Assembly (NCBI RefSeq): GCF_964204645.1
Contig: NC_134027.1
Location: 7,490,485-7,554,484, forward strand
Length of the DNA: 64,000 nt
From: Tubulanus polymorphus
Taxonomy: Eukaryota > Nemertea > Palaeonemertea > Tubulaniformes > Tubulanidae
Direction of reading: 5' to 3'
Each line of letters begins with the position of its first letter. The first letter of the stretch is position 1. The notes under the pieces were generated by a model. That model searched no databases and was not told where the DNA came from. It worked only from the letters and a program-made list of their open reading frames with translations. The position numbers and the translations under genes are program-made. This document shows, piece by piece, positions 1-64,000 of the stretch.

Positions 1-285
1 AACAAGTTAAAATGTCAAAGCTTGTTCTGTATTTCCAAAAATGTGTTATTGTTCTCCAATCAGTTCTTTTTTGGGGTGTCCTTTTGATTATATGATATGC
101 CCTATTTTTTTGAGGTTGCACCCCTCCCTAAATCAGCCCTATATGCACCCCTGCTCACGATGTTACTGAATCCTCTTGATATTATCAATCATGGCTAGAG
201 CCAAATTAATACCAGTTAATTATCAACTCAGAAAAGATTTGACAAAAATAATTATCTTATTTGGTTTATTCAAATATTAGGTTTG

Positions 286-3226
286 ATGATGAACATAGTG
301 ACAACACACAACAGTCGGATTATATCACATTCTGAAATGTCTGGTATAAACAGTACATGTATGGAAATGATGACTGAAGATATGAGTGAGCCCAGTTCGC
401 CTGAAAGCGCTTTCGATGAATCTGATTTATTGGGTCATGCTGTGAATGACGATGTCACTGCTCAACTTGCTGCTGCTGGTAAGTTTTAGGTAATCAGTTC
501 AGCACGAAGACTAGTGGCAGCAAACAAAACTAAAAGTTTGTAGCACATGGTGCATGAAAATCAACGAATTCGATTCTGCTTGGCCAATTACATGAAGTTT
601 TTCAAAATTTGTAAAATTCACTCTTGCCTTGCAACTCTATAAGTATCTAATGGGGTACCAACTCAGAAATCTGAAATCGATTGATTACAGGACCAATAGG
701 TGTCGCTGCGGCTGCTGCTATTGCTACCGGGAAAAAGCGTAAACGCCCATTTTCATTTGAAACAAATCCTTCAATTCGGAAACGTCAACAAACTCGACTT
801 CTCAGGTAAAAAATACTCCGGCGGATTAAAGTTTTTGGTTCGGAAGTTGTGCAGTATAGCTTTGAAAGTCTAGATCACAAATTTGAAATATTTTGTCATT
901 GTAAATTGATATATTTTTAGGAAGTTGAAACAGACAATAGATGAATACACTACTAGAGTAGGACAACAGGCGATTGTTTTGGGTGTCACTCCTGGTAAAT
1001 CTAATCATGGCCTTTCGTATAAAGTGTTTGGATCGCAACCGCTTGAAAATGTGGTAAGTTCTATTAGACTATAAATCTTATTTTGTCATTTGTAGTTTGT
1101 GCTTGATTTATAGTGTAAATCATACAAATTATATGAATTGAATTTTCATGAATTTTTCCCAGATTCGCAATTGTAAGGGAGTGATTATGCAAGATCTTGA
1201 AAGCGCTTTAGCTCAACAAGCGCCACCTCCTTCTGCTGATACATCTAGTCTTCACGAGCTTCCACCGTTAAATGTAGATGGTATACCTACACCTATTGAT
1301 AAAATGACTCAAGTAAGTTTCAAGGTTCATTTCCCTGCTGAAATATATGAAGTGAATACTTCTAATGGTGCATGTTTCTTATAATTGAGTTGCAATTTGT
1401 CAGATATTTTAAGTGTTTTATATTTTACATACTTGTTTTTTTTTACAGGCTCAATTACGTGCATTTATTCCTGAAATGTTGAAATATTCTACCGGACGTT
1501 CGAAACCTGGTTGGGGTAAACCTGAATATCGCCCGGTTTGGTGGCCAATTGATTTACCGTGGGCTAATGTACGCAGTGATGTCCGGTCCGATGATCAGAA
1601 GAAAAAAGTAAGAGGCACTATTCTGTTAGCTAGAATTTGTTGTTGATCTGAAGAGGATAACAATAGATCTTGTCTCTTAATCTACCTCTCCGATTTCTAT
1701 CTACCTCTCCGATTTCTATCCCAATGCTAGTGGGGTTTTGGCAAATTTCGAAATTTGGTTCAACTTGACATTTTACCATTTCGTCTTTTCGATAAGTGTA
1801 TAGAAGATACTAAAGATCGTGGTGTCTCCTTTTGTATTATCGACAGGTTTCATGGACACATGCTTTGAGACAAATCGTGAAGAACTGTTATAAACATCAT
1901 GGCCGTGAAGATTTACTGCCCGCATTTGACGAGAACATCAGTTCTAATTCGGTCGCTACATTTGCTCAACCGACGATGGTGCAAACAATCAATAACCCTG
2001 ATGGCACAGTGTCTATCATACAGATCGATACTAGTAGTAATGGTAATGCTGTGGTAACACTAGGAGATGGAACGCAAGCTACAGTTGTGCAGGCTGTTCA
2101 AGCTGTGAGTATAGTTGATGGTAGTAAACCTCTCCATAGTGAATGCTATTGGTTCCGTAAAAAAACATTCACTTAGTTTTATATAGGGTCTGAGTTATAT
2201 TAATTGAATAAAACTTCATAGACCCACTTACCTTTGGAAAGATTTGCACTGTCCACTACAGAAGTAAAATGTTCATTAAGAACTCGACAAAATGATCACT
2301 GTCGGCTATATTGAGGTGTTAACTTATTTGTTGTTAAGATTGATAACTGGATATTGCCTTCCTTTTTAGGATCATATGTTTGGTAATAGTCATGGATTGC
2401 AGTTAGTGCAATTGAAGACCGACCAAGTCGGTGATATCTATCAGGTATGAAAGGATTGAGATTAGCTTACTTTTTTTCCTAAGTGAATATTATTTTTACT
2501 AACGATTTGATGTTTTGTACTAAAAAACAGCAGAACGGGGCCCATGAAGCAAATCAAGCCGTACAAACTCTAGCCGAGGTTGCGTCCTCTCAGTCAGAAA
2601 CTGGAACTACTGTTGCTACGCTAACTGAGGCTACTTTAAATCAGGAAACTGGACAAATTATCTTAACTGGTGATGGTTCAGGATTAGGTAAAATGATATA
2701 TATTGTCTGAAAATATAAGAAATAGAATAAAGATTCAAATACTCATATTGTTCTCTTATCTGACCTGAAGTCTAATGTATTGTAATTGTTTACGACATTG
2801 TTATTTTGAATTGATTTATGCACCTAATACCCTGGGCCCAGTTTTATAGACTGGTATTAACTCCGGTTAACCCTCAGCTTAAAGTTATAACCATTCTATA
2901 AAACTGGCCCCTGTGGTTTACTGAAATAAGGTTATTCGTGTACTTGGTTACCTAGGGCGATTATGTTTATTGTTTATCCTCTTTTCGTGCTTACTATAGG
3001 AATGGTAACTTTACCAGTATCAATGTATTCGACTGTTGTGACAAATATTTCGCAACTTCAAGATCAACAACAGCAGCATCATCATCATCATCAACAAGAA
3101 CACCAAAATGTGCATATAGCTTTAGCTCCTCAGAATTCTGAACATAATCAGTCGGCAGATGTACCGGATGCGACGAACGCTGTCGAGATTATGACTATCG
3201 AACAAGGACCCTCAACTTCTACGTGA
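286..3226 (+). CDS. NRF1: Nuclear respiratory factor 1 (NRF1 / erect wing / P3A2 family transcription factor)
   Basis: This is a DNA-binding transcriptional activator that recognises GC-rich TGCGCATGCGCA-type sites and drives nuclear genes for mitochondrial and growth functions. I read nine coding exons: 286-478, 691-805, 921-1053, 1163-1312, 1449-1607, 1847-2104, 2370-2444, 2531-2687 and 3000-3226. Together they make 1467 nt (488 aa; the human protein is about 503 aa). Exon 1 carries the acidic N-terminus (SEPSSPESAFDESDLLGHAV). Exons 2-6 carry the conserved NRF1 DNA-binding and dimerisation domain: a basic KKRKRP stretch, RKRQQTRLLRKL, the DEYTTRVGQQAIVL core, KMTQAQLRAFIPEMLKYSTG and PWANVRSDV. 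The C-terminal exons are Q/T/V-rich activation sequence with PVSMYSTVVTNISQL, ending in a Gln/His run (3070-3102). ATGs at 286 and 289 are in frame, and 286 is taken as the start. An acceptor-like AG precedes base 281, so a 5' UTR exon probably lies outside the window. Identity is very secure; only the exact start is not. Confidence 0.95.
1679..1718. repeat. Tandem 20-bp duplication in NRF1 intron 5
   Basis: The phrase TCTACCTCTCCGATTTCTA occurs twice in immediate succession. It is a simple recent tandem duplication with no visible functional role. Confidence 0.7.
2834..2911. mobile_element. Small foldback (MITE-like) hairpin in NRF1 intron 8
   Basis: The left arm begins GGGCCCAGTTTTATAGAC and the right arm ends TCTATAAAACTGGCCCC. 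These are inverted complements of each other around a GGTTAACC-rich centre. A clearly related element sits in a CNOT1 intron at 17290-17402, so this is a dispersed family and not a chance hairpin. It has no coding capacity. Confidence 0.7.
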
Positions 3227-4572
3227 TGAAACAAAAAATCTTTAGCTAATCGTGATTACCGAAATAATGCCTCTTAGAATAGTAATCATAGTATGACTAT
3301 CATAGTCGCTATCAGCTCAAATTAAGAATGTTTTTGTTGACTTTGTGCTATTTCTCCTTTGATGAAAGTTTAATGAGATATTTATTACAAACCTGGCTTT
3401 TGTTTGAAGGTTAAGGTTTCATTAAGGGTCATGGATAGAACTTTGATACATTTTTTTTTTTCAGTAAAACTGATATAAACAAACAAACATAATTTTCTCA
3501 GTCAAATGTGGACAGTGAAAGTCAGAAAGTGCAAAGAAATGTTAGCTCAACGCTTTCCCTTATGAATGAATATTTGATTTGAATGAATTATGAAAAATGT
3601 AATTTAAAATCGGTTTAAGTGATTTTTCATGTCAAGACATCTTGAGTATCATGGTTCTTGTCAAAACCAGTGTTAGAACAACCTGTGGTTTAGCCATCTG
3701 CCTTGTGCTTGACTCGACTAAATATCTTAGATATTGTTATAATGATCATTGTTTCTATGAATGTTTTAACAGTTGTTTCACACTTCATTTATCACAGTGG
3801 CCAAAACACTCTTGATCATTTCTTTTATTAATGATGTTAAATTATGTAACATACAAGTATGTAATTAAGTAATTTTGTAAAAATTGCAAATATTTGTAAA
3901 TTTCCTGGACGCTATTTATAGTGTAAATACACGTGTACATCATCTGTAAAATTAAATACATACAAATATATAATCTATATATTTTCAGCAATCTGATTTT
4001 TTCATTTTAGTTACTTACTTCTCATAGGTGTAGGTACACATTTGCCGCAATTTAAAGTCCTTTAATTTTTCACCCTCATATTTTGCCTACTTACACGGAA
4101 AAATGGTACTATTGCTGGGTTTATTCGAAATTGGTGAATGGGCTTTTAGATTTTTAAATCATTGTCGAGGTCCTGGAATTTCACTAAATTATATACATCA
4201 AGTAGGTAGGGGTCCGAACCTCGTCGCGTATCGAGTCTCGGTAACTCTCGAGGGTCGAGTCCCGGCCTAGTGAGGATTTATAGTGTACCCTTGGAAGTGA
4301 GTACTGTATGCGCGTGCTCGCTATTCAATAATGACCCTGTCGGCGTTCCATACAGTGATATCCAACATGGCCGCTGTAAGAATAATGTCGCCATGATGTG
4401 ACGATTGTGGTCAAATTAACCAGTTAAATTTCGCTCATGACGAACATTTTACACGGCAATCTCGGGTTTGTGGGCGAGTTAACACCTGGAAGTTGTAGTA
4501 TTTCGTTTAATTTAGTAATAAAGAAGGCTTGGCGTTGTCTGGGGCTTTCGACCCGACGGTTCTTATGGAATT
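3227..4572. other. NRF1 3' UTR and spacer to CNOT1, with probable CNOT1 promoter
   Basis: 3227 to about 3970 is AT-rich and probably the NRF1 3' UTR; an AATAAA-like ATTAAATACA lies near 3950. From about 4200 the DNA becomes CpG-rich (GTCGCGTATCGAGTCTCGG), as expected of a housekeeping promoter. A YY1-like AACATGGCCGC lies near 4367, and a partial NRF1-like TGCGCGTGC lies near 4309. The motif assignments are by eye only. Confidence 0.4.
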
Positions 4573-7500
4573 ATGAATCTAGATTCGCTGTCCTTTGCCT
4601 TGTCTCAAATAAGTTATTCGGTGGCCAATCTGACGAAAAAGAACTTCAAATCGAGTATAGCAGAAATCTCATACGTAAGTTTTAAACTTGTGATATATGG
4701 TGGAGGAGACTTCGTTTTTATTTTTCCTTTTTATAACATTTTTCAAAAACAATGCTAAAAAATCTAGGACAAAAGATATTCGAAATGTTTTTTATGTTGA
4801 ATTTTCAAAAATAAGTGTATCATTTAGGTATTGATCTTTATTTAATTTGTATTTGTGCTTAGTTAATTTAATTGTTGGATATGAAATGAAAATGAAAGGG
4901 ACCAGGAAGCACGGTTGTAGTAAAGGGTAATAATAATTGTAGGCAGGTGATCTATTTTGCCAATGCAGCAATATTCCTGTTAACGTTATTTTGCTAATAG
5001 CTCATTCTGATAAGCTAATTTACACCCAGGGCGAACTTAGATTTTTGTAGCTTGTCAACTAGTGGTCAGAACTAATGACCGAACGCATTTTACTTTGGTC
5101 GAAAATTATTTCACATTGTCGGCCATCTTGGATATAGGCCATGGTCGACCATTTATAAACTATAGTTCCGACTAACTGACATTCGGTTTTACTTAGTTCG
5201 ACTATAGTCGACTGAAGTTCACCCTGCATGCGCACGGAGATGCAGTGTATTTCCACTAGACCACCAAGGTTCATGGAATCCGACTTAATGTTTTAACAGT
5301 ACATACAGTACTCGACCTAACCCTATCCCTAGCTGTAAATCTGACCCTAGACCTGTTCTTAAGTCTAATGAAATAATTTTATTTCTGTTTTTATTAGCAT
5401 ATCTTGTAGATTTTGGCAAAATATCATTTACTATAATCTAATGCATCCGCAAAATTTGCACCATCATTGTAAGGTCTAATTATGGTTAGGAAATTGGGCT
5501 AGCAATAAGCTGGCACAGGTTCGAATACTGAGCCATCTTCTGTATCTTTAACTCATTTTCGCATGCATCAATCACTATGAGTTATCAGCATAATAACAAT
5601 AACTGGGATGATATCGCATGGGCAAAATATCCACTGCCAAAACCCTAGCTTAGTCTCAAAGCAAAACTTAACTAGTTATTGGCCTGCTTGAAAATGCTTA
5701 GTTTTATCATCTCTCTAATATGTATTCAAAAATGTAAATGTAAACCATTTATTTGCAGCTCGTTTCTCAGCACGGTGCTGAGGCTGACAGGCATCTATTC
5801 AGGTGTCTTTTCTCACATGTTGATTTTAGCAGTGATGGTAAAAATTCTGGGAAGGATTTTCATCAGGTAGAGCCTAGGCAATATTAAACCATCTACGTCA
5901 CTTACTAATGTATTTACTGGTGAATGCGTTATATATATGATTTTTATATATTTTTTTGGTATAATTTTCTCTCAGACACAGTATCTTATTCAAGAGTGTG
6001 CTTCATTGTTACAAAAGCCCAACTTTGTATCATTGTTAAGTTACGCTGTTGATACACCTTTAAACCATCAAAAGGTTAGTAGCGTATGTAGTTCGCGAAT
6101 ATGTTCATGTTTAAGTTGCAATGAATTCTGACTTGTTACATGGACGTATAAACTAGATTATACGTCCATACATTAACTTAACTAAGTTGAGCTTGGCAGA
6201 ACCTAGTTATTCGGTCTTAACAGGTTAGAGGTGCCAGAAATTTGACTCATTCTAAATTTCCCTTTGTATCTAGTCGCTGGTTTCACCTTTCGAAACAGTT
6301 GTTCCAAGTTTTAATTTCATGTAAATTGTCAGTTAGTATAAGTTTTTGAAATTGTTCCGTTGCAGACGTTAAAACCTTCTCCGCAGCTTTATACTCAATT
6401 GAGTAAAGTATTGCGGTTGTCTCGAGTACAGGAAGTCGTGTTCGGACTTGCGCTGTTGAACTCTTCAAATTCTGAAACGAGGAATTACGCTGCGCAGTTC
6501 GTTACTCAGAAACTTCCGGATCTCATTCGACTATACATTGATTCTGGTAAGTGTTCATTGATATAACTCGCTATGAAAAAAATTCCATTTTTACAGTTTC
6601 ACCAATACGTGAACATCAATGATTTCAGATACGAACAGTAATCAAGAGAGTGGTTTAACAGATATATCTGTTGAAATATTACATTTACTATTGGTACATC
6701 TCATACATAGAAAAGATCAATTCGGAATCACTGCAGATCAAAAAGAAGCCTTTCTGAAGGCTATCAGAAAAGGTATGTAAGATAATACCGAGAGTTAAAA
6801 AGTTCTTGATTAGATTAGTGTATGAATTACATCTAGAGAGATTTAAACCTATTTTTATCTGTCATATTATATGGAGATAGATTGAATGTCCCTGTAAAAA
6901 AGTTGTACCGGTATCTGAAAATTGCCTGTTATTTAAACAGAATTCCCAAAGGATCAAGTTCCAGTGATTCTCGCGCCTTTGCTCTACTCAAGTGGACAAG
7001 ACATTCCTTTAGCTAAACTAACGATCGACGTGACAGCCAACATGCCGAAAGCTGTATTGGAAAGCTCGCTTCCGGATATGATCCATGAAGCTGGATATGG
7101 ATGCACATCTAGGTATGTGTGTGATTATTGTTGATGGTGCATACTGAGGATTGAGAGATTATAATTGATGACCCTGTTTGAATTTCTTTTTAGTGTTGAT
7201 GAATGTCGTAGTACATTAATGCAGTTTGGTGTACGTGATATAACTCCTACCTCTATAGCTAGAGTCCTCGCTATGATGGCGAAAAATCCATCAGGTTTAA
7301 CTGATTCAATATCTGTGCAGGTAATTATTCCTTGAAAATTTGCCACAATGCAAATATTTGTCTCCTTGTTGTAATACAACTGAATTCTGATTGTTTTTTT
7401 CACTTAAGTCGGTAAACCAGACTGGGTCTAGCATGTGGCCAGAGAAAGACAAGCCCTCGGAGGGCAACACCACAGGGTCATGGAACGTGGATGTATTTGT

Positions 7501-10500
7501 ACAGGTCGTGCAAGATTTGGTGCGTATTAAAATTCCCTAAATAATTCCACGAAGGCTTAATGCTACATTAGCATTGCCTTGATTCATTGATATTTCTCTT
7601 TTAGGCGCCTCATCTCAATTGGAAAGATGTTGTCGGTGAACTGGATTTTCCCGGATTCATGGTACCAAGTAAGGCAGGGTTTAGGCTGCTAGTTCAAGCA
7701 TTGCAGCGTGCGCTAAAACAGGAAATGTTTCCTGTTGATATGATCTACCGACCTTGGAAGGCCAGCTCTGAAGGACAGGTAACTAACAAGTAGAAACACA
7801 CTATCAAGATACATTTATCCGTGTTAGCTGCTTGTTATCAGGTTTTTGAATGTAATGTTTCGCCTATTTTTGTTTAGTTATCGTGGATTCAGTACTCATT
7901 GAAATTCCCGGACGTTTTCTGTTTCGCTGACTACCCATGTCACCACGTAGTTATCGACGTACTGAAAACTCCACCGGACGACGACAACAGAGAAATCGCC
8001 ACCTGGTGGGTAATCTAAGAATTACTCGTTTTTGATGAAATTTCTACCGTATCAGATTCTTAGTCGTCATCGTTTTGTTATTTCCAGGAAATCGCTTGAT
8101 TTGATTGAGACGATTTTGCGCCTCAGTGAAGCGGGACATTATCAACAGATATCAGAGTTATTCAAGTTTCCGATGCAAAACTGTCCCGACATGTTAGTCC
8201 TTGGATTATTGCAACTGGCAAGTATCAATATACGCCGGTCAATCTATTGCAATTCCGAAATGCCATAATTTGATAAAATTTCTTAATTATTTTCAGGCAA
8301 CGAGAAATACTTTAAAAAATGAATTAATTTCCTCATTAATGCCCATCTTCCTCGGCAATCATCCAAACTCTGCCATTGTGTTGCACTATGCGTGGCATTG
8401 CCAGGTAATCACTCGCGTATATCATTTGATCTTGATTGAGTTTTGATATTTGAACATTACCTGTATTATCTACTATGTATCTTAAAACAGGGTCAGTCAA
8501 CTACTATTCGTACTCTGATCATGCATTCTATGGCTGAGTGGTATATGAGAGGCGAGCACCATGACCAAACTAGACTATCTAGAATACTGGATGTCGCTCA
8601 GGATCTCAAGGTACGTGCATGACTTAAAGACTATGATAATTTAGCATTTTGCAATTTCTGTGTGTATGCCCTGTGATTTTTAACTCATTTTTTTCTACTT
8701 GACGACGTGATTTAGCTTCATTTCATTGAATGTCATCATTTTACCTGCTGAAAGGTGTAATTGTATGTTTTGATTGTTTCAGTACTCTGTATGTCATGGT
8801 TGGGTATATATGTTCTATATTACACCTCCTCTGACTTTATTTGTTCTTTTGATATGTTGGCCTTTGGATTTGTTGATTATTTTTGTTTCAGTTACTTTCG
8901 TTGTTTTTCGAAAATGTTTTTGAAAGCATAACATCACCAGTTTTCAATTGTTAGTTCTTTTGTTTCTAGTTCAAATCATAACTAATCTAATATCTAGTTG
9001 TACACACGTACATCACCATCCTATTTCTAGCTTTCTCTTAATGACAAAGCGAGATAATTTCCTACCGAAATTTGAGTATTTGAGTTCTTTTTCACTGGCA
9101 AAATTTCTCAATCTTCGCCTGGTTTTTTTATACATGGGTACTTGAAACTTAACCAACTTAACTAAAAAAAACTCAACTATTATCTTGATTGGGGGTTCAA
9201 AATTCATGCTAGGCTGAGTTCATAAACTGAGGTTAATTTCAGTACCTAGTCTATAAAGAAGCATTCTCTTGAAATTGTTTGTAAAAGTCTAACCTAGCTA
9301 AATACTTTTTTGAAAGGATGAATAGCTTTCTTAAAGAGTTATATTATGTATTTTGTCATCGAATTTTAGGCATTGTCAATGTTGTTGAACGCAACTCCGT
9401 TCGCATTTGTGATTGACCTGGCATGTTTGGCTTCAAGACGAGAATATCTCAAACTTGATAAATGGATGTCAGATAAGATACGAGAGCATGGGGTACGTAT
9501 ACTGAGAAACATTTTGTCATTTCATACTAGAATCGCTGTAGGATAGAAATATTAATTAGTCTGGTTAGAATTTTACGATAGATTTTGTATTTACTGATAT
9601 CTGCATATCGAAATATTTCTTCGTAGGAACCGTTTGTTCAAGCAGTAGTCAACTTCCTGAAACGTCGCTGTCCCCAGCTGGTCGGTGGTCCGCCGAAAGA
9701 GGAAACACTTCAGAATAAAAGTCAACTGTTGCCCGCTGAAACCTTAAACACAATGCTCGTGTGCCTTCAGGCTTATGCACCGTAAGTTATTAATAAGATG
9801 ATGTTTGTTTCGCAGTCGGCTTAAAAACTGCTCATCGGTGAAATTACCTGAGTTCAGCTTTTCATCGACATGGCAATGATAGCACACATGTTATTACGGT
9901 GTTATGTCAATTATTTCAGATCCGTTGCTCAAGAACTGTCTGATATAATAATGACGATGGTGAACAATGCGAGCATCTTTATGAACAAAGCTCGTCAACA
10001 ACAACAACAACAGTCAGTCGGACCCGGTGTCGTCGGCTCTAAACCAATTCCAGTAGGTGGCCCAGTAAGTCTTTTAATGGCCATTTGAATCCATTATCAC
10101 TAAGTCTTATTTATCAACTGATGAGGCTAGTCATAGCCTCATAGTTTATGGATAGATCTTGAAAATCTAGACAATTGTATGGTTGTATTTATATTTGAAG
10201 ATGGACCAGATGAATAACTCGCTGAATAATCCAATGGTGAATACGCTCAGTACAAACAACACGATGATGAATAGTCTCGGATTAGGTTCGGTCGGATCGG
10301 CTATTCCTGCGGCTGCTACGAGTCTCGTCTCCGGATTCCCGTTAAACAATGCGCCTGGATCTCCGGCAAAAGGTTTCCCGTCGTTACCTCAAACGTCGCA
10401 ATCGCAGCAAGGCTTTAACACAATGCAGTCACTCGCGTCACAGTTACAAGGATTAACAATGCAGACAACGATGTCGACCGGGATACCGAGCGGTATCGGC

Positions 10501-13500
10501 ACGAGTATTAGTGGAAGTATGGCTGGTAGCCCAGGTATTGCTAGCGCTATTGGCAGTGGCCGCACTCCTACTCAAATGAATCGTACCGCACCATCTTTGA
10601 CGTCACTCAGCGCCGAATCAGCTTTAAAACAACAACAACAGCAGCAAAATGTTCGACCAGGTGCGTTCATTTTCATCATCAATCATAGTTTATGTTAAGT
10701 GTTGCTGTATGGGCTACTATGCTACTATGCATTGCTAGTCTTGACATCCCTTGGAGGCTCCCTACTACTTGATTCCTTTTAAACTCCTTCTAAATAGAAA
10801 ATGTTTTTAAAGGCGCTTGATACTTGATAAATTTGGCTTGAGCAAAATGCCTAAAACTCCTTTAAAATTCAGTTACCGAATTAAAAACTGAGTTTAGGTA
10901 GTGTAAAGGAAAAAGATTTGACAGTCCCTCGAAATTTTTTTCCTTTTAAAACTCCTTATATCCAGGAATGAATGATCTGTAGGGACCCTGTTACAATTGT
11001 ATTTATTTAGCAGAAAATACTTCCTGATTCAACACATAAAACGTTGTGATTTTTTGTGTTTGTTTCAGTGAGCTCGGTTTCCGGTGGTGACATGTCGAGC
11101 ATATTCCCGGAAATGTCGCAGCAGTTCTCGAAAGAGATCGAAGACGAAGCGAATTCGTACTTCCAACGAATTTACAACCACCCTCCGCATCCGACCATAT
11201 CGATCGACGAAGTGTTGGAGATGTTGAAACGATTCAAAGATTCGCATCGCAAGGAACGCGAAGTGTTCCAGTGTATGCTACGCAATTTATTTGAAGAATA
11301 TCGCTTCTTCCCCCAATATCCAGATAAAGAGCTTCACACAACGGCCGTCCTCTTCGGAGGTATCATAGAACAGGGACTCGTTACGTAAGTTGAATAACAA
11401 AAATACCCCCAATTCCAAAAAATGTATGTTCTTCTAATTGTGATTGATATAACAAAAATCTTAATGACAATTTTTCGTCGATTAGGTATATGTCACTTGG
11501 AATAGCTCTTAGATATGTGTTGGAAGCTCTGAGAAAACCTCACGGAACGAAGATGTTCAATTTCGGAATAGCGGCATTGGACCGTTTTAAAACCAGGTTA
11601 GTGAATTTGAGTTAAGATTTCCTGATGATGTGATAGCAAATTTGAAATTTTATTGAGTTTATGAAATTCGATATTCCAGGTTGAAGGACTATCCGCAGTA
11701 CTGTCAGCATTTAGCATCAATTGCGCATTTCAATCAGTTTCCACCTCATCTGATGGAGTACATTGAATACGGTGCTCGATCTCAGGAACCTCCTAATCGT
11801 CCGACTGGTCCGTTAACATCTCCGGATACTACTCTCGTTACCACAACAACGACCACAACAATAGCCTCTTCATCTTCATCCACAACTACTACTACTACTA
11901 CGCCTGCACCTGTTGGATCTGGAAAAGCTGTTACTAAGGTGAGCTCGGTCAGATAGCCGCTTTTGTTTGGAGTTGTAGATTGCTAAGTTGTCTCATCAAT
12001 AACTTTATTCATTTGGCTTAGCTCACATCATCAGTATTAACTTAAATCGGTGTGTTGTTGTTAAGACTAAGTACCATTCGAATCCAGTTGAAATCTTTTA
12101 CTTAGCAATACATGAATGTAAATCGATGTATCGCTGTTTGTAGTCGAATGAAGAAAACAGTCAAAGTCGACGGGTAAAAATTCTTGTCAAACTTCTTCAG
12201 TTTATTTGCTAAATTGCTCTTAAATTCATGCCTTGCACTGCTCTTCAAAATAAGCTGAATTTCTTCTCAATATGTAATTAAGAGCGGGGATGGTCGGGAT
12301 GTATTTTTCTGCTATTCCGATGTTTAACATTGACTAGTTCTATGCTTTTCCGCTACAGGCTAACTAACTCATTTTATGCTCATGGCTTATTAGCTTTTAA
12401 GTCAGCATGAATAATGATCAATATTTTTTGCTTTTTGTACTAAAAACATTTCTTTTTCCTGTTCGAAAGTAACAATGTTCTATTTCACAAGTTTATTCAT
12501 GTCACTGTGATGAAAGCAATACCGGTGGGCCAATGTAAAAGTATGTTTTGACGTAACAAGTGAAATGGTCTTCGGTTGCTCTGTTAAAAATTCTATTGAT
12601 CTTGCTGTCCATAATGTATGATATGAGGGCACTAATAATTATGGTATATTTGGCTTTGCATTTTCCTTGATTCTTTCAGGAGGAGACTACAAACTGGATT
12701 TCTTAACATATAATCAAAAACTCATGAAGAGTATCTTAACAAATGTTTGATACCGTGTAATCCCTAGTACATGAGCAGTTTATCTACAATTGCATCAATC
12801 ATTTTTTCAGCCGTCGATTGCGAATGCTACAAATATCGATACATTACTCGCCGGTAATGAAGAAGACAAAGAAGAAATTCTCGTTCCACGCGAAGCCATT
12901 CAAGATAAAGTATTCTTTATCTTCAATAACTTATCGCAATCAAACATGCAACAGAAGGTAATGCTTTCGAATAAAATTCTGAAGGTTGGCGTAGGTCAAG
13001 CCTGCAATGCATCTTTACCTGCATCGATATGATATGTGCCGTAATGAACTGAAGTGTTTAAACAAAATGTGGTTTTGGTTTTCGTATAAAGGGCGAAGAA
13101 TTAAATGAAAGCGTCGGAGATGATTACTGTGTATGGGTCGCTCAGTATCTCGTAATGAAACGAGCGAGCATCGAACCAAACTTTCATACTCTCTACGCGA
13201 ACTTCATTGACGTCGTCCGCCAACATAACCTACTAGCAACAGTCATCAAGGAAACCTATCGTAATATCAAGGTGAACAGTTATTTCTCGTCTATGATTCG
13301 TTGCCTGATTTTTTTCTAGCATTGCAAGTACTTTACTCTGCGGTAAATCTGGAATCTGCATTGAAATGAACAATTCTTATTTGTACTGTAGATTTTGTTG
13401 CGAAGTGATAAAGGAGTCGCTAACTTTTCGGATCGTTCGCTGCTGAAAAATCTTGGTCATTGGCTGGGAATGTTGACATTGGCTAAAAACAAGCCGATAC

Positions 13501-15673
13501 TCCACAATGTAAGTAATGCCATGTGTTAACCTCAAGAAATTCAGTCCCACAGTAAGTTGATAACAGTGTCAGTAGAGTCATGAAGTGTATTTATAAATGC
13601 ATTGCATATGACTTTTCGCAACCCATATTTTCTATGGTTCTTTTAATGTCTACGATGATAAGTTGTTTTTCCCATTTTATAGGATATTGACTTGAAATCA
13701 CTACTTTATGAGGCTTACCATAAAGGATCACAAGAACTCTTGTATGTTGTGCCATTTGTTGCTAAAGTAGTCGAATCATGTGCTAAGAGCAAGGTAACCT
13801 ATATCTGCTTAGTGGGCATGTTATTTTCCATTTGCAGATTATTTTGAGATTTTGTTTCGTTTTGTCTTTTTTCATTACAGGTTTTCAAACCACCAAACCC
13901 ATGGACCATGGCAATTATGAATGCTCTGTATGAACTCCACCATGAACCTGATCTTAAACTTAATCTCAAATTTGAAATCGAGGTTTTATGTAAAACTCTC
14001 AACATAGACATAAATGTGAGCATATTTTTTGCTTTTCTGTTTTCTCAATTTTCCCTGGACCCTTAGTAAAAATTCTTTTGCTTATACAGGAGCTGAAGAA
14101 TAACGGATATCTAAGCAGTATGGATAGATTAATGGTACTCGATCATCAACTTTCACCTCCGAGTAATAAAGTCATACCGAAGGAACCATCGCCCGTAGCA
14201 CTACAGCCTGAAGAACCGTCATTGGTGGTGCAATCTCCCGGCGTACCTCTAACAGCGCCGGGAATTGTCAGTAGCACATCGGTCGTACAGCTGCCGCCGA
14301 TGCCAGCAGTATCTACCCCATCGTCCATCGCTTCAGTGACTACCACCACACCGGCTGCTACTACTCCACCTCAACCGCAATTCTCATATCAAGATATCAA
14401 CACTAGTATGATTACTAGCATAACACCTCATATAAACATCAATGACCAGGTATAACTTCGATCTTACAATAAACAAGTAGCGTGTAGAATATCAAAATTT
14501 CTATTAGGTTTTCTCTTTAGGAGCATGTATTACAATTATTGTTCTGTGCTTACAGACTTTGCTTCTACAAGCAAATCCGCAACTGAAGCAATGCATACGC
14601 CAGGCTATTGAACGCTCAGTTCAGGAATTGTTGCCTCCAGTTGTTGAGCGATCAATCAAAATAGCATTAACAACCTGTGAGCAAATCGTTAAAAAGGTTC
14701 GTCTTAATCGTCATCAGCATTCGTTTTATATGTAGTTGCTGTGAATATTTTACTCTTATTGCAAATAAGGAGTAATTATATGTAAGTTTGATTTCATCTG
14801 TTAGGACTTCGCCCTTGACCCTGAGGAAGGTCGAATGCGTGCTGCTGCTCATCACATGGTGCGTAATATGACGGCTGGAATGGCGCTGATCACATGTCGA
14901 GAACCACTGACTATTAGTATCACTAATAATCTAAAGAGTTTATTCTTACAAGCTTTGCGGGTAACTGCTGTAAGTATTAAACAATATTAAGCACTCTCAT
15001 TGCGTGGATGGTTCCTAGTGGACTATTTAACTTACCTGTTACGCCTATGACCCCTGATACGGCCCAATGAAACTTGCTGATTTCTTTGAATAAAACTTCA
15101 TAATCTAAACTTTTCATAATTCTAAAATATTCTACATTTATTCATTATTGATTTCTTACTGGATTTCCGTAATTTACAGACACAGCCTCCCAAAGAGCTC
15201 CTAGAGCAGGCATGTCAGGTGATAGCATCAGAAAACGTCGAGTTAGCGTGTGCATTTATCCAGAAAACAGCTGTAGAGAAAGCCATACCTGAAATAGATA
15301 AACGACTGGCCACAGAATATGAACTTCGTAAACACGCTCGAAATGAAGGACGCAGGTATTGCGACCCCGTGGTACTGACATATCAGGCTGAGCGAATGCC
15401 CGAACCAATTAGATTAAAGGTTAGTTTAAGATTTGTTTATTTTCTTGATAAATCGGTTAATCAAGTCTTTACGTTGATGTTAGAAATCAGATGTTGGGAC
15501 TTTTAGTCTTGATAAGTTTCAGGCCATTGATTTTAAGTCGCATAATATGATGTGTCATTTGCGTGTAGGTCGGTGGTGTAACTCAACAACAGATCGCTGT
15601 ATATGAGGAATTCGCTCGCAATATTCCTGGATTTTTACCGACGGTTCCGGAAAGCTTCCCACATCAACAACAA

Positions 15674-15705
<32 letters not shown>

Positions 15706-18700
15706 ACAACAACCACCGCAACCTGCAGGATTTATGAAGCAACCGGTTCAAACTGTGAGTAGCTAACATTCGTGAGATCCTATCATTTTCAGTGAAGAAA
15801 ATTTTCAATACATAATAGAATGCGCTATTGTTTAATCTTGTCCATTCTATTTGCGGTTATCATGTATTTTTAGACCCACAGCGCAACTGATGAAATTACG
15901 CAGATTTATGATAAACTCGTGCGTGAAATTGAACAGAATATCCAGGCTATAATGCCTAATAATATGCTGACTAGTTACGCAATTATGTCATCACCACTGG
16001 CTGCTCTGCTAGAGGCTGTAATGTTGGCTAGGACATCTCGAGAGATTGTTACTGCTTTATCTTTGCTCCAGAAGGTGAGATATAATTCCGCAAATATCTT
16101 CAAAATCATGAGTTTTAATAATGGCTTCTTTATAGCGCTCCAGTGAAGGCGTAATTATCAGGACTAAACTTAAAGAAGTTTTTCATACACCAGTATTCAA
16201 TTATTTTCATTTTGTTTTAGGCTGTTGAAGGTCTGTTAGATGGCATCACATCTATAAATCTGGAACATGAAAGTGTTATCAGATACAAAGATTGTCATCT
16301 GCTCGTGCTGAAGGGACTTCAAGACCCACGTGCATACGGTCCACAATGGACTAACAAACAAGTCACCAGGTACAGTATTCTCTCCCTTAGACAAATCAAA
16401 TATCAAAGTCATTGCGAGTAAATGATTCACTAAATGTTTTGCATATTCAGATGTTTGATCGACTGTCGAGAAGACTATCGTTATAATGTTGAAGCTGTTG
16501 AGATATTAATCAGACATCACCTAGTAAACATGCAACAATATGATTTACACCTTGCGCAGGTAATTCTTATTCCTAAACTTAGTCCTATAAAACTGTTCTA
16601 TAAATGATGTGTTAGAAATTTCTGTACAGAGTACCTCTATTTCTCTCTTCGTTCTAGTCAATGGACAATGGTTTGAGTTACGTGCCTGTTGCGTTTGCGA
16701 TGGAGCTTGTAAAACGATTTTGCGTTGAAGAAAAGCATGGTACCCAAATTAACGAGGTAAAATATATGTATGCAAATGGAAAATCTGGTACGTGCATTTC
16801 AGGGGTTATACGTATGATTTGTATGAATTTTTTTGTATGTATTTCCAGGCTGATATGTACAATACAATTGAAACATTAGCACGGATAGCGCTTCATTCTA
16901 GACAAGCTCCTGATGGGTGAGTCTTCAATCCTTTCATTATTTCTAGCGAAAGTTATCTATGAAATTGTTGATCAACGTTTGAAATATTGTTTTAACAGTT
17001 TGACAGCTTTGATTGAGACTATCCGACAGCACAATGACGGAGGCCTGTTGGACTCACGCACTCAGACTGGCCCGACTGGTCCCGCTTCAATGATGCATTC
17101 TGGTATCTCCCAAGCTCGTGAATTCGACGATCCACCGGGTCTGCACGAAAAAACTGAATTCCTACTTAGAGAATGGGTGAACATGTATCACTCTGCTGCC
17201 GCTGGTAGAGACAGTACAAAAGCATTCTCGGCATTTGTTGGACAGGTAGGCGTTAATATTTTCACCAGCTGCTTGGTATTATTAAAATCCCGGGTCCGGT
17301 TTATAGACTGGTATTGACTTTCGCCCAGGGCTAAACCCAATTCATTTTCAATTGAGTTAACCCCCGGGTTAAAGTTGGTACCGGTCTATAAAACTGGCCT
17401 CTGGCTAATGGATAATATCCTCTGAATGGCAATGATTACTGAAAGCAGTGTCTCGGAAGTCGCATACATAGCTGGTTCAAAAACAGGTAAATTTATATCT
17501 TTGATTATCATGTTTTCACAGATGCATCAACAGGGAATATTGAAAACTGATGATTTGATTACGAGATTTTTCCGATTATCGACCGAAATGTGCGTAGATC
17601 TGTGTTACCGAGCGCTCGGAGAACAACAGCACAACCCGACATTGACTCGTGCCAAGTGTTTCCATACGCTCGATGCATTCGTGCGACTTATAGCTCTATT
17701 AGTGAAACATTCAGGAGACACGGCTAATACCGTCACAAAGATTAACCTATTGAATAAGGTGAGATGAAGGAACTTCTCTTCGAGACCCACGCAAATCTAT
17801 ATGAATTAAATGATTAATCTTTGATATCTCCATTTGTTGTAGGTGCTGGGAATTGTTGCTGGAGTTTTGCTTCAGGATCACGAAGTGCGTAACACCGAAT
17901 TTCAACAGTTGCCATATCATCGGATATTCATCATGCTATTTATCGAGCTAAATGCACCGGAGCATGTTCTAGAAAGCATTAACTTCCAGGTGCTTACTGC
18001 CTTCTGGTGAGTATTTGATGCGCAAGAAACTTATAAATGTTATTCAGATCTCTAATATCCATTTCACACGTGTAATGCTCTCTTATTGATTTGGTTTTGG
18101 TTTATTTCAGCAACACACTGCATATTTTGCGACCAGCTAAAGCACCCGGCTTTGCATACGCCTGGCTGGAGTTGGTTTCCCATCGAGTCTTCATTGGTAG
18201 AATGCTGGCCATCACTCCACAACAACGGGTAAAGATCCATTCCCTGCTTCTCCGCTTTCCCTCTGAAACCTATTCTGGCCGATATGTGGTTGTATAATTC
18301 GATTCATTTTAATTTCCAGGGTTGGGGAATGTACGCTCAACTGTTGATCGATTTGTTCAAGTTTTTGGCTCCGTTCTTAAGAAACGCCGACCTCACAAAA
18401 CCAACTCAACTACTATACAGGGTAATGACAAAATATTTAGTTTGAACATCTTGTAGGAATTTGCAATATTTTTTAGGGGATTTTCACCTGCTATTCTATT
18501 AAAATGCTGTCTGTGTGATTATTTCAGGGCACTCTACGAGTATTACTCGTCTTGTTGCACGATTTCCCGGAGTTTCTCTGCGATTATCATTACGCGTTCT
18601 GCGACGTCATCCCGCCAAATTGTATACAGATGCGAAACTTGATCCTCAGCGCTTTCCCGCGAAACATGCGTCTGCCCGATCCGTTCACGCCGAATCTCAA

Positions 18701-20141
18701 AGTCGACATGTTGACAGAAATCGCTCAAGCTCCACGTATTCTGACGAACTATGTGAACTTGATTCAACCGGTTACGTTTAAGAAGGTATGCTTTCATAGT
18801 TGAACGAACTGTTTCTTGTCTTAATGAATGTTCAATTGTTGAACGGGAATTAATGTCAATTACAGGATTTGGATTCGTATTTGAAGACGAGATCTCCAGT
18901 TACATTCTTATCAGATCTCAGAAGTAACTTACAGGTTAGTTTTAACGCGATAGAATGCAGAAAATTTTTCATCGACAGGGTGAGCCTAAGGTTAACGGTC
19001 GATATAACTCTTGATATCCATCAATTTTCTCGCAGGTTGGAAGTGAACCGGGTAATCGTTATAATATCGCGTTGATTAACGCATTAGTGTTGTACGTCGG
19101 AACGCAGGCGATAACCTACATTAACAGTAAAGGGTTAACACCGAGTATGAGCACGATCGCTCACTCTTCGCACATGGATATCTTCCAGAATTTAGCTGTG
19201 GATCTCGATACTGAAGGTAAGGAGAGGGAGGAGGGAGCGAAAAGAATATTGAGGGAATGATTCGTTTCGTTTATGTACATTTCATGCGGATATTATTTCC
19301 CTTTCGTCAACTTAAACGATAATCATTTTCCGTGTTTGATTTTCAGGTCGTTATTTGTTCCTGAACGCTGTAGCGAATCAGCTACGCTATCCGAACAGTC
19401 ATACGCATTACTTCAGTTGTACATTATTGTATCTATTCGTTGAAGCTAATACTGAGGCTATACAAGAACAGGTGACCAGGTAAGCTATTCAATACGTCAT
19501 TCCTGCCATCTCCAAACTTGTTTCGCCGATTCAGCTCAATAAATCAACATTCATGTATACTGTATTTCAGGGTATTGTTGGAACGTTTGATAGTAAACCG
19601 TCCTCATCCTTGGGGTCTTTTAATCACCTTCATCGAACTCATCAAAAATCCTCAGTTTAAGTTCTGGAATCATGAATTTGTACACTGTGCACCAGAAATA
19701 GAAACGTAAGTAGACCCATCGAACTAAAGTCTTAGTGATACAGTAAAGCATGTTTAAGTCAGATCTTTTTTGCAATAGGGAATATTGTGTGAAAATCTGA
19801 GGACTAACTTAACCTTAGAAGTATAGTAAATGGTCCAAAGAATTTATATGACTTGCTGATATGCATTGATTTGGCTTAAAAAATCCTACCTAAGTAGGTT
19901 TGAATGTAATAGTGCATAAAATATGAATAAGATTTAAAAACGTACCGCTATCTTAATATTTATATTTCGGGCAATATTGTTGAAATGAGTGGTATGAATA
20001 TTAGATACTGTATATAGAATCTATAGTTATTTCTATTTTCATTGATTTTGTAGATTGTTCGAATCGGTCGCGAGGTCTTGTATGCAGCCAAAAGCTAAAA
20101 GTTTAACAACTCGTGAAAATGAAACTGTTGAAGCTCATTGA
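4573..20141 (+). CDS. CNOT1: CCR4-NOT transcription complex subunit 1 (CNOT1 / NOT1), 46 coding exons
   Basis: This is the central scaffold of the CCR4-NOT deadenylase complex, acting in cytoplasmic mRNA decay and translational repression. I read 46 coding exons totalling 7413 nt (2470 aa; human about 2376). They run from 4573-4674 ([15 protein letters not shown]), 5759-5866, 5976-6074 and 6366-6546 onward to 19347-19479, 19571-19705 and 20054-20141. In order: an N-terminal HEAT-like region (exons 1-16); a disordered N/S/G/Q-rich linker (10201-10660); the tristetraprolin-binding-type helical domain (11069-11938; [35 protein letters not shown]); the MIF4G domain that docks CAF1/CNOT7 (12811-14015; [33 protein letters not shown]); the DUF3819/CN9BD region (14556-15419; [19 protein letters not shown]); a connector; and the C-terminal NOT1 superfamily domain (about 17843-20141) that binds CNOT2/3. 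Odd points are a long polyQ at 15663-15713, a Thr/Ser run at 11836-11905 and one GC-AG intron after 8217. Some minor exon edges are by-eye calls, but phase is consistent throughout. Confidence 0.97.
5027..5226. mobile_element. Possible 200-bp foldback element in CNOT1 intron 1
   Basis: The left end reads CAGGGCGAACTTAG. The right end is the inverted complement of CAGGGTGAACTTCAG, giving imperfect terminal repeats of about 15 bp. The interior contains several TCGACTATAGTCGA-like short palindromes. No clear target-site duplication is visible, so this is a weak call. Confidence 0.4.
10201..10660 (+). other. CNOT1: CNOT1 exon 17: disordered N/S/G/Q-rich linker
   Basis: This exon encodes about 153 residues rich in Asn, Ser, Gly, Met and Gln. 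It begins [14 protein letters not shown] and contains [11 protein letters not shown] and a final QQQQQQ run. It corresponds to the poorly conserved linker between the HEAT region and the TTP-binding domain in other animals. Low sequence conservation is expected here. Confidence 0.8.
15663..15713 (+). repeat. CNOT1: CAG/CAA repeat encoding polyglutamine in CNOT1 exon 30
   Basis: A mixed CAA/CAG tract encodes about 17 consecutive Gln followed by PPQPAGF. It lies just after the conserved [14 protein letters not shown] segment. Human CNOT1 does not have this run at this position. The interrupted CAA/CAG codons are typical of a moderately stable repeat. Confidence 0.85.
17290..17402. mobile_element. 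Foldback (MITE-like) hairpin in CNOT1 intron 36, same family as 2834-2911
   Basis: The left arm reads GGTCCGGTTTATAGACTGG and the right arm reads CCGGTCTATAAAACTGGCC, with inner GGGTTAA/TTAACCC pairs. The arms and the central GGTTAA motifs match the element in NRF1 intron 8. It is non-coding and sits entirely inside the intron. Confidence 0.7.
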
Positions 20142-22300
20142 GTATTCTTGAAATATTTGATTGATAGTTTTCGATTGGCCTTAAATTGAATCATTGCTTT
20201 CCGTTTTGTGTTTACGCGTGGAGGTTTGTCAGTTAATTCATTCAATTTGAGTGAAAAATATATGGTTTTATTCATCAGCGGATGTTTATTCAATGCTTCC
20301 CGCTTCATTTCAATAATCGCGCTTCAATTTGTTGTAATCTTGGCCTTGGATCATCGAAATACGTATCTTACCCAACCATCGCAGGGGAGTTATGACCCTG
20401 GTTATAAATTGTGTTGTTTATTCATTCTTATAATCAAAATTCAACTGTTTCATTGACGACCAATTACTGTAGTGAACTTTGTTATAACCTATTTAAAGCT
20501 ACTAGATGAAGATCGCCATGACTAATTGGAGAAATGAATACTTCATGTCATCATAAATTGTTTTGTTGTTTCAATCGAATTTCAGGTAATAAGAATATCA
20601 TGGATTGTAAATATTGTAGCTTTTTAGATTTAAGGATTCAATGTTGCCAGTTTCATCCAAATTCCATGATGGAATTTAATATCATTTTCGGATAATTTAT
20701 ATTCTCATAGTGAGATTTTTTCATTGTCTAATTAAACCTATAACTGGCAGCATTGAATACGTAGAGTGATTTTCAACATGAGTGCTGTTCACATTTTCAG
20801 ATTCTAAGTTGCTTTATTCAGCGAGGGCTCTCGTATTGAGTACTAATGAGAAATTATTTAGTACACATCTAGTGTCCTTATTGCATTTTTCAAGGATCTG
20901 AAACGTGTGCAGTGCTACGGAAATGTATTATTTAATTAACTCGGTACTGCATACCATATTATGTAAAAGCTTTTATCATCCCTTTAACGTCCATACGACC
21001 AGTTGATATAAATCTACTGGTTACTGAACCTTGTTGCTACGAAAGCTTCAGGCTGAGGAATTTTACAACGGGTCTTCGTATGTTGTTACTAAGGGCTCTT
21101 CTTCAATTATCGGTTTTGGATGTTTGTGTAAAAAATAAGTGTAAATTAATGGGGAAAATGGAACGGGAGAAACTACGTAGTTAAGTTGCAGACATAGAAT
21201 TTGTAAAAATATGTACAAAATGAACTACTCCAAATCGAGGTGACTATTTTCTGTTTCATTTTATAGCAGTGTACAGACAACACAAAAAGTCAGAATGTAT
21301 TTATAAATACTAAGCATTTTGTACACAGACTGGCTACTGGCTATATCAGTAGTATCGGAACGGACACAATAATTGTAATAAATACACAACTGTCACTGCC
21401 AATCATGCTTTCTCCCTTTCCAGACAACCTTCTTGAGAAAAGCAAGTATTTCATAATTGGGAACAGATAGGATTATTGCATATATTCATAGTATATACAT
21501 ATGTAAACTTGTAACTGCAGGGGTATTTATGTCTGCTGATTTGTAACCCCCCCCTGACTATCGATAACAATGATTATTTTGAGACAATTGTAAATTATTT
21601 ATGCTAGAAAATTATTATTGATGATGATGGTAACATTATTATATATATAATGAAATGATAAGTACGTACTATGATGGTAATTACTAATGTTAATAATATG
21701 TAGACTGTGAAGATTATGATTGCGCTGGATATTTCATTGAGACAAGATTTGTATTATAATTTATATTCGTAATGATGAATCCATTCATTGATGGCTTTGC
21801 ATTTGGCTAGAATGTGGCAAGTGGCATTAAGTACATAGGTAGGTTGGGCACCAATATTGTATTTAAGTCAGTTGTAATTATCAAATACTTCGATGTCGAA
21901 TGCAAAGGCACAGTTTGTATTTTATTCGACAATAAATCTTGTTATGTAACAAAATATATGCAAGTTTTTATAGTTTTTTGGTTGTATATTATGATCTTCA
22001 ACCCTCACAAAGACAGTACCAGTACCCAGATGCTCTAGTGAGAACAGGATTGCAGGTGGTGACTGGTCTGTTTGCTGCATCTTTTATAAACGAGTAGCTT
22101 TGATTTTTCGTTGAAAAAGTGAAATTTCCTTTTCAATCTGTTATCGCGATAATTGACTTGGGCAGTGGTGTCGTATCGAGGATATGTCGTCCTAAATTCC
22201 AGCCTATGAATGCTGAAATGAGGTTAAAAATCATGTCTAAGTATGAGGACGTCATCATTAAAGTAGTACTACAGTCAGTTGTACATACTAAACTTGGTGG
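20142..22300. other. CNOT1 3' UTR and convergent intergenic region
   Basis: This AT-rich stretch follows the CNOT1 stop codon. AATAAA-type signals lie at about 21378 and 21934, so the 3' UTR could run for 1.2-1.8 kb. No open frame here has codon structure or splice sites suggesting a gene. Confidence 0.5.
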
Positions 22301-22315
22301 CAGCAAGGTACAATC

Positions 22316-22467
22316 CCCTAGTGGAATTTCTGTAAACTAATAAAGCAGTCAATCAATTGATCATGGTCTTAGTTCACAGAAATTCCGCTAGGGGACCATA
22401 CGGTGGCGCTAATCCTAATCCTAGTGGAATTTCTGTAAACTTATACAGCAGTCCATCGATCAATGAA
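22316..22467. repeat. Direct and inverted repeat cluster between CNOT1 and the KY-like gene
   Basis: The unit CCCCTAGTGGAATTTCTGTA at 22316-22339 is repeated directly from 22430 as CCTAGTGGAATTTCTGTAAA, followed by similar CAGCAGTC..ATC..ATCAAT text. It is also present inverted at 22371-22394 (TTCACAGAAATTCCGCTAGG). The arrangement is one foldback plus one extra direct copy, probably remnants of a small element. Confidence 0.65.
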
Positions 22468-22599
22468 CTCTTTCAAGTCGTATTTGAGTTAGTTCATAGT
22501 TCATCAGTCAATCACAGAAAGAATATCCACGGTTAATTCCCTTTCTTCGGAAAATACGGCTAAAAAATCAATAAAAAACTCCAGAAAGTTAAAGCAATA

Positions 22600-23740
22600 T
22601 AAATAGAGAATATGTTTATTCTATAATATCATTATATCAATTGTGTTAGTTTGAAATTCATGTATATTTTATACACAAGATAGAAAATAAAATCACTTCA
22701 TGTATTTACATATATCACTTTGTGTATATATTGCAGTTTGGAATGACTGAGAGACATAATTATGTTTATGATTAGACATGATTCATAGAAAACTCCCAAA
22801 AAAGTGAGCAAAACCACATGGACGTCTGGCAATAGGACGGCTTCGAAGCACGTAATTAGAAGAACGAAATACAGTAGACAAGCTGAATTTATGTCACAGC
22901 AAAACAGCAATAATACTGTGATTCATAGTAGATACTATAATACGTACAGTACCATACTGGATACATAAATTGTATAATATTGGGCAGAAATTTACATCAT
23001 GATTTGACCAGTACCTAAAACTTCATGATTCATGAAAATTCATGATAAGAATAAAACAAGTATATTCACTTGCCCCTACATAAAGCCCCTTGCTAGTGAT
23101 AGTACATTTTGTTGTATAAGTAAAGGGGCTTTGTTATCATAATAAAAATAATTCCAAGATTCTAAAACTAATTCTAAGTGGCCTAGAGTGTTGTACCAGA
23201 ATATATAGATCTCAGTAAAAATTTCTGTTCAATAAAAGAGAACATGATGGAATGAATAATTTTTATCTTCAGGAAAGTTTATGAACATATTTACACAATA
23301 TCTTATTGATGATTCCTAATTTGTGGAAAGCATCTCAATCATTTTCACCCGTTATTCCAATTTCTCCAACAAGTAGCAACAATAAATATAGAATAAAATC
23401 AGTCACCGCACAGATCAAATTATAAATTACATGTAAACATGTATTCAGAATACCATATCGGAGCAGCTTTAACATTCAATATGCATATTAGCAAAAATAC
23501 ATGAAGAGTATTTTTGATATTAGGTAGTTTTTAAGAATATAATATAGCCAGTACCATAGAACTACTCATTCCATTTACAACCAACATTACAAGTGGTTGA
23601 AAAATAGCATTGATATTGTAGATGTTATACCCTGGATATGTACATATCGTCATGATATCAACAATTGAATTGGCTTTTTAGCATACTAGCATTAGATCTT
23701 ACTCCCAGTAAGCCTGCATTTTCAGTAACTGGTTTAGAAA
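22600..23740 (-). other. Probable 3' UTR of the KY/hillarin-like gene
   Basis: This AT-rich region lies immediately 3' of the minus-strand stop codon at 23741-23743. A TTTATT at 22615-22620 (AATAAA on the minus strand) is a candidate polyadenylation signal. No other coding sequence is visible. Confidence 0.45.
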
Positions 23741-26700
23741 TTATGCAGCTTTTTTGGGTAATTTTTCTATTATCTTATAATCGAGCAGTATCGAGTATTT
23801 TTCGTTGCGTGAATATTTAAACTTCGCGATCAATGCCATTGCAACATTTGCCACATCACCAGTGTAAATCATTCCCTCCCATAAATCTGTCGTTTCGGTT
23901 TCGCGTAGTTTTTGTTTTCCGGTCTTGCCGACGACAACTGCAACATCTTTCGCATCGGGAATTTCGACGGAAAATTTCAAATGTTTGTTCACTTCTAAAT
24001 CGCCGTCCATCGGTTCGTGCAGGTGACACCCGATCCAGCTGCGAGTCGGGCGAGGAAACGGCACAGAATCTGACACGGACGACTCGCATTCAATCAAAAA
24101 CCGAAGCACACAGTCTAACTTTGCCGTGCTCGTTTTCGCTTCAGCGGCGAAAATCGACAGCACGTAATAACCGGCTTTCGGACATCGCGCAATGAATGAC
24201 TTATTGCCTTTGTACGAGAAGAACACGTATTTGTCGTAGTCCCCGAGACAATTCCCACGTCGATCGAAAAGTTTCATTTGATGCGATAATTTAGCGTCTT
24301 TATGAAGCCAGAAAGTGAACGGTATTTCTTTCTGCCACGTGAGCAAAACATGCGGATCCTGACTGGCCGGTATATCCATTCCGACTCGCTCCATCATCGG
24401 CATCTTCCCGATGACTCCGATGTTCGGGAAGATTCCATTAATGCCGGCTTCGTAGCAATCATCCCCGGCAATGATTTGAAAGGCGCACGCGTGCTCCAAG
24501 GATGTCGATTTCCAATCATCGGCGACATAAATATTAAAATAGAATCGTCCGATATCCGGTGGCGCCACAACGAAAACGACAAAATCATCGATGACTTTAA
24601 TCAAGCAATGTCCGTCACCTAAACTGATGAGTCCGTTATCGCGAATTAAATCCAGCGTACAATGCAACCCGACATATTTCGATATTCTCAAACGAATCTC
24701 AACTCGTCCGTCTTGTGTGAACAGTTTCTCCTCCAAACGACGCGTGAATGGCTTCAAACCGGAATTGAAAAACGGCGATTTCAAAACGGGCATTCGCCGG
24801 AACTGACTGACTTTGATCGGATTACGAAGCAGCTGCCATTTGTGATCGTCCGGGTAATGTTGGAATATATGATCCTCGGGATCCGTGCAGAAGTAGAACT
24901 CGTCGCATTTGTATTTCATTCGTTTACGATCGGCTTCAAATTCGTCTTTACCCTCGACTCGTCGCGCGCCCCAGTTACAATTCACAAATCTCCACTGGTT
25001 GTTGATACTGACGGCAGTCCACGTGTTTCGGAAGCACGCCTGTTCGATGTTCATCCCCGGTCGATAGCCGACACCCTTCGAATAACCTTTGATCACGTGA
25101 CAGTGTAGACCAGCATATCTAAAACAGAAACGTTAGATCGATCAATTAATCATTTAATAAGCGAAACGGATAATACTTTATAGGTTAACTTGAAGCTACT
25201 ATACATTAGTAGTGAAAGCTTGGACTTCAAACAAACAAGTTAACCTATTAAGTACCATCCTTGTCATTTTGCTCATTCTTCACCAGATTAACAAAGCTCC
25301 TCTACGAATCTAATAGTCGCCCTATCAATGATAATTTCAATCAACTTACCCGCAAAGTCTCTTGAATAGCTCATGGTAACTTTCCGTTCCATTCTTGATA
25401 CCTTTCAACATGCCTAATAATGAATTCTTGTTGTACTCTCCATCGAGATCAATACGATTCAAATCCTTTACAGTGATCCAACGGAACAAAGCTCTACAAA
25501 ATAATTCAATCAATCATATTCGTTTTCAATCAACCTGATAATATCGATGATAATATACGCAGTACTCACCTTGCTTTCTCGAGGTCATCCTTACAATTTC
25601 GTGTTAAATCTCTTACGAGTTCACCATATGTCTTCTGTTCTAGTTGTGCAACCTGGAAAAGAAAGACGATACCGATGAAAACCTAATTATCAGAATGATT
25701 GAAGAGGAACTATTTTGAGTCCAGTCTGAAACAAAAAACTGTGCTATTCATCCAGATCTATGATGATAAAACCACGATTCATACCTCAATAACTTTTGTA
25801 TCAAGTTCTTCAAACACATCTGCACTGACGTACAGTACGGATCGACGATTCTGAGGAGGTTTAATCTCAGGCTCTGGTTCTTTGAGTTCAAACGATTTCT
25901 CGGATTCTGTTTCTGGTAAATCATCCGTTTGAACTTCAATCGATTCCCGACGAGCCTCTAACAGAGTAGCCGTAGTCTGAGACTGACAATCTCTTAATGG
26001 CTGCTGCTGCTGTTGCTGCTGATGATGTATTTCATTTGTATTTCCGTGAAGTTCTCGATCCTGAAATGTTACAGTTCTAACTGTTCAACTGTTACAGTTT
26101 CAATTCATTCACTATATGGATTGAGGGTAAATATAAGTGTATGTACAATAAACGCACAATGTATGACAGTAGTCAGGGTAGCATTCAATAACTACCATGG
26201 CCATCGTAGAAGCATTTCTAAGTTATTTCATAAAGTAATAACAAGGATGTATCTCATACCTTCTGAGCGATAAGACTTAATATTTCTTCATCAGTCATCA
26301 GTATTTTAGACATGCGCTTGCCTTCATCTGCCATCATTTTCTTCATAAGAGCTCGGATTTTGACGCGTTTCTGTAATTCGAAATACAATTCAATTTTCTT
26401 CTCAAGCAGATGAAGACCGCCTTCATCTAGATCTAAACTTTCCGTTGACTGGGTAAGATCGTCATCGTCATCATCATCCTCATCGCCAGATAATCCGAGA
26501 GCTTCTCTCGCTGCTCGTTTCTCCGCACGCTCTTTCTGCCTTTTCTCGAGGGCCTCGATTCTACGTATTTTTGCTTCGAGAGCCGTCTCCTCGAGTAACA
26601 TCTGAAATATGTGATGTCTTCGTGTGTCTCGTTCGCTGAGTACATCATCAAAACTAATATTGATATCATTAAAGGCGCTTTCGTCAAACACCTCATCTGC

Positions 26701-29700
26701 ATCATCAACTGCACTGTCCCAGGTGATAGAAAAATCACCCTCGTAATTCTCTCCATTTGTACGTGGAATAGCAGAGAGATCATGGTCTCCTGACTCTCCT
26801 TGAAATTCCAATTCGTTTTGCAATTTATCTAAATCTTCATAACTCGGTTCAGGGCGCATTGTTTTACTGGTTTTTTGTGTTTTATCAACAGTCGCATAAA
26901 TTGCGTCATCATCAGATAAATCGCTACCCGCACTATCCGATGTTGCATCGCCAAGGATTTTACCAGTTTTATCCTTCTTCGATTTGATTTTCTGACTGAA
27001 GAACATCGCACTCAACATATCCGACGTATTTTGTACTCCAGATTCATTTGTCTCCTGATGAACTAATGTTTCATCAGTGGATTTTTCCAAGGATTGAACT
27101 TTCGCTGGAGTCATTGTTGATGAACTATTTTTTACCTCATCGTTCCCATCAAGTATTGCTGTCTCATAAGTCATCAGTTCAGACTTCAGAGTAACTTTTG
27201 GAGTTGAAGTCAAAGCTGCATTCAATGTACCATTCTTTTCGCTCTGCTCTTTATTTCTAATCGTACTAGCTCTTGTATCTGTAGATTTACCATCTATTTG
27301 TCTCTCTAAACTTGTTTCTCTTGACCTCTGTTTTTTTGCATCTAGTTGCCTTTCCAAACTATGTTCTCTAGATTTAGGTTTTGCGAATTTTGTGTCTTCC
27401 AGTTGCCTTTCTAGACTATTTTCTCGCGATCTTTGCTTGGCTACGCTGATGTTCTCCTCAATCAATGATGTAATGAAGGCCTTCTCACGTTCATAATCAG
27501 CATTACTTCGATTGATTTCTCGTGAAGGTTCGATTCGTGGTTCTTCATATTTATAACGACTTTTACCTCTCGATTGTCGCTGAGATGTGTTTCGGTGATC
27601 CGCTATAAAAAATGACTTTGAATGTTTCATGTCTTGAATCGCTTTCTCATCAGGTTCAATGTAATCTTTTTTCTTAGGTTTCATCCCAAAAAATTGACGC
27701 AGGGTCACTTTACTACTCTTCTTCATCTTCTTTTGCTCACTTGGAGAGCTTCCAAACGCTTGCATCAATTTGACTTTTTCAGGTGATGGCTGACGGTGTT
27801 TTGCTGTTACTTTTTGTTGAACAAGGCCCTGTACAATGGAAGCAGTATCTGAACCACTTATACTCGCATTACTTTGAGAGCGAGTGCTTTTATATCTGGT
27901 ATCCTGATCTAAGGCAGAATTTTCCATCAGGCGTGCATGTATCAGATTATCGCGAGTTAATGGTGCTGTAAATGATCCATCATTTGGTGGAATTTGTTGT
28001 TGAGGTATTCTGCCACGATCAGGAGGTGTTTCACCCCATTCTGACGTATCTATTGAAGTGACAGTTGGGCTCACAAATGTCATTTCTGACTCATAGCCTT
28101 CACTGTAAGGAGTAACAGGAGCATTTGTTGACATATCACCAATAGTTTGAGTGGTATCAGAAATTTCAATACTATTTGGAGGCTGTAAAATAGTACCAGT
28201 TTCAGTACGATGCTGTACTTCATCATTTTCAAATTTTGTCTCATGATGTTGAACTACTTCATCATAAGTTATTTGTTTTGGGTCACTATCAGATACAGTA
28301 TCCTTTTCAGGTATACCAGTTTGCTCATCCACCATTTCTTTTTCACTGATTTCGTCAACTTGTAGATTGAGTATCTGGTCTGCAGCTAAGTTTAATGTCT
28401 GGCCATCTTTAAGCTCAACGGTATGTTCATCCTTAAGACTATGGATGTTCACAGTTTGACCATCAGGAAACTGAACAGCAGGAATATGAACTACCCGAGA
28501 TACAATGCTTGCATTTCCATCAGAGAAGGTCACCGATTTAATATCATGTGTACTGGTAACAATCACATCCTCACCAGTTGACAACTGCCGATTTTCGGTT
28601 TGTCCAGTAATTGTTACAGTTCTTCCACTTGGAAATGTCATTTTTCTTCCCTCATTTGTTTCACAAATAGTTACAATACGCCCATCTGATAGAGTGAGAG
28701 TTTGCCCTTCAAATCTACCAGTAACTGGTGCCACCTGTCCATTTTCAAAGATGATCTCTGTTGGTACTTTGACCTTTGAATCATTCACAGCTACAACTCT
28801 ACCATCCGCTAGCTTAAATGCTTTCAGTGAATTACCTTCTTTAATTAGAAATGCTTCACCATTTTGAGTTATAACAGATTTTCCCTGCGGAGTATTAGTG
28901 AGAGTAACTGATTTGCCATCAATAAGGTTTAACTTCTGGCCCCCTGTTCCCGCAAATGAGATGACCTGACCATCAGAGAGAGTCATTGTGATTCCATCAG
29001 ATTTACAAACATGCATTCGTTTACCATCAGGATAAGCAATCATTTTCTTATCAGCAGTATGAGAAACATTAACAATCTGACCATTAGACAGTGTCTTTGT
29101 ATCCGTTGATCCAGTTACTGTAATCATCTGCCCATCAGGAAAGTTAACAGTTTTTTCTGACAATGCAGAGACAGCTCTTACTTTCCGACCACTTGCAAGA
29201 ACTAACTTATCCCCCTGTATAGCAGTTAGCCCAACTTCTTGTCCATCTGGGAATACTAAAATACGACCTTCTTCAGTTAGAGAAACTTGGACTCTGCGAC
29301 CATCAGAAAGTTTGAAAGATTGTATATTCTCAACAATTGTAACTAATCGACCATCTTCAAGTTTAGCAATCTCTTTGATTTCTACTACATTGCTCACTTC
29401 ACCATTTGGATAATTGACAACTTTTCCAGTCATTCCATTCACAACATATGCTTCACTCCCATCTTGATATCTGATGACATCACCTTCTTTAATTTCAGTA
29501 ATTGACGAAACATCACCATTCGGAAATGTCATTGTTTGCACTTGATCAATATTTGTCACTGTTAATGAGGTCTTATCATCTAGAATTACGTCAAATCCTT
29601 CAACCATCATAATTGCTTTATTTTTACCATCAGGAAACATCATGATTTTGTCCCCGTCTTCATCGACTATTACAGTGGCAACTTGTCCATTCGATAAAGT

Positions 29701-32700
29701 CATTATTTCTTTATCAGAGTCAGATACATTCACTGATTGACCATCTGATAAAGTCAGTGTCTTTGATGCCTGTAACACTTCTGTGGAATAACCCTCTGGG
29801 AAAGACATCATTCTTCCTTCTGGTGTACAAGTTATGACAACATCACGACTGTCGATGAGCGTTACCATTTGTCCCTGAGCTGTAGAATCAATTGGAACAA
29901 TTTTTCCATCATGAAATTTCATCATTGCCTGATCAGCTGTTTTCGTTACAACAACCTCCTTGCCATCAGATAGATTCATCACATCACCTTCAGTACCAGT
30001 AATTGCTAGAATGCGACCATCCTGAAACGTCATAGTTTGTACACCATAACTAACAGAATCAGTTCCTTGTATTCTCCTGCCATCTACAAGTCCATATGTC
30101 TGCCCTACATTACTCGTTATTGTGACTGCCTGACCATCAGAAAATGTCATCACTTTTCTGCCTCGATTATTTCTCGTAATAGTCACGACTTGTCCATCAG
30201 CGAGTGTCATTGTCTGTCCTTCTGTTTCAGCAATTGTAACAACCTCCCCATCAAGAAGTTTACGAGTTTGACTGTATCGTACAACGGCAACTTCTCGCCG
30301 ATCAGGAAATGTTAAAACCTTCCCTTTTGGAGTCTCTGACAATGAGCAAACTCTACCATCTGATAATGTAAGGGATCTCCCTTCAACTTTAACAACAGCA
30401 AGAACATTTCCATCAGACAAAGTCAATGTTCGGTTTTCAGGTTCACCCATCATCTTCATCATTTTACGATCAGCTAAGGTAACAGCTTTTATACCAGGAT
30501 TGGTGGTGACTGTTATTACTTCCCCATTAGCGAGAGTCATTATCTTCCCTTCAGCTGTAATTCTGCCCTCAACAGTTTCTCCATTGTCTAAATTCCATTG
30601 ACAAACATCACTTTGTGAAGTTGCAGAGACTACTTGATTATTAGCTAGATGAAATACCTGACCAGTTTGTGACTTTTTAACGGATAATTCGGATCCATCT
30701 TCTAGAATAAATTTCTTTGATTCAGTATCGTTGACGGTGATAGTATTTCCATCTGAAAGCATCAAGACCTGACCATCCACAGATCCAGGAACTTTCACTG
30801 TATTCCCATCCGATAAAACAAGTATTCTACTTTCTAGCTGACCAGATGTAAAAAGCACCATTCCTCCTTCGAGGGATAAGGTCTGACAATCAGCAGGTTC
30901 AGTTATTGTAATCAGGTTTCCATCAGTGAGCTGCAATGTTTTGCCTACATCACTTTTCACCACATTCACCGATGTACCATCAGACAGATTCATATTTGAG
31001 CGACCAGTTTTATTGGCAAGAATAGATATGACATTGCCATCTGAAAGACGTACATTTTCATTGGATGCTTCACAGATCTTTATGAAAGATCCATCGGTGA
31101 GTTTTACAGTTTGATCTTCAATTGGTTCAACAGTCGTCAACACTTCTCCCAGTATCTTTACCTCCAATCTCTGCACAGTACCACCATCAGATTCACTATC
31201 ACTACTAGTATCCATATCAACTATCTCAACTTTGCTAACAGTTCCTGCCGTTTTCACAGTAGTTTTCTCAACTTCAACTGTTTTCATTCCACCCATTTCG
31301 ATGTCTTCCAGTTCACTATTATTTTTAGCAATATCAATCGGTTCTGTTACTTTTTCAACCTGTATTGTTTCACCTGGAGCTAAAGTGATCGTTGCCTCTG
31401 GTTCAGGCACTTTTGCAAACTGTTTTTTGGCTTTGATAAGCTCTTCTAATGCTTTTAACTTCTCTTCTTTTATTTCAATAGCTTTTTTCTTTTCTTCAAT
31501 GCCTTTCATATCTACAACTTCTGCAACACCAGAATCATACTGCCACTGTTCTTTATCCTTAACATTTTGTTGATCAGCCATAAGAACATCATCAATAGAC
31601 GTCTCATGCAACAATATGCCTGGCGTTTGTTGTGAGGACTGTTGACTTGTTTTTCGAGGCACAGGCTTTGGTTTTGGTTTAGGCTTTGGTAGAGGAACTC
31701 GCTGTTTTGGAATTGGTTTCACTGCTGGTTTTGACAGAGGTGTGTCACTGCCAATTGATGTTTCATAAATCATTATTTCTTGTTCTTTTGGTTCATTCTT
31801 GGGCATACTATGAAAATTGGTTTCAGCATCATGAACAACAGGTTCTATCGGCAAGAGCACATCATCAATATTGGTCTCGATTGATTTATTACGTTTCTTA
31901 GCCTGTTGATATTTAGGGATATGAATTTGGTTTGGTTGTTGTGCATTCATCTCTTCAATAACTGGATCATTGGCATCTGCAATTAATTCCGTTTCAACAA
32001 CCATATTTTCAACTCGATTTCCGTCAGCCTGAATAGGTCTAAATGACTGATTCTGCTTGAATGTCTTATTGGACATCATAGTCTTCTCTAAATCATTGTC
32101 TGTATCAATAGTCATCATTTTACTTGTTTGTCCTTTACGGGGAACCATTGGACTGAGACGAGATGGATCAGGATACTGACTAGCATGAGCACCACGTCCA
32201 TGGATCAAAAGATGTCGTTCATGTCTGTGCGGTGGCTCTATGTAAGCAGGTGGACCAAAGCCTGTAGGCTGTTCATTAGCCATTGATGAATCTTTCATCT
32301 GACTGCGACGGCGTTCTAAAGGTGGCTTGTTTACTGCGGAGTCGGGGTTTGCTTTATATCCCATAGTTTCCATGAATAAAGATGTGAATAGTGAATCAGT
32401 GGTACTTTCTCGAGCCGATCGCTTCGACCTTTTATGTGGTGTTGCACCAGTAGACTCGTTAGCTTTTTTCTGGATTATGTTTCTCAAACTGGAGCCATGT
32501 TTTTTATAATCAGCGCGTAATTCCCTAATCATATCTTCCTTCTCTTTACGCATCATAGCTTCGAGAGCCATCAATTTGGGCAAGTCTTCAGCATCGAGCA
32601 TATATAATAGATTATCCTGACCAATGTAATCCTTATCAACCAGTTCCGATAAAGAACCAAATTCAATTGACTGAAAGAAACAATGCATTAAAATTTCACA

Positions 32701-34705
32701 TCCAAATTCAGCTGAGTTGATGATTAATTTCAATATCTTGTGGTTAGACTGAATAATAATTATTCCAAGGACGTTTTGCACTCTTCCAGAAGAGGATTAT
32801 TATATATTTTCTCTTGCCATGTATGGAAGTTTCTGCCAATTCTTTTATCACTGTGACAGCAGAAATCTCCTATTTTCAATAGAATATTCCATCTTCCAGA
32901 GGAGCACAATCTACTGGGTTTAAGCATCAAATTAATGTGTACCGTAGACCAAACAAATTTAAACTTACACCAAATTCCTGCAGGCGAGATTTAATCCTTG
33001 AATTCCGTTTCAATGAACCAGACAAATCTCGTATACCCATATCTTTAACATTTGCAGAGGACAGTCGATCTCCAAGAGTAGTCGGATCATATTCCCATTC
33101 AGGATTCACGTAAGAGTACCGAATCTATAAAAATAGAACCATTGAAAATCCATTCTTCAAATAGGACTTTTAACTCAGTGACAGTGTCATCTGAAAAAAT
33201 TGGATCTTATTGCAGCTACTAGCCACTGATAAAAGAAAACTTGACTGCAGTCTTAATAGCCTTATTCAATTTTGAACAATTTCATTGCTCTCCCTTTAGC
33301 AAAATCATTATCTATTTATGGTCAGGAAAAACCGTATTTTTACTTAATTTTGGGTAGACACTTTTTCACAAGAACATATTTTGACAATTATACCTGCTGT
33401 TCTCTAAAAACAGTTTTATCTTGGACTGAATCACAACTTGGATCATCGTTCTTCATTTTTACTTAACACTGACAATCAACATTTCTACCATATAAATTTA
33501 TTTACCTACAGTGACATCTGGACAAACAATTGCATATATATAATTATTTTTGAAATATTTATCTTGGTGTTTTGTTTCATACTTCGATGGCCTGGCGATC
33601 ACAGGGACCTGTACAGCCAATATTCACATAAACTATAAAAGAAAACTTGACTGCAGTCTTAATAGCCTTATTCAATTTTGAACAATTTCATTGCTCTCCC
33701 TTTAGCAAAATCATTATCTATTTATGGTCAGGAAAAACCGTATTTTTACTTAATTTTGGGTAGACACTTTTTGGAGTTGACATAAACCTATGAAATAACT
33801 TAGACCTTCCTTTCAATCCTAATTCAAGGGGTGCTTATAAAATCATTATGTCCAAGATAGAGCTGTGTGAACATTATTTCACAATACATGTACTCGGACA
33901 TTTTCACAAGGACATATTTTGACAATTATACCTGCTGTTCTCTAAAAACAGTTTTATCTTGGGCTGAATCACAACTTGGATCATCGTTCTTCATTTTTAC
34001 TTAACACTGACAATCAACATTTCTGACATTCTTTCAATTGTTTACACTACGCTACAAATGTGTCGTGCACAGCATATCTCAATTCATTAAGTGGGAGTAG
34101 ATTATTTTCTAGTTCATATTCCTCACACTGGAACTGGTTGGTCTTTGTTATAAATATATTCATAGGCCTATGTCTACGCTAGGCATATATGAGACTTTCC
34201 AAACCAGAAGTCTACGTCGTTTAACAATTGCACCTTTCGACGGTATCAAAGGGCGACTTGATTATAGGCAAATTTTAATTGCAATCTAATTACCCATAAC
34301 AAAGGAGCTACCATACCCAAAAATATAATTAGTCAAAGCCCTTAATGAGATAAAATCTAAAGCCTACAAACAGAGGCTCAAAGTATATAATACCAGGGAA
34401 GTGTGATGAGATCATCACACTTCCCTGATAATACGTAAGGCTATATCTCGAGAAGCTCATTTAGGTAAATAACCAAGGCTACATACCTTGTCGAAAGACC
34501 GGTTCATTTTTCGATGATCAGACTCAGGTGTTTTAGATCGTCTTTTGCTGGCCGAGCTTTCGTCAGTTGAATAAGACCCGCTTTCTCTTAAATCCGTGTT
34601 ACTTAAACTTCTCCTGAGAGCGGATCGCGGCCGGCGTTGAGATCCAGATCGCGTCAATGATGACCCCGATCTGAGCATCGTCTCTGCTATATCCTCTAAA
34701 GACAT
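23741..34705 (-). CDS. Giant KY/hillarin/LTD-1-like transglutaminase-domain protein with a 49-unit repeat array
   Basis: Seven coding exons on the minus strand: 34705-34487, 33124-32969, 32670-26260, 26060-25785, 25652-25570, 25493-25350 and 25118-23741. They total 8667 nt (about 2888 aa). Exon 1 (MSLEDIAETM...) is basic and Ser/Arg-rich. The 6411-nt central exon holds a coiled-coil start, a proline/lysine-rich stretch (PLPKPKPKPKPVP), the repeat array (28387-31107), three SRE.SLERQ motifs, an acidic tract, and C-terminal helices (EAKIRRIEALEKRQKERAE). The last four exons form the KY-type transglutaminase-like domain (RALFRWITVKD, VIKGYSKGVGYRPG, WRFVNCNWGARR, DPEDHIFQHYPDD) and the C-terminal Ig-like KY repeats. 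Related proteins (Drosophila hillarin, C. elegans LTD-1, vertebrate KY) act at the actin cytoskeleton, septins or Z-discs. The catalytic Cys, His and Asp positions appear as Thr, Asn and Asn, so it is probably not an enzyme. Family assignment is secure for the C-terminus; the function of the repeats is unknown. Confidence 0.85.
27290..27440 (-). repeat. Three SRE(N/H/T)SLERQ(L/I) motifs in the giant exon
   Basis: Three closely spaced copies occur: SRENSLERQL, SREHSLERQL and SRETSLERQI. They are separated by basic spacers with K/R-S-R. They resemble repeated phosphorylatable or binding linear motifs in a disordered region. Function is unknown. Confidence 0.8.
28387..31107 (-). repeat. About 49 tandem 'TLSDG..VTI' protein repeats (about 19 aa each)
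   Basis: Reading the minus strand from 31107 to 28387 I count 49 consecutive units. Each has the form (hydrophobic)-T-(L/F)-(S/P)-(D/N)-G-x-x-V-x-(I/V), then 7-10 linker residues often containing EG. Examples are MTLADGQVVTI, MTFSDGQAVTI, VNYPNGEVSNV, LVFPDGQEVGL and VNFPDGQMITV. Units have diverged in codons as well as residues, so the array is old and not a recent DNA-level expansion. Alternating hydrophobic residues flanking an Asx-Gly turn predict paired beta-strands. Several units (FPDG, YPNG) closely resemble the G-box/TCP10 repeats of CPAP and STIL partners, which form a single-layer beta-sheet. It is entirely contained in one exon. Confidence 0.9.
33230..34024. repeat. Local segmental duplication inside the KY-like gene's first intron
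   Basis: Bases 33230-33365 are repeated almost exactly at 33636-33771, and 33362-33486 are repeated at 33901-34024 with only scattered substitutions. About 130 bp (33772-33900) separates the two halves of the second copy. A neighbouring 150-bp block (33487-33636) recurs at 36038-36187, directly upstream of P4HA. High identity indicates a recent duplication. It is non-coding as far as can be seen. Confidence 0.85.
34394..34428. repeat. Near-perfect palindrome CAGGGAAGTGTGATGA, shared with 48166-48203
   Basis: Arms of about 16 bp (CAGGGAAGTGTGATGA and TCATCACACTTCCCTG) flank a 2-3 bp centre. The same palindrome, with one arm mismatch and a 5-6 bp centre, occurs at 48166-48203. Two copies 14 kb apart imply a dispersed short foldback element. 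Confidence 0.8.
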
Positions 34706-35153
34706 TATTGTTCACTGCAGTAGTAATCCAGTAATCCTAGTAAAATTGACTGACCTTGTTGAATTTATCTACGATACAAAATAATAACGTCGTATCATAT
34801 TATAGGAATTAAAAAATATTATCTCACATTGACCACTGGTTAGCAGTGTAGCTTTAGTTTTAGACAGGGTGGGGGAACCTGGCATATAGGCCTAAATTGT
34901 TTGAAATGTTTTTGTTGTGAGCCATCACCCCGGGTCCTAATCAGTAACCTGTCTGTGGTTGAGTTACACGATCAGATGTTTTCACAAAAGCCCATTCGAT
35001 TATGAAAGCTTAGGCCTACCACCAACGATTAAGTAACTAAATACCCTGGCCGGGGACCAGGCCCTGGTTCTGGATGTGGTGCCCCTGCCTTGTTTCATGA
35101 AATAGGCCTAAGTGTAAACACTAAATCAGCTACCGTGTGCTGGGCCAATTTTA

Positions 35154-35368
35154 GGTAAAAGTGCAGATCCGCACCTCTCATGATTGACACAATCTGCTGA
35201 ATGACAGAATCCAGGCTAAAATCTTTCTACTCTCTCTAGTGAAGATATCTCAGAATTTGCCAATGGCAATGTCCTGAATTTCTGATGACATTTTGAATCT
35301 GAAACAATGATATTTAATGTAATTGATTGGACCGTTTACGCGGAGAGGTGCGGATCTGCACTTTTACC
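35154..35368. mobile_element. 215-bp MITE-like element with perfect 26-bp terminal inverted repeats
   Basis: The left end GGTAAAAGTGCAGATCCGCA (26-bp arm 35154-35179) is exactly complementary to the right arm 35343-35368. The interior of about 160 bp has no coding capacity. It lies between the KY-like gene's MSLED exon and P4HA, inside the putative long intron of the LIM isoform. The perfect arms suggest recent mobility or conversion. No obvious target duplication is seen. Confidence 0.75.
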
Positions 35369-36034
35369 CCGAGTTTATTAATAATTAGCCTATAACAAAC
35401 CCCAACCAATATTCGTTGATCAGTGACAAGGGAAAGGGCGGGACGAAAATTCATGGACCGTCCCTGCTTGATCAACATTCAAAAATCTAGACTACATTGC
35501 CCCTAGGACAATAACAAATTGTATCAATATTCTTTAAATCCAAAACTCACATCGACTTAATTGTTTAATCTATCCATTTGTTCGGGACGCTGCAGTTTTG
35601 CTCATCTCATGTGTCAAAACTACAACTCTATCAAGTGGCAGCCATTTTGAAATGTGGCTGTAGATATTCGATGTTGTCGGTCAAAGCAGATCAAATCCAA
35701 ATTCAAATTTTATTTCGAAAAATAAATCGAAGTAAGAAATGATCCAATGTGATCGAATGTGAATTGAATCAGAATTTTATGACGTATAGAAACAGTTGTA
35801 TTTATTTGATTGAAAATGAATATAATTCAATTCAATTCTTTCTTTATCGCCACTTAGGGAAGGTTTTACAATAAAACATATAAGCATAAAACGCAATAAA
35901 GGTACAGGAAAAAGAAATAAACACTGAAATTCACAGAATAAAATCCACAAGAATTACATGATAAAATTTAAAATAGACAGTATAACATATTTACAGGAGT
36001 TACAGCAGAGGAAAGAACTAGTATGGTTTAAATC

Positions 36035-36187
36035 TCTACCATATAAATTTGTTTACCTACAGTGACATCTGGACAAACAATTGCATATATATAATAATTT
36101 TTGAAATATTTATCTTGGTGTTTTGTTTCATACTTCGATGGCCTGGCGATAACAGGGACCTGTACTGCCAATATTCACATAAACTAT
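36035..36187. repeat. 150-bp repeat immediately upstream of P4HA (copy of 33487-33636)
   Basis: From TCTACCATATAAATTT to CATAAACTAT this block is nearly identical to 33484-33636, with roughly four to five differences. It ends 22-43 bp before the candidate P4HA start codons at 36210 and 36231. It therefore probably contains P4HA promoter or 5' leader sequence, of which the 33.5-kb copy is a duplicate, or the reverse. Confidence 0.85.
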
Positions 36188-36230
36188 AGGCTTACACGGA
36201 TGGTGATAAATGGACATAGGTCTTTTGAAC

Positions 36231-39200
36231 ATGAATTCGCTATTGATTTCGTTGATATTAATAAAATTAGTAAATTCTGAATGTTTTACGGCAGTTTTTC
36301 GAATCAAAGAGGCTCATAATATTGAGAGCAGGATACTGTCTAACGGGCAGCAAGCGGTTGAGATTTTAGAGAACGAATTCCCCGTACTGTATGAAACTCA
36401 CGTTAAAGGGTAAGTTTCGTTGGAGCTAAGAATATTCTTAAACTCTTCTTTTCTCTTTTTTGAATTCATTTTTTCACTAATATTTGACTCCTGTTATTTT
36501 CACACTGGAAAAAAAGAAATGTTTTTTTTCAGGATATTGACGGATGCATTACGTGACCAGCTAGACGTTAGAGTGGCTGAACATCCAACTGGTGCTTACA
36601 AGTTGATAAAACGAATGATTAGATGGCGGAAAGTCCTGTCCATAATAGAAATGATACCTAATCACAAAATTCTCGCAGGTACCGTATGTTTATCTGTATA
36701 GGGCAAGATTTCCATTTCTATAATGAGGCACAATTCTTTGTTCACGAATCACTTTGATATTGTAGATTTTGTAACAGTTGCTAGACAGATGACAAATATC
36801 TCGGTTTGGCCAAATGAGACAGATTTGAAAGGAGCATCGGTTTCGATCTTGCGGCTTCGACAAATGTATAAGTTACGATTAGACGACCTTTCTTTTGGAT
36901 TGGTTAAGAAATTTCGATCAACTGGACTTACACTGGATGATATGTATGAGATTGCGGGATTCGGTTTAGAGCTTACTGACGATGTAATTTATGAGATCGA
37001 TTATTGGCAACCAATTGAATGGCTTTTGTATGTTGAAAAGAACTTCAACACAGAGAATTACATCGAAACGTTCAACCGGGGGAACTTATACTTGAAACTT
37101 GCAATCGCCTTCTTCAAGGTAACCCGACTTTTATTCTTACAGAGATCAGCGTCATCGATCCAATAATTCTCGGTATGCTAGCGCAAATTATTCGATTTAA
37201 GAAGTCAGATATAAAAGCTTTATTATCTCTATTTTAAGTTTGAAGACTACAAAACCGCGTTTGAATACATTATGAAAGCCTGGCAATTTGGTAAGCAATA
37301 TATCTATGATACCGTGGTTATTCTATCATTATTGCGATTTTCCAAAATCAATTTGGTAAGATGCTTACTGATTATTTGTTGGTAAATGATATCCAAAATA
37401 GATCCATTTAATGAACTGGTAAAGGAGTATAAAACAAAGTATGGCGAAGTGTATCAAGCACAATCAGATCTTACATACACCAAACAATACTATCCAGACG
37501 AGATATCGGCTCATTATGCTAAACTTTGTCGCGGAGAGGAGGTTTGTTTCCAGTATGATTGATATATTGGGAAGAATTTATGAAATCTCACGATATAACG
37601 TTACCGAAAATTGCTTTTAGGAGCTAGAAGAGCATCTGAATTGTTTCATCAAGAAGACTTTGATACCATACCGTCCAGCAGATGTAGAAATAGTTCAAGC
37701 CAATCCAGAGATTTACATTTACCATAATGTTATACATCATAAAGAGATTGAACAAGTAAAAGAACGAGTTCGTGAAAAGGTAACTAATGCTTTGCTTGAA
37801 AAAAAAAACGAAGCTGCATCAATGCATTGGCTTTTGATGAATTATGTTATCATTGTTTAATATTGTTATAAGTTGTCATACACTAAACTGCAATTATCGT
37901 CTGCATATCTTTTACAGATGGGTCGTTCATTTATTATTGGACACAACAGAAGTGGTGATGTCATATCCGATGTCCGTTTAAGTAGTTCGTAGGTATACAT
38001 AGGCACCGTCATACCACTTCCAATCAAGAAACGCATTATAACATACAACGACAAACCTCGTGTTTTTAGTGCTTGGTTCGACGAAGGCGACGATTTGGAC
38101 AGGAAACTGTCGAATAGAATTACCATCCTGACGGCACTGAATACCTACCAGAGCTCAGAACCATTTCAGGTATGAAACATACCAGACATAGAACATCATG
38201 GGAAAGAAAATTAGCCGTTTTGAATTGGTATACGTTAAAACATCGTTTTATCATAATTTTGTGTCTATCTAAGTCACTCATTTTGATAATAGGTAGCAAA
38301 CTATGGTCTCGGTGGACATTACTTACCACATACTGACTATTTCGATTATGTAAGTTTCGAATCTAAATCATGATGGTGATGCAATTCACGTAGATATGAA
38401 GATATTTCAACACTAAAATACCCGGATCCTGTTCCGGTTGTGAGTTAAGATTTAACTCAGAGTTAACTCTTTGAAAATGAACTAATTTCAACTCGGAGCT
38501 AACTCTAACTAATAACTGTGGAACCGGATCCCGGTTTCAATGATATCTGATGTTACAGAGATCACTGGAGATAGATAACGAAGGTACAGGATACGAAGGT
38601 GTTGACGATCGTTTGGCCACTTGGATGTTTTATGTGAGTAAGAACATCACGAAAATTGCCGACATAGTTTTTATTTTTTTAGATTTTATAATACATTCAC
38701 ATTCTCGTTTGCATGTCTCGCAGTTGAATGATGTTCCAGAAGGTGGCTTCACAGTGTTTGATAGGTCTCATATACCAGTAGTGAAAGGTAGCGCAGCATT
38801 GTGGTATAACTTACACAAAAACGGTACTCCCGATGAGCGAACCATACATTCTGGGTGTCCGGTGCTTGTCGGCTCTAAATGGGGTAAACTTTCGCCTATC
38901 CTTGGAGTAATCATCTTGACAAGGTGATTACTCCAAGGTCTATCCGATGAATTCTTATCTTTCGTTTATGACCATAGCCTTGTAATGCATTTGTTCTACC
39001 AGTAATCGCGCTGTATTTTGAAAATCTACTGCGTCCTCATCTATGATGTCTAATGGCTAAGAAAGGGACATTGTGGTATTTTTTTCTAGCTGATTCGAGA
39101 CAAGCAGATAAATTTGCATCCTCAAAATACGATGTTTTTGTGCAGCGTAAAGCCTAGCGTACATCGACAAAACGACTGGAGACAACGTACCTATCGAGTG

Positions 39201-39430
39201 TCGATGTGCGCTAGGCTTAGAACCAACGTAAAAACTTGCTAGTTTCCATACCACGATATAAATGATTTTTTGTCACGAATCGTCAGGAAAAAATAATTCA
39301 CGATGTCCCTAATCAGTCACCATACTCGACCCTTATTCAGTCGTTCTTATCCATTTCAGTTGCCAATAAATGGATCTCGGAATACCGGAATACATTCGTT
39401 AGAAGGTGTGCTCTGGACCGAATTCTGTAA
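36231..39430 (+). CDS. P4HA: Prolyl 4-hydroxylase subunit alpha (collagen P4H, P4HA family)
   Basis: This is an ER-luminal 2-oxoglutarate/Fe(II) dioxygenase subunit that hydroxylates proline in collagen-like sequences, usually as a tetramer with PDI. Twelve coding exons: 36231-36409, 36533-36678, 36766-37118, 37239-37290, 37402-37541, 37621-37779, 37918-37988, 38070-38169, 38293-38349, 38559-38633, 38724-38883 and 39360-39430. They total 1563 nt (520 aa; human P4HA1 is 534). The start MNSLLISLILIKLVNSEC gives a clean signal peptide; an in-frame ATG at 36210 would add seven residues. Exons 1-4 carry the N-terminal dimerisation/TPR-type region (HPTGAYKLIKRM, YEIDYWQPIEWLL), and Cys-containing KLCRGEE precedes the catalytic domain. 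Iron ligands are visible as HTD (GLGGHYLPHTDYFDY) and the distal His in TIHSGCPVLVGSKW, with the 2OG-binding Lys in GSKW. Exon 7 ends at an in-frame TTC|GTAGGT donor with an 81-nt intron; reading through gives a false stop. It lies antisense inside the putative LIM-isoform intron. Confidence 0.93.
38421..38534. mobile_element. Foldback element in P4HA intron 9
   Basis: The left end CCCGGATCCTGTTCCGG is complementary to the right end CCGGATCCCGG, preceded by GGAA. The interior has repeated GAGTTAA/TTAACTC inverted pairs. It is about 114 bp. Its style is similar to the 2834 and 17290 hairpins, but its ends differ, so it is probably a separate family. Confidence 0.6.
38900..38938. repeat. 39-bp perfect-arm palindrome just inside P4HA intron 11
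   Basis: CCTTGGAGTAATCA and TGATTACTCCAAGG are perfect 14-bp arms around an 11-bp centre that itself contains CTTGACAAG. It begins 16 bp downstream of the exon 11 donor. It could fold in the pre-mRNA close to the splice site. Confidence 0.75.
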
Positions 39431-42400
39431 TATCATTACTTCGTTGAACTATTACTACATTTTATCGCTTTCGATTGATACATTTTCGCTCGTCCAACAA
39501 ACTAACCTCTGTTGATATGCTCAGACGATGATGCTCATTTGATCCTAATAGATTTTCTGTAAATTTCCAACGATAAGTTGACATATAATCACGAACATCC
39601 ACCAAGCTCAATACCATGAAATATACACCCGTATTTTATACATTGATAATCAATAAGTTATTTATTGCACAATAAATAAACAACATTATGCTTTAACATT
39701 GACACACTGTAAACTGACTATGAACTATACGTTAGTCCCAAGTGATGAAACTCGAATGACATGACGTCAGAACCCTAAGGATGCTAATTTCATTGAAATA
39801 AACGACCCAAATATCTCAGATTTGATCTTCCTAGTCATTTAGAAACAACAATTCCATTTTCAGAACTATACTCTTCCCGACAAAGTACCTTTCTTTTCTT
39901 TTACATATACAGTGGATGATGCCATTTTAAACTCGCAATACAATAGCAATATTGCGACTAGTTGTCCGTCGCCGGTTCGAGAGTTTGTCAGAAAAGATAA
40001 TTGATAACTGAATTTCGAATAAAGATTGGAATGTCTAATTGTGCGCGAGATCTTCTTCCTTTAATTTCTCGTGCAAATGCGAAGTAACTGCCTCAACCGT
40101 GGGCATTTCCTCTTGTTCATGGATTAACCTTAAACATGCAGAGGTTGGACAAATCGACTTTTCACTTCTTCCGTAATTAGCGGCTAACACATTGAATGAC
40201 GTGCTGTGACGTCACTTGAATAACCCCAAGAATCATCTACCGTTACGTACAAGTAGTAGTAGAAGCGAAAACATTCAAAGCTATATTAGTCTTCATGTTC
40301 ATCTATTATAAGCGATATTTTTCGAATATTTCTACATACATCATCTAGTAACTAGACATACAATCTGCTCGTCGAGAAGGATATTTCAAGATCAGCGTTA
40401 CCGGACTTATAGGCTACTTACTGTTGGTAAGGAAGACACAGCCCCGAAATAACCACGAGTAACCTTTGCTATTCATACCCAATCATGATCGTTTACAAGA
40501 TATGTAGCGCGACATTTGATCTCGATTGAGGTCCTGCACCGCCGAATGGGAAACTACATTTCAATTACATCATAAATGGAATCTTCACATCAAATTAAGT
40601 TACATTAACGGAAAAAAGTAAATGACATAGAATATACCGATAGACATCAAGTAAAACGATAGTTTTCTGAAATTATGCCCTCTCACCGTCGATCTACCCA
40701 GTTATCTTCCTTATCTATCTATTCATTCAAAAATCCATAAAGACAAATCTTTGTGAATTTTTGATTCATCGTATTGGTTCACTCAGCAAGTACTTACAAA
40801 AAAGTAAACATCAGATAATCAAGAAAATGAAATTGAAATATGAGATGATCTTTCATTGCTGTGAACGTCTAAAATCATTTGATATAATCATCACCACATC
40901 TGTAGGTCAAATTCATCAAATGAATTGATAGTGCACACGGAGCATAGATTGCCAATAGGAGTATTGTTCAAACACTGGTTAATACAACGTAAAAATTGCT
41001 TCTTTTAATCACTTTTTTATACCAGCACGCGTATTACTTGGAGAAACCATCGTTAGTTTCAACATGAAGATTCTCAAAGATGGATTCCAAGCAGTCACAA
41101 CTTCATTCTTTTTGTAATGATTATACTCTGATTTCCGAGTTGCATTTACATTAAAAAAATCTTTTTACGGCGTACTATATTTATTCATTATAATCAGAGA
41201 GATATCTACGTACCGTGGTAATTACGCCCGTCTTTTTAGGTATACGAGGTAATTATGAACCCCAAACCCTCAATTAGGGTTATAGCGGACAGAACCCCAG
41301 GAATAAACCAGCTGACACGAGTTTTTTTATATGGCTTATATCAAGATCATCTTAATAATTCTATAGTCAATCTAACATTTACAATGCCAATCTAACAAAG
41401 ACCAGTCGTTAAGATTAAAAACCACTTTTGGCTTAATTCGCGACAGCGTAACTGGGCCGGCTCTAGATACCTATCGAATGCACTTGTCTTGAATCTGAGT
41501 GTGAAGGGTGTAATTACCCCGTAGCTAGCTCTCTGGCTATATAATATTTGAGCAACGTGACTATTTGAAACAACGGGACGCGCATATATTTGAAAGATGA
41601 ATGATTCAACAGTGGTTTTCGCATAAATGAAGTTCTACCCTGGTAATCGAGGATCAAGGGATGACGATGATGCTTTAAGCACATTATACGTATCAAAAAT
41701 GATATTAACACATCTATTGATGTCCACCAGGTTGTAAGCTCTGTGAAATATAATTCCTCAATACTTTATTTCGGCTTTTTACAATATTTACGTGTTTTCG
41801 TCTCTCAATTATGTAAACTGTTTTTACAATTTAGGGCTTTTCCAGAGAATTATTGTCTCATTAACTTTCATTCGGATGGTAATACTGTTACAAAAATGAG
41901 CATAGAAGCGACAATGAAATGAGTCTTTCAGCGGGTGCACATAATTGAAAACAGACAAATCAAAATGCTTGATTATGATATTAATAATGAGAATTTAATT
42001 CTCTTTTCGCCATTACAATGCCCTAAAGCGACTTCCGAATAGTTTGGATCGATCTAGTACGAGATCGATCATAGCGATCAGAGTCTGGTGACGTCATCGG
42101 AACGAAGAGGAGGGCATTGTGTATGATTTTCCGGTGTCTGATTTGTTGTTGCTGTTGCAGACGAACACTGCGTTGTCTGTACATATTTGTATCTGAAAGA
42201 ATAAAAAGTAAGATGTTATGCGATGCAGTTAGTAACAATTTCAAAATAACCTAACCTCGACGCTCCTGGGTATTTTGGTTTTTGGTGCGTAGGTTGAGCG
42301 ACCCACACATTTGTACAAAATACATTGTCTATCCCTTTTCGATCTCCATGATTATGACTAAAACATATCTACGGTTAAGTTATGACAGAAATAGTAACCA

Positions 42401-45400
42401 TTAGGAGTCTGCTCAGATTATTCCCGAGAAAAAGTAATTGATTGGTTTTCGGAGTGATCGGTGACGTAAGAAAAATACATGGGATATGCCCAATAGATCA
42501 GCAGTCCATCGACTAACCACAAGGTCATACCTCGTCATGACTGACCCGTCTTCTTTTTATCACGATTTGGCTGGAAATCGTTTCACAGATTATGCAATTA
42601 TCGGTTAGAAAATTCTATTTGTTTAACGGATGATAGCGTAATAAATGAAAGTCGCATTTGATTACATTTTGTATTAATAATTTACGATATCTTCTACCGC
42701 AGTCCTCGTTTGTGAAGGGTATCGTGACGATGGCAAATATAAATTTGTCCAGGAACGAAATTTCATTTTTCAATTTTATCTACGTTGGGATGGAATCTGC
42801 GACGATGTCATGGCATCGCATTCAAACACAACATCAGATTGTATTGGAAAACCAAATTGGAGGGAGAGATTTCTGAAAGTCTGAACACAGCACAGGAGTC
42901 CAATAAATGGGGAAAATTTAGTTAAATTTGGCCACTTCTACAGTTACATATCGACGGACAAAATAACAATTGAACGCTACACATGAAAGAAAATCTCTGA
43001 GATCAATTAACACACGGGGATATTTTTTTTCTTGATGTCCACATTTCTATATCATATTTTTACTACTGCTGAGTGTGGAATTAAATCCATAACACGCCAG
43101 TTATGAGTTACGGAATTTCTTGTCTGGTATCTGTAAAAAAATTCTTCCAACGTGTAACGTGGCAAACTTTGAAACCCGTTTTGCTCACCATCTACACCTA
43201 CAATATCTTACTGAAGCAATTTTTTATCTCGCATTCCAATGTGGTTCTAATAATATGAAGCAGCGCATTATTTCGAATATGCACCAGCAGCGATAAATTC
43301 GGTTCCTCGGCAAACCGGTGATGATATAACTACCACTTGTTCTGAGAGTCTATCTATCCATCGCGATGAAACCTGTTTTTCGAATATTCCTTGAACATTA
43401 TCAAAGTATGAATTGTGTTTGAATACAATTACCGATTCTGTTCCCGCACTGTTCTTGGTGGCAAAGTCCATAGCACGGATTTGACAAAAATAGGATAAAT
43501 ACATAACTACAGCAGACGTGCGTCAGATATCATTAACCTAAAATTCAAGCGTTTAGGCATTACGAGTCTTTTTGGCCCCTTTTTGATTTTTCTGTTGACC
43601 TGAAGCAATGCTTATCGTGATACGATGTTGGATACGAATATTGAGTTAACATGTGAGGGACGATAGTTTGCAGACGATTTTTGTGGTGGAATCTGCGGCA
43701 TGCCATCCCATTGGCCGAGGATATAACAAAATATTTCTAACGTTTGTAAACATACGTGGATTTACAGACTCATGTTGCCACCGCTTGTGAATTTCATACC
43801 AACGATTCAGATGATACGGTTGCCATGATAACACCTTAATGAGTGGGACGTTTCGCTCAATAGCGATAGTAATATTGAATCAAATGTATTGAATTAAAAA
43901 CTCCTTATATAGACGTAATATATACGTCCATGTAAATAGTAAGTAAAGACATTGTTGTAGACACATTAAATCTCAAGACACGATTCTGTAACAGACACCG
44001 ACCCATGTACGTCCATGGAGAAGTTTCTGCCATCATATCTTCACCCAAATCACCCTCCCGCATCGATTCAAGTCGTGTAAGATGGATGTGTGTATTCGCG
44101 ATAATATTATTCTATGAAAAATTCAAGTGCAAAACCAATAAAATGCATAATGAAGAGTAAGTGGTATAGAATTTGAAAACACCCGTCACGAAAGTCCTTC
44201 CTTGTACGTCGAGTGGAAACTAATGGCAACTTGTTTATTATAGGTGGTTGTTGCAATGTCAACTTGAGTTGTATACGAGTGACATTATTTGTCAAATTTA
44301 CATCACGATTAAACATGCTTTTTAATGCAGTTTTTATATTACAATTATCCGTTTAATGTACAAGATGGAAATGCAGGGCAGAAATAAACTACGTATAATC
44401 ATTATAATCATGAATATGCATGGAATAATTTATTGATTTTTTTCGAACGCAATTATGAACGAGATTGATAGCGGGGAACTTAGACAGTATAGCTTCTGAT
44501 ATGTCCAATATTCAAATGATATGTAGAATTCGAAAAAAAAAGTTGCTAACGGTTCAGAATTTCCTTTAAAGATGGGTTTGAATTTTAAAACTATGTCAAC
44601 TTTGGACCCACGGTTAAGTTGTCACCTTGGTGGTTGGACTTGACAATGGTTCAACTTAAGTTCAATTTCAATTATAAAACTCAGCTGCGTTCACCTACAA
44701 CTAGTCAACTATCGTACTGATTAATCCATTCCATTTAAAAATAAAGATGAGTTAGAACTAATATTTTGGTTGAATAGATGAACAGTATTTACTGTAGATA
44801 TTAAATGCAAATCCGTACACAGCTGTCCGGTTTGAAACAACCATATAACAATGATACAGCTGTGGGCGACATTTTCATTTCTGTATAATATATTATTTCT
44901 ATTCTGCTGATATACAACAACATTTGTTTTCTCAGATTGGGCTAAGTGTGGGTTTTAGCCCTAAAGTACTATTTTGACACCAGTATCCTAAGCTCTGAGT
45001 TTGATCTTATTCTGATACGATGCAAAGGTCTTCATTGTTACAATCTTCCTTAAAAACTATAAAACCTACATTAACCTAACTGAATAGTTATTTATAGGTT
45101 TACAGAGAGAAATTTAGTAAACCTTATTATGGAAATGATTCACCCAACAGTTTCATACGCCAGTTTCGTACTATAGCGATTGCAGTTTCTGAAGGATGTT
45201 ATTTTCTCGCCGTTACATTTTCATATTGAGAAGCGGGTGATGAAGTACTTAAACAGTTATTGGATCCTCGTTTTGCAGCCTCTGCTTCAGGCTTGTGCCG
45301 TCTCCGTGTCGGCGTAATCAGAGTAACCAACTGCAATATCTACTGACACGATATAATCAATAATCGATAGTAATTCAGACGATAATTCATTACCATTTGT

Positions 45401-48400
45401 AAAGGTCAATTCTCGCTCGCCATCTGGTCTTAAAATCCGTACAAATCCCCAATCTGGATGTAGTCCTACGGATCATGTACATGAATCATTTCACGGCGGG
45501 TGATTAAATGGTCGTCATTAATTCTAAGGCACCGAAATACATGTATCATGACATCTATGAAATATCCACTGGAGGCATTGTGCAGAGGCGTATCCAGGAT
45601 TTTCGCGGGTTGCTCAACTGGTCATCCCAAGAAATATATAATGATATGTCTCCATTTCATGCATTCGGTGAGCATTTTTAGGTACTGCTCGATCATCTTA
45701 TACATTCAAGATGGACCATTGTACTTTGAAAAGTAGCGTTGAAAAACTGAAAATAAATAATTATGAAGGAGGGGGTGCTACCTCCCAGGATCCGCACCTG
45801 CTGTGGCTGTGGTAATAACATGGTGTATAGAAGTCGTCTATTTTTTCACTTACATCGGGGCAGGTGTCGACAACACACCTATTCGATTCGATAACACAAC
45901 TAAAAATCTTCGTTCAGAAAAGTAATCGCCTACCAGCGGAATTGATAAGAGAGCCGCGGCGGTGAGAGAAAATTTAACGATATGGTAGAGTCGTTACTAG
46001 GCGCGAATAAATTGGAACTTGGATCGGTAACAAAGCGTAATAAAGATTAATTTATGGGCATCCTAGGAAGTTTTAGCAATTTAATCAACTCGCCACGGGA
46101 ACTGTTACGACTACCGTGTCATAATACACACATAATATACAACGCGTAGATTTCCTGAAACCTGTTAAATGTTATCTTTGATTAAACCAGTTGTCGCGAA
46201 GGCATTAAATCGGCAACTTTTCCTATGATTTTTTTTTTCACCGTAAAAATAATCAAGTCACAATAAACATGAGAGACTGCTTTCGTAATCAATCCGTAGA
46301 ATCTGATGAACCGAACTGAAAGGGAACCACCAACAGATTCGCCCAATCGGAATCGCAGAAGGATGTCATCAGAGGAAACCCCAGTTGGTGTAATTATTTA
46401 TCCAGTGAAAATAAGTTTAAATTGTTCAATTATAAGAAGAAACCTGAATCGAATGTGGTAGGAAAGCAACGCAGGAATCCCTCTAAAGATCATATACATG
46501 GGCCATACATAGTTGGGTAATTTTCTCTGTTCTGATATTTTGTGTAATTATCATCTACGATAAAACATTTGCATACAAACGAGGAAGCAACAATTAACAC
46601 GTTACTAGAGTTAACCAGCTATAGGTTTCATATGTTCTCAACAGCAATGTAAATTGCTACCATCAAAGTTGTTAATGTACCAGATAGTGTCTGCGATATT
46701 AATGCGTTGTTGATAAGCCGTATTAGAGAATTCCTTCGCCATGAACCGGTGAAGCTTTTTAAAGTTTACGTATCTGTGTATGAATGAAGAGAAGCAGCAA
46801 TACTGTAGCAAAAGAAAAGTACCGTGAAACTAAGTTGTGAAAACACAAATAACCTCTAGTAAAGTGTAGAGAAAAAAACAAATAAAAGCGTAGATCCATG
46901 AAAAATGAAACATTTTTACTAATTTAGCAGCCAACAGTATTCAAGTCGCCTTTTCATTGAAGTCGGGAAAACAGGCTACAGATAATGTAGGAAAAGATGT
47001 TTGGAGATTTTGCGCGCATAGCGTAAACCGGAAGGGCTTTGGTGAACGCGCAAATACGACTAGACACCAAACGACGAGTACACCGGTATCCCTCTAGAGA
47101 ATATGTTCCTCTACGCTCTGTTACTGAGATATTCAAAAAGAAAATAGCAGAAGACGAAATATGTAAACAGGGTAATATGCATTCTAATTAAGAACGGTTC
47201 AATTTCGCTTCCATCTGCCGTTGTCAAACATCAGGAATATGCAGAATAGCCAATGAATTTCCAATAATCCAGCTATTCATTCCGTAAATTTAGTACTGTT
47301 ATCATATACTATTATGTAACGAACGATGATTCACACCTAGTGGCATCTGCTAATTTACTTTAACGTTTGGAAAAGTCAGCCATATACATATATATAGATT
47401 ATACATATCATTACATTTAGTAAGACCGATACATGTTAGCTCGTCTCATAAAAATAGTCTGGGGAGTTTTCAAATCAATCGAACTAACTCCGAAAGATTT
47501 TTAAAAATCCGTGTACAAAATTTGCATATAATATACGTGGAAATTGGTGTAAGTGGCATACAAAACGTTTCAGCCATAAGAGGATTTATTTACAATCGAA
47601 AATCGAAAAAAATCCATCCCATCAAATTGACGAATAGTGTAATTATTCAGTGCTTGAGGATAATGGTGATCGATTCTGGCATCTACGGGAACTATACGTA
47701 CAAGCACTGTTGCGATTGCTTCATACCGGCGCGCGAGGATGTGCCGGCGAATTTCCCAAATGATATCGTGTTGGCATACACCATAGAACATATACTCTAG
47801 GAAAGAAATGGGCCCGTAAAACGACCGGCCGCCGATGCGATTTTCGGAATCCAAGAATGCTTGCGATCTTTACCGAACCGCAGTAAAATCCCTTTTCTTA
47901 TAGTCTATGGTTTTAGTCACCTCAGATTAAAACCAGTGAGAAAATGAGAGTACTTGAAATGCACGTCGTAAAAAATAGAGATTCTTAACACAGCCCCAAT
48001 AAATGTGTTTTTCGTCAAGCGTCCAGAAAGGCGCATCTTATCTATTGGTGCTTGGTAATATAGTTTAACAATGCCTCAAGGACGACGGATATTGTCATCA
48101 ATCCAGAATGTGACACAAAGGGAATTATCGACGTAGCCTTGAGACACATCTGAGTTTGATACGACCAGAGAAGTGTGATGAAGTCTCATCACACTTCCCT
48201 GATACGACTGACGACAGCTATTCAAAGAGTACCGTTCCCGAAGCGTGGCGTGGAGTCCAAGTTCCAAATTACGCGCGGATGCATAGCTTCGCGACACCCA
48301 CTGCCAAATGATGGGAGTGCAAGGGTCGAATACAGTTCAAGATTCATACGCTAATTTCACCCAAGGCCTGCCGGCTGATTTGTCTCTCAGAAGTAATTTT

Positions 48401-51209
48401 CTTCTGCTCATAGGTCCACCGATTGACTTGACCATGCGGAGAAACTAACATAAATCGAGAAATAATGAGATTTTTGTTCGTTTTATATCTGACCTAACGG
48501 GAATATGATACCAACAATGAACATAATAAGTGCTAAAAGGTCACAGTGTCAGATATCGACGTATCACTAATGCTTAGTATCATGGACCATGCATATCACC
48601 GTTTGTTTTCGTTCACGATCTGAATTTCTATTTTTCTTTGTGATACCCCAGTCTTTCATTCTAATATAGAAATCATGATTTTGATCAAACTTGCTTTTCA
48701 ATATTCACAATTATGTGCGTAGAATTCACTCATCACCCAGGGCTGATTCATTTGCTATTACTGTGTACGTATCCTTGGCAACGTGACATTGCCTTGATTT
48801 TGGACATCACGGCAGAAATAATGAACTGAAAGAGTATGATTATTTCGTATGGATCCCGCTGGTACACCAGCAAACACTGTGTACATGATCCATAGACAAT
48901 GACATTTACCCTGGTAATCCGATTCATCAAAATGGCCAGAAATTTGCTGGTTTCGTTTACTCTGACATATACCCATATAATAGTCAGACACCTAAAATGA
49001 GCGAACATGGACAACTAATTACATCCATGTACAGACACCACTCTGACGTAATCGATGTTATACACGAATTGTAGTCCCGATTTCAGAAATCTCCATCACA
49101 ACTCATTCGTTGGAAAAAGGGTATTCGCTCACCAGCGGAAAAAATTCACCCTGAACGAAGGTTTAGGTTTTGCGATCTGTGGTGGCAAATACTGATAAAT
49201 TGTTATTTGGCTCGTTTGGTTTTGATGCGGAATACAAAATTGCGCAATTCTACGTATTTCATACGCTATGGGTGTATATTGCAGTCTTCGCCATAAAAAA
49301 GACATATATATTCGATTTTTTATCGAAGCTTGTTGTGAATGTCAGATGACATCTTCAAAAAGGGAAGTCATCTTCTTTCTGCACAAACAATATAGCACCA
49401 ACTGGTCTAGCCAAGACCTGAATGAACCCGTCAATATTCTCGTACATGTACTTAATATTCGATACTTGATTAATTGATATTCATCAGGAGAACAGAATGA
49501 AGTCAGTAGTTCATGTTGATATATTTACATTTATATGCGATCAGTATGTAGAACAGGTGATCTCGTGTCAGGTTATATAGGTAAAATCTTACGTCAATAT
49601 AACCACAATGATACAACGACCCCTTTCCAGTCCCATCCTTTACATAGTAAACAAACTATGCTGTGGTATCAGACTTCAAATAAAGCGCATCATTGTTAAA
49701 AGCCGTTCTGATATTGTCCTGTATTTGTTCGCGTAAATCTTTTATCTAGAACCTCCCAAGCGCCCTACTCTTCTATAATCCAAGGCACTTAACTCCAAGC
49801 TTAGACTTGCCCCAGACAAGAAAATGGCCTCTTTCTAGTTTCCCATAAAACGTGATGGTTAGGGACCTGGATCTTGCTCCGACGTCTCTGCAGGCAATTT
49901 GGGTTCACTGACTTTTTTCTGTCTTTCAACTGTCATATGATCCACAGCGCATATTGAAAAAAAAAACACGAAAGGCTGATTTAACTAATGCCTGGAATGT
50001 TCGACAAAGGTGCGCTTTTGTCACAGGTGTTTCGTCAATCTAGGCCAGCAGTATCAGTATCAGTGTCAACGATTTATTAATTATATCAAAACCGCACTAC
50101 AGTACGCACGAATATATATATGCAACATTTTGGGTTAAAGGATGTTATCGCCTCATCAATTCACTGGACCTGTCTTCTCAACTTCTGCATAAATCATCAT
50201 CATGATATATATGACGCCATTGATATAACATCGGTTCAAATTCGAAAACGTTGCTGACGTCACTCAATACGTTTACGTGAATGATGTAATGAAGAAAAAC
50301 GATATCCCTCGATATAGAGACGAGATCTTACGATTGCTACGTAACTTGCCAACAACACTGTTCGCGTCGCTCTTCGTATTTATCCACGTCACTTTCACGA
50401 ATACGTTTCACGGGTCCGTAATGAGATGTCGGAATTAATAGAATGTTCACTTGCATAATACATTCTAATGAAGACACAGATTAAGTTACAAATGACTGTG
50501 GTCTGTGTGTATATATAAATGTGCCAGACGAGGTTTATCGAGATACAGACTACTAATCGAATGTTGCTGTTCCATCGATCTGCGACGTTCGTTCGACCTG
50601 AAGATTCTGAATACGAGGAGTGCGCTGTTTGATACGCCATCCAACTTTTCAAATCACACAGCTACAATATTTCCATTGACCATAAAAGCTGGTTGTAGGA
50701 AAAATGGCCAAGGAAAAAAATTGCCAAGGTAAAAATGGCCAAGGAAAGCTTTCGTCTCGAACGGACCGTGGTTCTTCTATATCGCAAGGAACAACCCAAA
50801 GTCGAATGTCCATAACCATAATGTATATAATAATACTATTATCTTAATTATGAGATAGGTCCGATGACCGATGTGCTCATAGCTCGCCAAGGCTTTCATT
50901 AATTAGCGTGTGCATGAATTATTTAAATCTTTTCGAAGTGTACTAGTCTTATGATTAGTATGGCTCCTGCAGCTGTCCAAATTCGTATTCAGTGTTTGCT
51001 TCGAATTTTCTAAGAATTTTCAATATCCCGAGGCACAATTCCTTTGACGAAATAGACGATACCGACAACAAGCGCATCAAAGTCTTTACTAATACTGCTA
51101 TTATATATTTCATGTACATGTACTACAATCCCCTCCGATCCATTTGATTCGAACACAAAACGTTTAGTTGTGATCATGATATGTGGGAACAAATGGATCA
51201 AACACTTAC
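39431..51209. other. 11.8-kb region without a supported gene
   Basis: I examined both strands. Open frames here are short, lack family resemblance and rarely have coherent splice sites. If the LIM exon at 51210-51773 splices to the KY-like gene, all of this is one intron. Contents noted are the palindrome at 48166-48203 and a possible terminal-exon-like open frame at 42192-42023 on the minus strand (acceptor TTTCAG, stop TAG), which I do not call as a gene. Confidence 0.5.
48166..48203. repeat. Second copy of the CAGGGAAGTGTGATGA palindrome
   Basis: CCAGAGAAGTGTGATGA and TCTCATCACACTTCCCTG form arms matching the palindrome at 34394-34428, with one substitution in the left arm and a slightly longer centre. 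Confidence 0.75.
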
Positions 51210-51773
51210 CTCATCACTAAAGCTTGTTCGGTACTGTTTTTTCGTCTGTTCATTCGTAGCTCTTGGCGTAGTCTTATACGTCTGATTTTGTTGTTGAGCA
51301 GCAGAACCGACAGAATTATGATAACTACTGTAGGGATTTGGGGGATAGGTCCTCAAGGAATGGAAACTGTGAGAATTGCCTAACGTTGCGCGTGGAACGT
51401 GTTGTGAACAATATATTTCTCTGTCGACACCGGAACTAAGGAGGAAGTTTTTGAGCGTCAATTTGATTTGACACGTTTTGCAGTTGAAGCATTCTTTATG
51501 ATACAGCAAACGGAATTCAATTCTAACCCTGTCGACGGGATATACGCGGCGTAAACATCGTCGACACGGATCTATCACACTAGCCGGGGGCGTATCACTG
51601 TGTCGTTTTTTAAGGATTGATTTGATGCCTCCTGTGGCGGGGGCACTAGCCACACTGCTGATACTGTCCCCGCGTCGCATCCCAACCGGATCCATGTTAT
51701 TCCGGACAAATTGTTCACGTCTTATCGTGTATACATTGCTCGCACTTTCCCCTCTACGTAAATAAGCCGCCAT
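51210..51773 (-). CDS. LIM-domain exon; probable alternative first coding exon of the KY/hillarin-like gene
   Basis: On the minus strand a start at 51773 (MAAYLRRGESASNVYTIRRE) opens 188 codons ending at a GAG|GTAAGT donor in phase 0. An acceptor-like TTATTCCAG lies directly before this ATG, so an upstream untranslated exon is likely. The centre is one LIM zinc-finger: CRRC, 17-19 residues, HKEC, FNCKTC, about 20 residues, YCSQH. This fits C-x2-C...H-x2-C-x2-C-x2-C...C-x2-H. Before it is KSILKKRHSDTPP; after it is a Ser/Tyr/Gln-rich tail ending YRTSFSDE. Hillarin and LTD-1 combine one N-terminal LIM with the same transglutaminase-like domain found at 23741-26060. The phase-0 end matches the phase-0 start of the IRYSYVNPEWEYD exon at 33124. 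I therefore infer an isoform of about 3003 aa. The alternative is a separate small LIM gene. Confidence 0.75.
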
Positions 51774-54151
51774 TCTGGAATAAAGATTATCGAAGACACT
51801 ATGCAAGATCCTTTAATAGCAAAACGCTAAAGAAAATCCGTGGTATAGCCCAAAGAGATTCTATTCCTGCTCTCAAAACATTAACAATGATCCAAAATCA
51901 TTCGATTGTTCTCTATGCCATCTAGAATAGTATAAACACAACCGACAGTGCCATCCTGACATCAGTGCACATACATTATATACTACACTGTATCAGCTAT
52001 GTCGATACCGTCAATCGACGTCAGCCGTTATAACGTAGCTGCCTCGCAGCAGCGTTATATCGAACGTAAACAATGCTGCAACGGCGCCGCACGCTGCTGC
52101 TACGTTACAGCAGTCAGTTTATCAACAATGAGAACTGTAAATGATTTAATACGTCTAATGAATGCTACGTATGAATGGATGTCACAGAGAGCGCGTGTTG
52201 GTTGAATAAAGCGGTGTCTGTCCCGTTGTGTTGGAGTGCGTTTCTAATTTCACTAGATTCCATTTTCATTATTTATAGATATAGCATAAAGCGTGAGTCA
52301 ACGTTTATAAATCGGTTTTAGGAGCAGATGTTTTTTTTTATAGTGGCTACGTATTAAACACCGGCAATCGATGCCGCCTATTATAACGTATATGCACGTG
52401 ACCCCTCGAGTTATCGCGCGCGCGTCCAACCCCTCATTTGAGGTCAAGCACCAAACTTGAGCGTGTGCAGATTTTGCTTTGAAACCTTCGAGAAAGAATA
52501 TGTTAAAACTACACATATCCATTGTAAAAACATTCATATTATTGTTGTCATAGAACGAGAATTGTACATCCATCTGACATCCATACTATATAGGCCTGAT
52601 ATTTCTATTTATCGTCATCGAAAATGCAAGCCCAATTCTCGAAACCAGCGCGTTCGGGGAGCTTTCCATGTTTGGCCGACCTCGACCTTTACTAGTGACG
52701 CTCAATCGTTTCTGATCTCAGACGACATCGTAACGTTGCCATAGAAACTGTCAGTTCACAGTGGCAGAGCAAAAGTCAGGGGCAAAAAATCTTGAATATA
52801 ATTCAAAAAAAGAAAAGAAATACGATGGAACCTCCAAATAAATAGTTTTTCAAATGCTACGGACTCGAATCTAAAAAATTGTTCTTTAAACACATTTTCA
52901 CCATGAGAAAAGTATTCACTCCTAATCATTAAAATGAATTCTTCGAAGGTTAAATACCGGTTTCCGGTACTGTGTGTCAATGGTTATTCAGTTGTGAATG
53001 GTTATCTTAACCACATGGATGTCACGAAAAACATCAACAGACATTTCTTCCAATACCCCGAGTCCTAACTGAATAAAGGACGCCTCAATGGTGGTTTTAT
53101 TTAGCAGTTATGGGGAATAAATAAATACAAGTAAACGTCAAATCTGCATATGGACTTGTCATAGAAATGACAGCGACAGAAATATTCGCTCGTACTGGTC
53201 CTTGGACAGAAAGGTTTTTGGGGGTCACATACGGCCTTTTATTAGGGAGGTGTCAGAGATTAGTTTAGATCAAAAGTATGATGTACGTACATTTTATATA
53301 TCTAGCTTTGAAAAATGACTAATGACCGACACTTAGCCTGTAAAAGGGCCAAAGCTGAAAGATAAAATGGACCATCCATACTATAATTTTCTGTAAGTGG
53401 CACGAGGAATTGATAGAACAACTTATAATATAATCATGGACTCTTTTCGTTTTAGAGTCCATGATATAATCTGTTTATCGTCCCCTGTGTGAAAGTTACA
53501 ACGACAGACATGTTCGCTTGTACTGGACCCTGGACAGAACTATCTATTTTGCTTCACATGCTATATCATGGAAAAGGTTACATGACATTTTGTGTAGGAT
53601 GGGTTACGATATATACGAATCATGGTTTCTACATTATACGCGATGATTATTCATGAATGAAATGAACGAGGAATCGGCTAATCGGAAAGATCGAATGCAA
53701 TCAAAGAATACTCATCGAAACGATAGCAGTCAATTATATGGTGGATGAATACCGATGGTGCATGATTTGTATCGTATTCGTTAATCTAGCGCCACAAAAA
53801 CCTAATACCGATTACGTCATTAAAGTGATTAGTGCGTCATTAAAGGATGGGATGAACTAGGTTCTACGATGGGATTACAAATTATCTTCATTCGCATCTT
53901 TGTTGGCTTTTAAAACATAACTGGAAAATGAAAACATCCACGACCTGTCACCAATGACACAGCTTGCTTTAGAACTAGTTTTTAGCTTTTAATTTACGGG
54001 CCTGTGATGCATTTCTGGGAAAACTGGGTCATAAATTGTAGCAGAATACCATAAAGCCCCTTGTAAAATATTTGTTCTGAGCATAAATTTATTTTCGAGC
54101 ATACCGGTGAGTTTTAGTGTCAAACATACAACCCTATATTCATTATGTTAA
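51774..54151. other. Spacer between the LIM exon and the C45 gene
   Basis: There is no supported gene. CpG and short palindromic text around 52010-52100 (GTAGCTGCCTCGCAGCAGCG) and a CACGTG at about 52395 could belong to a promoter for the LIM transcript. A 12-bp-arm palindrome lies at 53433-53466. Two imperfect direct repeats (ACAGCGACAGAAATATTCGC near 53170, ACAACGACAGACATGTTCGC near 53500) are also present. Confidence 0.35.
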
Positions 54152-56966
54152 ATGGGACAGTGCGTCTACGCAAAAGGGACAGTTATACAAAAAACACCGA
54201 TTAACGAGGAAACAACGGGATATGCATTCAAACGTAGACCCGGCAGTAACGTTGAGCGTTTGATTATGGAGTCCGGTGGAGCAGCGTTTTTATTCATCAA
54301 AGCTGCTGGAACACATTACGATGTAGGCCGAAAAATTGTGAGTACCATCGAATTCGTGTTGCAGTCGTGAGACCCGTTCACACAACGATTTACACTTCTG
54401 TATATCACGACTGCGGTGAAACCGGCCGCCTTGTCTCATGTTTGCATTGTCAATTGCAGAAAGGTATTTTGCAAAAAGGTATTTTTTTGTAGGGATCCGA
54501 AGCTAAACATCTTATTCAAAAATACTTCCACAATGATCAGAATATCCCAAATTATATAGGAAAGAGTGAAAGTCAACAGGTAACATTTTTCAGCGAGATA
54601 ATATGGTTCAATATTGTAGTTGTCCTACAGTCGTTCACATAACGTTAGGGCCTCGAGATGTCGCGTTCAAACTCGTGACGTTTTCACGACAAATTTCGCT
54701 TTTTCACCCATTTTCCACGGGACAAGCCATCATTTGAAGACATGTCTAAATGTAAGATGAGGACACCAGTGATATGACGACTGAGTTTCAAGTCGTCATG
54801 AATATGTCGACTTGTCGCGAGGAAAGTGGTCGAGAGAACGAAATATGTCGTCAAAACGTCACGATATATCGACATATTCATGTCGACTTGACGCGATATA
54901 TCGCGATATGTCGACATAAATATGACGACTTGTCGAATTGGAACGCGACATCTCCAGGCCCCTTATCGCTTCCGTATTTTTCAACCTTACGGTTTACAGT
55001 TATATTTCTGGATTTCATTATTGCAAGGTATTTATTAGGAACCTATTGGAATTTGAGGCCTTGTATGGTAATTTTGGCACATTCCGATGTACGGATCTAC
55101 TCCTCAATACACAAACGGCGGTAAGTGCGGCGCGCCAGTTTGGACAGACGAAATCTGTTTACAAGATTTCCATAACTACACCAAAGCTACAACACTTCTA
55201 GATTTTTTTGATATCAGAGAACATTGGACAAACCTTAACTATACCGGTATATCATCTACGAGCCTTTAACGACGTCTGACGACTGAAATCGACTTCCCCA
55301 TAAGAGAATCATTCATAGAAATATTATGTGCAATTGTTTTCAGGCGGTTATCGGCCACAATGAAGATGGAGAGTCGGGAGAACATGGATCGTCGTATATA
55401 ATAGATGCGCACTATTTTAATGTTAGCCCGCGGGGTCGACTGTTAGTCCCCGAGGAAAGATTCGTATCATTTTGTTATCCAGGTATTTAAGCGCAACACG
55501 TTATAAAAAGAGTATGTAATATCAGCAAGAAGCCTTTAAATCTTCTACTTGTTGAAAACACTGATGAAGTGTGTTTCCTTGGCAATCTCACAACTAAATT
55601 CGTCTTTACAGGCGGTCTTCCAGGTTCTACTTTTGCTTACAATATTCATGGTATGGTTTCTACAATCAATTACATCGTCGGAAAACATGTCAAGAATGAT
55701 CGACTTCGTAAGCCACAATCATCCTTTATCGAAATTATTTGTAACATTGATATGACTTAAACCAAAAATTCAAAAGACTAGTTTTGAATTTTTGCTTTAA
55801 CAATGTGGGACAATGTGGGTATAATGCAGGAAGTCTTGCTTGATTGATACGGTTGTGGATAGACAGTGGTTATGACCTCCATGATGTTTCATTACAGCTA
55901 TGAATGTTTTACTAAGAGCTACCCTATCGGCAACAAATCTTGACCATCTAATAGAAATAATCAGAAATAAAGGAATCGGTATTGGGTTCCCAGTTAGGTA
56001 AGTTCAAAAAGAAAACAAGTCCTGTGATATATGTATGCAGAGAAATACTGATTCCACGCGAAAATCTACGTCATGATTCATCAATTCAGTTTCTCGATTA
56101 ACAAAATGAAATACAGCTCTTGCGTGTGGTTCTCGTTGCAGCATGAACGTTGCATTTCTATCTAACAAACAAACCTTTTACACGTTTGAGATTTTCACGC
56201 AAGAATCAGACGATAAAAGCCAAACGGATTTTAAGATTATGGGGATTAAGAAGGAAGACGGAGAACAGACTTCAAACTGCGCACACGTTAGTGATGAGTT
56301 CACTTATGGATACTACTATCACTGTAATCAGTAAGTTTTTGAGGTGGTATCCTCCGTAGAACCCAAAATCAACTTTTTTCATCGACTACTCTTAATTCTC
56401 CGATCTCCAATTTTGCGTTGTAATGAATTTGTAGTTTTCGCCACATCGCGGGTACTGATGCTATACCGCCTTGTTCTCGGATACGAACTACATACCTCGA
56501 GACTAACCCAGCGCCGAAAACTAAATCCGATATACATAGGATTCTAACGAACAAAATGATCATTAGACCTATTGAAGTGATGGGCGTAGACAGTTACATC
56601 ACTTTGGCAACTGGTTAGTAAAATGGAACATCCTCCCTTGGCAGGAATTCGAACCTGATGGCATCGCTACACTCAGTCACGGCACGAGCCGTGGCAATCT
56701 CGATGCCATCAGGTTCGAATCCCGGTTCGATGATGAAAATGGTGCAAGGCCTCCCTGGTTGTATCATGGATGTGCTATATGGTTGTATCACGGAGATCTG
56801 GCACCACCGTGGTTGATCACAGTATTCCGATTCAGATATATATTTGTTTTACTTGCTATTTACAGTTATTTTTGATTTGTGCGCTGAACAGTTGGAAATC
56901 TACACGAGCAGGCGACAGGGCCCGGAAGTTCCGCCCGATATCATACTGAAAATAAACGACTTATGA
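54152..56966 (+). CDS. C45-family Ntn-hydrolase (Tan / acyl-CoA:6-aminopenicillanate acyltransferase-like)
   Basis: This belongs to the peptidase C45 / penicillin acyltransferase-like fold, autoproteolytic Ntn hydrolases that make or break small amide bonds. Insect Tan hydrolyses beta-alanyl-dopamine and histamine conjugates. Nine exons: 54152-54337, 54493-54579, 55028-55120, 55344-55482, 55612-55707, 55898-55997, 56142-56330, 56435-56613 and 56866-56966. They sum to 1170 nt (389 aa) with consistent phase. Family signatures: GTHYDVGRKIGSEAKHLIQ (the GTPFEIGYEHG-type start), the nucleophile Cys at about residue 112 in RCTDLLLNTQTAA, the following VIGHNEDG motif, FCYPGGLPGSTFAYN, GMVSTIN, LPMNVLLRATLSA, NHFRHIAGTDAIPPCSRIR and a terminal VIFDLCAEQLEIYT strand. 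There is no signal peptide. Exon 3 is short, so the stretch before the nucleophile is some 30-40 residues shorter than in many relatives; an extra exon in the 54.6-55.0 kb intron cannot be excluded. The substrate is unknown. Confidence 0.85.
54648..54962. mobile_element. 315-bp MITE-like element in C45 intron 2, flanked by TTA
   Basis: Left terminal repeat GGGCCTCGAGATGTCGCGTT and right GAACGCGACATCTCCAGGCC are inverted copies with one mismatch over 21 bp. TTA precedes the left end and TTA follows the right end, consistent with a 3-bp target duplication as in PIF/Harbinger elements. The interior is built of recurring GACGACTTGTCG and CGATATGTCGACAT short palindromes. Its open frames on both strands are by-products of this repetitive text. 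Confidence 0.75.
56640..56726. repeat. Inverted pair of tRNA-like (B-box) segments in the last C45 intron
   Basis: Right arm 56701-56724 reads CGATGCCATCAGGTTCGAAT followed by CCCGG; the left arm 56641-56666 is its inverted complement, differing only at the outer end. GGTTCGAATCC is an exact RNA polymerase III B-box / tRNA T-arm sequence. On the minus strand it is preceded by GCCGTGACTGAGTGTAGCG, which resembles an A-box. The simplest reading is two head-to-head fragments of a tRNA-derived SINE. Confidence 0.55.
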
Positions 56967-59900
56967 AGCGCCTGAATCTCGCGATCCGTTTAAAGTTATC
57001 ATCCGATGTACATTTTGAGTACGATTCAATTCATGTCATTTTACAAATCGAGATATATTTTCTTTAATTTTATTTTATCATTGAAATTTAAATATCATTA
57101 CGAATTGTCAAACCAATCCAAAAAAGAAATTATGTACCTGGACACAATGCATGAATTCGACGAAGAAGCAATGACACGATTGTTTTGTTAATGAATAAAT
57201 TTCCGTGTTATCATCTTGGTTTATACACAATTCATTCGTTCGAAACCTGTAGGCCCTAGTAGAGTATCTAGTAATTTTCGACATTTTTGATTTCGTCAAT
57301 TCTTGTGGTGGCTTTTAGATCTCGTGAAGTGTTTCATTCGTTTTGTCCCGACGTTGCCAGGGAGATGCTGCAGTGTGTGCGCTTTCTCAGTCATTGTCGT
57401 TATGAACATTAACGTGCTTTGCTTTTTGTGAATTAAAATTGCAAAACTGGTACTATACCCCTCGGAAAATATCCATACATTTCTTCTCATGGGGTGTTGA
57501 AAAGGATCAGACTGATGTGTCTATTTTTCCATGTAACCTGAAAATGTAAACACGGTACATCGATAAAGGTACGATAAATAGATATTTCGCAGTTATTTGC
57601 TTCTGTGAAATACACAGATGATCCACAATTCCTGGTATTGGTCAATTTTGAATAAAGGTGATCCAATGACCAGGTCACGACTGAATTAAACAGGACGGAT
57701 TCTTAGACGGGCAAATGACGAAAATAGGACGATTATTGGAAAAAATATAATTAAATGACCTTTAAGCACAGGTGATCGCATTGGAAGCTTGACAATCCGG
57801 TTTTCAAACATAATACATGTATAACAAAAATACTTCGTGTATCTTACTAACCTGTCATCAATTCGTGGTACCAACATATTCGACTAATGTTTACATTCAT
57901 TTTTCGACTGTTTTCAAAAAGGAAAATGAGATATACAGCTTTGTATCTATTGGACATTACATCAATCGGTACGGTACATTGCTGCAGTCAACGACAAGCT
58001 TCGCAAACCATCTATTTGGCGAAACCTTTGTGAATCAAAACCCAGTTAACTATAGTGTTACAGTTAAAGCTAAAAAGGGGGTCTTATATAATAACTGGTC
58101 ACCGATTAGAGACTAATTCTCAAGTAGACTAATTCACTGCATGAATTTCAAGATACATTTTACTCCATGAAATTAGTAGCTTATTTTAGTTAAGATTTCT
58201 GTTTATTTCGTATCACGTGATTATCGTCTATAGTCCTATATCGGAACACACTTGTCAACAGGAAATTTTTCGTTCAAAACTATGTGAACTATTTCAATAC
58301 AAAAAAACCGGTTATGATTCGATGATATTACTTTTATCTAGTAAATATCGTACGATTGAAAAAATAGATTGCAATTTTTCTTTTTACTGAAATAGTCTGA
58401 AAGCACGAATTTCTTTTCTTATCAAAAAGAATCAATCAGCGTTTCCAGGTGAAACTAAGGACGCAGCTGGAAAACTCAAACAATCAGGTGAAATGGGCCA
58501 ATCACAAAACGTGTTTTAGACGACAGTTGGATATAAAATGTGGTTCGATTGGTTCACAAACTGTTTACCAGTAGGCCTACTGAGTCACCAGAACGTTGCA
58601 GTGCAATAATCAACAAGGATCAATTGTAGGAGTTACACTGAAATTTTGGTTCAGACATAAATCACCATACGTACAGGTAATCTATAATTGTTACGCTGAT
58701 TTCAGTTGTATAGTTTTAGCTGTAACTTGGGCATTCTTCTCGTGTAGTTTTAATTCGCTGGCCTGGGATCATATATAAACCTATGTAGGCCTATTTTGAT
58801 ATCTTGCAGCAAAAATGAGACTGCACAATTATAAATTCATCGCACTAGCTACCAACTTGGTGAGCTCCTACACTATTGTTTGCATTTGTAATGAAAATTC
58901 TTAAGAAATTCGGTATTACTAGCCTATTAAATGTGCAGTCCTTTGCCGATCGGTCGTTGACCTGGATGAATAAAAAGCATGCAACCAGCGGTTTACTATA
59001 CGGGCTATCGTTGCAGTACTTGCTATATCAAACAGGATGAATCGATATAAAAATTATCATCAAACATTCATGTCTGCTAATCAGCAACAGAAACTGCTCC
59101 GATAGCGAAACACGGATGTATTTTCCTCGGCAATTCGGCTAGATTACAGATTTAGAAATCTAGGCTGTACGAAAATCCAATGCTAATCTGTTACCTTTAA
59201 CGTATATCAGGTCATTATTCATTATATGTACATAAAACTATACGTGATCTCAGTGAAAGAGGGACATGATAAAACTAGATTTACTTCTCCTATCAAACAA
59301 CTTTATTGACTATAGCCCCGTAGCTTATAGGCTATGTGCTTATAGGCTTATAGGCCTAGGCCTATGTGCATTTCACTTTCTTTTTGATTCATGAATATAT
59401 GAGTCAAATACATCTCAATTAAACGAGCTATCCGTGATAGCATGCGCGTTCAATACAGACGATATTCATGTCAACACGACGGTGGATATTTATTCATTAA
59501 TAATGGAGACTATAATAATTATTATATCTATAAATAGACTACAATTTTACAGGATATAATGTAGGGCCTATATCACGATATCAATACAGAAAACTGTCCT
59601 TAATTTCTCAATTATTTAAATCATTCAAAATCTCCGAGGTGAAAGCGGAACTTAAGTCTTGACTAAAAAAAGAGAAAAAAATGCAATGAGTCACAAAACA
59701 GCACAGCTTTTATGGATCTGACATAGGCATAGCCTACTGTGTAATGAATTCAGAGAGAAAACAGGTTCAACTAACAGAAAACAACATTTCGCATTATAGT
59801 TCCGAGAATCTAAAATATTCAATGCGGATCGAAATTTAAAATTCAAAATACAAAATAAAAAATACAAAATACAAAACTCGGGACTTGAAATCGATTTTCT

Positions 59901-60228
59901 ATAGGCTATTTTCAAATTGGTCAAAATCATAAGTTAAATTTTCATTTGTTGGAAATATTTCGAATGATACGAACGCTCGCTTTCAAACTTGCGCTATAGT
60001 TGGCAGGTGGTTTCAAGTGGCCTACCTATATATGCGTGCAATACAAAAGCTAAATATGAATTTGCTATCAGACATATACGGCCATATTGACAAGGAATAT
60101 ATGCACAGTCTACTTTCTTGAAGTATGAATTCGAAAATATCTTATAAAAATTATTTCTTATAAATATGATTGTACAATAATATGATATAAATCAATAAAC
60201 TGAATGCCGGTGTAAATACTTTTTTCAG
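56967..60228. other. Spacer between the C45 gene and TPPP
   Basis: AT-rich, with no supported gene. A 99-codon open frame at 57817-58116 lacks recognisable motifs. Low-complexity TAGGCCTA/TTATAGGC text lies at about 59320-59360. A TPPP 5' UTR exon must lie somewhere here, because an acceptor (TTTTTCAG) precedes base 60229. Confidence 0.4.
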
Positions 60229-60236
60229 TTTTCAAT

Positions 60237-61181
60237 ATGTCTGACTTTCAAGCTAAAGTAAAAGAGTTCACAAAATCAGCATCGGCTGGCAAAAGCGATT
60301 TAGTCACGTCGAAATGTTTGAAGAAAATGAATGTAGACTGCAAACTTCAATCGGTTACTGGAATGGACCAGAACACTCTTGATATTAAATTCTCTGGAGC
60401 TATGAGCAAAATTGGCGCTAAAGGGTAAGCCCGATTAGGTGACGACTTCGATGAGAAATACTTTACGCCACATCGTGTTCTTGTGGTAAAATTTGAATTA
60501 CTAGCGTTATCTTTCTGGGGGTCGGGAATCTGTGTGTATGAACCTCCAACCGAAACAAGTTCACGATTCTATCGCGCCCATCATAACCTAATTTCAGTGG
60601 AATGACCGCAGCACAATTTTGCGACACGTTCGTCCCTCAATATCTTGCTCCCGAAGTTGCTAAGGCCAAGAAGAAGTCGGCTGAAGATGTACAGAAAGCC
60701 ATTATGGATAAGATATGTGGCGGAAGTGCCGCCGCCCATGGTACAACAGTAAGTCCCACCGTCGCAAGAACGTCGCAAGAAATGTTTTTTTTTCTAATCT
60801 TAAAATAGGAATTGTCCCTGTTTATTTGGCTGGCAAATTTCGTTTGATTTTTCGATTGAGTGTCCCTTGCAGACCCACCACACCTGCCGGGAGCGAAACA
60901 TATAAATTTTTTTTGTTTAAATCGAAGTACATGATTGGAAATTCGGTTCCGGTTCATTCGAAATGGTCCTGTTGGGTAGCACAATCATATTTTTCTTTCA
61001 GAAAACTGTTAAAGCTGGAGGGGTAGACAGGCTGACGGACACGTCGAAATATACAGGCGCCCACAAAGAAAGATTTGATTGCGAAGGAAAGGGCAAGGGA
61101 ATTGCTGGACGTGAGGATGTGGCCAAAAATACCGGCTATGTCGGTAACTACCAAGGCGAAGGCACATACGACAAAAAATAA
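60237..61181 (+). CDS. TPPP: Tubulin polymerization-promoting protein (TPPP / p25-alpha family)
   Basis: This microtubule-binding and bundling protein, in many animals linked to cilia, glia and cytoskeletal stability, is read from three coding exons: 60237-60424, 60598-60748 and 61002-61181. Total 519 nt (172 aa; vertebrate TPPP3 is 176 aa). It starts [18 protein letters not shown], without the long disordered N-terminal tail of vertebrate TPPP1. The folded core follows ([40 protein letters not shown]). The diagnostic p25-alpha C-terminal motif is intact ([47 protein letters not shown]). Exon 1 is preceded by an acceptor, so the promoter and 5' UTR exon are further upstream. Identity is secure; orthology to a particular vertebrate paralogue is not claimed. 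Confidence 0.96.
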
Positions 61182-63680
61182 ATTACAGGGACGCCAAAAC
61201 GCGATGATAATATTTGAAAGTCAAATAGACAGCCATGACTGCAAACGAATGACTACGAATTACTACAATGCATAGTGTTATAAAATTGTTATGTATTTTA
61301 TACCACTAACAAATATTTCCGCGCCATGATATTCAAAAATTTCAAATTTATCATTTGTTCCAAGTTGTGCATATATATCATATACATGTATCCTTTCTAA
61401 GGGACCTTTCTTCCGAGTAAGGATAGATTTCTTTAGTCTAAACTGCTGAAAAATCATATATATTCTTATGTACCGTATATCTGCTTTTTATCATTGTGCC
61501 AATATAAGACCTTAACGGTTTTGGTAATGAATCTTTATCTTTCGAAAAGTAGACACAGAATTTCTTCTTAGGACATCTTCCGTCTCTAATTGGCAGGGTA
61601 AATATTATCAAGTATGTATGCAATTCTTCTAGCGTCACTGTAATCCTCATCGATTTTCCGTCCACTGTGTCAGAAGATAAGTTGGAATCGACGCAAAATA
61701 GTTAAGCCATAGATCATGGCAAAAACAATTTCTAGGAAAGTTAATCGTTTTACGATATCTTCAAGTATTTCAAACAGCCGACTCGCCATTATTTCACCAA
61801 ACAAGAAATGTGCATTACATCATTATCTCTGTTACAACAAAATTTAGCTGTTTTAAAACATTAAATGTGTTGAGATTTGTGTGTAAACATTCCTAAAAGG
61901 AAATATAGTGATAGTAAATGTGAAATACGTGTTTCTTCAATTATCTCCCGATGGCCACGGAGCAGGTTTCTGGCGATCTGAACTTGTGAGGGTACGTACA
62001 AAATAGATACATTTACGATTAGTATGCGTACTTCCCTAATTATAAATTTCGTATATACAGCGGAACCTCCTCATAACGACCTTGGATACAAACGGTCCTG
62101 TTTATCGGTTATTACACCTAGAATTTCGTCCCAAATAGGAAAATTCTAATTATTTCATACTGTATATAAGGAACTTCAGGGCCCCAGAGAAGTTCGTTGT
62201 GGCGAGGTTCCACTGTACTTATTCTTCGAAATCCGGCATGTGAAAAGACCATGACGTGTGCCCTTACTTTCATCAAGTTTTGTATCATCAATGAGGTGAA
62301 CGGATGGGTGGAGATCAGTGCTACCACCAGCAGATTCTCAGCAATAACCGGTCATTCTTCGGATGAGAAAAGGAACAAATTTTAGTTACGATATAAATTC
62401 ATTTATTTATCAAATCTAATAGGCTATTATACACGGCACAACACAAAATAAACCTATAGCCTCTTCCCACAAAACTGCTCACTATAACAAGGCACGTCGA
62501 GACCTACACTTTTCTTACAATTGATAAACTGGAATGTTACAAAGAACTTACGTACATTGTATATCTTTTTTAGTAATCGAAAATACTAAACAGTGAAAAC
62601 TTAATACAACATGTACAATCAAAATTCTAAAACTACACGATCATCGTTTGAAAAAATGACACATCCACAACTTCTCTACCACTAGTACTACCATTAGATA
62701 CATAATAACGTTATTTAAGGTAACCAGTCCAGCTGGTTATATACGTAATATTTTCTTGTACATAAAGTTGCAGCTCAGTAAATTCGTCGATATGCATGCT
62801 ACTACATGTATTTACAATTTCTTATGTTGGACTAAAATGGACTTTTTGTAATCACGAATTCAGGACATTATACGAAGAGCAAGATTTTCGAAATTTTACC
62901 CACAAATCACATGCGCGTACACCACTTAGTAATTTTGGTCCGGAATTCTTTGAGATAATTAAGATTTAGTTAATATGACAATTCATACATATGTACATAT
63001 ATATTCTGTATTCTATTGTACAATATACTTCTAAACGTAGTGTGAACATCCGGTTATTACCTATATTTGACCATATGATTTCCCTGCCACTTCACAATTA
63101 TTCAGACTCAATACCCATCTTACATTGCAGTACGGGTATTTCATAGAATGCAGAGCAGGAGGGAGTCAAAAATGCAATTTCAAAATGAAGTGCTTGGTAT
63201 TCAATACTGTTACATTCTCTGCCACAAATTTTGATTTAGAAATTAACACATATAAAATGCAAATGTTGGTATTACTAATCATAATAGACTCATATAATAA
63301 TTTTGATAAACATATAATGAAGTTTAAGTAGAGTCTACTGCTTACAAGAAATTCAAACCATTACATACATTTTCATAGGCATAACATAACATCAAATGGT
63401 TGGGGGTGGGAATGGAAGAATATAATAATACTTAGTTTAAGAAATAAAACCTCCATGATGGAATTTAAAATCTTCAATCACCGGATGCAATCATTTTTCT
63501 TCTTACAAGCACACATGCAAAGATGCAGCCTAAACAAGACAACTGATGTTCAACGATCTTGATTAAGGATAATGCATGCAGCGTCAATAACCATTTACGC
63601 ACACCCGGCCCATATACACATATTCTAGGAATGACGATATAATGGATTTTATGTCTCATCCTCTGTAGATGTGCACTGCA
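61182..63680. other. 3' UTRs of the convergent TPPP and right-edge genes
   Basis: AT-rich, without supported coding sequence. It contains a pogo-like element at 62058-62215. TTTATT at about 62400 (AATAAA on the minus strand) could end the coiled-coil gene's transcript. The boundary between the two UTRs cannot be placed by eye. Confidence 0.4.
62058..62215. mobile_element. 158-bp pogo/Tc1-mariner-like MITE
   Basis: Left end TA-CAGCGGAACCTCCTCATA and right end complementary to CAGTGGAACCTCGCCACAAC form terminal inverted repeats of about 24 bp with a few mismatches. TA borders both sides, as expected for Tc1/mariner insertion. The CAGTGGAACCTCG start is typical of pogo-type elements. No transposase is encoded, so it is non-autonomous. 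Confidence 0.75.
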
Positions 63681-64000
63681 CTAATGACCATTAATGAGAG
63701 AGTTCTCAACTGATGAATTCATCTGCGATGTCATCGTTTTCTTCAGTTGATTATAGCTCCAGTGAAGTTGCTGAACGTCTGCGTGGTGGCGCTTTTTACT
63801 ATCGTCGATTTCTCGCAGCAGATGGTCATTAGTTTCAACCAAAGATCTGGAAAGGATTTAAGGTTTGAAAGTTTAAGTTGAAATTACTTGATGTACTCAA
63901 AAAGATAAGGTTTTGTTCATGTGTAACATACTTGTGACTTTCTTGTAACATATTTGCAAGTTCTTGCATTTTCGAATATTGTTTCAAACGGATTTTCAAA
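63681..64000 (-). CDS. C-terminal exons of an unidentified coiled-coil protein (runs off the right edge)
   Basis: Two exons are readable on the minus strand: 63932 to beyond 64000, and the last exon 63846-63681 with stop TAG. The join is AA|A across a GTATGT donor and a TTTCCAG acceptor. The sequence is strongly helical, with heptad-like leucines: LKIRLKQYSKMQELANMLQE, then SHKSLVETNDHLLREI, then HHADVQQLHWSYNQLKKTM, and a short polar tail ending in NGH. I do not recognise the family. The conserved-looking HWSYNQLKK segment suggests a specific orthologue exists. The start and most of the protein are outside the window. Confidence 0.7.

Follow-up and report, generated by a model that had tools for sequence, protein, structure and literature searches.

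The window analysed here is a stretch of 64,000 nucleotides of Tubulanus polymorphus DNA (NC_134027.1, positions 7,490,485 to 7,554,484). On its minus strand, positions 32796 to 26257 form an open frame of 2180 codons, most of it a single exon that encodes a long run of short protein repeats. The exon belongs to a gene for a hillarin-type protein, which is real, coding and unusual in carrying a very long G-box-like array. Features of the gene are collected in Table 1, with positions counted from the first base of the window.

Gene model and family membership

Table 1. Exons and repeat array of the predicted gene; all rows except the alternative first exon and the array itself are exons of the seven-exon model
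Feature	Position	Strand	Evidence and remarks
First coding exon, ATG and LIM domain	51210..51773	-	Pfam LIM 33.6 bits (cut-off 22.9); donor GAG/GTAAGT, phase 0
Possible alternative first coding exon (MSLEDIAETM...), LIM-less form	34487..34705	-	ATG after acceptor; donor AAG/GTATGT, phase 0
Exon immediately upstream of array exon	32969..33124	-	AG/GT borders, phase 0 both sides
Array exon, 6411 bases (2137 codons)	26260..32670	-	Single open frame; TTTCTTTCAG acceptor, AAG/GTATGA donor, phase 0 both ends
49-unit repeat array	28381..31119	-	Cyclic-profile alignment; Pfam Tcp10_C match
Exon downstream of array exon, ending ...LYVSADVFEELDTKVIE	25785..26060	-	AG/GT borders, phase 0
KY transglutaminase-like core exon, N-terminal part	25570..25652	-	
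KY transglutaminase-like core exon (ALFRWITVKDLN...), catalytic Cys position = Thr	25350..25493	-	
Last exon: remaining transglutaminase-like core (His, Asp positions = Asn), two KY-type Ig-like stretches, stop codon	23741..25118	-	Pfam PF23265

The predicted gene model joins seven exons whose common reading frame stays open for 3003 codons; each intron has GT/AG ends, and additional exons may lie between 51.2 and 33.1 kb. The first-pass annotation had placed the array in a LIM and KY (hillarin/LTD-1-like) gene; the in-frame model bears this out, although the LIM exon falls outside the coordinates given there. The LIM domain is the mark of the hillarin/LTD-1 branch, and the predicted joining of its exon to the rest of the gene is in phase. 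Within the array exon, the stretches flanking the array are of low complexity and, by a simple charge-hydropathy index, probably disordered.

At the C-terminal end, Pfam finds KY-type Ig-like domains in the last exon (PF23265, 115.7 bits against a cut-off of 27) and scores Transglut_core at 20.1 bits in the gene model, below its cut-off of 23. The transglutaminase-like core is 57% identical over 56 aa to KY paralogues, and among solved proteins it matches FAP246 (E 4e-4) and the transglutaminase-like domain protein 9crn. All three residues of the catalytic triad, which not every family member needs to have, are replaced, Cys by Thr (placed by register) and both His and Asp by Asn (from the alignment with 9crn). 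The earlier label ‘transglutaminase-like’ thus stands for the fold and fails for the catalytic triad; with Thr, Asn and Asn at these positions the core should be catalytically dead and the protein not an active enzyme.

Four further KY loci were found elsewhere in the genome. One of these, L024 (C2:23.84 Mb), encodes LIM and KY domains together with coiled-coil-like sequence, and the array is absent from the stretch of it that was read. The array gene shares with L024 the family order of LIM domain, linker, transglutaminase-like core and KY Ig-like domains, and its LIM domain is 37% identical over 63 aa to that of L024. By eye, the end of the exon downstream of the array exon resembles ...IYADPNEVFSELDEHV of this paralogue, in which the triad also appears replaced at all three positions. 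The array gene differs in having 49 hairpin repeats and about 1200 more residues, in one extra-large exon whose place in L024 is taken by the coiled-coil-like sequence.

Anatomy of the repeat array

When the exon translation is aligned to a cyclic profile, residues 560-1472 (numbered along the open frame) divide into exactly 49 consecutive units, the number counted in the first-pass annotation, over a span slightly larger than the 28387-31107 reported there. A plain HMM alone reports 39 stretches in the same region. The array scores 1199 with the cyclic profile, and ten shuffles that preserve composition score -135 +/- 15; as the real units had served to train the profile, this gap is somewhat flattering. 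Elsewhere in the exon the same profile gives -172 and -211.

Unit length is 19 residues in 25 units, 18 in 11, 17 in six, 20 in four, 21 in two and 16 in one, and the consensus reads E-G-[KQ]-T-[MLV]-T-[LF]-[SP]-[DN]-G-[QR]-V-V-T-[VI]-T-E-T-x. At the turn, Gly occupies its column in 44 of the 49 units and Asp or Asn the column before it in as many, while Leu, Phe or Tyr stands ahead of the turn in all units but one (48/49). Hydrophobic residues fill columns 4, 6, 12 and 14 in 96%, 98%, 85% and 98% of units, respectively, and Thr or Ser is found in 38-53% at columns 3, 5, 13 and 15.

Units share 25% identity on average, whether they are near neighbours or far apart. Block duplication was considered and rejected, since identity stays flat with distance; the lone exception is at lag 12 (p 0.004, uncorrected). 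Units with Phe or Tyr seem to alternate with Leu units from unit 15 to 49 (25 switches against 17 expected, p 0.007), weak evidence because the stretch was picked post hoc.

Tandem Repeats Finder reports no tandem repeat in the array DNA, which argues for an old array and against a satellite. The codons of the conserved glycine are GGT (19), GGA (14), GGG (6) and GGC (5), in proportions similar to those in the rest of the exon. Glycine has been kept while its synonymous sites were scrambled over all four codons, pointing to selection on the protein in place of recent duplication; it is the amino-acid pattern of the array, rather than the DNA, that appears to be under selection, in agreement with the earlier proposal. 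A genome-wide search with the array gave no match beyond the array itself, and no relative turned up when prokaryote genomes and viral contigs were scanned.

Relationship to the CPAP G-box

The Pfam family Tcp10_C (PF07202, the G-box repeat of CPAP) matches the array at 59.3 bits, against a cut-off of 36, and matches neither the reversed array nor an array shuffled within units. Profiles were prepared from non-overlapping blocks of the array, with a good-register partition chosen by script, and searched against the PDB. The first profile placed CPAP G-box entries at the top with an E-value of 2.4e-5; the in-register profile again did so, with values of 2.2e-7 to 1.3e-6 and the next entry at 0.02. 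A reversed profile reached 9.2e-5 on Antigen 43, an unrelated protein, so E-values from such repetitive profiles are inflated: the first profile proves little by itself, and only the in-register profile (2.2e-7) stands clear of the noise. Aligned by hhalign with the G-box of the genome's own CPAP, the in-register profile gave a probability of 92% (E 5.6e-7). In the genome, Tcp10_C detects besides the array only the CPAP gene and one weak, stop-containing match.

Such Pfam matches are not unique to the G-box, since DUF6799 also exceeds its cut-off on the array. DUF6799, Surfac_D-trimer, cupin, Rieske_2 and others were rejected as relatives, being single short hairpins from scattered families; DUF6799 had no match in a search of the genome. 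With NCBIfam nothing on the array passed the cut-off, and phmmer with the raw array against the PDB returned nothing useful. We call the repeats G-box-like with fair confidence, as the first-pass annotation had suggested from the look of the units, and common descent of the array and the CPAP G-box is likely rather than certain. That annotation had also taken the array to lie outside the named repeat families of KY-like proteins, which stands in part: a named family, Tcp10_C, does match, and we found no description of it inside KY-like proteins in the open-access literature. The same literature yielded no description of a LIM-KY protein combined with a G-box-like array, which may be annotated elsewhere.

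The G-box of CPAP is the same kind of hairpin repeat, with PDG type I turns and both faces exposed, and its free-standing beta-meander of about 20 strands has been described as structurally unique (PMC3776556); its length is about 9.2 nm (PMC5366329). Like that of CPAP/SAS-4, the array is built of hairpin repeats of about 18-19 residues with (P)DG/NG turns, and a third of its units carry an aromatic residue ahead of the turn. It has 49 repeats where CPAP has about 10, adds a second, looser E-G turn, and forms the middle of a LIM-KY protein, whereas the CPAP G-box is the end of a centriole protein. Its hydrophobic residues appear to lie on one face, whereas both CPAP faces are exposed, and on account of this departure we do not file it as a CPAP-type G-box. 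As regards the one-sided face, the nearest known shape is that of MORN arrays (for example TbMORN1), long twisted antiparallel hairpin sheets that dimerise and are grooved on one side, the groove being lined with aromatic residues (PMC7725318). A MORN unit is 23 residues long, against 19 in the array, and carries GxG and YEGEW motifs; the MORN model PF02493 is not among the Pfam families listed for the array and did not match this locus in the genome search.

Predicted fold and possible role

AlphaFold2 models of eight units (mean pLDDT 65) and of six units in better register (mean pLDDT 77) are built entirely of strands, of which each unit supplies two, and turn at SDG and at E-G. The six-unit model was searched with Foldseek, and CPAP/Sas-4 chains were found at ranks 2, 4, 6, 8, 9, 10 and 14 (E 0.015-0.1, TM about 0.2), alongside designed barrels. 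TM-scores of the models to the G-box are low (0.12-0.22), neither model has a structural match at Foldseek E 0.001 or VIA Z 5 (VIA Z <= 4.1), and both have their best VIA scores against closed small beta folds. If S-D-G forms a type I + G1 turn, columns 4, 6, 12 and 14 would lie on one face of each hairpin; half-repeats of the local CPAP lack such a one-face hydrophobic pattern. Of the single-layer sheet tens of nanometres long that had been proposed, the antiparallel meander is thus supported locally, at moderate model confidence. A flat, long sheet may form but does not follow from the models, which at moderate confidence match both closed small beta folds and the G-box, and one face appears to be hydrophobic, unlike CPAP.

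Our preferred reading, to which we give slightly better than an even chance, is a hillarin/KY-type adaptor with a LIM end, an end made of the dead transglutaminase-like core and KY domains, and 49 G-box-like hairpins between them acting as a long scaffold. Each 19-residue unit would form one hairpin, its two strands joined by the (S/P)(D/N)G turn and followed by a looser E-G turn, and hydrogen bonds between neighbouring hairpins would make one long antiparallel meander. Flanked by its probably disordered linkers, the array would keep the LIM and KY ends apart while offering repeated binding edges, including in units 15-49 edge residues of the form F/Y-(P)-D-G, like the aromatic ladder of CPAP. 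A scaffold or spacer in a cytoskeletal adaptor would be the simplest and most likely role for a long repeat between two such ends. Among the relatives, hillarin acts via septins (PMC3081291), and KY is part of a Z-disc network with filamin C (PMC6078408). A bolder form of this idea, in which G-box repeats were transplanted into a LIM-KY protein and expanded there into one continuous beta-ribbon, polar on one face and hydrophobic on the other, which would be a new spacer or length-setting element of the cytoskeleton, we consider unlikely. Such a ribbon, if continuous and flat, would have about 98 strands and measure about 45 nm, as scaled from the roughly 20 strands in about 9.2 nm of CPAP.

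Against an open ribbon, every hairpin would have a hydrophobic face, for which reason the meander might fold in on itself, as small barrels in a row or as a curved trough of the MORN kind, or two arrays might pair face to face in a dimer. Such a structure would be thicker than the ribbon and not as long, and arguments for a length ruler would fail. We rate this at somewhat less than an even chance: the four columns that are 85-98% hydrophobic would share a face if SDG is a three-residue type I + G1 turn, VIA favours closed small beta folds, Foldseek places designed barrels alongside the G-box, and the grooved, twisted, dimerising MORN arrays have the CPAP G-box as their closest structural match (PMC7725318). 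The free ends of short excerpts may, however, cause curling in models whose confidence is in any case moderate. A two-sided parallel beta-solenoid, in which each unit makes a coil of two strands with its hydrophobic side inward, would also fit the period of 19 and the two strands per unit, but D/N-G turns are typical of hairpins, neither model has a parallel beta-helix among its leading Foldseek matches, and the leading PDB matches of the forward profiles are to the CPAP G-box and not to solenoids; a solenoid is very improbable.

Origin and transcript structure raise separate doubts. A D/N-G hairpin repeat may have arisen and multiplied inside a hillarin paralogue with no descent from the CPAP G-box, a possibility that we take seriously while thinking it rather doubtful. 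The units are short and simple, DUF6799 likewise passes its cut-off, reversed-profile noise reaches 9e-5, and the face pattern and second turn are unlike CPAP; against convergence, the CPAP G-box (Tcp10_C) comes first with two profiles, is matched by hhalign and is absent from the reversed controls. As to transcripts, the ATG exon at 34.7 kb with its phase-0 donor may yield a LIM-less form, and the array protein could start there if the LIM exon belonged to a different transcript. That exon lies 18 kb upstream, with a gene on the plus strand (at about 36.2-38.9 kb, read by eye) between it and the array exon. It is nevertheless on the same strand and in the right order, has a phase-0 donor, and encodes a LIM domain resembling that of the LIM and KY paralogue, so that a separate LIM transcript is improbable.

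The array resembles, at much greater length, a domain that is otherwise known from the centriole protein CPAP. A natural relative of the G-box that sits in a cytoskeletal adaptor and runs to about 98 strands would show that the architecture can be extended several-fold, and ideas on how such sheets stay soluble could be tested on it independently. The hillarin/KY family, which is poorly understood, would also gain a long scaffold; deficiency of KY causes human myopathy (PMC6078408). Should the array prove compact, it would be a curious yet ordinary repeat expansion.

In CPAP the residues F978, Y996 and F1015, one hairpin apart along one edge, hold STIL prolines. Proline-rich ligands for the array are a guess by analogy, and a STIL-type PRxxPxP motif was not found within the array protein itself. 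Sixteen units have Phe or Tyr directly ahead of the D/N-G turn, all of them among units 15-49 and none among units 1-14; three are consecutive (29-31), and in 10 the aromatic residue is followed by proline.

Triad state in the KY paralogues

Read by eye, the state of the Cys-His-Asp triad of the transglutaminase-like core varies among the KY paralogues: L025, a paralogue locus in the same genome, retains His and Asp without Cys, and all three residues are gone from both the LIM- and KY-bearing paralogue L024 and the window gene.

Motifs and frames in the gene, its presumed intron and nearby

Past the array the model protein carries three spaced copies of SRE-x-SLERQL/I (residues 1988-2032), which are probably short linear motifs. 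Near-identical short frames (e.g. SYFDGLAITG...ANIHINYK) lie at three places, and their recurrence suggests an interspersed repeat inside the intron. By-eye reading also gave CNOT1-like exons and, on the strand opposite to the window gene, prolyl 4-hydroxylase alpha subunit-like open frames, including PEGGFTVFDRSHIPVVKGSAALWYNLHKNG; these frames fall in the large intron that presumably separates the LIM exon from the array.

Features by position (window coordinates unless prefixed)
Feature	Position	Strand
SRE-x-SLERQL/I copies	26260-28380	-
Recurrent short frames	33260-33680, 33861-34004, 36022-36280	
Prolyl 4-hydroxylase alpha subunit-like frames	36200-38930	+
CNOT1-like exons	12700-19700	+
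G-box-like short frame	45287-45472	-
Tcp10_C match, same genome	G000:C7:1200242-1200310	

Isolated G-box-like matches

One G-box-like stretch, RILRPDGERELTFTNGNEL, stands in a short open frame in that presumed intron, the sole match in the genome search; it is possibly a chance match or an unused exon. The weak 19.9-bit match to Tcp10_C, the Pfam family of the CPAP G-box repeat, is broken by two stops and is probably due to chance.
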